Positions 1 to 43,145 of a DNA stretch of 43,145 nt are shown piece after piece; the stretch's first letter is position 1, and each line of letters begins with the position of its first letter. The stretch spans positions 1-43,145 of the forward strand of contig JABHVM010000007.1 of the NCBI GenBank assembly GCA_018658305.1, read 5' to 3'. Source of the DNA: Thiotrichales bacterium. Lineage in GTDB: Bacteria; Pseudomonadota; Gammaproteobacteria; GCF-002020875. Made by a program: the position numbers and the translations under genes. Under the pieces are notes generated by a model, which was not told where the DNA came from, ran no database searches, and was given only the letters and a program-made list of their open reading frames with translations.

Positions 1-7
1 CAGTACC

Positions 8-1027
8 TCACCCCTCAGCCTTTTCAATTAAGCTAAAGGTATCTCTGTAACAGTGATGGCAGATCTCTATAAATGAGCCTGCCATTTCAGGGTAGTGCAA
101 CCATATTTCACTTTCTGAGGTGAGCTGACCGGCTGCAATTTGATACGTTGCGAGTGATTTAATATACTCCGCTCTAACTCTTTCATCAATAACGAGTGGC
201 GGCAGTCCTGCCTTTAGTATTGGCAGATTGGCGAGTAGACGAGCCATTCTTCCATTGCCATCCCAAAATGGGTGGATATGGACAAAACCGATATGTAATT
301 TGGCATACAGCTTGACCGCCTCCTCTTTGCTGATTGAGCCACTCATCTGTCGATTGAGCTCCTCAATAAATTGTCTCATCAATGGCTCTATATGGAGAGG
401 ATGAGCATACTCGATATAGGTTGGCTGATCATTAGCATCAACCGCATTACAACCATTAAACTCCACTTTCCACCCTCCAATCGGTTTGTATATATCAGCG
501 ATAAGCTCAGTCTGGACACTTCGGTGGAGATGATAGAGATCCTCCTCTACGATTGGGCGATCTGAGTTGACTAGGGCGTAAATCTGCTCAATAGCGTGAG
601 CATGCCCAATAATTTCATTATGCTCTCTGAGCGGTTTGCCCGAGATAGTCAGCCCAAGCTCAAGCACATTGAATGTGTCGCCAAGAGAGAGGGTGTTCCC
701 CTCAATGGCGGTGGAAGTATGCGTCCAAAGATCACGAAGCTGAGAGATGAGTGCCTCACGACGATGCTCTGGAACAGCCTGTAGAAACTTGAAACATTCA
801 AGAGGGTGTCGAGTTTCACCACTTTTCTCAATCCAGCGGTAGCGAGTCGTTCGCTGTTTTCCTATTTGAGTGATTGCTCCCTCTTCAACCCAACCTTTTA
901 ACCAGCGCCGAACCGTACGCTCGGTAACAACCTCCTGAATGGCGGCAGTCAGCTCAGTGGTTGTGAGAGGTTGGTCGCTCTGTTTGAGTTGCGAAAGTAT
1001 GATCTGTTTAGCTTTATGGCTGCTCAT
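8..1027 (-). CDS. Fic family protein with N-terminal winged helix
   Basis: The 339-residue product has a winged-helix-like N-terminus (about residues 1-65) followed by a Fic domain. The Fic active-site motif HPFWDGNGR is at about residues 252-260, with the catalytic His intact. An inhibitory-helix motif of the (S/T)xxxE(G/N) type, STAIEG, is at about 105-110, so this is a class II Fic protein with N-terminal autoinhibition. Fic enzymes usually transfer AMP to a hydroxyl side chain; the target here is unknown. The ATG has no Shine-Dalgarno sequence, and a GATAAT hexamer lies 9 bases ahead of it. Repeated CGGACA hexamers in the promoter suggest that the winged helix controls its own gene. Family is certain; target and role are not. 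Confidence 0.93.
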   Translation of the reverse strand: MSSHKAKQIILSQLKQSDQPLTTTELTAAIQEVVTERTVRRWLKGWVEEGAITQIGKQRTTRYRWIEKSGETRHPLECFKFLQAVPEHRREALISQLRDLWTHTSTAIEGNTLSLGDTFNVLELGLTISGKPLREHNEIIGHAHAIEQIYALVNSDRPIVEEDLYHLHRSVQTELIADIYKPIGGWKVEFNGCNAVDANDQPTYIEYAHPLHIEPLMRQFIEELNRQMSGSISKEEAVKLYAKLHIGFVHIHPFWDGNGRMARLLANLPILKAGLPPLVIDERVRAEYIKSLATYQIAAGQLTSESEIWLHYPEMAGSFIEICHHCYRDTFSLIEKAEG

Positions 1028-1028
1028 A

Positions 1029-1075
1029 CGGACAATATTATCATATTATCGGACAAAAAGTATGCGAAATGTCCG
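1029..1075 (-). promoter_or_regulatory. Candidate operator/promoter of the Fic gene
   Basis: CGGACA occurs at 1029-1034 and 1050-1055, and its inverse TGTCCG at 1070-1075. The copies are 20-21 bp apart, about two helical turns, so they would lie on one face of the DNA. The two GATAATAT copies that could serve as -10 elements lie between the first two boxes. This is the layout of a repressor site, and the winged helix of the adjacent Fic protein is the obvious candidate binder. That link is inference. Confidence 0.5.
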
Positions 1076-1126
1076 ATTCTTTGATTCCATCTCTATTTAA
1101 AATATAACTGGGCAGATATTGGAGAG

Positions 1127-2917
1127 TTAATGACTCTGTAACCAATACTCTGTAAGGGCTAATTGCCACAATTTACTGCCTTGAATACGGGTAAAGCTCT
1201 CTTTGGCAGTTGGATTATTAAGTAACTTTTCAATGTAGGCTCTATCATAGAGTCCACGCTCTCGACACTGCTGTGATCCTAGGATATCTTGCATAAACTC
1301 TAAAAACTCGCCACGCACATATTTGAGCGCTGGCATCGGAAAATAACCTTTGGGGCGGTCGATCACGGAATCTGGAAGAAGTCCGCGTGAAATCAGCTTG
1401 AGCGGCCCTTTACCATGATGCTTCAGTTTTAGCTCAGGGGGAATAGATGCCGCCAACTCAACTAGTTTATGGTCTAAAAATGGCACTCTTGCCTCTAACC
1501 CCCACGCCATAGTCATATTATCGACCCTTTTAACAGGATCATCTACTACTAACGCGGTAGTATCAGCACGCAGTACTTGATCCATAAAGGTCTCTGCATC
1601 AGGTTGATTCAGTAATGTCTGCATCAACTCACCACTCCAATCTTGTCCACGATATTGTTTGGTTAAAAGTCGTAACATCTCGGGGTGATCTCGATCGAAG
1701 TAGTGGTTACGAAAACGGTCTAATGACGAACCATATCCTTCGCTATTTTCTGCCATTTGAGGATACCAGAAATAACCGCCAAAAACCTCATCTGCCCCCT
1801 GCCCACTCAAGACTACATGCACATCTTTAGAGACCTGTTCAGCCAATAGGTAGAAGCCGATAGCATCTTGTCCAAACATCGGTTCTGACATCGCATCGAC
1901 CGCCTCACTCAGGCGAGAGAGGGCGCGATCGTTAGGGATAGTTATTTTCGTATGTTTGGTCTGGAACTTCTCCACTACCGCATCCGAGAAGATGAACTCA
2001 TTGCCACTCTCTTCTGGGGAGTCCTCAAAACCGATCGAGAAGGTACGGATATCTCGATGCCCTGCTTCTGACAACATACCTACCAGTAGACTTGAATCTA
2101 ATCCGCCAGAGAGAAGTACGCCTACAGGAAGATCTGAGGCAGCGCGCCGTATCTCAACTGCTCGCAACAGAGCATCACGCACCTCTTCTGCCCACTCCCA
2201 TTCACTTTTCGATTGTGCTGGACGAACTGCTTTAAGTGACCAGTAGCGACTTTTTTTTGCCTCGCCTGTTGCACTGAAACGAATCCAGTGAGCTGGCTCC
2301 ATTTTATGGATAGACTTAAATAGAGTGCGTGGAGCAGGGACAACTCCATGCAGAGTGAAATGGTTATGAAGTGCTGCAGCATCAAGCTCACGATCTACGC
2401 CATCAGCGGCTAATAGCGTTGGAAGAGTTGAAGCGAAGAGAATGCGATTACAATCTTGCAGCCAGTAGAGCGGCTTAATCCCCATGCGGTCTCGGGCTAG
2501 ATAGAGTTCACGGGTTGTGCTATTCCAGATAGCGAAGGCGAACATCCCCTCAAAGTGCTCTACACAACTCTCACCCCACTGCTGATATGCCCGCAAGATA
2601 ACTTCCGTATCTCCACTGGAGCGGAAGCTATGTCCAGCCCCCACCAACTCATCTCTAAGCTCACGATAATTATATATAGTTCCATTAAATACGACAGCGT
2701 AACTGTTTCCAGCTCCATCAGTTACTACCATAGGTTGATGGGAACGATCAGAGAGGTCTATTATTGAGAGACGACGATGACCAAACAGTAGTGCTCCATC
2801 TTGCCACACCCCACCATCATCAGGACCTCGCGGCTGCAAAACCTCAAGCATTCTCTCCAGCTGCGCCTGATCTGGGACAGAGTTATCTAGCCGAATCTCA
2901 CCACAGATTCCACACAT
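1127..2917 (-). CDS. Glutamine-dependent asparagine synthase-family amidotransferase
   Basis: The 596-residue protein begins MCGICGE, giving the N-terminal Cys nucleophile of a class II glutamine amidotransferase domain (about residues 1-210). The ATP-pyrophosphatase motif SGGLDSS is at about 270-276 of the synthetase domain. The general reaction transfers ammonia from glutamine to an adenylated carboxylate. Segments such as VPAPRTLF near 193 and KGYFPMPALKY near the C-terminus resemble, from memory, the N-acetylglutaminylglutamine amidotransferase branch (osmolyte NAGGN synthesis) more than housekeeping AsnB. The usual ATP-grasp/acetyltransferase partner of that branch is not in this window. 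The start codon overlaps the stop of the upstream SPOR gene (TAATG), so translation is probably coupled. Family is sure; substrate is not. Confidence 0.85.
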   Translation of the reverse strand: MCGICGEIRLDNSVPDQAQLERMLEVLQPRGPDDGGVWQDGALLFGHRRLSIIDLSDRSHQPMVVTDGAGNSYAVVFNGTIYNYRELRDELVGAGHSFRSSGDTEVILRAYQQWGESCVEHFEGMFAFAIWNSTTRELYLARDRMGIKPLYWLQDCNRILFASTLPTLLAADGVDRELDAAALHNHFTLHGVVPAPRTLFKSIHKMEPAHWIRFSATGEAKKSRYWSLKAVRPAQSKSEWEWAEEVRDALLRAVEIRRAASDLPVGVLLSGGLDSSLLVGMLSEAGHRDIRTFSIGFEDSPEESGNEFIFSDAVVEKFQTKHTKITIPNDRALSRLSEAVDAMSEPMFGQDAIGFYLLAEQVSKDVHVVLSGQGADEVFGGYFWYPQMAENSEGYGSSLDRFRNHYFDRDHPEMLRLLTKQYRGQDWSGELMQTLLNQPDAETFMDQVLRADTTALVVDDPVKRVDNMTMAWGLEARVPFLDHKLVELAASIPPELKLKHHGKGPLKLISRGLLPDSVIDRPKGYFPMPALKYVRGEFLEFMQDILGSQQCRERGLYDRAYIEKLLNNPTAKESFTRIQGSKLWQLALTEYWLQSH

Positions 2918-3954
2918 TATTTTTTATAAACAATCTTACTATCAACAGAGAGCCAACCATCATAGATCTTCTTAAGCTTCTCAGCATCAAGATAGCTTTT
3001 CACACTATAGTCACGCAGAATATATAATTTTTCACCACTCTCAGCTTTAACTTCATCCAACTCCACTGCATAGCGCGACTCCCTAAGATCATTCATCACA
3101 GCAGATGCTCTCTTTAGACTGTTAAACGCACCAAGCTGAACATAATTTTCACGCTCTTGTATCTCTTGCTGCTGCGATAACTTTTGCTCTATCTCTTGCT
3201 CTACCTCTGCAGCGACTATTGATTTACTCTCTTCCACATCCTGTCGCTGAATTATGTTCTCAGTTTTAACTTCAGGTTTAGATTCTATATTTTTTTCAGG
3301 TGATACGGAGAGGCCTTTACCTTCCAGTATCAACCTATTCTCCTCTTCAGAGGTACGAAGCTTAAACTCTATTTTTGGTTTACTCTCTACAGTTTCACTT
3401 TCAGCAGGATCTAGGGTAATATTTTCCTGTTTAGCCTTCACTTCAATTACAAGGTCTGGCTCTGGCTTTTGCTTTTGCTGAGCCACCTCTTTAAGTTTAT
3501 GTTCAGATATAATTTTTTCAGCTGAGTTAAGAGAGCTCTCTAGTTTGCGATACTTCTGCAGTAACTGCTCATATTTCTCATCAGTTACCGACTCATCAAG
3601 CTTATCAATTAGCTCTTGCGTCTGCTCTGGTTTCAATGCTTCATTTTCAAGCTCAGACTTCTCCGAAGATGCTTCAATACTAAATGAGTTATCTTGTTTA
3701 ACGACAACCTCATCCTGCTCTGACTTATCACTACCCAGATAAAATCCACCAGCTACAATTAATAAGAGTAGAACAAAAAGTACAGCGAACAGTATAGTTT
3801 GATTTCGTTTACGTAACTGCTGATTAACCTGCAGCCAATCCTCCAGAGATGAGTTATCGCCAGATTTGGTCTTACTTTGAACCATTTTACTTGCCTCACG
3901 CGCAACCCATTTCTGATAATAATCCCTCACCTGCTTTTTAATTTTCTCAATCAT
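2917..3954 (-). CDS. SPOR-domain single-pass membrane protein
   Basis: From the ATG at 3954 the product is about 345 residues. It has a charged cytoplasmic N-terminus of about 50 residues and one strong transmembrane helix (LFAVLFVLLLLIVAGGFYLG). A long Glu/Lys/Gln-rich periplasmic linker follows, and a C-terminal SPOR domain starts near YVQLGAFNS. SPOR domains bind denuded peptidoglycan glycans, often at the division site, so a role in septation or envelope maintenance (as for FtsN or DamX) is likely. The reading frame could extend upstream to 3987. I chose 3954 because an extended -10 (TGTTATTAT, reverse strand) ends 6 bases before it. Its stop overlaps the next gene's start by one base. 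Confidence 0.8.
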   Translation of the reverse strand: MIEKIKKQVRDYYQKWVAREASKMVQSKTKSGDNSSLEDWLQVNQQLRKRNQTILFAVLFVLLLLIVAGGFYLGSDKSEQDEVVVKQDNSFSIEASSEKSELENEALKPEQTQELIDKLDESVTDEKYEQLLQKYRKLESSLNSAEKIISEHKLKEVAQQKQKPEPDLVIEVKAKQENITLDPAESETVESKPKIEFKLRTSEEENRLILEGKGLSVSPEKNIESKPEVKTENIIQRQDVEESKSIVAAEVEQEIEQKLSQQQEIQERENYVQLGAFNSLKRASAVMNDLRESRYAVELDEVKAESGEKLYILRDYSVKSYLDAEKLKKIYDGWLSVDSKIVYKK

Positions 3955-3960
3955 CTGTAA

Positions 3961-3969
3961 ATAATAACA
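3961..3969 (-). promoter_or_regulatory. Extended -10 element before the SPOR gene
   Basis: On the reverse strand these bases read TGTTATTAT, matching the TGn-TATAAT extended -10 consensus with one mismatch. The ATG at 3954 is 6 bases downstream with no Shine-Dalgarno sequence, so transcription would begin at or very near the start codon. No good -35 is seen, which extended -10 promoters do not need. Confidence 0.4.
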
Positions 3970-4022
3970 CTTTTTCACAACCAGCATAAGCGTATACTTA
4001 AAGCTCTCTTACTTAATTAATG

Positions 4023-4028
4023 TATAAT
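4023..4028 (+). promoter_or_regulatory. Consensus -10 box before the antiporter gene
   Basis: A perfect TATAAT ends 10 bases before the ATG at 4039. There is no purine-rich ribosome-binding sequence between them, so the predicted transcript would have a leader of only a few bases. No strong -35 hexamer is seen at the expected spacing. Confidence 0.45.
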
Positions 4029-4038
4029 TCGCGCCACT

Positions 4039-5052
4039 ATGCCTGAATCTATCGCTCTCCAAAATTTAATAATCCCAATAACTGCAATAGTTATTGCTAT
4101 TGCCATTTTAGTATGGAGTGCAGATCGTTTTGTATATGGCGCTGCAGGCACTGCTAAACATCTAAAAGTATCTCCATTAATAATTGGGCTAGTTATTATG
4201 GGATTTGGAACTAGCGCTCCTGAGATGATGGTCTCATCACTTGCGGCACTTGAGGGAAGCCCTAGTATCGGAATAGGAAATGCGATCGGCTCTAATATTG
4301 CAAACATTGCACTAGTCCTCGGCTTTACTGCCCTTATTATGCCGATAACTGTACGCTCAGAAATTCTACGCCGCGAGTTCCCTCTTCTGCTGGCTATTAC
4401 TGCTGCTACAGGCATCATCCTAATGGACTATTCGTTAGACAGAGTTGATGGTGCTATTTTACTTACCTCTCTAATAGTTCTACTCTTCTGGTTAATTCAA
4501 TCTGGAAAATCGAATAACAACTCAGAGAGTCAAGACTCGCTCTCCACTGAAGTAAGTGCTGAGCTTATAGAGGAGATTCCACAAAACTTACCAATTGGCT
4601 GGGCTATATTCTGGACTATTACAGGGCTTGCTTTTCTACTTATTAGCTCTAAAGTTATTGTCTCATCTGCAGTAGAGATTGCGGAGATCTTTAAAGTAAG
4701 TGAGCTAATTATTGGTCTAACAATTATCGCTATCGGAACTAGCCTTCCCGAGCTTGCAGCCTCTATTACTGCTGCTCGTAAAAACGAGCATGATATGGCT
4801 ATTGGTAATATCATAGGATCTAATCTCTTTAATATACTTGGAGTACTAGCTCTGCCTGGACTTATTGCACCCTCTATAATTGAGGAGTCTGTACTAAATA
4901 GAGACTTTACAGTAATGTTATCCCTAACAGTGCTTCTCTATTTAATGGCAACTATATTTAAGAGTGATAGTAAATCTATTGGTAGAATTGAGGGTGCAAT
5001 CCTGTTAACCTGTTTTGTTAGTTATCTATGGTTGCTATTCACTAACTCTTAA
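4039..5052 (+). CDS. yrbG: YrbG-type Ca2+/Na+ antiporter (CaCA family)
   Basis: A 337-residue inner-membrane protein with about ten hydrophobic helices arranged as two inverted halves. The diagnostic alpha repeats are GFGTSAPEMMVS (about 54-65) and AIGTSLPELAASI in the second half. Each carries the acidic residue used for cation binding, and each is followed by a GNxxGSN motif (GNAIGSN, GNIIGSN). A poorly conserved cytoplasmic loop rich in Ser and Glu separates the halves. Length and sequence agree well with E. coli YrbG, and kdsD follows 23 bases downstream as in E. coli. The transported ions are inferred from the family. The lptA/lptB part of the E. coli locus is absent here. Confidence 0.92.
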   Translation: MPESIALQNLIIPITAIVIAIAILVWSADRFVYGAAGTAKHLKVSPLIIGLVIMGFGTSAPEMMVSSLAALEGSPSIGIGNAIGSNIANIALVLGFTALIMPITVRSEILRREFPLLLAITAATGIILMDYSLDRVDGAILLTSLIVLLFWLIQSGKSNNNSESQDSLSTEVSAELIEEIPQNLPIGWAIFWTITGLAFLLISSKVIVSSAVEIAEIFKVSELIIGLTIIAIGTSLPELAASITAARKNEHDMAIGNIIGSNLFNILGVLALPGLIAPSIIEESVLNRDFTVMLSLTVLLYLMATIFKSDSKSIGRIEGAILLTCFVSYLWLLFTNS

Positions 5053-5075
5053 AACGGAACAGTATAAACAAAATT

Positions 5076-6059
5076 ATGTCTCAAGAAAAAATATCAGATA
5101 GAACATTAGAGCTCGGTCGCGCTGTTATCTCACAAGAGGCTGAAGAGATTACTGCTCTCTTAGAACGGATAGACTCTTCATTTACTGACGCTTGCAGTGC
5201 GATGCTTAACTGCAGAGGAAGAGTTGTAGTAACAGGTATGGGCAAGTCTGGACATATTGGTGGCAAAATTGCTGCCACCCTTGCTAGCACTGGTACTCCA
5301 GCATTTTTTGTACATCCTGGAGAGGCTAGCCATGGTGATTTAGGGATGGTAACTGTTGATGATGTAGTTGTTGCACTCTCCAACTCAGGGGAGACTAGCG
5401 AACTATTGATGCTACTCCCAGTCATTAAGCGCCTTGCTGTTCCGCTAATCTCACTTACGGGCAACCCTGATTCAACACTTGCTAAGGCATCCAACACCCA
5501 CCTTAATATTAGCGTTAAGAAAGAGGCATGCCCTCTTGGACTAGCTCCCACTTCAAGCACTACTGCCACTTTAGTTATGGGAGATGCGCTGGCTGTTGCT
5601 CTGCTTGAGTCAAGAGGATTCACCGAAGAGGATTTTGCCCGCTCTCATCCTGCAGGGGCTTTAGGGCGCCGTCTGCTATTGCGGGTAGAGGATGTCATGC
5701 ATAAAGGTGAACGGATCCCTACTGTAAAGAGCGGAGCAAAAATTAGTGATGCGTTACTAGAGATGAGCTCCAAAGGGTTGGGGATGACTGCAGTGATAAA
5801 CTCAAGCGGTGAGATAGTTGGTATCTATACTGACGGTGATCTGCGCCGTAGTCTAGATCAAAAGTTAGACATACAGAATACAACTATTGATGAAGTGATG
5901 AGTAGCAACTGCACCTCAACACAGGCAGATATCTTAGTAGAAGAGCTTCTAAACCTTATGGAGCAGAAAAATATTAATGGTATTTTTGTAATAGATGAAG
6001 AGCGCAGACCAGTAGGAGCTCTCAATATGCTAGATCTACTTCACGCAAAAGCAGTATAG
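5076..6059 (+). CDS. kdsD: Arabinose-5-phosphate isomerase KdsD
   Basis: The 327-residue enzyme converts ribulose 5-phosphate to arabinose 5-phosphate, the first step of KDO synthesis for the lipopolysaccharide core. An N-terminal SIS sugar-isomerase domain (about residues 35-170) contains GMGKSGHIG and HPGEASHGDLGM. HPAGALGRRL follows near 193, and two CBS domains fill residues about 205-325. The length equals that of E. coli KdsD. It follows the antiporter gene in the same orientation and is probably co-transcribed. kdsC does not follow; instead a convergent thioredoxin-like gene begins 9 bases after the stop. A 12-bp AT-rich palindrome (6065-6076) overlaps that junction but lacks a U tract. 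Confidence 0.95.
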   Translation: MSQEKISDRTLELGRAVISQEAEEITALLERIDSSFTDACSAMLNCRGRVVVTGMGKSGHIGGKIAATLASTGTPAFFVHPGEASHGDLGMVTVDDVVVALSNSGETSELLMLLPVIKRLAVPLISLTGNPDSTLAKASNTHLNISVKKEACPLGLAPTSSTTATLVMGDALAVALLESRGFTEEDFARSHPAGALGRRLLLRVEDVMHKGERIPTVKSGAKISDALLEMSSKGLGMTAVINSSGEIVGIYTDGDLRRSLDQKLDIQNTTIDEVMSSNCTSTQADILVEELLNLMEQKNINGIFVIDEERRPVGALNMLDLLHAKAV

Positions 6060-6068
6060 TTAATATAG

Positions 6069-6404
6069 TTAACTATGCATAATTTCCCACGGACGGCGGA
6101 TCTCGGAGATCAACTCTGCAGGGCTAAAGTTACGAGATTTTCTTACAAACTCTTTTCCATCTAAAAATAGCAGTATAGTTGGCACTGTAAATACACTATG
6201 TTGCGCAGATAATTCAACAGCTGTTGTAGTATCTATGTAGTAACGCTTTATCTCAGGGTAGTGCTCTTCAAATAACTGCATAAGCTTTGGACGAAGCACT
6301 TTACATACATTACACTGCGGTGTACTAAAGTAGAGAAGAACTCCCTTATCTTGTTTCAGAACCTCATCTAGCTCCTCGAGGGTGTTAAGTGACAGCTCAC
6401 TCAT
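6069..6404 (-). CDS. Thioredoxin-like protein
   Basis: A 111-residue single-domain thioredoxin fold without a signal peptide, so it is probably cytoplasmic. The redox motif is CNVC at about residues 31-34 rather than the usual CGPC. The cis-proline element is present (FTVPTILLF, about 73-81). The atypical dipeptide between the cysteines suggests specialised redox chemistry, perhaps reduction of a dedicated partner, but no partner can be assigned. It sits 9 bases downstream of a small unknown gene on the same strand and is probably co-transcribed with it. Confidence 0.85.
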   Translation of the reverse strand: MSELSLNTLEELDEVLKQDKGVLLYFSTPQCNVCKVLRPKLMQLFEEHYPEIKRYYIDTTTAVELSAQHSVFTVPTILLFLDGKEFVRKSRNFSPAELISEIRRPWEIMHS

Positions 6405-6413
6405 AGATAAAAC

Positions 6414-6626
6414 TCATTGGCTTTCATCACTCTGCGAATCACTCCATATATTGTTTTGTTCATTATTCTGCCCCCAGATCAAATTATCGTCAGTCATGCG
6501 CTGTCTATATCCATGCTTAGCCAAAAGAATATAATCTTTTGTCTCTTTAGAAAACACTGGATCCCCCCAAAGATCTTTGGTCTCAGGATCAATAAATTGT
6601 ACTTTGTCTAACTGTTCTAAATTCAT
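6414..6626 (-). CDS. Small hypothetical protein (70 aa)
   Basis: I do not recognise this protein. From the ATG at 6626 it is 70 residues. It is soluble and acidic towards the end, with several aromatic residues in the first half and an Asn/Gln/Ser-rich tail. A TTG start at 6659 would add eleven hydrophobic residues. I prefer the ATG because a TAATAT hexamer lies 8 bases ahead of it, as for other SD-less genes here. The downstream thioredoxin-like gene starts 9 bases after its stop, which hints at a joint role. Confidence 0.55.
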   Translation of the reverse strand: MNLEQLDKVQFIDPETKDLWGDPVFSKETKDYILLAKHGYRQRMTDDNLIWGQNNEQNNIWSDSQSDESQ

Positions 6627-6688
6627 AACTGGAGATATTAACACTATTTTCAACCTCAATAAAACGGTGCTGAATTTATTTTTATAGA

Positions 6689-6704
6689 TGTTGTAAAATC
6701 AACA
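6689..6704 (+). promoter_or_regulatory. Inverted repeat around a -10 box before the pilin gene
   Basis: TGTTG (6689-6693) and CAACA (6700-6704) flank TAAAAT (6694-6699), a good -10 hexamer. The ATG at 6707 follows 7 bases after the hexamer with no Shine-Dalgarno sequence. A protein bound to the inverted repeat would block the promoter. No clear -35 is seen. Confidence 0.35.
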
Positions 6705-6706
6705 CT

Positions 6707-7150
6707 ATGCAATCACCATTTTTACAACCTCTGCCTAGAGAACCGCTCTCTCATAACCCCCGTCTCTCCAATCTTAACGGCAGCACCTTAATAATAAGTA
6801 TGCTGTTTCTAACTTTGATGAGCTTCATGGGGCTGGCAGCTATGCAGTCGGCTGGGCTGGGAGAGAAGATGGCTGCCAATTATCGGTATGGCGTCACTGC
6901 GTTTCATGCTGCTGAAGCTGGGATAGAGCTCGCAATAAAAAATCATACGAATAATTCAATCTCAACCTCCATTAGCGGAGAGCTTGGACAGAGTAGTTAT
7001 AACGCCACCATAATTGATAGTGCTGGAGTATATACAGTCACCAGCAACGGTGCTCACTCTAACTCTGGAGCAAAGCGGGAGATAGTAGCAACTCTATCTG
7101 GCGCTGTAGGGAGTAAACCAACAATTGTTAACTGGATAAGTAGTGAGTAA
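6707..7150 (+). CDS. PilX-like type IV pilus assembly/minor pilin protein
   Basis: The 147-residue protein has a short leader, then the hydrophobic helix STLIISMLFLTLMSFMGLAA. This runs into the conserved PilX N-terminal signature, with GEKMAANYR and AFHAAEAGIE at about residues 52-75. PilX-type proteins are processed by prepilin peptidase and sit with the minor pilins in the pilus tip or initiation complex. No canonical Gly-Phe cleavage site is evident; the segment NGST before the helix takes that position. The protein is shorter than many PilX proteins, with only a small C-terminal domain. The next gene, an ATPase of the same machinery, starts inside its last codons (8-base overlap). Confidence 0.75.
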   Translation: MQSPFLQPLPREPLSHNPRLSNLNGSTLIISMLFLTLMSFMGLAAMQSAGLGEKMAANYRYGVTAFHAAEAGIELAIKNHTNNSISTSISGELGQSSYNATIIDSAGVYTVTSNGAHSNSGAKREIVATLSGAVGSKPTIVNWISSE

Positions 7151-8633
7151 CACTGTTCCCTTCAACTGCAAGCTAATAGATGGATCATCACTGAACGGAG
7201 TGCTCACCCATATAGACTCACAGCGGCGTAGAGTTCACTACTCACCACCAAGAGCTGCAGATACTAATACTTTACATATATCATTTAATAGAATAAGCCA
7301 TCTCTACTACTACCATTCTCACCGAGAGATGAAAAGATTTGAATTTAAAATTAATTTTCAAGATAACTCTCAGCTCCACTCTAACGCAGAACTCTACCGT
7401 CAAGATAGTGCTGGACACCACCTCTACAACATATCAAACGAAGATACAACTATTCAGACTCATCTCTTTATTCCCAAAGAGAGCGGACATCAACTATCTA
7501 TAGAGAGAGATAGCGTTGAGAACAGACATACTACCTCGTCGGCGAATATTGTAAAGATAGTAGAGCAGATGATATACAACGCAATTGATATGCGTGCATC
7601 AGACATCCATCTTCGCCCACTTGATTCAGCTCTAGAGGTACGCTACCGTATAGATGGCTCTATGTTGTTTACTACACAGATAGAGCATAACCTCTCTGCC
7701 GCCGTGGTTAGTAGAGTAAAGATTCTCGGAGATATGGATATTGCAGAACATCGTCTACCGCAAGATGGAGCTCATCATCTCTCATATAAGAAACGCCAAG
7801 TTGATTTAAGAATATCAACCATCCCAGTACACCAAGGTGAGAGTGTAGTTATCCGTATTCTTGATCCTAAAACAGGACTTCGCACCCTATCTGAAGTCGG
7901 GTTTAGACATCAAGATGAAAAATTATTTCGCCATCTACTTCATAGAAACAGCGGTCTTATTTTAGTTACTGGACCAACTGGATCTGGAAAATCAACCACG
8001 CTCTACGCTGCTATGCGTGCACTTAGAGATCGTGAAATAAACATAATTAGCATTGAAGATCCTGTGGAGTATAGACTTGACGGAGTCCGCCAAATTGAGA
8101 TCAATGAAGCTGCCAATAACACCTTTGCCAAAAACCTACGCCATGTTCTGCGTCATGATCCAGATGTAATATTGATTGGTGAAATTCGTGACCGAGAGAC
8201 TGCAGAGATTGCACTCCAGAGCGCATATACTGGTCATCTTGTTTTAAGCACACTGCACAGCGGCGATGCAACCAGCACTATACCAAGACTATTAGAGATG
8301 GGAATGGAGCCATATATGCTTAAAGATACTCTACTCGGTATACTCTCTCAACGCTTAGTACGAAAAACATGCAGTAGCTGCAGTGGAGAGCACGATAGAG
8401 TAGAGAGCTGCTCTCTCTGCAGTGGCTCTGGATTTTACGGAAGAACTCCAATCTACGAACTCCTAAAAATGGATTCAGATATACAGGATCTAATAAAAAA
8501 TGGAGTTACCGCAAAAACTATCCGTAAGGTTGCAATTGATGGAGGGATGATTCCAATTCAAGAACATGCTAAAACTTTACTAAAAAAACAGATCACCACC
8601 ACAGAAGAGATACCGCCTTATGCAAAAGTATAA
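7143..8633 (+). CDS. GspE/PilB-family type II secretion/type IV pilus ATPase
   Basis: A 496-residue hexameric traffic ATPase. Visible motifs are Walker A GPTGSGKST (about 277-285), the Asp box IISIEDPVEY (about 311-320), Walker B ILIGEIRD (about 343-350), the His box LSTLHSGD, and a zinc-binding CxxC pair (C400/C403 and C413/C416). Residues 1-120 do not look like the usual GspE/PilB N1 domain. They are short, beta-rich and start with a PilZ-like stretch (RRRVHYSPPRA), so this may be a variant with a different docking or regulatory module. It starts with GTG inside pilX, and nadC begins within its last 14 bases. Extension rather than retraction is inferred from the CxxC motif. Confidence 0.88.
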   Translation: MSNTVPFNCKLIDGSSLNGVLTHIDSQRRRVHYSPPRAADTNTLHISFNRISHLYYYHSHREMKRFEFKINFQDNSQLHSNAELYRQDSAGHHLYNISNEDTTIQTHLFIPKESGHQLSIERDSVENRHTTSSANIVKIVEQMIYNAIDMRASDIHLRPLDSALEVRYRIDGSMLFTTQIEHNLSAAVVSRVKILGDMDIAEHRLPQDGAHHLSYKKRQVDLRISTIPVHQGESVVIRILDPKTGLRTLSEVGFRHQDEKLFRHLLHRNSGLILVTGPTGSGKSTTLYAAMRALRDREINIISIEDPVEYRLDGVRQIEINEAANNTFAKNLRHVLRHDPDVILIGEIRDRETAEIALQSAYTGHLVLSTLHSGDATSTIPRLLEMGMEPYMLKDTLLGILSQRLVRKTCSSCSGEHDRVESCSLCSGSGFYGRTPIYELLKMDSDIQDLIKNGVTAKTIRKVAIDGGMIPIQEHAKTLLKKQITTTEEIPPYAKV

Positions 8634-9480
8634 AGATTCATTTACTCAGCAAGTCACCGAGAGCGTAATAGCGGCTCTTACAGAAGATATTGGGGATGGT
8701 GATATTACGGCAAATCTTATACCAGAGAATAAGCAAGCTAGCGCCATAATTATAACCAGAGAAGAGATGATACTCTGCGGTAGAGCATGGGTTGAAGAGA
8801 GCTTTCATCAATTAGACTCTAAAGTAAAATTTAACTGGCACCTTAAAGATGGAGATAGAGCTATAGCAGATCAAAAGCTCGTCACCATTACAGGATCAGT
8901 GCGTGCGCTTCTAACTGCAGAGCGTACCGCAATTAATTTTCTGCAAACTCTCTCGGCAACTGCAACCACTACAAATAGATATGCAGCTGAGATTGACAAA
9001 TACGAAACCAAAATATTGGATACTAGAAAAACTATTCCTGGGTTACGAATCGCACAAAAATATGCGGTCAGTTGTGGAGGAGGCACTAACCACCGCTTCG
9101 GGCTGTATGATGCATTCTTGATAAAAGAGAACCATATAGCTGCGGCTGGCTCTATTGCTGCTGCTGTTGCATCTGCACACAAACTATCTTCCAACAGAAC
9201 AACCAGTCAAGACGCTAAGGTTGAAGTTGAGGTTGAATCTATTGCAGAGCTCCAGCAAGCTATAGATGCTGGTAGCGACATAATTATGTTAGACAACTTC
9301 TCTCTTGAGATGATGAAACAGGCAGTAGAGATAAATAGTAACAGAGCTCAACTAGAGGTCTCTGGCAATGTAGAGTTCTCTCAACTTAAGGATATAGCTA
9401 AACAGGGTATTGATTTCATCTCAATTGGCGCATTAACTAAAAACATAAACGCTATTGACCTCTCAATGCGAATTATATAG
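8620..9480 (+). CDS. nadC: Nicotinate-nucleotide pyrophosphorylase (quinolinate PRTase)
   Basis: The 286-residue enzyme converts quinolinate and PRPP to nicotinate mononucleotide in de novo NAD synthesis. Recognisable elements are EDIGDGDIT near the N-terminus, TRKTIPGLR (about 138-146), the glycine-rich CGGGTNHRFGLYDAFLIKEN region with the quinolinate/PRPP-binding basic residues, VEVEVES, and the terminal SIGALTKN. Length is typical. The reading frame overlaps the preceding ATPase by 14 bases, so its translation is tied to a pilus gene. It ends 11 bases from the convergent nadA, the preceding enzyme of the pathway. Confidence 0.97.
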   Translation: MQKYKDSFTQQVTESVIAALTEDIGDGDITANLIPENKQASAIIITREEMILCGRAWVEESFHQLDSKVKFNWHLKDGDRAIADQKLVTITGSVRALLTAERTAINFLQTLSATATTTNRYAAEIDKYETKILDTRKTIPGLRIAQKYAVSCGGGTNHRFGLYDAFLIKENHIAAAGSIAAAVASAHKLSSNRTTSQDAKVEVEVESIAELQQAIDAGSDIIMLDNFSLEMMKQAVEINSNRAQLEVSGNVEFSQLKDIAKQGIDFISIGALTKNINAIDLSMRII

Positions 9481-9490
9481 TTACGATAAA

Positions 9491-10582
9491 TTAAGGAGAA
9501 ACCTCCAGCATCCGCTCTAATGCTAGACGCGCCTGTTTAGCGACACTCTCTTCTACTTTTATCTGATTTACTATATTGCCTGCCAATATATTTTCTAACA
9601 CCCAAAGTAGATGCGGTGGATCAATTCTAAACATAGTGGAACACATACATACTGTCGGTGACATAAAGTGAACAGATTTACCCTCACCTTTAAACTGCTC
9701 ATGCATACGATTCACTAAATTCAGCTCAGTCCCAACTAGCCAGCGACTGTCTGGATCCGCATCAGCGATGGTCTTAATAATATACTCTGTAGAACCAACA
9801 AAATCTGATTTTTGACAAACCTCATAAGATGACTCTGGATGGGAGATGATTTGTGCATCTGGATATTTCTCTTTAAACTGATCTATCTGTTCAGGGGTGA
9901 ACATTTGGTGCACTGAGCAGAACCCCTTCCAAAGAATCATCTTTGCATTTTTAATTTCAATCTCGCTCAATCCACCCATCGGTTTATCATAATCCCACAC
10001 TACCATCTCTTCTAGTGGTATACCCATAGTTACGCCACTATTTCTGCCAAGATGTTGATCAGGAAAGAAGAGCACTTTTTCTCGCTGACTGAATGACCAC
10101 TCCAACACATTGCGTGCATTAGTTGAGGTGCATACTACTCCACCATGACGACCGCAAAACCCTTTTAGATCTGCTGCTGAGTTAATATAGGTAACAGGAG
10201 TTACCATTTCATCTGGATTCAAAATTGACTCTAACTCACGCCAAGCCCGTTCAACTTTGGAAAGATCTGCCATATCAGCCATCGAACAGCCCGCACTCAT
10301 ATCTGGAATTATCGCACTCTGCTCTGGACGCGATAAAATATCTGCAACCTCGGCCATAAAGTGAACTCCGCAAAAAACAATAAACTCAGCTTCTGAGTTT
10401 GCTGCTTGACGAGAAAGTTTTAACGAGTCACCAGAATAGTCAGCGTGCTTAAAAACCTCTTCTCGCTGATAGTGGTGCCCTAAAATAATTAAGCGTTCGC
10501 CGAGCTCTGCTTTAGCGTCAATAATTCTCTGCTGACACTCCTCATTATCTTCTATAGAAAATGGATCTGATACTGCGCTCAT
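9491..10582 (-). CDS. nadA: Quinolinate synthase
   Basis: The 363-residue iron-sulfur enzyme condenses iminoaspartate with dihydroxyacetone phosphate to form quinolinate. The three cysteines that hold the [4Fe-4S] cluster fit CGVHFMAE, the VVCTSTNA segment and the SPTVCMCST segment. Other signatures are LGHHYQREEV near residue 34, the DMSAGCSMADM region and FFPDQHLGRN. It ends convergently with nadC and lies 18 bases downstream of aspS. An AGGAA ribosome-binding sequence precedes the ATG. nadB is not in the window. Confidence 0.97.
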   Translation of the reverse strand: MSAVSDPFSIEDNEECQQRIIDAKAELGERLIILGHHYQREEVFKHADYSGDSLKLSRQAANSEAEFIVFCGVHFMAEVADILSRPEQSAIIPDMSAGCSMADMADLSKVERAWRELESILNPDEMVTPVTYINSAADLKGFCGRHGGVVCTSTNARNVLEWSFSQREKVLFFPDQHLGRNSGVTMGIPLEEMVVWDYDKPMGGLSEIEIKNAKMILWKGFCSVHQMFTPEQIDQFKEKYPDAQIISHPESSYEVCQKSDFVGSTEYIIKTIADADPDSRWLVGTELNLVNRMHEQFKGEGKSVHFMSPTVCMCSTMFRIDPPHLLWVLENILAGNIVNQIKVEESVAKQARLALERMLEVSP

Positions 10583-10600
10583 ATTAATATTCCTAACTAT

Positions 10601-12382
10601 TTACTCTTCGCTCTTGTGCACTTTGCGTAGTTTTATATTAAGTTCTCGTAGTTGCTGGTCACTAACCTGATCTGGCGCTCCAGTTAGCAAACAGTTAGCT
10701 GACTGAGTTTTTGGAAATGCCATCACATCACGAATAGATGATGAGCCAGACATTAGCATCACTAAACGATCAAGCCCAAACGCCATTCCACCATGTGGAG
10801 GACAACCATACTTAAGTGCGTCTAGCAAGAAGCCGAACTTATCTTGCGCCTCTTTTTCATCAATTCCCAAAACTTGTAGAACTCTCTCTTGAATCTCTGG
10901 CTTGTGAATTCTAATTGAACCACCGCCAATCTCGCTTCCATTCAAAATCATATCATAAGCTCTAGAGTAAACTTTACCAGGATCACTCTCTAGCATCTCT
11001 AACTGATCACTATTAGGTGCGGTAAATGGATGGTGGATTGCATTCCAGCGATCACTCTTCTCATCCCAATCAAACATCGGAAAGTCAACAACCCAGAGAG
11101 GTTTCCACTCATCACTCATTAGACCACGGTCTTCACCAACTTTTACTCTTAACGCTCCAAGAGCCTCGTTTACAATTTTAGCTTTGTCTGCACCAAAGAA
11201 TATTAAGTCTCCACTCTTAGCGCCTGTGCGCTCTAAAATTCCACTGATGGTCTCATCTGGAAGGAACTTAACAATAGGTGATTGGAGTCCATCTCGACCA
11301 GCATCAACATCATTAACTTTAATATAGGCAAGTCCACGAGCGCCATAAATAGAGACGAACTTAGTATATTCATCAATAACCTTACGACTCATACTACTAC
11401 CATCTGGCACACAGAGAGCCGCTACTCGTCCATGAGGATCATTCGCTGGCCCTGAGAAGACTTTAAAATCAACCTCGCTCATCAAGTCAGCAACATCGAT
11501 CAACTCCAAACTAACTCTCAAGTCTGGGCGATCTGAACCATAACGCTGCATCGCCTCATCATAGCTGATCTGCGGAAACTTATCATCCAATTTAGTATCT
11601 AAGACTTCACTGAATAGAGTTCTTATCATCTCCTCCATCATCCCCACAATCTCATTCTCATCAATAAATGAGGTCTCTATGTCGAGCTGGGTGAATTCAG
11701 GCTGACGATCTGCACGAAGATCTTCATCACGGAAACAACGCACAATCTGATAGTATCGATCCATCCCTGAAACCATTAACAACTGTTTAAATAGTTGTGG
11801 AGATTGTGGCAGAGCAAAGAACTCTCCTGGATGAGTACGGCTTGGAACTAGATAGTCTCGCGCACCCTCTGGAGTTGCACGAGTTAGCATTGGAGTCTCA
11901 ATATCTAAAAACTCACTGTTATCAAGATAGCTGCGCAGCTGACGAGTAACTGCCGCACGCAGTTGAATACGCTTCTGCATAACGGGGCGACGCAGATCTA
12001 CATAGCGGTAGCGTAGACGAATATCCTCGCCCATACTATCGTCATCAATCATAAATGGTGGGGTTTCTGCGCTATTAAGAACCTCCACTTCAGACACTAA
12101 CACTTCTACTCTACCAGTAACCATATCTTCATTAATGGTCCCCTCTGGTCGTTCACGCACCACACCTTTAATAGCGAGCACATACTCTGAACGAACCTGT
12201 TCACCAACTGCAAATGGTGCTGCTCTATCTGGATCAAAGACAACCTGCGCCAGCCCTTTACGATCACGGAGATCAATAAAGATAACCCCTCCATGATCAC
12301 GACGGCGGTTAACCCATCCAGCAATCTCAATCTCTTCTCCTATCAGAGACTCATTCAACTCTCCACAGTAGTGGCTTCTCAT
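10601..12382 (-). CDS. aspS: Aspartyl-tRNA synthetase
   Basis: The 593-residue bacterial-type class II synthetase charges tRNA-Asp, and perhaps tRNA-Asn in bacteria without AsnS. It has an N-terminal OB-fold anticodon-binding domain (about 1-105, with [18 protein letters not shown]). The catalytic domain includes [19 protein letters not shown], the motif 2 region [15 protein letters not shown], a bacterial GAD insertion (about 280-420) and motif 3 (FGLDRLVML). A good AAGGAA ribosome-binding site precedes the ATG. It lies between fmdB and nadA on one strand, and fmdB-aspS is a common gammaproteobacterial pairing. Confidence 0.98.
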
Positions 12383-12424
12383 ATTCTTTTCCTTATTTTA
12401 TTCATCTTAATATCCACACTCTAT

Positions 12425-12691
12425 TTAATCTCCACAACCGCCACAACTACCTGTCGAACAAGTCGACTCTGACTTTGAGCTTGCACTCTCAGTCAAATTC
12501 TTTTTAGTTCCAGTTTTAAAGTCACTCTCATACCACCCTCCTCCAGAAAGTCTAAATCCTGCCGCTGAAACTTGCTTAGCTAGTGTAGCCTCACCACAAG
12601 CTGGACACTCCGTAAGAGGAGCATCACTCATCTTCTGTAACTTATCTAACCTGTGTCCACACTCACTGCAGGCATATTCATAAATTGGCAT
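12425..12691 (-). CDS. FmdB-family zinc-ribbon protein
   Basis: An 88-residue protein with an N-terminal zinc ribbon made by two CxxC pairs (about C8/C11 and C29/C32), starting MPIYEYACSECG. The tail is flexible, rich in Ser, Gly and Cys, and ends CGGCGD. Molecular function is unknown; the family has been linked to regulation of formamidase/amidase genes, which is weak evidence here. I start it at the ATG at 12691, because GAGG lies 8 bases upstream and MPIYEY is the conserved family start. Directly upstream of aspS. Confidence 0.9.
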   Translation of the reverse strand: MPIYEYACSECGHRLDKLQKMSDAPLTECPACGEATLAKQVSAAGFRLSGGGWYESDFKTGTKKNLTESASSKSESTCSTGSCGGCGD

Positions 12692-12703
12692 ATCTATAAC
12701 CTC

Positions 12704-12738
12704 AATTAACAATTAACAACCATCAATAGACAATTAGC
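12704..12738. repeat. Heptanucleotide tandem repeat, AATTAAC type
   Basis: Five successive 7-base units start with AA and end with C: AATTAAC (12704), AATTAAC (12711), AACCATC (12718), AATAGAC (12725) and AATTAGC (12732). Two are identical and the rest are degenerate. The period is exactly 7. A similar array lies on the other side of the next gene (14597-14624). The layout resembles short tandemly repeated repetitive sequences best known in cyanobacteria. It lies directly upstream of fmdB, between fmdB and the divergent ABC gene. Confidence 0.6.
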
Positions 12739-12780
12739 AATGTATACTACCCCCTTACTAATTACAGTCTATCTACTCTA

Positions 12781-12810
12781 TTATACAGAGTTTAATTATA
12801 CAGAATTTAA
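12781..12810 (+). repeat. 15-bp tandem duplication at the ABC gene start
   Basis: TTATACAGAGTTTAA (12781-12795) is followed directly by TTATACAGAATTTAA (12796-12810), 14 of 15 bases alike. The ATG follows two bases later at 12813. Each copy carries TATACA, a usable -10 hexamer; the second ends 10 bases before the ATG. No Shine-Dalgarno sequence is present. Confidence 0.65.
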
Positions 12811-12812
12811 TC

Positions 12813-14609
12813 ATGCATAACACCTTCACCTCTATGCCATCTACCACTCGTCAGGATTGGCGAACTATCCGCTCGCTACTTCCATACCTTTGGGATTACC
12901 GTTATCGTGCTGGACTTGCTATTAGCTCCTTAATTCTAGCAAAACTTGCGAATGTCTCTGTTCCATTAATATTAAAAGAGATTGTTGATACTCTTGATCA
13001 GAATCGTGAAATAGCCTTGGTGCTGCCATTATCCCTACTGGTAGGCTATGGTCTAATGCGTGCTGGTAGTGCGCTATTTAATGAGCTTCGCGATGCTATA
13101 TTTGCCAAAGTTCGTCACGGCATTGTGCGCGAGATCTCTATTAATTTTATGGAACATCTGCACAACCTATCACTGCGTTTTCACCTTGATCGGAAGACTG
13201 GCGGTATTACCAGAGATATGGAGCGAGGAACTCGTTCAATTAGCTCTCTCTTCAATATGTTGCTTTTCAATATTATTCCAACTCTTATTGAGGTGATATT
13301 AATTGCAGTTATTCTGCTTGCTAATTACAACCCTTGGTTTGCGATTGTTACTTTCGGTACAGTTGTTATCTATATCAGTGCTACCTTTATGGTCACTAAC
13401 TGGCGAATGAAGTTTAGGGTTGCAATGAATAAGAGAGATTCTGCCGCTAGTGTGCGTGCTGTAGATAGCTTGATAAACTATGAGACGGTCAAATATTTTG
13501 GTAATGAGCAGTATGAGCTAGATCAATACAACGAACAGATGTGCAGTTGGGAAGAGGCGGCGGTTAAAAGTCAAACCTCAATGTCTGCCCTAAATTTCAT
13601 TCAAGCATTTATTATAGCTATTGGTGTAACTATAACAATGGTTATGGCTGGAGAGGGAGTAGTGTCAGGTGAGATGAGTTTAGGAGATCTAGTATTGGTT
13701 AATACTTTTCTTCTTCAACTATTCATCCCTCTAGGTTTTTTAGGTATGGTCTATAGTCAGATTAAGCATGCTCTTTCAGATATTGATATGATGTTTCAAC
13801 TGCTAGATAAAAAACCAGAAATTGTAGATAGTGTCGATGCAACTGAACTAATCAATCCTAACGGAGATATTGAGTTTAAAAATATTAATTTCAGCTATAA
13901 CCCAGATCGCCAAATCCTTCGCAACATCAACTTTACAATTCCTCCAGGGAAAAAAGTTGCAGTAGTAGGTGAGAGTGGATCAGGTAAATCTACTTTAGCT
14001 CGATTGATCTTTCGCTTTTATGAGATTAATACAGGAACCATCTCTATTAATGGATACGATATTAAAAAAGTGACTCAACAGAGTCTGCGGGCAGCAATAG
14101 GTATTGTTCCTCAGGATAGTGTCCTCTTTAACCATACTATCCTCTACAATATTGAGTACGCTAAGCCAGGAGCATCTCAACAAGAGGTTGAGGAGGCTGC
14201 CAAAATGGCAAACATTCATAACTTTATTACATCTCTTCCACAAGGATATAACTCAACAGTCGGAGAACGAGGACTAAAATTATCGGGGGGCGAGAAGCAG
14301 CGCATCGCTATTGCACGAGCTATTCTAAAAAACCCACCAATTATGGTTTTTGATGAAGCAACTTCATCTCTTGACTCAGCGGCAGAACAGATCATCAATA
14401 AGTCACTGAAAAAAATCAGCACTCAACATACAACTTTAGTTATAGCTCACCGCCTCTCCACCATAGCTGATGCAGATGAAATCTTAGTAATGCACAAAGG
14501 CTCTATTGTGGAGCGCGGAAACCACTCACAACTGCTTGAACTTGGAGAGCGCTACAGCACGATGTGGCAATTGCAACAAGATAAGATCAATGATACAATT
14601 AACTATTAA
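12813..14609 (+). CDS. Atm1-type ABC transporter (fused permease and ATPase)
   Basis: A 598-residue half-transporter: a six-helix membrane domain (about 25-330), then an ATPase domain with Walker A GESGSGKST (about 386-394), signature LSGGEKQRIAIARA, Walker B IMVFDEATSSLD and an H-loop (VIAHRLSTI). The membrane-domain motif NYETVKYFGNE is characteristic of the ABCB7/Atm1/HMT1 branch. Members export glutathione-linked or metal-linked compounds and are tied to iron-sulfur cluster supply or heavy-metal tolerance. It would work as a homodimer in the inner membrane. There is no ribosome-binding sequence; a TATACA hexamer in a duplicated 15-mer sits 10 bases before the ATG. rfaH follows after 18 bases. 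Confidence 0.93.
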   Translation: MHNTFTSMPSTTRQDWRTIRSLLPYLWDYRYRAGLAISSLILAKLANVSVPLILKEIVDTLDQNREIALVLPLSLLVGYGLMRAGSALFNELRDAIFAKVRHGIVREISINFMEHLHNLSLRFHLDRKTGGITRDMERGTRSISSLFNMLLFNIIPTLIEVILIAVILLANYNPWFAIVTFGTVVIYISATFMVTNWRMKFRVAMNKRDSAASVRAVDSLINYETVKYFGNEQYELDQYNEQMCSWEEAAVKSQTSMSALNFIQAFIIAIGVTITMVMAGEGVVSGEMSLGDLVLVNTFLLQLFIPLGFLGMVYSQIKHALSDIDMMFQLLDKKPEIVDSVDATELINPNGDIEFKNINFSYNPDRQILRNINFTIPPGKKVAVVGESGSGKSTLARLIFRFYEINTGTISINGYDIKKVTQQSLRAAIGIVPQDSVLFNHTILYNIEYAKPGASQQEVEEAAKMANIHNFITSLPQGYNSTVGERGLKLSGGEKQRIAIARAILKNPPIMVFDEATSSLDSAAEQIINKSLKKISTQHTTLVIAHRLSTIADADEILVMHKGSIVERGNHSQLLELGERYSTMWQLQQDKINDTINY

Positions 14610-14624
14610 TAATTAACAATAGAG
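14597..14624. repeat. Heptanucleotide repeat between the ABC gene and rfaH
   Basis: Units of seven bases run AATTAAC (14597), TATTAAT (14604), AATTAAC (14611) and AATAGAG (14618). AATTAAC also occurs twice, and AATAGAC once, in the array at 12704-12738 on the other side of the gene. The array contains the stop codon of the ABC gene. Confidence 0.5.
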
Positions 14625-14627
14625 ACT

Positions 14628-15185
14628 ATGCATACTCAATCAGAACAAGAAAAAGCTCCACGCTGGTATCTACTTGCGAGTAAAGCTAAAGAGGAAGATC
14701 GCGCACTACTCAATCTTAAAGAGCAGGGCTACACTGCCTATCTGCCAATCGTCGAACGAGAACATCGGCGTAGAGGGAAACTGACAATGAGAGTAGAGCC
14801 GCTCTTTCCTCGCTACCTATTTATTCGACTGGATAAAAAGAGTGATGAGTGGGCACCAATTCGCTCTACATTTGGAGTCTCTGGGCTAGTCCGTTTTGGA
14901 TCAAAACATAGTGAAGACCATTCAGGCTACATCCCAATTCCTGATGCGGTGATTGAGCTTCTGCGTAGCCATGAAGATGAGAACGGCATACACCAATTAG
15001 AGAAGGCTAAATGGTTTAAAGAGGGAGATAAGGTGCGGGTCACTAGTGGTCCTTTCGCCGAACTTGAAGGAGTTTTTGTGGTGGATGACGGGAAGCACCG
15101 CTCAATGATTCTGCTCGATATGATGGGTAAGCAGCAACATATCACACTGGAAAGTAGTCAGCTTGCTGCCACAAAATACAACTAA
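14628..15185 (+). CDS. rfaH: RfaH-like transcription antiterminator (NusG paralogue)
   Basis: A 185-residue protein with a NusG N-terminal domain. It opens with RWYLLASKAKEEDRALLNL and continues with YLPIVEREHRRRGK and LFPRYLFIRLD. A KOW-type C-terminal segment follows (EGDKVRVTSGPFAELEGVF). These features match RfaH rather than housekeeping NusG, which lacks this basic linker. RfaH rides on RNA polymerase paused at ops elements and helps express long surface-polysaccharide and secretion operons. No ops element was found in this window, so its targets lie elsewhere. It follows the ABC exporter and precedes a dehydrogenase gene by 16 bases. Confidence 0.88.
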   Translation: MHTQSEQEKAPRWYLLASKAKEEDRALLNLKEQGYTAYLPIVEREHRRRGKLTMRVEPLFPRYLFIRLDKKSDEWAPIRSTFGVSGLVRFGSKHSEDHSGYIPIPDAVIELLRSHEDENGIHQLEKAKWFKEGDKVRVTSGPFAELEGVFVVDDGKHRSMILLDMMGKQQHITLESSQLAATKYN

Positions 15186-15201
15186 AAAATCACCATTATA
15201 A

Positions 15202-16053
15202 GTGAGAAAAAATAGACGGACAATTTTAATCACTGGATGCTCCAGCGGCATTGGGCTGCGCTGTGCAGAGATTATGCAACAGCGTGGATGGCGTGTCTTT
15301 GCGACCGCTAGAAAAAGAGATGATGTTGAGCAACTCATCACCCAAGGATTTGAATCAACTCAGCTAGATTTAGATAGTTCAAAAAGCATAAACTCTGCGC
15401 TCAACTTTATACTCGATAAAACTGGCGGCAGTTTAGACGCTCTCTTCAATAACGGTGCTTATGGACAGCCTGGTGCGGTTGAAGATCTCTCCAGAGAGAC
15501 TCTACGCAAGCAGTTTGAGACGAACCTTTTTGGCACCTGCGAACTTATAAATAGTGTAATTCCAATTATGCGCAGACAGGGGTATGGGCGCATAGTACAG
15601 AACAGCTCTGTACTCGGATTTGTCGCCATGCCATATCGTGGGGCATACAATGCGAGTAAGTTTGCACTAGAGGGGTTAACCGACACTCTACGCTTAGAGT
15701 TACGAGGAAGTGGAATTAATATATCTCTGATTCAACCTGGACCTATTGAGTCTCGTTTTAGAGCCAACGCCTACCTCGCCTTCAAAAATAATATAGATAT
15801 ACCTAATAGTGTGCATAGTGACAACTATGTAGCAATGGAGAAACGCCTAAACAAGCCTGGTCCAGCAGCTCCTTTCACTCTACCAGCAGATGCAGTTGCA
15901 AAGAAATTAATTCATGCTTTAGAGAGTAGAAATCCAAAACAGCGCTATCCCGTAACATTCCCTACCTATCTATTTACCGTTTTAAAACGGTTACTTCCTG
16001 ATAGCTGGCTAGATTCAATACTCCTAAAGGTGTCTGGAGATGGTAAGAACTAA
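15202..16053 (+). CDS. Short-chain dehydrogenase/reductase
   Basis: A 283-residue classical SDR. The NAD(P)-binding motif TGCSSGIG is near residue 11, the structural motif NNGAYG near 86, the catalytic Ser in QNSSVLG near 136, and Tyr/Lys in YNASK near 150. The arginine-rich start and the TARK segment after the second strand suggest NADP preference. The layout is like family members acting on steroids, retinoids or fatty acyl ketones (DHRS7/HSD17B-like), but the substrate cannot be told. It starts with GTG 16 bases after rfaH and probably shares its transcript. Confidence 0.88.
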   Translation: MRKNRRTILITGCSSGIGLRCAEIMQQRGWRVFATARKRDDVEQLITQGFESTQLDLDSSKSINSALNFILDKTGGSLDALFNNGAYGQPGAVEDLSRETLRKQFETNLFGTCELINSVIPIMRRQGYGRIVQNSSVLGFVAMPYRGAYNASKFALEGLTDTLRLELRGSGINISLIQPGPIESRFRANAYLAFKNNIDIPNSVHSDNYVAMEKRLNKPGPAAPFTLPADAVAKKLIHALESRNPKQRYPVTFPTYLFTVLKRLLPDSWLDSILLKVSGDGKN

Positions 16054-16077
16054 CAGGAGTATCTATAAAAAATAGTA

Positions 16078-16105
16078 TTGACAAATACCACCTCTCTCAT
16101 ATACT
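16078..16105 (+). promoter_or_regulatory. Sigma-70 promoter before the 149-aa gene
   Basis: TTGACA (16078-16083) and TATACT (16100-16105) are separated by 16 bp. This perfect -35 with a 5/6 -10 is one of the strongest housekeeping promoters in the window. It leaves a leader of about 70 bases, with GGGAG ahead of the ATG at 16181. Confidence 0.7.
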
Positions 16106-16180
16106 CTACTTATTTAGGTATAAAAAATTATATACAGAGTAATAACCGCTAAGATGTTATCCAATTAAGGGAGAGATGAG

Positions 16181-16630
16181 ATGAGCAAGGAGTATCTAAA
16201 TGTTGCAAAAGCAGCAAAGGCACTTGGGGTTGGACGAAAAGAGATTCAACAAAAAATTCATGATGGATCTCTAATAACTTTTGAGGGAAGGGTTGCTCTC
16301 TCTGATCTTAAATCAGTATTTCCTGCTGCAGCCTCAATGGAGACTACATCTATCTTAGAACGACTCACTAAGATCAAAGATTACGCCTATCTTAACAGAG
16401 TACAAACAGCTCATATTCCAGACAGCTACACACTTATGGGGCAAGTACAACGCCTACGCATGGAGCTGCGCCTATCTAGAGATGAGAGAATGGAACACCT
16501 TCAGTTAATTACTCAGCTAACTAGTAATCTTCAAGAGATGCAGAAAAGTTGTGATAACCGTCAAAAGGAGCTAGTTGCTGGATTACTGAATATGATCGCA
16601 AAAAGTAAAAGTAAAACTATCTCAAGTTAA
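16181..16630 (+). CDS. Excisionase/MerR-like helix-turn-helix protein with coiled coil
   Basis: The 149-residue protein starts with a small winged-helix or excisionase-like segment (about 5-50: YLNVAKAAKALGVGRKEIQQ, then a DGSLITFEGRVALSDL strand-helix). A helical, probably coiled-coil C-terminal part rich in Arg, Glu, Leu and Gln follows (about 85-140). A similar N-terminal segment is, from memory, found fused to 2Fe-2S ferredoxin domains in other proteobacteria, whereas here it stands alone. There are no cysteines in a cluster pattern. DNA binding is plausible but not shown. The gene has its own strong promoter and no operon partner; the next gene is convergent. Confidence 0.6.
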   Translation: MSKEYLNVAKAAKALGVGRKEIQQKIHDGSLITFEGRVALSDLKSVFPAAASMETTSILERLTKIKDYAYLNRVQTAHIPDSYTLMGQVQRLRMELRLSRDERMEHLQLITQLTSNLQEMQKSCDNRQKELVAGLLNMIAKSKSKTISS

Positions 16631-16647
16631 ATTTAAAGTTAAATTTA
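16624..16647. repeat. Perfect 12-bp tandem duplication at a convergent gene junction
   Basis: AAGTTAAATTTA occurs at 16624-16635 and again at 16636-16647 without change. The first copy carries the stop codon of the plus-strand gene (ends 16630), and the second the stop codon of the minus-strand gene (16647-16645). Each copy contains the palindrome AAATTT. There is no G+C-rich hairpin, so it is not a classical terminator. Confidence 0.65.
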
Positions 16648-18225
16648 TATCTTATAACGCAACATACTATCCTGTTGCAGATTAGCTCCAACACGGCGTA
16701 TTGACTTAGCCGTATCTATAAAATGACTCTTCCCAGTTGCCAGCCCCCACTGCTCTAACCCTCTGGAGAGTTGACTATAATCTTCCTCCGCAGCTTCTAC
16801 CTTATAACCTTCCTGATAAAGACGATAGAGCTCAACACCATTCCAAAATCTATCAACTAAAGTGTTGGCGAATATCTCCCCACTCTCTCTATATAGAACT
16901 GCCTGCTCTTGAGAGATAACTCCTCTCTCAACGAGGTTTTTGCTCTGCACTATCAACTCGGCATAAGCAGTCAGGGCTAACCCATTCCACCCTGCCAACA
17001 CCTTTTCATCAACAGGAGCAGAACGCTTACTACGCGCTTGGCGCAGTTTATTAAATATATTTAATTGAGTAACTCTATCAGTAACAGTTGTCGCCTTTAG
17101 AGGCATAAAGAGATGCAGCCCTCCCTCGGTCAATACAGAGTTTGGCATCCATAGAAGTTTAAATTGCTGCCAGAGGTTTTGGGGTAGTGTACTAGCTGCA
17201 TCATCTCTGCCCAAGAGAGAGTTAAGCTCTTCCATATCCCAGAGATAGTACCCACCCTCTTCCCCCTCGCTGTTAAGAGCGGATATGCTAGAGATAAAAA
17301 GAGTATCTTCGTTTCGCATTGAACGCAATATAAACTCTAAAGTTTCTACACCTACTCTACTATATTTTTCACTCTTAAAATATGCTCCTGCTCTAAGGTA
17401 GAGGGTGGCAAGTTGAGCATTATCATAGAGCATCTTCTCAAAGTGTGGTGTCTCCCAATTTGGATCTATAGTGTAGCGAAAGAACCCCCCATCCAGAGTA
17501 TCGTGCAGCCCTCGCTCTGCCATACTATCCAAAGTTAACTCCAAGAACTCTCTTAACTCACCTTTTAACTCTTCCCTGTTAGTTAAGCTAGGAACACTCT
17601 GCAGTATATCCAACGAGCGTTGCATTCTAGAGTGCTCAGGGTACTTCCTCTCTTCTCCAAAGCCACCATCCAACATATCTGCATCAGTAAGAATCTCTGT
17701 CGCATTTTCACTATGCAATTTTTTTGGTAGTGATGAGTTCATCAGGTCAGCAACCACACTATGCGCCAATTTAGTTAAAGCTGAACTATCACTGCGCCAC
17801 TTACTTTCAAAATTCAATAAAAATGATAAAAATCTTTCTGGTGGAAGATATATAAATCCTAACAGAGGAGTTCCATCAGGAGTTATCACCACCTGTAGAG
17901 GCCAGCCAGCTGTTCCTGTCGTCCGTTCAGTAAAATCCATAAGCTCCTTATCAAGTAATGGACTCAGCTCTCTATCAATTTTAACTGCCAAAAAGGTACG
18001 ATTAATAACTTGCGCAATCTCACTATTTTTAAAACTTTCTTGCTGCATAACATGACACCAGTGACATGAGAAGTATCCACTAGATAAAAAAATTGGACGA
18101 CCACTCTGCTGCGCTAGCTCCAGGAGATCTCTACTCCAGAGACTCCACTCCACTGGGTCATTACTGTGCATCCGGAGATATTGAGATGGGGATTTTTGTA
18201 GAGGTGACATTGTGGTAGCATACAC
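16645..18225 (-). CDS. DUF255 thioredoxin-domain protein (YyaL/SPATA20-like)
   Basis: The 526-residue protein has an N-terminal thioredoxin-like domain. The family's opening signature appears as SPSQYLRMHSNDPVEW, and the redox motif is CHWC (about 54-57), within SSGYFSCHWCHVM. The rest is a six-hairpin glycosidase-like helical domain containing LDGGFFRYTIDPNWETPHFEKM and KVLAGWNGL. The biochemical role of the family is not established; a redox or carbohydrate function is inferred only from folds. Relatives are usually about 600-700 residues, so the C-terminal end is shorter here. An AAGGTG precedes the ATG. The start faces hemL across about 70 bases. Confidence 0.88.
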   Translation of the reverse strand: MYATTMSPLQKSPSQYLRMHSNDPVEWSLWSRDLLELAQQSGRPIFLSSGYFSCHWCHVMQQESFKNSEIAQVINRTFLAVKIDRELSPLLDKELMDFTERTTGTAGWPLQVVITPDGTPLLGFIYLPPERFLSFLLNFESKWRSDSSALTKLAHSVVADLMNSSLPKKLHSENATEILTDADMLDGGFGEERKYPEHSRMQRSLDILQSVPSLTNREELKGELREFLELTLDSMAERGLHDTLDGGFFRYTIDPNWETPHFEKMLYDNAQLATLYLRAGAYFKSEKYSRVGVETLEFILRSMRNEDTLFISSISALNSEGEEGGYYLWDMEELNSLLGRDDAASTLPQNLWQQFKLLWMPNSVLTEGGLHLFMPLKATTVTDRVTQLNIFNKLRQARSKRSAPVDEKVLAGWNGLALTAYAELIVQSKNLVERGVISQEQAVLYRESGEIFANTLVDRFWNGVELYRLYQEGYKVEAAEEDYSQLSRGLEQWGLATGKSHFIDTAKSIRRVGANLQQDSMLRYKI

Positions 18226-18295
18226 CTTTAAATATTGTACAACACATTAAGTTTTAGAATATAAAATCAAACCCACAAATTATGAGGTAGTAAGT

Positions 18296-19576
18296 ATGAG
18301 CCGTTCACACGATCTTTTTAACGCAGCAAAACAACATATTCCTGGCGGAGTAAACTCTCCTGTCCGTGCTTTTAGCGGTGTTGGCGGAGATCCTGTATAT
18401 ATAAAAAGAGCTTCTGGGGCATACATATATGATGAAGATGATAGACGCTACATTGATTATGTTGGCTCATGGGGACCTATGATTCTTGGGCATGCTCATC
18501 CTGAAGTGGTTAAGGTAGTACAGGATGGCGCAGAGAATGGTTTAAGTTTTGGCGCTCCAACTGAGATAGAGACGGAGATGGCTGAAAAAGTAAAAGAGTT
18601 AGTCCCATCTATTAATATGGTGCGCATGGTAAGTTCTGGAACTGAGGCAACAATGAGTGCTATTCGCCTTGCTAGAGGATATACTGGTCGAGACAAGATT
18701 CTTAAATTTGAAGGATGCTACCACGGACATGCTGATTCACTACTGGTAAAAGCTGGCTCTGGCGCACTCACCTTAGGAGTTCCTACCTCTCCAGGAGTTC
18801 CTGCAGCACTTGCCGAGCACACCCTAACTTTAAGTTATAACAATATTGAGAAGGTGCGTGAGCTCTTTGCTGAAATTGGCAGTGAGATAGCATGTATTAT
18901 AGTGGAGCCTGTTGCTGGAAATATGAACTGTGTTCCACCTGTCGCAGGATTCCTAGAAGGGCTGCGCGAAGTTTGCGATGAGAGTGGCGCGCTTTTAATT
19001 CTCGATGAGGTTATGACTGGATTTAGAGTAAGCCTTGGAGGAGCACAAGGTAAGTTTGGGATAACGCCAGACCTAACAACTCTTGGTAAGGTAATTGGGG
19101 GTGGTATGCCTGTAGGAGCTTTTGGTGGTAAACAGAAAATAATGGAGCATCTTGCTCCACTGGGTCCTGTATATCAAGCAGGAACTCTATCTGGGAATCC
19201 ACTTGCTATGGCTGCAGGGATGAAAACCTTAGAACTTATCTCTGCTCCAAACTTCTATACAGAGTTAGAGAGCAAGGTAGATAGAGTAGTTGATGGAATT
19301 CTTCAAGCAGCCGCTTCTCACAACATCCCAATGAGTAGCAACCGTGTTGGTGGTATGTTTGGACTCTTCTTCAGCGCAGATGAGAAGATAGAGAACTTTG
19401 AACAGGTGATGGCATCTGACAGTGAGCGTTTTGCAAAATTCTTTCATGGAATGTTAGCTGAGGGAATCTACCTAGCTCCATCTGCATTTGAGGCTGGCTT
19501 TGTCTCAGCAGCTCACAGTAATGAAGATATTCAAGCTACCATTGATGCCGCTGATCGAGTCATGAGGACTCTTTAA
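18296..19576 (+). CDS. hemL: Glutamate-1-semialdehyde 2,1-aminomutase
   Basis: A 426-residue PLP enzyme that converts glutamate 1-semialdehyde to 5-aminolevulinate in the C5 route to heme and siroheme. The PLP-binding lysine is K265 in [17 protein letters not shown]. Other markers are [10 protein letters not shown] (about 113-122), the CYHGHAD segment and [13 protein letters not shown] lies ahead of the ATG. Tetrapyrrole supply matters for this organism because DsrAB needs siroheme and the oxidase needs heme A, but hemL is not in an operon with either. A small unknown gene follows after 14 bases. Confidence 0.98.
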
Positions 19577-19590
19577 CAGCTTTAATTTTT

Positions 19591-20580
19591 ATGAGTATCT
19601 TTCCGCAATGGATATCAAAACACTGGGGGAGTAGCGACAACTCAAGTGATGCGGAAGATGCTGGGGCAGTTGAGTTAATTTTAGCTGAGGTGGTTAACTC
19701 TATTGATCCTCTAATATCTCAATCACCTGGCTATCCTAAAAAATATATTCCTGCTCTACGGCAGGCACTAAGCTATATTGATGAGCTACTACAACAGGTG
19801 CCTGGACCCATAAAATTAGATAGAGAGAATTTTAGCAAGAGCCATTTAGTCCACGCTCTATTTGCCTCAACCAATGAGCTAGAGCGAGAGCTCCAAACTA
19901 GTATTGCCATGCGCGAATATAGATCTAGCGGTGAAGCGGAGATCTTTGCTCTAATGGGAGTGCGCTGGAAGTGGCAAGTTCACTTTGGGGTTGAGCGAAG
20001 TGGAGATAAAATACGCAGTGATGTCGCGCAAAATACTATAGACTTCAAGGATCATACATTTACTCTACCAACAGCTACTGCTGATGAGTGTTGGCAACAA
20101 CTACGAAATAACTTTGTAAAACGACTTGCTAACTCTATTGCTGAAAACATCAGAGAGCTGAAAACTGAACGAGATGATCTTAAACACAGCGCAAAACAGC
20201 TAGAGAGTAAATTGCGTAAAACATCTAAAGATCAAACATTAAAACTAGAGCAATCGCAACAGCGGGAAAAAATTGAGCAGTTATGGGGGCGCTGGAGAGA
20301 ACTTAATACTGAGTTAGATACTAACCATACGCTACAACATTTCAACTCTGTTATGAACTCCCCTAACAACTATCTTAGACTTGAGCAAGAGAGTGTCTCT
20401 ATAGACAAAATGGGTATAGAACGGAACACTAAAGATGGTGGAGAGTCGATAGATCTAGTCAACCTCTATAGTGCAGACCGCCGTATCTGGACATTTATGT
20501 TGGTAGAGTTTAAGTGGCAACCACCACTCTCTACAGCAGAACAGATTGCTGAAGATTCTCGTTGGTTGGAAATATCATAA
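19591..20580 (+). CDS. Hypothetical coiled-coil protein
   Basis: I do not recognise this 329-residue protein. It has no signal peptide or membrane helix. A helical N-terminal region (about 30-120) is followed by a hydrophilic, charged coiled-coil stretch (about 175-230, rich in Lys, Glu, Gln and Leu). The C-terminal beta-rich part contains the tryptophan-bearing segment RRIWTFMLVEFKWQP. It follows hemL by 14 bases and may be co-transcribed with it. Its end overlaps the convergent ctaA stop by six bases. The reading frame is long, uninterrupted and has the codon style of its neighbours, so it is a real gene. Confidence 0.75.
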   Translation: MSIFPQWISKHWGSSDNSSDAEDAGAVELILAEVVNSIDPLISQSPGYPKKYIPALRQALSYIDELLQQVPGPIKLDRENFSKSHLVHALFASTNELERELQTSIAMREYRSSGEAEIFALMGVRWKWQVHFGVERSGDKIRSDVAQNTIDFKDHTFTLPTATADECWQQLRNNFVKRLANSIAENIRELKTERDDLKHSAKQLESKLRKTSKDQTLKLEQSQQREKIEQLWGRWRELNTELDTNHTLQHFNSVMNSPNNYLRLEQESVSIDKMGIERNTKDGGESIDLVNLYSADRRIWTFMLVEFKWQPPLSTAEQIAEDSRWLEIS

Positions 20581-21615
20581 TCTATCACCACTATTCGATT
20601 GGTGATTCACTATATGATTAGCTGTTACAACGATTAACAGTAATAGTGCAGCAACTCCATTATGTGCCACAGCAACCCATAGAGGTAGTGAGAATATTAT
20701 ATTACTAATCCCCAACCCAACTTGAACTAGCAAAACTATCACTAATAGTTTACCTACATTTTGCAACTGTAACATCTTACTCTTAACCATCATCCAAGAT
20801 AGGAACAGAAGGTAGATAAAAACTAACAATGCCCCTATACGATGCAACATATGAATTGCAGTTCTCGCATCCGCATTTAGATGCCCACCCTCATAGTTCA
20901 CTCCCAACTCACTAACAATTGTAAAGGCCGATCTAAAGTCCATCTCTGGCCATCCATTCCCAGGATAACATCCAGGAAAGTCGATACAAGAGAGCGCCGC
21001 ATAGTTGGTACTAGTCCAACCACCTAGAGCAATTTGTAATAATACTAAAATTAAAGCTAGCAAAGAACTCTTCTGTAGTAGTTTTAAATTATCACTGCGT
21101 ATAGACTCACCAACAAACAACCTTCCCTGTCTTAATGCATACCACCAAAGCAGCGCTGTCGTAAACATCCCTCCCAGAAGATGGGCGGTAACTATAGCTG
21201 GCTGCACTAACAGGGTGACTGTCCACATTCCAAGCAGAGCCTGAAAAGATACCAATAGCAACAGAGCAGCGGGAAGTGCTAATTTCTGCTCAGGTTTTTT
21301 GCGTCTACGCCAAGACATTATAGCAATAGATAGAATAAGAAGACCTAAGGTTCCAGCAAAATAGCGGTGAACCATCTCTTTCCACGCCTTTTCAGGCTCA
21401 ACAACCTTACCTGGAAATTCACTCTCTACTCGCTTAAGCTCTATTAATGATTCAGGAACATCAATCTGTCCATAACATCCAGGCCAGTCAGGACACCCTA
21501 AACCAGCATCTGAGAGTCTAGTGTATGCCCCGAGCATTAACACTATTAATGCAAATAGCGTACTCCACTTAGCAACCAGTACTACCAACGATGTTTTTGA
21601 TGTTAAAATATCCAT
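20575..21615 (-). CDS. ctaA: Heme A synthase (COX15/CtaA)
   Basis: A 346-residue, eight-helix inner-membrane protein that oxidises the C8 methyl of heme O to the formyl group of heme A for the aa3 oxidase. The N-terminal signature TRLSDAGLGCPDWPGCYG carries the conserved cysteine pair. Heme-ligand histidines appear in the EMVHRYFAG, TAHLLGG, MLHRIGA and AVAHNG segments, two per four-helix half. I start it at the ATG at 21615. A TTG at 21633 would add six residues. TATAAT lies only 4 bases ahead of the ATG. The plus-strand gene's ATG (21617) is one base away, so the two start codons are back to back. Confidence 0.95.
   Translation of the reverse strand: MDILTSKTSLVVLVAKWSTLFALIVLMLGAYTRLSDAGLGCPDWPGCYGQIDVPESLIELKRVESEFPGKVVEPEKAWKEMVHRYFAGTLGLLILSIAIMSWRRRKKPEQKLALPAALLLLVSFQALLGMWTVTLLVQPAIVTAHLLGGMFTTALLWWYALRQGRLFVGESIRSDNLKLLQKSSLLALILVLLQIALGGWTSTNYAALSCIDFPGCYPGNGWPEMDFRSAFTIVSELGVNYEGGHLNADARTAIHMLHRIGALLVFIYLLFLSWMMVKSKMLQLQNVGKLLVIVLLVQVGLGISNIIFSLPLWVAVAHNGVAALLLLIVVTANHIVNHQSNSGDRL
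21601..21609 (+). promoter_or_regulatory. Extended -10 element before the subunit I-like gene
   Basis: TGTTAAAAT is an extended -10 (TGn plus TAAAAT). It ends 7 bases before the ATG at 21617, and no Shine-Dalgarno sequence intervenes. The element lies inside the first codons of the divergent ctaA. On the other strand a TATAAT lies 4 bases before the ctaA ATG. Confidence 0.45.
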
Positions 21616-21616
21616 T

Positions 21617-22987
21617 ATGATTATAGACTCCAATACCTCATTAATTGAAAAAGAGCTGCTCCGTGGATGGCTCTATTTAGCACTAGCATCTTTAGTAATT
21701 CCAGGTATCACCGCAATACTTCTAGTATTGCTAAGAACCATATCCATTGATGCTGCCGCTGGATGGGGCGATCTTTTTCGTGCTGCCTTAGTTATCCATG
21801 TGGATCTATCTGTATTTGTCTGGTTCATATCAATCGGTGGTATATTGTGGACTATAGATGGAGGCAGCTCACGCCTACCACAAAAGAGGGCTGCTCTGTG
21901 GATGATAGCTATAGGGTCTACAACAATATCTATATCTCCACTATTTGGCAATGCACAATCAATTCTTAATAACTATATCCCCGTAATAGACAACCCTATA
22001 TTTTTTACTGGGCTTATTTTAATATGGATTGGATTACTATTCACCTCTCTTCTACAACTATTTTCACCTAGCTCTAAGTTAGCTGGAAATATTGCTGCCA
22101 GCGCCGCACTATTATCTATTCTAGTATTGAGCGTAAGTTGGAGTGCGCTTAGCGATAATAAGATAGACCACTTCTATTTTGAACAGCTTTTTTGGGGGGC
22201 TGGACATACTCTTCAATTTGTCTACACTCTACTCCTACTAATCAGTTGGAATATTATCTCCAAACACCTCGAACTTATGGTGTGGCTAACGCCACCTCGA
22301 TTTAACTTTTTGATGATTTTAGGAGCTCTACCTCTCATATATATACCTTGGCTATATTTACAGTTTAATCCATTAGCTGCAGAGATTACCGTAGGTTTTG
22401 CACAACTAATGCGCTATGGTAATGGAGTTGCTCCAGGAGTAATGGGGATACTCCTACTTAGCGCAATTTACACCAAGATAAGGGTAAAGAAAACAGAGAC
22501 GAGGGGGAGATGGATTAATGATCCAGCAAGCCCTATAAATGCTGCGCTCTACTCATCTATGACTCTCTTTGCTGCAGGAGGAGTAGTCTCCATCTTTATC
22601 TCTGGAATCAATACAATCATCCCTGCACACTATCACGGTTCAATTGTTGGCATAACTCTATCTTTTATGGGACTCATCTATCTCCTTTTGCCACGGCTTG
22701 GATTTTCTGTGCCTACTGGAAGAATAGCCACCTTCCAGCCATATATCTATGCGTTAGGACAAATGATGCATATTGCTGGGCTCGCACTGAGCGGCAGTGA
22801 GGGTGCACAGAGAAAAACTGTAGGGGTTAGCGCAGATTCAATAAACAGCATTACAGAACAGGCTGGAGTATTCTTAACCAGAAGTGGCGGTTTAATTGCA
22901 GTTGCGGGAGGAATACTATTTCTTATCGTCTGTTGGCGTGCTATCCGTATCGGCAGGACCACAATCACCACAACTACTATTTCTTAA
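21617..22987 (+). CDS. Heme-copper oxidase subunit I-like membrane protein lacking the CuB His pair
   Basis: A 456-residue protein with about twelve hydrophobic helices, related to heme-copper oxidase subunit I. H61 (helix II), H197 in WGAGHTLQFVY (helix VI) and H338/H340 in PAHYHGS (helix X HxH) match the low-spin heme, one CuB and two heme ligands. The adjacent His-His of helix VII, the other two CuB ligands, is not present: residues about 228-255 contain no His. The Tyr four residues after H197, used for the His-Tyr crosslink, is also absent. It may bind hemes but probably does not reduce oxygen as a normal oxidase; sensing, NO chemistry or assembly are possibilities. The start was chosen by the extended -10 and the family-like N-terminus. 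Confidence 0.7.
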   Translation: MIIDSNTSLIEKELLRGWLYLALASLVIPGITAILLVLLRTISIDAAAGWGDLFRAALVIHVDLSVFVWFISIGGILWTIDGGSSRLPQKRAALWMIAIGSTTISISPLFGNAQSILNNYIPVIDNPIFFTGLILIWIGLLFTSLLQLFSPSSKLAGNIAASAALLSILVLSVSWSALSDNKIDHFYFEQLFWGAGHTLQFVYTLLLLISWNIISKHLELMVWLTPPRFNFLMILGALPLIYIPWLYLQFNPLAAEITVGFAQLMRYGNGVAPGVMGILLLSAIYTKIRVKKTETRGRWINDPASPINAALYSSMTLFAAGGVVSIFISGINTIIPAHYHGSIVGITLSFMGLIYLLLPRLGFSVPTGRIATFQPYIYALGQMMHIAGLALSGSEGAQRKTVGVSADSINSITEQAGVFLTRSGGLIAVAGGILFLIVCWRAIRIGRTTITTTTIS

Positions 22988-23212
22988 TGAGTTATAAAAA
23001 CAGTTCATCGCAACAGATGCACCTAGAACTAACCAAACAGTAGCTATTAAAATAGCGTACGCCTGCATTCTAAATGTACCTGGATCAACATTGAGATTAA
23101 ACATCTCTACAGCGTCTGCTGGATCAAAAAAAGTAAAGAGCAGAAAAGTAATCGCCAAAGCAGTTAGACCACTCGTCCATGCCACACCTATTGCACACTG
23201 TCTTAATTTCAT
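22916..23212 (-). CDS. Small two-helix membrane protein
   Basis: A 98-residue protein with two transmembrane segments (about 8-30 and 48-70), ending in a hydrophilic tail with CGDCG. A perfect AGGAGGT lies 5 bases before the ATG, so it is surely translated. It sits 29 bases after ctaB in the oxidase operon and may be a small oxidase subunit or assembly factor, perhaps metal-binding through its cysteines. I know no family for it. Its last 24 codons overlap, on the opposite strand, the 3' end of the subunit I-like gene by 72 bases. Confidence 0.7.
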   Translation of the reverse strand: MKLRQCAIGVAWTSGLTALAITFLLFTFFDPADAVEMFNLNVDPGTFRMQAYAILIATVWLVLGASVAMNCFYNSLRNSSCGDCGPADTDSTPTDDKK

Positions 23213-23241
23213 AACTTACCTCCTAAAAATAATTATAAACT

Positions 23242-24207
23242 TTAGCTTGATACTAGATGGAATACCACTCTAACATAGTGATCAACTAACAAAAATCCAA
23301 ACAACATACTAAGATAAATTATTGAGTATGCAAAAGTCTTCATCGCTGCTCGATCTGGGTTTTCTGAGCGATACAGACTAATCGCAAACCATAAAAATAC
23401 AACACCGAGCGCTATTGCACCAGATAGATAGATAAGCCCACTCATCTCTATGGCAAACGGAAGTAGGGTGACAGATATCAACATTACCGTATAGAGAAGA
23501 ATCTGCTGTTTGGTAAAATCTACTCCATGAGTTACTGGCAACATTGGGATATTTGCTTTTGCATACTCCGCGCGCCGTTTAATTGCTAACGCCCAAAAAT
23601 GGGGCGGAGTCCAGATAAATATAACCAAAAACAGGAGTAGTGCCTCTAGATGAATCTCTCCTGTAACTGCAACCCAACCAAGTACAGGTGGAGTTGCTCC
23701 AGCAGCACCACCCCATACTATATTTTGTGGTCCAACTCTTTTTAGATACATTGTATAGATAACAGCATATCCAATCAGTGAGATTAAAGTTAACACTGCG
23801 GTTAAGATATTCACAAAAAGCAGCAATAGAACCATAGATATAACACCTAACGAAAGTGCAAACACTAAAGCTGAGTTTCTATCAACATCTCCTTGTGGAA
23901 GTGGGCGATTCTCGGTACGAGCCATAAGTCCATCAATATGCTCATCAATAATTTGATTAATCGCAGCACCTGATGCCGCAGCAAGACCAATTCCTAAAGT
24001 TCCAAAAATAAGTGCATTCCAAGGTGGTAACCCCGTAGATGTTGCCAACAACATTCCTACCACTGCAGTAAATAGAATTAAATATACAACTTTAGGCTTA
24101 GTTAGCGCGTAATATTGACGCCAATTAGCTTTTTTTCTTTCAACTACTGCTTCATGTTCACTATTATCATTATCAACTGTTATACTACTCAATGTCCACC
24201 ACCCCAC
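23242..24207 (-). CDS. ctaB: Protoheme IX farnesyltransferase (heme O synthase)
   Basis: A UbiA-family prenyltransferase that adds a farnesyl group to heme B to give heme O, the substrate of CtaA. The diagnostic loop [19 protein letters not shown] (about 85-105) has both aspartates and the basic residues that bind farnesyl diphosphate. The second loop, [20 protein letters not shown], is also present. There are about nine membrane helices. The frame allows a GTG at 24207 or a TTG at 24192. The TTG overlaps the upstream TGA (TTGA) and has GGTGG ahead, so it may be the true start, giving about 316 residues. Confidence 0.95.
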
Positions 24208-24827
24208 TTATTAACTTTTAAAAGTAATTCCATATCACTCAATACATCCTTCGACGGCTGCTCTGGTAGATAGTGCATCATTAAGTTACCCATTGGATCT
24301 ACTATATAGAGATGTCCAATAGAACTTTCACCAGCTGGCACAAACTGCTCTCTTAATGGAGCAACACTTTGTGCATCACCTACTACAACCTTAGTTCCTC
24401 CAAATTGCTCCATAAATTTAGAAAAGTCTGTTGCTGGAGATAGCGAAGAAAATATCACTACCCTCCTAATCTCTCCATGATTCTCTGCCATTGCCTTACG
24501 AATCTGGCGCATATCATAAATTCTTTTACGACAAGGCTCATCACAACTATCCCCTTCCGAGAGCATCAAAGTCCAGTACCCATCTAAATCTGCGCGTGAA
24601 AAACTACCGCCATCTATCGTAGAGAATATCTGATCTGGAATTGGATGCACAGGCTGAACCAACTCCCCTAAATTAGAGCGCGAGCTCGGCAACAGCCCTG
24701 GATTGAGATAGAGCACCCAAGCACCGAGCATAGGAAGTCCAAACACTGTCAATAGAACTAAGAGCTGCTTAGCACCGCTCCCTTTTCTACTATTACCACC
24801 ATTATCACTATCACTATCACCACTCAT
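24189..24827 (-). CDS. Sco-like cytochrome oxidase assembly protein
   Basis: From the ATG at 24827 the product is 212 residues: a Ser/Asp/Gly-rich cytoplasmic head, one membrane helix (about 20-40) and a periplasmic thioredoxin-like domain. CDEPC matches the CxxxC copper motif of Sco proteins. The conserved Sco histidine is not in its usual place; the nearest match is the His in [14 protein letters not shown]. It is the conserved hypothetical gene usually found after SURF1 in gammaproteobacterial cox operons, probably for copper or thiol handling at CuA. The ATG overlaps the surf1 stop (ATGA), which fixes the start. Confidence 0.82.
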
Positions 24828-25555
24828 TCCAATATTTCCTTTCTCTGTTTTATTACTATAGCAATCCAACCACCAATTATTAGCAATGCAAACGCAAACC
24901 ACTGTAGAGCATACCCATAATGCATACTTGCATCACTATCTCTCTCCTCAACACTCCACTCTCTAATTAGCCGATCTCTGTCTGGATAGTTCTGCCTTAC
25001 CACAAATGGAAGCATCTCCTTACCAATCGACTCTCCCACCAGCTTTAAATCTATATACAGTCTAAGATCACTATCCGAGATCTCATCTAATCTAAATCCA
25101 TTAGTGACTGGCACTCTAACTAAGCCTCTGATAATATTCTCACCATCCGCTAGCGGCACCAACGGTAAAGTATCTCTAGACTCCCCTTGTGAAACCCAAC
25201 CTCTATTTACTAAGAGCGCTCTATCACTTCCAAATATTGCAAGTGGAGTCATAACGTAGTAACCAGCTTTACGCTTCAATTTACGATTATCTAAAAAAAA
25301 TTGTCCTTTACCAATAAAAGTCCCAATAACCTCAACCTCTCTATAGCGCACAAAATCCAGATCTAACTCATCACCTTTAAGGCTAATTAGCTCTTTATCA
25401 ACGCTCAGAGCGAGCTCCTCTGCCACACCCTCTTTCCCTGCAGCTCTATCTAATTGCCAGAATCCTAACCACAAAAAAAGAACAACTAATGAAAGCAGTA
25501 ACAGAGAAGCTACGACCCCTAACCATCGAGGGCGTACTACGGCAGAATCATCCAC
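24824..25555 (-). CDS. SURF1 family cytochrome oxidase assembly protein
   Basis: A 243-residue protein with a membrane helix at each end and a periplasmic domain between them, the SURF1 layout. The first helix ends in the family motif LGFWQLDRA. NRGWVSQG and a C-terminal helix with YALQWFAFALLI are also typical. SURF1 helps insert heme a into subunit I. It starts 4 bases after the DUF2909 gene and its stop overlaps the next start, so it is tightly embedded in the oxidase operon. Confidence 0.93.
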   Translation of the reverse strand: MDDSAVVRPRWLGVVASLLLLSLVVLFLWLGFWQLDRAAGKEGVAEELALSVDKELISLKGDELDLDFVRYREVEVIGTFIGKGQFFLDNRKLKRKAGYYVMTPLAIFGSDRALLVNRGWVSQGESRDTLPLVPLADGENIIRGLVRVPVTNGFRLDEISDSDLRLYIDLKLVGESIGKEMLPFVVRQNYPDRDRLIREWSVEERDSDASMHYGYALQWFAFALLIIGGWIAIVIKQRKEILE

Positions 25556-25559
25556 AAAC

Positions 25560-25799
25560 TTAATTGGTAGGTGTTGAGCCAGCTATAGATGGCGTAAGGG
25601 AGTTTGGTTCAATAACATTAAAAATAGCCCCGAGAATCAATATAGCGAACAAAATAAGGGAGAGAATGATACGAAAAGTAAGTGCTTTAACAACTCGATC
25701 TCCGCTACCATCATCTTTCGCAAGAAAAAACATACCGCTAGCTAATGAGAGCACAATCAGCCCCATTATAATCATAACTGGTAATTTCATTATTTCCAT
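25560..25799 (-). CDS. DUF2909 twin-transmembrane protein
   Basis: A 79-residue membrane protein with two helices (about 5-26 and 42-63) joined by a short charged loop (AKDDGSGDRVVKALTFR). This matches the twin-transmembrane DUF2909 family found between ctaE and surf1 in gammaproteobacterial oxidase operons. Function is unknown; position suggests a small assembly or stabilising subunit. GGAGA lies 7 bases ahead of the ATG at 25799. Confidence 0.85.
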   Translation of the reverse strand: MEIMKLPVMIIMGLIVLSLASGMFFLAKDDGSGDRVVKALTFRIILSLILFAILILGAIFNVIEPNSLTPSIAGSTPTN

Positions 25800-25823
25800 A
25801 TCATAATCTCCGTTTTAAATTCA

Positions 25824-26690
25824 TTACATCCAATAGACTAAGATGAAGAGCCCTAACCATACTACATCGACAAAATGCCAATACCATGCCGCCGCCTCGA
25901 ATGCAAAATGGTTCTCTTCAGTAAAGTGCCCTTTCATACTTCTACCTAATACTGCTGATAACATCAGTGCCCCCACAATTACATGGAAGCCATGAAAACC
26001 AGTCAACAGATAGAATGTAGATCCATAAATCCCTGACTCTAAAGTTAAATTAAGCGTACTATAAGCATGCATATATTCTACAGCCTGCATTATTACAAAT
26101 ATAATACCTAGAGCAACCGTCAACATTAAGCCATTAACTAGCTGTTTCCTGTTCTCTTTCTTAAGCCCCCAATGTGCCCATGTTAAGGTCAATCCAGAAC
26201 TTAAAAGAATTGCAGTATTAATAGCTGGAACTCCCCAAGTATCAACTAAAGCAAAATCACCACCCAAATTACTTGGTCCAGCAGTTGGCCATTGTGAAAC
26301 AAACTGACTAGTAATAAACTCATTAGTTGCCTCTAAATATCCAGTTCCTCCTAACCAATCAACTGAAATATTGCGGACATAATATAGTGATCCAAAGAAA
26401 GTGGCAAAGAAGAACACCTCTGAAGATATAAACCAGAACATTCCCTGTCTAAATGAGTCATCTACCTGTGAGTTATACTTCCCAGTCATATTTTCCTCGA
26501 CAACATCACCAAACCAGCCGAAGAACATATAACCCAATAAAACAAATCCGACAACAATCAGAAACGAGCCGATACCAACCCCATTAATTGCTAATGCTGA
26601 TCCCATCAGAATGCTAAAGATAGCTAACATTGCCACTATCGGCCACTTACTTGGCTCAGGTATATAGTATTGATCTGGTGAAGTAGACAT
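25824..26690 (-). CDS. ctaE: Cytochrome c oxidase subunit III
   Basis: A 288-residue, seven-helix subunit III of the aa3 oxidase, an inner-membrane component that stabilises the catalytic core and the proton-uptake path. Markers include RQGMFWFISSEVFFFATFFGSLYY (about 82-105), with the conserved Glu in helix III, the GFHGFHVIVGALM segment and the terminal AAAWYWHFVDVVWLGLFI. AGGAGG precedes the ATG. It follows ctaG by 78 bases, a gap that contains a 12-bp-period repeat. Confidence 0.97.
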   Translation of the reverse strand: MSTSPDQYYIPEPSKWPIVAMLAIFSILMGSALAINGVGIGSFLIVVGFVLLGYMFFGWFGDVVEENMTGKYNSQVDDSFRQGMFWFISSEVFFFATFFGSLYYVRNISVDWLGGTGYLEATNEFITSQFVSQWPTAGPSNLGGDFALVDTWGVPAINTAILLSSGLTLTWAHWGLKKENRKQLVNGLMLTVALGIIFVIMQAVEYMHAYSTLNLTLESGIYGSTFYLLTGFHGFHVIVGALMLSAVLGRSMKGHFTEENHFAFEAAAWYWHFVDVVWLGLFILVYWM

Positions 26691-26738
26691 TATTTTTTCC
26701 TCCTGTAATTGTAACTCATTATATATTAATAAAATTAT

Positions 26739-26762
26739 CTGTTAATACGACTGTTAATAAAA
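26739..26762. repeat. Two-copy 12-bp-period repeat between ctaG and ctaE
   Basis: CTGTTAATACGA (26739-26750) and CTGTTAATAAAA (26751-26762) are directly adjacent and agree at 10 of 12 positions. The repeat lies in the gap after the ctaG stop codon. No hairpin or other function is apparent. Confidence 0.5.
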
Positions 26763-26768
26763 TACCAC

Positions 26769-27347
26769 TTAACTTCCTGCAACATCATACTTTGCTGCAG
26801 AGTTCTTATCGGTATTCAAAAAAGTATAAGAGAGGTTGAGTACCGAAATATCTTTAGGTAACTCATTAGACACATAAAACCGTAGTGGCATCTCTTTACT
26901 CTCTCCCGCTTTTAGTGGCTGATTACTAAAACAGAAACACTCCATCTTATGAAAAAAACCATTAGCAAACCAAGGTGTTACACTTGGGATCGCCTGACCA
27001 ACAATATCTTCATCAGAGAGGTTTTTAACCAAAAAACTAACTTCTGTAATCTCTCCAGGATGAACCTTTACCTCTCTAGTTAATGGCTTAAATTTCCATG
27101 GTAACCCATCATTTACCGTAGTATCAAATTGCACTGTTACCTGTCGACTATTATCTATTTCAGCACTACTTTCAGAGAAAATCTCTCCACTATTTTTTAG
27201 TCCTGTAACTTGACAGTAGAGGTTATAGAGGGGTATTAGAGCAAACCCAAAACCAAACATACCAATCACTAACCCAACCAGCAGCAGACTAGTCTTACGG
27301 TGCTTTTTCTCTATCTTTTCACCTAATTGTTGTTTTGAATCACTCAT
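26769..27347 (-). CDS. ctaG: Cytochrome c oxidase assembly protein CtaG/Cox11
   Basis: A 192-residue periplasmic copper chaperone with one N-terminal membrane helix (about 20-42). It delivers copper to CuB in subunit I. PLYNLYCQVTGL follows the helix, and the copper motif CFCF is in FFHKMECFCFSNQPL near residue 137. Length is normal for the family. It follows the 43-residue peptide gene by 14 bases in the oxidase operon. Confidence 0.95.
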   Translation of the reverse strand: MSDSKQQLGEKIEKKHRKTSLLLVGLVIGMFGFGFALIPLYNLYCQVTGLKNSGEIFSESSAEIDNSRQVTVQFDTTVNDGLPWKFKPLTREVKVHPGEITEVSFLVKNLSDEDIVGQAIPSVTPWFANGFFHKMECFCFSNQPLKAGESKEMPLRFYVSNELPKDISVLNLSYTFLNTDKNSAAKYDVAGS

Positions 27348-27361
27348 AAATTAAATTGTAG

Positions 27362-27493
27362 TTATGGTAGAGCTGTAGCTGCCAATTTCTCCCAAAAACG
27401 AACTGAGGAGAGTGCAACCAATATCGCTAAACCAGCCAATATCAGAGCCAAACGACGGTTACCTTTTTTAGCTTCACGCTCTTCATTATCCAT
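27362..27493 (-). CDS. 43-residue single-helix oxidase-associated peptide
   Basis: A short frame between ctaD and ctaG encodes 43 residues. A charged head (MDNEEREAKKGNRR) is followed by one hydrophobic helix (LALILAGLAILVALSSV) and a short RFWEKL tail. Its ATG is one base after the ctaD stop (TAA-T-ATG), so it is translationally linked. Small single-helix proteins called cytochrome oxidase small assembly proteins are known at this position in other proteobacteria. Positive residues at the N-terminus put the tail in the periplasm. The role is inferred from position. Confidence 0.75.
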   Translation of the reverse strand: MDNEEREAKKGNRRLALILAGLAILVALSSVRFWEKLAATALP

Positions 27494-27494
27494 A

Positions 27495-29141
27495 TTAAGA
27501 ACCTGCATATTTTGCATTCGCATCAAGTTTAGGCGCTTCAACCCAAGAGTGATATGGAGGTGGAGATGGTAGATCCCACTCTAATCCATTATCTTTAGCC
27601 CCTTCCCAAACCTGAGCAGTAGCTTTCTCAAGTTTCTTACTACGAATTGTATCGATAACAATATAGAGTAGAATAAGATGGCTAAGACCAAATATAAATG
27701 CACCAATACTAGATATTACATTAAATTCAGTAAACTGCACACTGTAATCAATAATACGGCGCGGCATTCCTGCAAGCCCTAGGAAGTGCTGTACAAAGAA
27801 AGTCATATTGAAGCCAATAATATTAGTCCAGAAGAATAGTTTACCTAACCTCTCGTTATACATTTTTCCTGTCCATTTAGGAAGCCAGTAGAATACTCCA
27901 GCAAATAGGGCCAATACTGCACCAGGCACCAGAACATAGTGAAAATGAGCAACCACAAACATCGAGTCGTGATACTGCATATCTGCTGGAATTACTGCCA
28001 ACATTACTCCTGTTAAACCACCAAAAACAAACATAATTACAATAGAGACTGCAAATAGCATTGGGGTCTCAAATGTTAATGATCCTCTCCACATAGTAGC
28101 AATAAAGTTAAACTTCATTAGTCCGACTGGAATAGAGATCAGAATTGTTCCGATCATAAAGTAATTTACTGCACCATACGACATTCCGATAGTGTATTGA
28201 TGATGTGCCCAGACCACCATTCCTAGCGTTCCAAGGAAAATCATAGAGCCTACGAGAGACATATATCCAAACAGTGGCTTGCGTGAGAAAGTTGGAATCA
28301 CCATAGAGAGGACTCCAATAGATGGTAACAACAGAACATAAACTTCTGGATGACCAAAGAACCAAAATAGGTGCTGGAATAGTACTGGATCTCCGCCACC
28401 TGCCGCATCAAAGAAGCTAGTCCCGAAGTGACGATCAAAAAGTAACATCGTAACTCCTCCAGCCAATACAGGAACCACCAAAATAAGTAAGAATGCTGTC
28501 ACCAACCAAGTCCATACAAACATAGGCATCTGACTCATTTTCATTCCTGGTGCACGCATATTAAATATTGTTACAATAATATTAATAGATGCAAGTACTG
28601 ATGAAATACCTAGCAGATGAATTGCAAAGATCAAGAAATCCATCGACATACCTACCTTAATCGATAGTGGAGGATAGAGTGTCCAACCTGTATTAATCTG
28701 AGTTCCACCACCAGGGAAGAATGGCACCACAAAAGATAGAATCAGCATAGTTGCTGCAGCTGGAAGAATCCAGAAGCTTAGATTATTCATCCGTGGTAAC
28801 GCCATATCTGGTGCACCAATCATCATTGGAATCATCCAGTTAGCCAATCCTGCTGCTGCTGGCATAACTGCTCCAAAGATCATAATCAATGCGTGATTGG
28901 TTACAATATTATTATATAGATCCGGCTCTAAAAGTTGAATACCTGGAAACATAAGCTCCATTCTAATCACCATAGCACTCAAACCGCCCAAGAAGAGCAT
29001 TACTAAGGCAAATATTAGATACATAGTTCCAATATCTTTATGGTTGGTACTATAAACCCAACGCTTCCAACCCTTCATCGGTCCATGATCATCATGCGCA
29101 TCATGCGCGCTATCCATTGTCTCTACTGCAGTTGAACTCAT
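27495..29141 (-). CDS. ctaD: Cytochrome c oxidase subunit I (aa3-type)
   Basis: The 548-residue catalytic subunit reduces oxygen at heme a3/CuB and pumps protons. All metal ligands are present: H83 (helix II), GHPEVY at 263-268 with the His-Tyr pair and the type A1 glutamate, HH at 313-314, and HxH in VVAHFHYV. The K-channel and D-channel regions look normal, so this is an A-type proton-pumping oxidase. I start at the ATG at 29141, with TTGGAGAA just ahead; a TTG at 29156 is less likely. The N-terminal extension is rich in His and Asp ([11 protein letters not shown]). Confidence 0.98.
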
Positions 29142-29156
29142 TATATTATTCTCCAA

Positions 29157-30341
29157 TTATCGTGCTGCTTTAACAGCAGAAGGTTGAACCACATCACCAG
29201 TGGCATTGCCCCAGGCATTACGCTCATAAGTTACAATGGCTGCAATCTCAAGATCAGACAACATCTTCCACGCAGGCATAGTATCTTTACCATTGAGTAC
29301 CATCTTAATATGCTCTTCTATCGATCCAACCACAATCTTACTTCCACGCAATGGTGGGAAAGCAGGAGGTAGGCCAGATCCATCTGGTCTATGACAGGCA
29401 GAACATTTAGTATTATAAGCGCTCTCTCCTTTAGTGTAGAGCTCTTCCAGTGTCCACTCTTTCAAAGAATTTGCCTCAATTAGTGAAGCTAGTAGTGCAT
29501 CCTTCTTCTTCTCAATCCAAGCCTCAAACTCTGCAGGTGTTACCGCTTTAATAACGATAGGCATTTTTGAGTGCCAAGTTCCACAAAGCTCTGCACACTG
29601 CCCACGATAAGTGCCCGTTTTATCTGCGTCAATTTTAGCCCAAGTCTCCATAACATAACCAGGAATTGAGTCTCTTTTAAAGCCCAGCTCAGGAACCCAC
29701 CAAGCGTGTAGAACATCAGCCGAGGTATTTAGGTAGCGAATAGTGCGCCCAACAGGAAGCACTATGGGATTATCTACATCACGCAGATAGTGCTCTCCTG
29801 AAGTCTCCTTGTCAGTTGGACGACTCTCTACTGTAATTGGGTAAAATTCTCCATCATATTCCACCCCATACTCTGGAAATTCATACTCCCACCACCATTG
29901 ATGAGCAATAATTTTAACATTCATATCAAAACAACGATCTGGATCTGCTCCCTCATCTGAACAGAACTGTTTAGGTGCATTCCAGAAACGCTCTAGCGTA
30001 GATTGTGCCGAGCCTGCAATGGTCAAATCCACCATCAACACCATCGTTGGAACCATCACCCACGACCAGCGCCCAAACCATCCCTTATGAAAATTTTGAT
30101 CCGCTTTATACCCCTTACTCTTTCTAAAAGTAAATAGAATATATACCATAAATACCATTACAACTGCCAACAACCAAGTAGCAATCTCCATAGTCAGCAT
30201 ATGCACATCATAGATATCTTTACCAATCCTAGTAACTGGATCAGGGAAATTTAGTCCATATTCAGCCATAACATCCATAGCACCAAGCCAAAGCCCAGTA
30301 AACAGCAACACGAACCCGCCTCTTTTCCACATTCCGTTCAT
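29157..30341 (-). CDS. ctaC: Cytochrome c oxidase subunit II with fused cytochrome c
   Basis: A 394-residue subunit II. It has a signal peptide, two membrane helices (about 49-71 and 94-112) and a cupredoxin domain whose CuA ligands are H212, C249, C253, H257 and M260. A C-terminal class I cytochrome c domain has CSACH at 313-317 and a Met ligand in the DTMPAWKM segment. The fusion makes this a caa3-type enzyme that can take electrons directly from small carriers. An extra Cys pair (C127, C137) lies in a short insertion after the second helix. AAGGAT precedes the ATG. It is the first gene of the oxidase operon. Confidence 0.97.
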   Translation of the reverse strand: MNGMWKRGGFVLLFTGLWLGAMDVMAEYGLNFPDPVTRIGKDIYDVHMLTMEIATWLLAVVMVFMVYILFTFRKSKGYKADQNFHKGWFGRWSWVMVPTMVLMVDLTIAGSAQSTLERFWNAPKQFCSDEGADPDRCFDMNVKIIAHQWWWEYEFPEYGVEYDGEFYPITVESRPTDKETSGEHYLRDVDNPIVLPVGRTIRYLNTSADVLHAWWVPELGFKRDSIPGYVMETWAKIDADKTGTYRGQCAELCGTWHSKMPIVIKAVTPAEFEAWIEKKKDALLASLIEANSLKEWTLEELYTKGESAYNTKCSACHRPDGSGLPPAFPPLRGSKIVVGSIEEHIKMVLNGKDTMPAWKMLSDLEIAAIVTYERNAWGNATGDVVQPSAVKAAR

Positions 30342-30376
30342 CTCATAATCCTTATTAAAATAGTTACGACCTACTT

Positions 30377-30396
30377 ATAACCCCATATAGGGTTAT
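30377..30396. repeat. 7-bp inverted repeat in the ctaC leader region
   Basis: ATAACCC (30377-30383) and GGGTTAT (30390-30396) form perfect 7-bp arms around a 6-base loop. It lies 36-55 bases upstream of the ctaC start, between the predicted -10 and the ribosome-binding site. It could form an RNA stem in the ctaC leader or be a protein-binding site. Confidence 0.45.
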
Positions 30397-30429
30397 TAAT
30401 TGGCAAAATATAACTTTAGTGCTTTTATG

Positions 30430-30445
30430 TGTGACCTATATCAAT
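30430..30445. promoter_or_regulatory. Candidate CRP/FNR-family site upstream of ctaC
   Basis: TGTGA-N6-TCAAT matches the CRP consensus TGTGA-N6-TCACA at 8 of 10 positions, while its right half ATCAA also fits an FNR half-site. On the minus strand a candidate ctaC -10 (TATATT, 30412-30407) with a weak GTCACA -35 puts the site centre at about -38 to -41, where class II activators of this family bind. Oxygen or redox control of the oxidase would make sense, but this is inferred from the motif alone. The rest of the 263-base gap holds AT-rich sequence. Confidence 0.35.
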
Positions 30446-30550
30446 TAAAACGGGAGTATTAGATATTAACCTACAAAAACAGTCCAATTAAATATATTAA
30501 TATAGTTATTAAATTAATTTTACCAACTTAGCGTACTCCTATTAATTTAG

Positions 30551-30559
30551 TGCTATAAT
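30551..30559 (+). promoter_or_regulatory. Extended -10 promoter of the 76-aa gene
   Basis: TGCTATAAT is a perfect extended -10 element. Transcription would begin near 30566, leaving a leader of about 40 bases before the ATG at 30605. No clear -35 is present. Confidence 0.6.
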
Positions 30560-30604
30560 CTGCTAAAAACCGACCAAACAGGACCTCAAACAATCATAAA
30601 AAAG

Positions 30605-30835
30605 ATGATCACACTAGACCCTCAATCTGATCTTGTAAATGAGATACCCGCTGTTATCTACAAACCATCGCGCAGACGCAAGCGCTTTCCTGATAACTGC
30701 GTTACTTTAATGGAGAGTGCAAAAAACGCTAGAAAATATGCCTCTGAAAATGAGAATTATGTAGCTGCCACTATATTAGGTCCTGCACGTTCCTCTGAGG
30801 GATTTATGATCTACTACCTAATCGATTGGTTATAG
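30605..30835 (+). CDS. Small hypothetical protein (76 aa)
   Basis: I do not recognise this product. It is a 76-residue soluble protein with a basic cluster (KPSRRRKRFP, about 20-29), an Ala/Glu/Asn-rich middle and an aromatic end (FMIYYLIDWL). There is no signal peptide. It has its own extended -10 promoter and no strong ribosome-binding sequence. It stands alone between the divergent oxidase operon and the dsr promoter. The promoter makes it likely to be a real gene, but its role is unknown. Confidence 0.55.
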   Translation: MITLDPQSDLVNEIPAVIYKPSRRRKRFPDNCVTLMESAKNARKYASENENYVAATILGPARSSEGFMIYYLIDWL

Positions 30836-30907
30836 ATTTCTCACTCTCTGTATACTCTATAATCTCTGTGTCGATCACTTCTCATACAGTGCGATATAGA
30901 AACACAT

Positions 30908-30929
30908 AACCTAAAAAACAGGTTTTTTT
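30908..30929 (+). terminator. Weak intrinsic terminator-like hairpin
   Basis: AACCT (30908-30912) and AGGTT (30920-30924) can pair around a 7-base loop, followed by five further T residues. The stem is only 5 bp with two G-C pairs, so termination would be weak. It is well placed to end the 76-aa gene transcript before the dsr promoter. The AACAGGTT within it is also an inverted relative of the downstream ACCTG repeats. Confidence 0.35.
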
Positions 30930-30950
30930 CACTTTTCATAAAAATAGTTC

Positions 30951-30978
30951 TTGACATTAAAAAAAAGCATGGTAGTAT
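30951..30978 (+). promoter_or_regulatory. Sigma-70 promoter of the dsr operon
   Basis: TTGACA (30951-30956) and TAGTAT (30973-30978) are 16 bp apart, a perfect -35 with a fair -10. It is the best promoter match upstream of dsrA. Transcription would begin near 30985 and first cross the 79-aa gene. The ACCTG repeats begin immediately after the -10. Confidence 0.65.
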
Positions 30979-31033
30979 ACCTGACTAAATTGGTAGGTTA
31001 TTTACCTGACCACTTTAGTAAACTATCAACCTG
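30979..31033. promoter_or_regulatory. Three ACCTG direct repeats with 25-bp period
   Basis: ACCTG occurs at 30979-30983, 31004-31008 and 31029-31033, each start exactly 25 bp after the last. The first two extend to TACCTGAC, and the third reads AACCTGTAAC. They cover the transcription start and the first 50 bases of the predicted transcript. A partner inverted half (AGGT, 30995-30998) precedes the second copy. Spacing and position suggest an operator for a repressor or an RNA-level control element. No known regulator motif is claimed. Confidence 0.55.
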
Positions 31034-31059
31034 TAACTAACCTATTAAGGATTTAAATT

Positions 31060-31299
31060 ATGAAAAGAAGCGCAAAGAAGAAGAGCGGCCCCCGTAGAAC
31101 AATTCAGGTTTGGGGGGTTGAGCTATATGATGGCACCAAAATAAATGCTGGAGATGATCTTTCTGATGGAAGACATATAGTCTCTGTATATAATCTTGGA
31201 GGAAAGGATGGTGAAGGATACAAAATGGTCTTTGCTGACAATTCAGAAGAGTTCGTCTACACAGATCAGGTATCAATTGGCAACCCAAGATTTAACTAA
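31060..31299 (+). CDS. 79-aa protein leading the dsr operon
   Basis: I do not recognise this product. The 79 residues begin with a very basic segment (MKRSAKKKSGPRR). A compact beta-rich part follows, rich in Gly, Asp and Tyr (VWGVELYDGTKINAGDDLSD), much like a small SH3-like or nucleic-acid-binding barrel. It has no cysteine or membrane helix. AAGGA lies 8 bases before the ATG. It lies between the dsr promoter and dsrA, 70 bases ahead of dsrA, so it is probably the first gene of the dsr transcript. A regulatory or RNA-binding role is a guess from its basic head and location. Confidence 0.65.
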   Translation: MKRSAKKKSGPRRTIQVWGVELYDGTKINAGDDLSDGRHIVSVYNLGGKDGEGYKMVFADNSEEFVYTDQVSIGNPRFN

Positions 31300-31369
31300 A
31301 AAACATACCTACAAGACAGAGATAGAGTGCAAATTTAAATAGAAGCAGTTAACTTAAGGAGATACTAAA

Positions 31370-32740
31370 ATGTCTGAAAAAAACATATCAGAAAATATAA
31401 CCAAAATTAATGCTAATAGTCCAGCACTAGATATTCCAACTCCAAATCTAGATGAACTAGAGAAAGGACCATGGCCTAGCTATGTATCAGGACTAAAACG
31501 GTTAGCCGCTAGTGGTGCCCATAACGCAGATATGATGCGTGGAGTGATCGGCACCCTAGAGCAGTCTTTTGTTAACCGTAGAGGTTACTGGAAAGGTGGA
31601 ACAGTTGGAGTTATCGGATATGGGGGCGGAGTAATTCCTCGTTTTTCTGAACTTAAAGATGATAACGGTGAGACTATGTACCCAGCGGCACTGGAGTTTC
31701 ACACGGTGCGTATTCAACCACCATGGGGCAACCACTATAGCGCAGATCTACTGCGTAAAATGTGTGATGTCTGGGAAGATACCGGTACTGGGCTTATTGG
31801 TCTGCACGGACAATCTGGCGATATTATGTTCCAGGGAACAGATACGGAAGGGGTACAGTCAGCCTTTAACCAGCTCAATGATGTAGATACATTTAAAGAT
31901 CTTGGTGTAGATGGGTTCTGTTTTGATATGGGTGGAGCGGGACCAGCGGTTCGTACTTCAGTATCTTGTGTAGGTGCAGCTCGTTGTGAACAGTCATGTT
32001 TCAATGAGGGCGACTTAATGCAGTCTACCATTAATGAGTTCTTAGATGATATGCATCGTCCAGCTCTTCCATACAAAATGAAGTGGAAGTTTTCAGGATG
32101 CCCAAATGATTGCACCAATGCGATTCAACGCGCAGATATGGCAGTGATCGGAACTTGGCGTGATGATATCAAAATAAACCAAGATGGGTGGAAAGCTTTT
32201 GTTGCAGATAAGGGTATCAAGCATGTCTTTGATAATGTAATCAGCCGCTGCCCAAGTCAGTGTATGGAGATGGCAGAAGATAACTCTCTAACAATCGGCA
32301 ATAAAGAGTGTGTAAAATGTATGCACTGCATAAATGTACTATCTTCAACTAGCCAGAAATATGTTGGTAAAGATGGCGATGCCATTCTTGCACAAGGTGA
32401 TGATAAAGGAATCACTATCTTAATGGGTGGAAAAAGAACCCTTAAAGTTGGCGACCTCTTCGGTACAGTTATCGTGCCATTTATGAAGATGGAGACAGAG
32501 GAAGATAAAGAGAAATTCCTAGAGATCTCTGGCGACCATGTAGATTTCTTCGCAGAGAATGCACTAGAGCATGAGCGCTCTGGAGAGATGATAGAGAGAA
32601 TTGGTCTCCCAGCATACCTTGAGGCGATGGATCTAGAGGTTGACCCAAATATGATCTCAGTACCTCGTACTTCACCTTATGACCGTATGGATGATTGGGA
32701 TGATGAGGTTGCGAAGTGGGAAGAGAGAAAGAGCGCGTAA
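31370..32740 (+). CDS. dsrA: Reverse dissimilatory sulfite reductase, alpha subunit
   Basis: The 456-residue alpha subunit of the cytoplasmic DsrAB enzyme, which in sulfur oxidisers forms sulfite from DsrC-bound sulfur. The siroheme-[4Fe-4S] ligands fit CX5C (CVGAARC, near residue 203) and CX3C (CPNDC, near 244). An inserted ferredoxin domain has CPSQC and CVKCMHC. It is longer than the roughly 420 residues usual for the A. vinosum protein, with extra residues at the N-terminus and near 175 and 325. AAGGAG precedes the ATG. Arg codons are mostly CGT, as expected for high expression. dsrB follows after 65 bases. Confidence 0.98.
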   Translation: MSEKNISENITKINANSPALDIPTPNLDELEKGPWPSYVSGLKRLAASGAHNADMMRGVIGTLEQSFVNRRGYWKGGTVGVIGYGGGVIPRFSELKDDNGETMYPAALEFHTVRIQPPWGNHYSADLLRKMCDVWEDTGTGLIGLHGQSGDIMFQGTDTEGVQSAFNQLNDVDTFKDLGVDGFCFDMGGAGPAVRTSVSCVGAARCEQSCFNEGDLMQSTINEFLDDMHRPALPYKMKWKFSGCPNDCTNAIQRADMAVIGTWRDDIKINQDGWKAFVADKGIKHVFDNVISRCPSQCMEMAEDNSLTIGNKECVKCMHCINVLSSTSQKYVGKDGDAILAQGDDKGITILMGGKRTLKVGDLFGTVIVPFMKMETEEDKEKFLEISGDHVDFFAENALEHERSGEMIERIGLPAYLEAMDLEVDPNMISVPRTSPYDRMDDWDDEVAKWEERKSA

Positions 32741-32805
32741 TCGCCTTACCTCTTAAAAAATAGAGTATTAATTAAAATTAAACATATAGTAACTGGAGAA
32801 TAATT

Positions 32806-33879
32806 ATGGCACAAGCACCCCGCATGCCGGAAGAGACTGGTGTACCAAGCGCAACCCCGTTTATGCACCCAATTATGCAAGATAACTACGGAGAGTGGAA
32901 GTTCCATGACCGTCCACGCCCAGGTGTACTTCATCATGTAGCTAAATCAGGTGACGAGATTTGGAGTGTAAGATGTGGTACTCAGCGTCAGATGGATCTA
33001 TATTTAATCCGTATGTTGGCAGATATTGCAGATGAGTATAGTGATGGTTTTCTCCGTTTTACTACTCGTAATAATGTCGAGTTTCTCTGTAAAGATGAGA
33101 GTCGTATTGCTCCACTAATTGAGCGTTTAACAGAAGAGGGTCTACCTGTCGGTGGTACTGGTCCATCTATCACAAGTATCTCCCATACACAGGGCTGGAT
33201 GCATTGTGATATTCCAGGAACTGACGCCTCTGGCGCAGTAAAGGCTTTGATGGATGAGTTGCACGAAGAGTTTATTCGTGAAGAGATGCCTAACCGTGTA
33301 AAAATAACTTCATCTTGCTGTCAGATTAACTGTGGTGGACAGGGTGATCTTGCTATTAACATTCAGCATACTAAGCCACCAAAAATCAACCATGACCTAG
33401 TTTCAGGTGTCTGTGAGCGCCCAACTGTGGTTGCTCGTTGTCCGGTAGCTGCGATTCGTCCAGCTATGGTTAATGGTAAGCCTTCACTAGAGGTTGATGA
33501 GAAAAAATGTGTCTGTTGTGGCGCATGTTTCCCACCATGTCCTCCAATGTTGATCAATGATCCAGAGCACTCAAAACTAGCAATCTGGGTTGGTGGTAAG
33601 CACTCAAATGCTCGTAGTAAGCCTATGTTCCATAAGTTAGTTGCTGCTGGTATTCCTAATAACCCACCACGCTGGCCTGAGGTTGGTGAAGTTGTTAAGA
33701 AGATTCTTGCAGTCTATAAAGAAGACGCTAGAGATTGGGAGCGTATGGGTGAGTGGGCTGATCGTATCGGCTGGCCAACATTCTTTGAGAAGACAGGTCT
33801 TCCATTCACAAAATACCATATTGATACATGGCGTGGATCTACGGCTCGTCTGAACGCTTCAGCACATATCCATTTCTGA
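32806..33879 (+). CDS. dsrB: Reverse dissimilatory sulfite reductase, beta subunit
   Basis: A 357-residue subunit that pairs with DsrA as alpha2beta2. The cluster-binding SSCCQINCGGQGD segment (near 167-179), a further Cys in VVARCPVAAIRP, and a ferredoxin domain with CVCCGACFPPCPP are in the expected order. Length and sequence are close to rDsrB of phototrophic and chemotrophic sulfur oxidisers. A 146-base gap to dsrE follows, with TATAGA repeated at a 12-base spacing (33882, 33894) and no clear terminator, so transcription probably continues. Confidence 0.98.
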   Translation: MAQAPRMPEETGVPSATPFMHPIMQDNYGEWKFHDRPRPGVLHHVAKSGDEIWSVRCGTQRQMDLYLIRMLADIADEYSDGFLRFTTRNNVEFLCKDESRIAPLIERLTEEGLPVGGTGPSITSISHTQGWMHCDIPGTDASGAVKALMDELHEEFIREEMPNRVKITSSCCQINCGGQGDLAINIQHTKPPKINHDLVSGVCERPTVVARCPVAAIRPAMVNGKPSLEVDEKKCVCCGACFPPCPPMLINDPEHSKLAIWVGGKHSNARSKPMFHKLVAAGIPNNPPRWPEVGEVVKKILAVYKEDARDWERMGEWADRIGWPTFFEKTGLPFTKYHIDTWRGSTARLNASAHIHF

Positions 33880-34025
33880 TCTATAGATTAATGTATAGAG
33901 TAAGTGGCAGTTAACTAGTTTATACTTGAACTTACGCTTTAATGGTCGTCTTAATAGACTTATAGAGCGTGTTAAGTAATAAGCTAGTTGGTTGCAGATA
34001 TTTTTTTGACGAAAGGACTACTTAA

Positions 34026-34418
34026 ATGAAAATTTCAGTACAGATAAATGAAGGACCCTATCAGCATCAATCGTCTGATAGCGCCTATAATTTTGTAAAA
34101 GCAGCATTGGATAAGGGACATGATATTGTACGTGTCTTCTTTTATCATGATGGGGTAAACAACGGGACTCGCTTAGCAAGTCCTCCACAAGATGATCGAA
34201 ATGTGCAGCAGCGTTGGAGTGATCTCTCTAAAGAGCACAATCTTGATCTCGTTATCTGCGTAGCAGCAGCACAACGCCGCGGTATTGTGGATGATGGTGA
34301 GGCTGAGCGTAATGGAAAAGACGCAACCAATATTATGGATGGTTTCCATATATCTGGTCTTGGTCAGTTAATTGAAGCCGCTGTAGAGTCAGATCGATTA
34401 GTTGTTTTTGGCGATTAA
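34026..34418 (+). CDS. dsrE: Sulfur-carrier protein DsrE
   Basis: The 130-residue subunit of the cytoplasmic DsrE2F2H2 hexamer, homologous to TusD. Cys78 lies in LDLVICVAAAQRRG at the position known to carry persulfide sulfur in A. vinosum, where the complex passes sulfur from TusA to DsrC. AAAGGA precedes the ATG. Presence of dsrEFH is the accepted sign that the dsr system runs in the oxidative direction. Three heptad-like repeats overlap its stop codon. Confidence 0.96.
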   Translation: MKISVQINEGPYQHQSSDSAYNFVKAALDKGHDIVRVFFYHDGVNNGTRLASPPQDDRNVQQRWSDLSKEHNLDLVICVAAAQRRGIVDDGEAERNGKDATNIMDGFHISGLGQLIEAAVESDRLVVFGD

Positions 34419-34433
34419 CGATTGACTATTAAG
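34413..34433. repeat. Heptad repeat at the dsrE 3' end
   Basis: GATTAAC (34413), GATTGAC (34420) and TATTAAG (34427) are three consecutive 7-base units. They resemble the AATTAAC heptads near the ABC gene and contain the dsrE stop codon. It is short and could be chance. Confidence 0.35.
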
Positions 34434-34455
34434 CAGAGTTACTAGGAGAGTTAAA

Positions 34456-34866
34456 ATGGCAGGCGAAATTAAACAGTTTTTGTATGTTAACCGTAAGGCA
34501 CCTTACGGTACAGTATATGCACTTGAATCATTAGAAGTTGTTCTAATTGGTGCAGCTTTTGATCAAGATGTAAGGCTACTATTTATGGATGATGGAGTAT
34601 TTCAGATCAAAAAAGATCAGAATACAGAAGCATCAGGATTAAAGAATTTTTCACCAACTTATAATGCGTTAGGTGATTATGATGTGAATAAGATCTATGT
34701 CTCAAAAGAGTCTCTCGATGAGAGAGGGTTGACCCAAGATGATCTTATGCCATTAGTTTATGAAGATGAAGATGATGATTGGGCTGAAAAGTCCTCCATT
34801 AAAATTGTCTCTGCCGATGAGATCCGTGATCTTATGGAAGGCAGCGATGTTGTTCTTAGCTTCTAA
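34456..34866 (+). CDS. dsrF: DsrF, subunit of the DsrEFH sulfur-transfer complex
   Basis: The 136-residue TusC homologue forms the DsrEFH hexamer with DsrE and DsrH. It keeps the fold motifs RKAPYGTVYALESLEV and LFMDDGVF. It has no cysteine, in keeping with a structural rather than sulfur-carrying role. A Glu/Asp-rich stretch (YEDEDDDW, near 106) precedes the C-terminal strand. AGGAGAG lies ahead of the ATG. Confidence 0.95.
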   Translation: MAGEIKQFLYVNRKAPYGTVYALESLEVVLIGAAFDQDVRLLFMDDGVFQIKKDQNTEASGLKNFSPTYNALGDYDVNKIYVSKESLDERGLTQDDLMPLVYEDEDDDWAEKSSIKIVSADEIRDLMEGSDVVLSF

Positions 34867-34907
34867 GTATAGATTATCATAAGATTTTAAAGTAGAGGAT
34901 TATAATT

Positions 34908-35195
34908 ATGTTACATATTGTAAATAAATCACCTTTTGAGAAAGACTCTTTCACCTCATGTATGCATCATGCAGCAGCGGATAGCACGGTTATATTGATT
35001 GAAGATGGCGTCTACGCAGCTCTAAAGGGAAGTGCGGTTGAGGGAGATCTCTCAAAAGCTAAAGTTGTTGCATTAAGCAGTGATGTTGCCGCACGAGGGA
35101 TTGAAGGGAATATTGCTGATGGAGTTGATCTAGTTGATTATGCAGGATTTGTAGATCTAGTTACCGATGGTAACGGAGTGCAGTCCTGGGTTTAG
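34908..35195 (+). CDS. dsrH: DsrH, subunit of the DsrEFH sulfur-transfer complex
   Basis: The 95-residue TusB homologue. The single cysteine, C18 in FTSCMHHA, sits close to the Cys20 position known for A. vinosum DsrH. The conserved IEDGVYAAL segment is near residues 36-44. It completes the DsrEFH complex with the two preceding genes. Two TTAGTTG heptads lie between it and dsrC. Confidence 0.95.
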   Translation: MLHIVNKSPFEKDSFTSCMHHAAADSTVILIEDGVYAALKGSAVEGDLSKAKVVALSSDVAARGIEGNIADGVDLVDYAGFVDLVTDGNGVQSWV

Positions 35196-35208
35196 TTGAA
35201 AAGGTTGT

Positions 35209-35222
35209 TTAGTTGTTAGTTG
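35209..35222. repeat. Tandem TTAGTTG heptads between dsrH and dsrC
   Basis: TTAGTTG occurs at 35209-35215 and again at 35216-35222. GTTAATT, the complement of AATTAAC, follows directly. A third TTAGTTG is at 35192-35198, across the dsrH stop codon. Confidence 0.4.
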
Positions 35223-35256
35223 GTTAATTTGTTTTTTTATTAGATAGGAGAGTGTT

Positions 35257-35592
35257 ATGCCTAGTATGGACGTAAATGGAAATGCAGTTGAGGTTGATGA
35301 AGAGGGTTACCTTGCAGATATCAACGATTGGAACAAAGAGATTGGTTCAGCTCTAGCAGTAACTGAAGAGATCGAATTGACTGATGCTCATTGGGAAGTT
35401 ATTGACTTCCTTCGTGAGTATTATGACGAGTACCAGATTGCACCAGCAGTACGAGTACTTACAAAAGCTATCGGCAAAAAGTTAGGTAAAGATAAAGGTA
35501 ACAGTAAATATCTTTATGAGCTCTTTCCTTACGGACCTGCAAAACAGGCTTGTAAGGTTGGTGGATTACCAAAACCTACAGGCTGTATTTAA
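35257..35592 (+). CDS. dsrC: DsrC sulfur-carrier/substrate protein
   Basis: A 111-residue TusE/DsrC protein. The flexible C-terminal arm reads ACKVGGLPKPTGCI: two cysteines in the CX10C arrangement with the second penultimate. This pair defines true DsrC, which presents sulfur to DsrAB as a trisulfide or persulfide and is reoxidised or reduced by DsrMK. GATAGGAGAG precedes the ATG. A 236-base gap with possible regulatory signals separates it from dsrM, so it may be both the end of one transcript and a highly expressed gene. Confidence 0.98.
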   Translation: MPSMDVNGNAVEVDEEGYLADINDWNKEIGSALAVTEEIELTDAHWEVIDFLREYYDEYQIAPAVRVLTKAIGKKLGKDKGNSKYLYELFPYGPAKQACKVGGLPKPTGCI

Positions 35593-35694
35593 AATTTAGC
35601 CCAGACACCGCTTGACCGTCTCAATTGCTCTGTTAAAAAGTAGTTTTTGTACTTGTGACAGTTAGGTGGAGTCTGAACTAAAATTTGCTTAAAG

Positions 35695-35704
35695 TTAGTC
35701 AGGT
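35695..35704. promoter_or_regulatory. Inverted match to the dsr repeat, upstream of dsrM
   Basis: TTAGTCAGGT is the exact reverse complement of ACCTGACTAA, the first repeat unit after the dsr promoter (30979-30988). It lies mid-way in the 236-base dsrC-dsrM gap, just before an AT-rich stretch with TATAAA that could be a -10. The rest of the gap holds no gene and no clear terminator. A shared regulator acting at both places is inferred. Confidence 0.4.
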
Positions 35705-35828
35705 TATTTTTTATATAAAATATTTTTAACCTTAACTAAATGTAAAGATTCAGATTTCAGAGATGAGCTGAATAGTTACAATTAAATAACTTATTGTTTT
35801 ATAAACTACTGCGGAGTTGATCGGTACT

Positions 35829-36593
35829 ATGTTAACCGGACTATTTGCTACACTATTTTATCTGGCTACTGCTATTTTGGTGGTCGGTGTTACGCGGAGG
35901 GTTGTCGGCTATTGGCAGACACCAGCTCCCCTTAAAATTCCTACTATGCCAGCCCCTCGTACACAAGGCGGGATGGTATATCGCATGGCCCGAGAGGTCG
36001 TGCTATTTGAGAGTCTATTCAAAGCTAATAAATGGATCTGGATATTTGGCTGGGTTTTTCATATGGCTCTCCTTCTAGTGGTTATGCGCCACTTTAGATA
36101 TTTTCAAGAGTCAGCTTGGTTCTGGGTCAATATTGTACAACCATTTGGCAAATATGCTGGTTTTGCAATGATATTTGGTCTAGGTGGACTGCTAGCTCGT
36201 CGTTTTGTAGTTGAGAGGATTCGCTACATTAGTACACCATCTGATTATCTTATGTTAGTTCTACTGCTTGGAATTGGAGTGAGTGGAATGATGATGACTA
36301 TGGTCTTCCATACAGACATTATTGCAGTTAAAGAGTTTATGTTAGGAGTTATGGTTTTCGATTTTAGCCATGAGATGCCAGCTGATCCTTTAGTTATTAT
36401 CCATTTCTCATTGGTTATTTTGTTGATGATAATATTCCCTATTAGTAAGTTAATGCATGCACCAGGAATATTCTTTAGTCCAACGCGTAACCAAATTGAT
36501 GATTCTCGTGAAAAACGCCATGTTGCCCCATGGGCAGGTGAGCTAGATGCTGCGTCACTCAGAGCTGAGTCACAGCAAAGTGGGGAGAAATAG
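35829..36593 (+). CDS. dsrM: DsrM, cytochrome b subunit of the DsrMKJOP complex
   Basis: A 254-residue NarI-like membrane protein with five to six helices. Histidines at about 78, 88, 161, 181, 192 and 210 include the probable ligands of the b hemes. It joins the cytoplasmic DsrK to the quinone pool. I start at the ATG at 35829, which has CGGAG 12 bases ahead. A TTG at 35817 is in frame but falls directly on that ribosome-binding site. dsrK begins two bases after the stop. Confidence 0.93.
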   Translation: MLTGLFATLFYLATAILVVGVTRRVVGYWQTPAPLKIPTMPAPRTQGGMVYRMAREVVLFESLFKANKWIWIFGWVFHMALLLVVMRHFRYFQESAWFWVNIVQPFGKYAGFAMIFGLGGLLARRFVVERIRYISTPSDYLMLVLLLGIGVSGMMMTMVFHTDIIAVKEFMLGVMVFDFSHEMPADPLVIIHFSLVILLMIIFPISKLMHAPGIFFSPTRNQIDDSREKRHVAPWAGELDAASLRAESQQSGEK

Positions 36594-36595
36594 AG

Positions 36596-38188
36596 ATGGC
36601 AAAGATAAAGTATGAAGCTCCTGAGCTGACTGAATATGTAACAATTCCTGTTTTGCAAGAGGGAGCTATGGCTCACTCCTCCCCATTTGTGGCAAAACCT
36701 AAGCATCAGGAAGATCTAGGTTTTCCAGGTGAGCTAGTTGATGATTGGCATGATAGAGCGATAGCTAAAATGGGCGAGTTGAAGAAGACCTCTCGTAGCT
36801 TTGGACTATTTTTAGATATATGCGTCCACTGTGGAGCTTGTACAGATAAGTGTCACTACTTCCTTGGAACGGGAGATCCTAAAAATATGCCAGTTGCACG
36901 GCAGGAGCTACTGCGTAGCGTCTACCGCCGCAACTTTACTTTTGCAGGTAAGAACTTCCCTAAACTTGTTGGAGCTCGTGATCTAACTCGCGAAGTTCTT
37001 GATGAGTGGCATAGTTACTTTCATCAATGTTCTGAGTGTCGCCGCTGTTCGGTCTACTGCCCTTACGGAATTGATACCGCAGAGATAACTATGGCGGCTA
37101 GAGATATTCTAGATGAAGTCGGTTATGGTCAAAAATATGATAATGAAATTCTAGGCAAGGTGATGACGATTGGTAACAATCTTGGATTACCAGCACCTGC
37201 ATTAGCTGCAACCTTGGAAGATCTAGAAGAGGATCTGGAAGATGAGACAGGACTTCCAATTAAAATGCCACTAGATGTGAAAGGGGCTGACATTCTCCTC
37301 ATTACCCCCTCGGCAGACTTTTTTGCAGAGCCACATATTGATGGTTTATTGGGTTACGCGAAAGTTTTTCATCAGGCTGGCGTGAGCTGGACTATGAGCT
37401 CCTATGCCTCTGAAGGTGCAAACTTCGGAATGTTTATCGGAAGCTACAAAACCACAAAGAAAGTGGCGGAAAGGATTCGTAAAGCAGCGCTTGATCTTGG
37501 AGTTAAGAGAGTGATCGTTGGAGAGTGTGGACATGCTTGGCGTGTTGCCTACAGCTTCTGGAATACTCTTTCAGGAACTGGGCATGGTGCTGCTGCAGAT
37601 GATGAGTTTGCACAAAAGCTTCAGAAACAGTTAGACCCGCGTTACCCAGCACCTCAACATATTGTCGAGTTTACCTACGATATGCTTCAGCGAGGCGAGC
37701 TAAAACTAGATAAGTCAGCTAATGATCATCGCACTGTAACTTTCCACGACTCCTGTAATGTGGCGCGTGGTACTGGAATGGGCGGTATAGAGCGCGGACA
37801 GTTTATTTTGCCACGCGAAGTTATTAAGGCAGTAGTAAATAATTATGTAGAGATGGACGAGTCAACTATGTATGAAGAGACTCTCTGTTGTGGTGGTGGT
37901 GGTGGACTACTTACTGATGATCTGATGGAGCTTCGGATTAAAGGTGCAATGCCAAGAATGAATGCATTAGATAAGGTTCATAGAGAAGAGAAGGTTAATA
38001 CTCTCGCTGCAATCTGTGCAATCTGTAAGAGCCAATTCAGTAAAGTACTTCCTTACTATGATATGCCTATGGACATGATTATTAGTGTACATCAGTTAGT
38101 TGGAGATGCACTTGTATTTGATAATGTGCCAGATAAGATAGATGAGAGTGAGTCAGAAGTAGGAAGCGCTGAAGAGAGCGACTCATAA
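36596..38188 (+). CDS. dsrK: DsrK, HdrD-like iron-sulfur catalytic subunit
   Basis: A 530-residue cytoplasmic subunit related to HdrD. Two [4Fe-4S] motifs (CVHCGACTDKCHY, then CSECRRCSVYCPYG) precede the CCG-type cysteine-rich domain (HDSCNVARG, LCCGGGGGL and AICAICKSQ). The CCG domain binds the unusual cluster that handles the DsrC disulfide or trisulfide. Length and layout match A. vinosum DsrK. It is virtually continuous with dsrM and probably translationally coupled. Confidence 0.97.
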   Translation: MAKIKYEAPELTEYVTIPVLQEGAMAHSSPFVAKPKHQEDLGFPGELVDDWHDRAIAKMGELKKTSRSFGLFLDICVHCGACTDKCHYFLGTGDPKNMPVARQELLRSVYRRNFTFAGKNFPKLVGARDLTREVLDEWHSYFHQCSECRRCSVYCPYGIDTAEITMAARDILDEVGYGQKYDNEILGKVMTIGNNLGLPAPALAATLEDLEEDLEDETGLPIKMPLDVKGADILLITPSADFFAEPHIDGLLGYAKVFHQAGVSWTMSSYASEGANFGMFIGSYKTTKKVAERIRKAALDLGVKRVIVGECGHAWRVAYSFWNTLSGTGHGAAADDEFAQKLQKQLDPRYPAPQHIVEFTYDMLQRGELKLDKSANDHRTVTFHDSCNVARGTGMGGIERGQFILPREVIKAVVNNYVEMDESTMYEETLCCGGGGGLLTDDLMELRIKGAMPRMNALDKVHREEKVNTLAAICAICKSQFSKVLPYYDMPMDMIISVHQLVGDALVFDNVPDKIDESESEVGSAEESDS

Positions 38189-38283
38189 AGTTAAAGACGA
38201 TACCCGATAAAGTAGTATTTTAAGCAATATAGTTGTATTTAAGTAAAGTTAATTAAATTAGATTAAAGATAGGAGCATCCAAA

Positions 38284-40266
38284 ATGGCAAAGCCAAGTGA
38301 AGAGATGAACGCAGCACTAAATTTCCGTCGCTACGAGGACTACCCTCGTGAAGAGTATGGTAGATTTTACGATAATGATGAGATGATATGGGATGCAAGT
38401 TGGACTCATAAGTGTCCAACCTATGTTCACCAAACTCCTCCTTGTCAGGGTAGCTGTCCATCTGGACACGATGTGCGTGGATGGCTCGATATCGTGCGTG
38501 GTTTAGACACTCCACCAGAGGGTGTTACTATGGAAGAGTATGCATTTGAGCTCTACACTAAAGCAAACCCATTCCCATCAACTATGGGTCGAGTATGTCC
38601 AGCCCCTTGTCAAGATGGTTGTAACCGAAATGAGATTGAAGACTTTGTTGGTATCAACTCTATCGACCAATTTATCGGTGACAGTGCGCTAAAGAATAAT
38701 CTTGGATTCGAAGCGGCTGCAAATGATACAGGCAAGAAAATCGCAATTATTGGTGGTGGACCAGCAGGTCTAGCCGCAGCATTCCAGCTCCGCAAACTTG
38801 GACATGGAGCTACAGTATTTGATGATCATGATACTTTAGGTGGAATGATGGTCTATGGAATTCCAGGCTACCGTACTCCACGAGATATGATGGCTGGTGA
38901 GATTAAGAGAATTACCGATATGGGAGTTGAGGTTAAACTCAATACTAGAGTTGGAGTTGATATCTCGGTAGCAGATCTAGAAAAAGATTTTGATGCTATC
39001 TTCTGGGCTATCGGCGCACAATCTGGTCGTCCACTCCCTATTCCTGGCGCAGAGGCAGCTAACTGTATAACAGGTGTTGCATTCTTGAGCGCATTCAACT
39101 CTGGTCGTCTAAAACATGTCACTGGAAAAGTTGTAGTTATTGGTGGTGGTGATACCTCTATTGATGTCGCTTCAGTGGCACGCCGTATTGGTCATATCGA
39201 TACAACTCATGAAAAAGATCGTGCTGATAATATTATTATGGGCAGTACTGCGCATGATGTGGCAGACACTGCAGCAAGAGAAGGAGCAGAAGTTCTGTTG
39301 ATCTCTCGTCAGCCAGTTGAGAATATGAATGCTGCACAGCATGAAATTGATGATGCCCTTCGTGAAGGAGTTGATATTCGTGGTAGCTTGAGTCCTGTCG
39401 AGGTGATTGTAAATTCTGATGGACGAGCTACTGGACTAAAAGTTGTACAGTTAAGTTACGAGAGTGGCAAGGCTGAAGCAATTGAAGGAACTGAAGAAGT
39501 TATTGATTGTGATCTTATTGCTTCTGCAATTGGTCAAACTGGAGAGTTTACCGGTTTTGAAGATCTAGACAATGGTCGTGGACTTATGGATGCGACTAAA
39601 AACTATGAGCTTAAAGGTAAATCAGGGCACTTTGTTGCTGGCGATATTATTCGTCCACATCTTCTTACTACTGCAATTGGACAAGCTTCAGTTGCTGTTG
39701 AATCTATAGATGAGTATTTGAAAGGTGAAGACCTCTCTCTTCGTCCAAAAGTAGATGTTCACCATTTTGAGCTTGATGAGCAGTTAGAGCGAGCAGGACT
39801 TACTCCAGAAAAATTTGAAGCTGAGGGTGAAGGTAAAGAGAAAGAAGATGGACATCGTGGTACAGACTCAAGTAAGTTTGCAATCCACAACTATGAAGAT
39901 CGATCTTTTGCATCAGTTATTACTCATGAGAAACTATTTTTAGGACATTTTGAGTACACTCCACGCATTCATCGTAGCTTTAAGGATATAGAGTCTGATG
40001 AAGTATTGCAGAATTTTGAAGAACGCATGGTTGGACTTGAGTTAGATGACGCAGTTGCTGAAGCAAAACGCTGTATGAGTTGTGGAATGTGTTTTGAGTG
40101 TGATAACTGTATAGTATTCTGTCCACAAACTGCAGTATTTAAAGTGCGTAAGAACGAGAGTGCACTTGGTCGTTATGTTGATACTGACTACAGTAAGTGT
40201 GTTGGTTGTAATATCTGTGAAGATGTTTGCCCAACTGGCTACATTCAAATGGGCCTTGGTGAATAA
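38284..40266 (+). CDS. dsrL: DsrL, NAD(P)H:acceptor oxidoreductase
   Basis: A 660-residue flavoprotein like the small subunit of glutamate synthase. The N-terminal cluster cysteines lie in the CPTYVHQTPPCQGSCPSGHD segment, followed by CPAPCQDGC. The FAD site GGGPAGLAAA is near 158 and the NAD(P) site GGGDTSIDVAS near 288. The C-terminal domain holds two [4Fe-4S] motifs (CMSCGMCFECDNC and CVGCNICEDVCP). In oxidative sulfur metabolism DsrL takes electrons from DsrAB, and it interacts with DsrC/DsrEFH. AGGAG precedes the ATG. The 95-base gap before it holds only AT-rich sequence. Confidence 0.97.
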   Translation: MAKPSEEMNAALNFRRYEDYPREEYGRFYDNDEMIWDASWTHKCPTYVHQTPPCQGSCPSGHDVRGWLDIVRGLDTPPEGVTMEEYAFELYTKANPFPSTMGRVCPAPCQDGCNRNEIEDFVGINSIDQFIGDSALKNNLGFEAAANDTGKKIAIIGGGPAGLAAAFQLRKLGHGATVFDDHDTLGGMMVYGIPGYRTPRDMMAGEIKRITDMGVEVKLNTRVGVDISVADLEKDFDAIFWAIGAQSGRPLPIPGAEAANCITGVAFLSAFNSGRLKHVTGKVVVIGGGDTSIDVASVARRIGHIDTTHEKDRADNIIMGSTAHDVADTAAREGAEVLLISRQPVENMNAAQHEIDDALREGVDIRGSLSPVEVIVNSDGRATGLKVVQLSYESGKAEAIEGTEEVIDCDLIASAIGQTGEFTGFEDLDNGRGLMDATKNYELKGKSGHFVAGDIIRPHLLTTAIGQASVAVESIDEYLKGEDLSLRPKVDVHHFELDEQLERAGLTPEKFEAEGEGKEKEDGHRGTDSSKFAIHNYEDRSFASVITHEKLFLGHFEYTPRIHRSFKDIESDEVLQNFEERMVGLELDDAVAEAKRCMSCGMCFECDNCIVFCPQTAVFKVRKNESALGRYVDTDYSKCVGCNICEDVCPTGYIQMGLGE

Positions 40267-40348
40267 TATTTTATCTCATCCTTAAAAGATTATTTAGTGG
40301 TTTTAGATTATTAATTGATGACGATAAGTTTAGATAACAGGATTATGC

Positions 40349-40771
40349 ATGTTGATAGATAGATTGAAAGTACGGATAGCTATTGTAAGCGTAGTGTTAG
40401 GAGCACTCTTTGCGACCTCATTTATGGCACAAAGCCAGAGCGACGCTGAAAATAGTAGTTCTGCTCTAAACAAGCAGGTAACTACTGGCGAGAGCTGTGT
40501 AAAAGATACTTCTTGGATGCGTCGCAACCATATGGAGCTGTTGAAGCATGATCGTGATCGTACTCTGCGTCAAGGTATTCGCCCAGTTGATGGCAGCATT
40601 AAAGAGTGTGTCAACTGTCATGCTACTAAAGATGATCATGGTCAACAGCTCTCAATCAATGCTGAGGGTGAGTTCTGTGCAGGATGCCACAGTTTTGCTT
40701 CAGTAAGTATCGACTGTTTTGATTGTCACTCCACCAAACCCGAAGAGTCAGTAGTGGGGACGCGCAGATGA
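40349..40771 (+). CDS. dsrJ: DsrJ, triheme cytochrome c
   Basis: A 140-residue periplasmic cytochrome with an uncleaved or signal-type N-terminal helix (about 8-27). Three heme sites are CVNCH (87-91), CAGCH (110-114) and CFDCH (123-127). C50, in GESCVKD, is the candidate for the unusual cysteine heme ligand reported for DsrJ. It is part of the membrane complex DsrMKJOP. dsrO begins inside its stop codon (ATGA). Confidence 0.95.
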   Translation: MLIDRLKVRIAIVSVVLGALFATSFMAQSQSDAENSSSALNKQVTTGESCVKDTSWMRRNHMELLKHDRDRTLRQGIRPVDGSIKECVNCHATKDDHGQQLSINAEGEFCAGCHSFASVSIDCFDCHSTKPEESVVGTRR

Positions 40772-41568
40772 GCCAAAAAAATATGAATAATTCGGAAGAT
40801 AAGTTAGTAGATGCTGGCGTTCTCTCTTGTCAGAATAAGTCACGACGTAACTTTTTAGGAAAGGCTGCGGGAGCAAGTGTAATAATAGCTCCAGGAGTAA
40901 CCTTAATTGGAATCTCTAGCGCACAATCTAATACTGATGTGGATGGTGCAGATAGCTCCAAGCGATGGGGAATGTTGATTGATACCAACCAGTGCGCAGA
41001 AGGATGCAATGATTGTGTATCAGCATGTCAACAAGAGAATGGTTGGGGCGAAGGATCTACTGATGAGAGTCACTCTAATCCAGAGCAGCAGGCGCAGTGG
41101 ATTCGTACAGTAACGGTGCGTGACAAAGATACTGGGCATACCAATCAGCTCCCAATGATGTGTCAGCACTGTGCGGAGCCACCTTGTGTAGATGTCTGCC
41201 CAACTGGTGCATCTATGCAACGAGCTGATGGAATTGTTTTGGTTGATAAACATATCTGTATTGGTTGCCGTTACTGCATGATGGCATGCCCATATAAAGC
41301 TCGTTCATTTGTCCATGAGTCACTCCATGATCAAAAGGCGTATGCGCCACGCGGTAAAGGTACAGTCGAGGCTTGCACTCTCTGTGTTCATAGAGTAGAT
41401 AAAGGTGAGCAGCCAGCTTGTGTAGAGAGTTGCAGTAGTGGAGCAATGTTATTTGGTGATATTAATGATACCAATAGTGAAATCTCTAAAAAACTAAAAG
41501 AGGTTGGCTCAACTCAGATTAGAGCAGATCTTGGCGCAAACCCAAGTGTTCGTTATAGCGGTCTATAG
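40768..41568 (+). CDS. dsrO: DsrO, periplasmic iron-sulfur protein
   Basis: A 266-residue ferredoxin-like protein of the DsrMKJOP complex. A Tat signal (KSRRNFLGKAAG, twin Arg at 26-27) precedes the mature part. Four cysteine groups follow, as in related four-cluster subunits: CAEGCNDCVSAC, CQHCAEPPCVDVCP, CIGCRYCMMACP and CTLCVHR with a later CVESC. I start it at the ATG at 40768, whose codon overlaps the dsrJ stop (ATGA). An in-frame start at 40723 would lie deep in dsrJ. Confidence 0.95.
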   Translation: MSQKNMNNSEDKLVDAGVLSCQNKSRRNFLGKAAGASVIIAPGVTLIGISSAQSNTDVDGADSSKRWGMLIDTNQCAEGCNDCVSACQQENGWGEGSTDESHSNPEQQAQWIRTVTVRDKDTGHTNQLPMMCQHCAEPPCVDVCPTGASMQRADGIVLVDKHICIGCRYCMMACPYKARSFVHESLHDQKAYAPRGKGTVEACTLCVHRVDKGEQPACVESCSSGAMLFGDINDTNSEISKKLKEVGSTQIRADLGANPSVRYSGL

Positions 41569-41586
41569 ACTTTAAGGAATTATAAG

Positions 41587-42801
41587 ATGAAAAGAGTTGT
41601 CTACAGTGGAATTGAAGGGCGCAGCTTAGGATACTGGAGTATGATGGGAGTACTAGCTCTCTTCATCCTGCTAGCTGCTGGATCATTTCTCTATATGGAG
41701 CATAGTGGTCACCATGTGACAGGAATGAATAACCAAATTGTGTGGGGAATTCCACATGTCTTTGCAATATTCTTGATCGTTGCCGCCTCTGGCGCACTAA
41801 ATGTTGCCTCCATCTCTTCCGTCTTTAACCAATCCATCTATAAGCCGATGGCAAGAATGTCGGCAATTTTAGCGTTGACTCTATTGGCGGGCGGCTTAGT
41901 GGTGTTACTGTTAGACTTAGGACGTGCAGATCGCCTAATTGTGGCGATTACCACCTACAACTTTAAATCTATCTTTGCATGGAATATTATGTTGTATACA
42001 GGTTTTTTTGTAATTGTCTTAACTTATCTCTGGACGATGTTTGACCCTGCAATGCATAAACATACTCGTAAAGCTGGAACCGCTGCCTTTATCTGGCGAC
42101 TAGTGTTAACTACTGGTACAGGTTCTATTTTTGGATTTCTCTCTGCGCGGCAAGGATATGATGCTGCTATTATGGCACCAATGTTCATCATTATGTCATT
42201 CGCATTCGGTAAGGCATTTTTCTTGATCTTACTTCTAGGGATATATAATTTAACCAACCGCTCAATCAGTGCAGATCTTATTGAACGCCTGAAAAATTTA
42301 TTTGGTGTATTTGTAGCAGCAGTTCTATACTTTGCAGTAGTGTTCCATATTACAAATTTATACGCAGCAGAACATGCCGATTATGAGAGCTTTATATTGG
42401 TGAATGGTGGAATTTATACAGCTATCTTCTGGATCGGACAGGTCTTAATTGGTGGGGTAATTCCTCTAATTTTACTCTACTCCCCTATGTTTGCCCATAG
42501 CGTTAAGTCAATAGTGACGGCATCTATATTAGTGATCGTTGGTGGGTTTGCGAATATTTATGGGATTGTAGTAGGTGGACAAGTGTTCCCACTCTCACTC
42601 TTCCCTGGACAAGAGGTTAGTAGTAGCTTTGGTGATGGAGTGGTGAACAGTTATGTCCCATCTCTACCAGAGATCCTACTTGGTTTAGGGGGAGTTGCTG
42701 TAGCGATGGGACTCTTCTTGTTTGCTATAAAAGTGCTACGCTTGGTGCCAAACAATCTAAATGCAGAGCATACTGAAACTACATCAGAAGTCCCTTGTTA
42801 A
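41587..42801 (+). CDS. dsrP: DsrP, NrfD-like quinone-interacting membrane subunit
   Basis: A 404-residue integral membrane protein with about ten helices of the NrfD/PsrC type. Typical features are VLLLDLGRADR near helix 3 and the following TYNFKSIFAWNIMLY. It has no heme motifs and is thought to exchange electrons between quinol and DsrO. AAGGAAT precedes the ATG. dsrN starts 15 bases after its stop, continuing the operon. Confidence 0.95.
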   Translation: MKRVVYSGIEGRSLGYWSMMGVLALFILLAAGSFLYMEHSGHHVTGMNNQIVWGIPHVFAIFLIVAASGALNVASISSVFNQSIYKPMARMSAILALTLLAGGLVVLLLDLGRADRLIVAITTYNFKSIFAWNIMLYTGFFVIVLTYLWTMFDPAMHKHTRKAGTAAFIWRLVLTTGTGSIFGFLSARQGYDAAIMAPMFIIMSFAFGKAFFLILLLGIYNLTNRSISADLIERLKNLFGVFVAAVLYFAVVFHITNLYAAEHADYESFILVNGGIYTAIFWIGQVLIGGVIPLILLYSPMFAHSVKSIVTASILVIVGGFANIYGIVVGGQVFPLSLFPGQEVSSSFGDGVVNSYVPSLPEILLGLGGVAVAMGLFLFAIKVLRLVPNNLNAEHTETTSEVPC

Positions 42802-42816
42802 GAGGTTGAACCCTAT

Positions 42817-43145
42817 ATGGGTGTCTACATCTCTGCTGCACACAAATCATCAGGTAAAACTACTGTAACCTTAGGGCTCTGTGCTGCTTATGCAGCACGG
42901 GGTTTAAAGGTCTCCCCATTCAAAAAAGGTCCTGACTATATAGACCCAATGTGGCTCACAAAAGCTGCAACCACCCCATGCTATAATCTAGATTTCTATA
43001 CTATGGCGAGAGATGAGATAACCTCTCTCTATCGGCAGAAGAGTCATTTCTCAGATTTAACTATAGTTGAGGGTAATAAGGGACTCTATGATGGGCTCTC
43101 AATAGATGGGAGCGATAGTAATGGCGCTATGGTAAAACTATTAGA
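42817..43145 (+). CDS. dsrN: DsrN, cobyrinic acid a,c-diamide synthase-like (partial, cut by window end)
   Basis: The first 109 codons of a CobB/CbiA-type amidase. The P-loop reads SAAHKSSGKTT (about 6-16), followed by FKKGPDYIDP (about 35-44) and VEGNKGLYDG (about 86-95), all typical. In sulfur oxidisers DsrN amidates siroheme to make the siroheme amide cofactor of DsrAB. AGAGGTT lies ahead of the ATG. Position after dsrP matches the A. vinosum order. The C-terminal glutaminase half is outside the window. Confidence 0.93.
   Translation, partial: MGVYISAAHKSSGKTTVTLGLCAAYAARGLKVSPFKKGPDYIDPMWLTKAATTPCYNLDFYTMARDEITSLYRQKSHFSDLTIVEGNKGLYDGLSIDGSDSNGAMVKLL

Follow-up and report, generated by a model that had tools for sequence, protein, structure and literature searches.

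The locus and the predicted protein

The window, which is the whole 43,145-nucleotide stretch of DNA that was analysed, contains a cytochrome caa3 oxidase gene cluster into which, just as the initial annotation had described it, a single gene has been set on the opposite strand; it lies between ctaA and a 98-amino acid ORF. The genes concerned are:

20575-21615, minus strand: ctaA (heme A synthase), divergent from the target gene; Pfam COX15-CtaA, E 1.9e-77
21617-22987, plus strand: the target CDS, encoding a copper-less heme-copper-oxidase-like protein with 12 transmembrane helices (ORF, Pfam COX1, AlphaFold2, Foldseek)
22916-23212, minus strand: ORF of 98 amino acids, convergent with the target and overlapping its 3' end; two helices, no Pfam match
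23242-30341, minus strand: caa3 cluster of ctaB, an SCO1-like gene, SURF1, coxC, cox11, ctaD and coxB, the last with a C-terminal CxxCH

The target ORF runs from an ATG at 21617 to a stop at 22987 and encodes 456 amino acids. Its start codon and that of ctaA lie one base apart (21613-21619), so that each promoter has to be sited within the neighbouring gene, unless the actual starts are elsewhere. A 95-amino acid homologue of the 98-amino acid ORF occupies the corresponding position in the nearest relative (L014, 7406-7693). From 31370 to 43145, the order and sizes of the ORFs suggest a reverse-dsr sulfur-oxidation operon, with putative dsrAB, EFH, C, M, K, L, J, O, P and N genes named by reading the ORFs.

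Searched against Pfam up to an E-value of 1, the target matched COX1 only (E 1.4e-7; 31.2 bits, slightly under the cut-off of 34.8) and not NnrS (PF05940), while some of its homologues exceed the COX1 cut-off, reaching 62.6 bits. No family, including the oxidase and NO-reductase models, was found in NCBIfam up to the same E-value; a PDB sequence search with the target protein alone gave a chance match only, and the plasmid and PHROG searches gave none. The AlphaFold2 model (pLDDT 85, pTM 0.89) has the 12 transmembrane helices of a subunit I of the heme-copper oxidase superfamily, and Foldseek placed a ba3 oxidase first, with a TM-score of up to 0.74 and a probability of 1.00 against ba3, bo3, aa3, cbb3 and cNOR structures alike.

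Metal-ligand positions

The positions at which hemes and copper are bound in this superfamily were compared across an alignment of 141 homologues, in which some rows may represent one genome obtained through two collections, so that the independent sequences number somewhat fewer than 141. The positions of interest are:

21797-21799, plus strand: H61, helix II, low-spin heme ligand position; 141/141, aligned with the His of CtaD, NorY, CcoN and NorB
22181-22183, plus strand: E189, start of helix VI, family-specific acidic residue; Glu in 134 and Asp in 7 of 141, Arg in NorY
22205-22207, plus strand: H197, helix VI, first CuB/FeB His position; 141/141, aligned in all heme-copper oxidase groups
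22214-22219, plus strand: Q200-F201; Q200 in 141/141 and common to NorY, F201 at the position of the cross-linking Tyr
22352-22357, plus strand: L246-Y247, helix VII, expected CuB His-His site (by alignment)
22409-22411, plus strand: M265, helix VIII, invariant and family-specific; 141/141, not Met in other groups
22628-22636, plus strand: H338-Y339-H340, helix X, high-spin and low-spin heme ligand positions; both His in 141/141
22769-22771, plus strand: H385, helix XI, invariant and family-specific; 141/141, Phe, Leu or Met in NorY and Thr in CtaD

Thirteen residues -- R40, H61, N119, Y120, W193, H197, Q200, M265, H338, H340, H385, R399 and K400 -- are invariant in all 141 sequences. By position, H338 corresponds to the ligand of the high-spin heme, and H61 together with H340 to those of the low-spin heme, so the histidines that mark both heme sites in the superfamily are all in place, as had been noted at first reading. 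The copper site is another matter. Of its three histidines only that of helix VI is retained; the helix VII His-His, present in nearly every aligned heme-copper oxidase outside the family, is here a Leu/Ile-Tyr pair: none of the 141 sequences has His at position 246, and at position 247 there are 102 with Tyr and only 21 with His. The Tyr of helix VI whose cross-link characterises the A- and B-type O2-reducing oxidases is likewise absent, position 201 being Phe in 136, Tyr in 3 and Leu in 2. The reported loss of the His pair and of the Tyr is a property of the family and not just of this one gene, a pattern well outside what chance would produce. The dN/dS of the family is about 0.1, as estimated from one unsaturated pair, and this value and the invariant ligands together indicate selection on the heme sites and loss of the copper site, and rule out decay across the family.

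The initial annotation had gone on to propose a two-heme protein with no copper site. Conservation, fold and tree all fit this proposal; the copper-free part has to be qualified, since H197, one of the three copper ligands, is still there and a different metal site may be present.

Family, ancestry and distribution

In HHalign comparisons NorY was the top match of the family, at 99.8% (E 3.6e-28 over 437 columns), with CtaD at 33%, CcoN at 3% and NorB at 1%. The maximum-likelihood tree gives the same picture, with the family as a single clade (100/100) on a long branch, grouped with NorY (100/99) as its sister and not nested within it. Replacement of the Tyr by Gln is the mark of eNOR and by Asn that of sNOR (Table A4, PMC8756737), and the sNOR operon has been described as norSY-senC-orf1 (PMC4940428). 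The NorY proteins aligned here read GHSSQQ, with Gln at the Tyr position and the helix VII His-His present, and they are called sNOR-like by their operon only, because that Gln is the eNOR mark. The target, with Phe for the Tyr and with two of the three CuB histidines gone, has the features of neither.

Membership in a characterised oxidase family was looked for, then, and what was found was a separate clade beside NorY. A literature search returned no description of the family; the paper that defines eNOR, sNOR, gNOR and nNOR lay outside its scope. Judged against these libraries and this literature, the sequences indicate a novel variant of the superfamily that belongs to no named oxidase or NO-reductase family.

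The gene is far from peculiar to the genome of the window. Protein searches found the family in 47 of the 369 genomes sampled from the class and in 58 of 398 genomes of a sample of the phylum. A scan of the genome contig collection with the target protein alone returned nothing, an alignment-based profile being required; with that profile, at least 574 family loci were confirmed. The best 80 of these, that is, the most similar and not a random sample, were used to study context; they come mostly from Gamma- and Betaproteobacteria, with a few from Magnetococcales, Nitrospirae and Gemmatimonadales. Isolates with the gene include Simplicispira hankyongi NY-02 (L134) and Herbaspirillum sp. ST 5-3 (L105). 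A second branch (L168, L172, L173 and L175) shows 30-35% identity, with longer ORFs and different surroundings.

Genomic context

Two arrangements are the commonest among the 80 loci. In one, norS, norY, ctaB, senC, a cytochrome b/FeS gene, p167 and the target homologue follow each other on one strand; in the other, the target homologue lies antisense to ctaA or ctaB, or within a caa3 cluster, so that the antisense placement seen in the window recurs in other genera. Mapped on the family tree, the context labels require 30 changes, against 44.6 in shuffles and a least possible number of 3; labels scattered in this way imply that contexts have been switched repeatedly. In two relatives of the window's genome, the gene stands in clusters together with a nirN/nirS-like gene and with nirJ, the latter scoring above its NCBIfam cut-off.

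Two further kinds of gene were seen in these surroundings. A protein combining cytochrome b, 4Fe-4S and FlpD domains (L017, 6857-8428, and homologues) is frequent in the norSY-like operon and would be an unusual electron-transfer module adjoining a CuA enzyme. Elsewhere, a diverged second CtaA-like protein of 301 amino acids (L015, 14336-15241) is paired with a normal CtaA, and other genomes in the set have comparable pairs.

Co-occurrence with nitrite, NO and oxidase genes

Forty genomes with the family were compared with 40 without it, all hand-picked for completeness and for spread over many family codes. Cytochrome cd1 (PF02239) was found in 30 of the 40 with the family and in 2 of the 40 without it (Fisher p 6e-11), and NorY in 24 and none (p 8e-10); the tests treat the genomes without phylogenetic correction, so that kinship is ignored in both values. 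CtaD is about equally common in the two sets (35/40 vs 30/40, p 0.25), for which reason a role tied to the aa3 oxidase alone has been set aside as the main reading: the presence of the family tracks cytochrome cd1 and NorY, not CtaD. NorB of the cNOR type (E < 1e-90) was found in 14 of 40 vs 4 of 40. A link to NirK was considered and rejected, NirK scoring above its cut-off in none of the genomes with the family and in five of those without it. The association with NO is not absolute, since 7 of the 40 family-bearing genomes gave no match for any of cd1, NorY or cNOR/qNOR.

In the genome of the window the only heme-copper proteins detected are CtaD, CcoN and the target. Its contig C68 carries a nirS-like cd1 ORF with c-type and D1 domains, cut by the contig end, along with a nirF-like gene and, by the ORF sequences only, apparent nar genes. 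This genome is 95% complete, and a missing NO reductase could lie in the unsequenced part; its nearest family-bearing relative (G005) has cd1 genes as well, and no match to NorY or NorB.

Possible functions

With relatives in hundreds of bacteria, mostly near NO and oxidase genes, the target is probably a working NO-related protein and not a broken oxidase. The initial annotation had listed a sensor, an NO-related enzyme and an assembly factor, a list that narrows in favour of NO, since the family co-occurs with cd1 and NorY and belongs to norSY operons, with assembly still in contention. As read from the sequences, the role that we tentatively put first, though somewhat short of an even chance, is NO handling by a NorY paralogue that has two hemes and no copper. 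The clusters with nirJ and a nirN/nirS-like gene in two relatives, and the qNOR-like gene of G270, a family-bearing genome with no match to CtaA, CtaD or NorY, speak for it too. On this reading a diverged protein of the NorY type (B-family, Tyr-less) has lost its copper site, and strong purifying selection has preserved its two heme sites. We infer that the bis-His low-spin heme (H61/H340) would take up electrons and hand them to the heme on H338, which would be five-coordinate; NO could bind there, with H197 and Q200 lining the pocket. NO might be held, scavenged or slowly turned over there during NirS-type nitrite reduction, and the neighbouring heme-A/O enzymes, sNOR-like or caa3, would be protected or assisted. 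Against NO handling stand the frequency of oxidase-biogenesis genes among the neighbours and the fact that no electron-donor subunit adjoins the target in the window beyond those of caa3.

Those neighbours give the principal alternative, a factor that helps to assemble heme-A/O oxidases and sNOR-like enzymes, its best footing. The oxidase fold would have been put to a second use, in taking up, holding or passing on heme A or heme O, or in serving as a template for subunit I. Of the 46 loci with full flanks, 36 have SCO within 5 kb, 24 CtaB, 22 NorSY, 11 CtaA and 9 Cox genes, and it is these frequent SCO, CtaB and CtaA neighbours that make such a role possible; CtaA also lies within 5 kb, with no Cox or NorSY genes, at 18 of the 80 loci, CtaA is found in 39 of 40 family genomes vs 29 of 40 controls, and the family adjoins operons of both A-type and B-type oxidases. 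Yet many genomes with CtaD and CtaA do without the family (30 of the 40 controls have CtaD), one that has it (G270, with a qNOR-like gene) gave no match to CtaA, CtaD, NorY or any heme-A-type oxidase, and the link to cd1 would be left unexplained. We regard this alternative as rather unlikely.

A membrane sensor of NO or O2, in which the high-spin heme would signal to a partner, is less probable again. Crp/Fnr-type regulators occur near 19 and hemerythrins near 21 of the 80 loci (the domains of the seed proteins were checked), and across 139 loci there is a weak signal of upstream FNR-type boxes, with 3 perfect boxes vs 0.03 expected and 7 of at least 9/10 matches vs 1.7 expected, both by mononucleotide shuffle. 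However, such boxes are rare and none lies upstream of the target in the window, the target has no output domain, and no partner gene is common to all loci. A membrane NO reductase that works with hemes only, having neither CuB nor FeB, is about as doubtful; were the target such an enzyme, it would be the sole NO-reducing member of the superfamily in the window's genome.

In many Beta- and Gammaproteobacteria the gene closes the norSY operon, which speaks for an electron-transfer or heterodimer subunit of an sNOR-like complex, but the window's genome and 15 others of the 40 have the family and no NorY, and we consider this quite improbable. A decaying oxidase pseudogene, to which the missing Tyr and CuB ligands might have pointed, is rejected for the family by its hundreds of homologues, invariant ligands and low dN/dS.

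What defines the superfamily is its heme-copper (or heme-FeB) centre, and a large, strictly conserved lineage that has given this centre up and retained the two heme sites would offer a natural experiment on the purpose of the second metal. The family may mark an unrecognised NO-handling step in sulfur-oxidising and denitrifying Proteobacteria. Surveys of denitrifiers could count its members, which give weak COX1 matches, among the oxidases or NO reductases.

Comparison with known systems

An ordinary oxidase and a cNOR or qNOR are both rejected on the ligands, the profile scores and the selection found. CcoN, subunit I of the cbb3 oxidases, has the superfamily fold and heme ligands in common with the target, which differs in having no helix VII His pair, and the HHalign score of 3% is not significant. 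The cNOR (NorB) and qNOR enzymes share the fold, the heme ligands and the NO context. Their FeB is bound by three His and a Glu, whereas the target has neither the helix VI Glu nor the helix VII His pair, and its match to the NorB profile is not significant. Among PDB entries, the closest by structure and by profile are the ba3 cytochrome c oxidase of Thermus thermophilus and the oxidase of PDB entry 7deg, at 16-17% identity, from which the target again differs in lacking the CuB His pair and the Tyr. By profile, tree and operon alike, the nearest relative is NorY, the subunit I of the B-family sNOR encoded by norSY-senC-orf1, at about 22% identity. Both proteins have R40, H61, H197, Q200, H338 and H340, and both are without the Tyr; NorY retains the helix VII His-His, and so all three CuB ligands, with Gln at the Tyr position, whereas the target has Leu/Ile-Tyr and Phe at these places, and E/D189, M265 and H385 are invariant in its family only.
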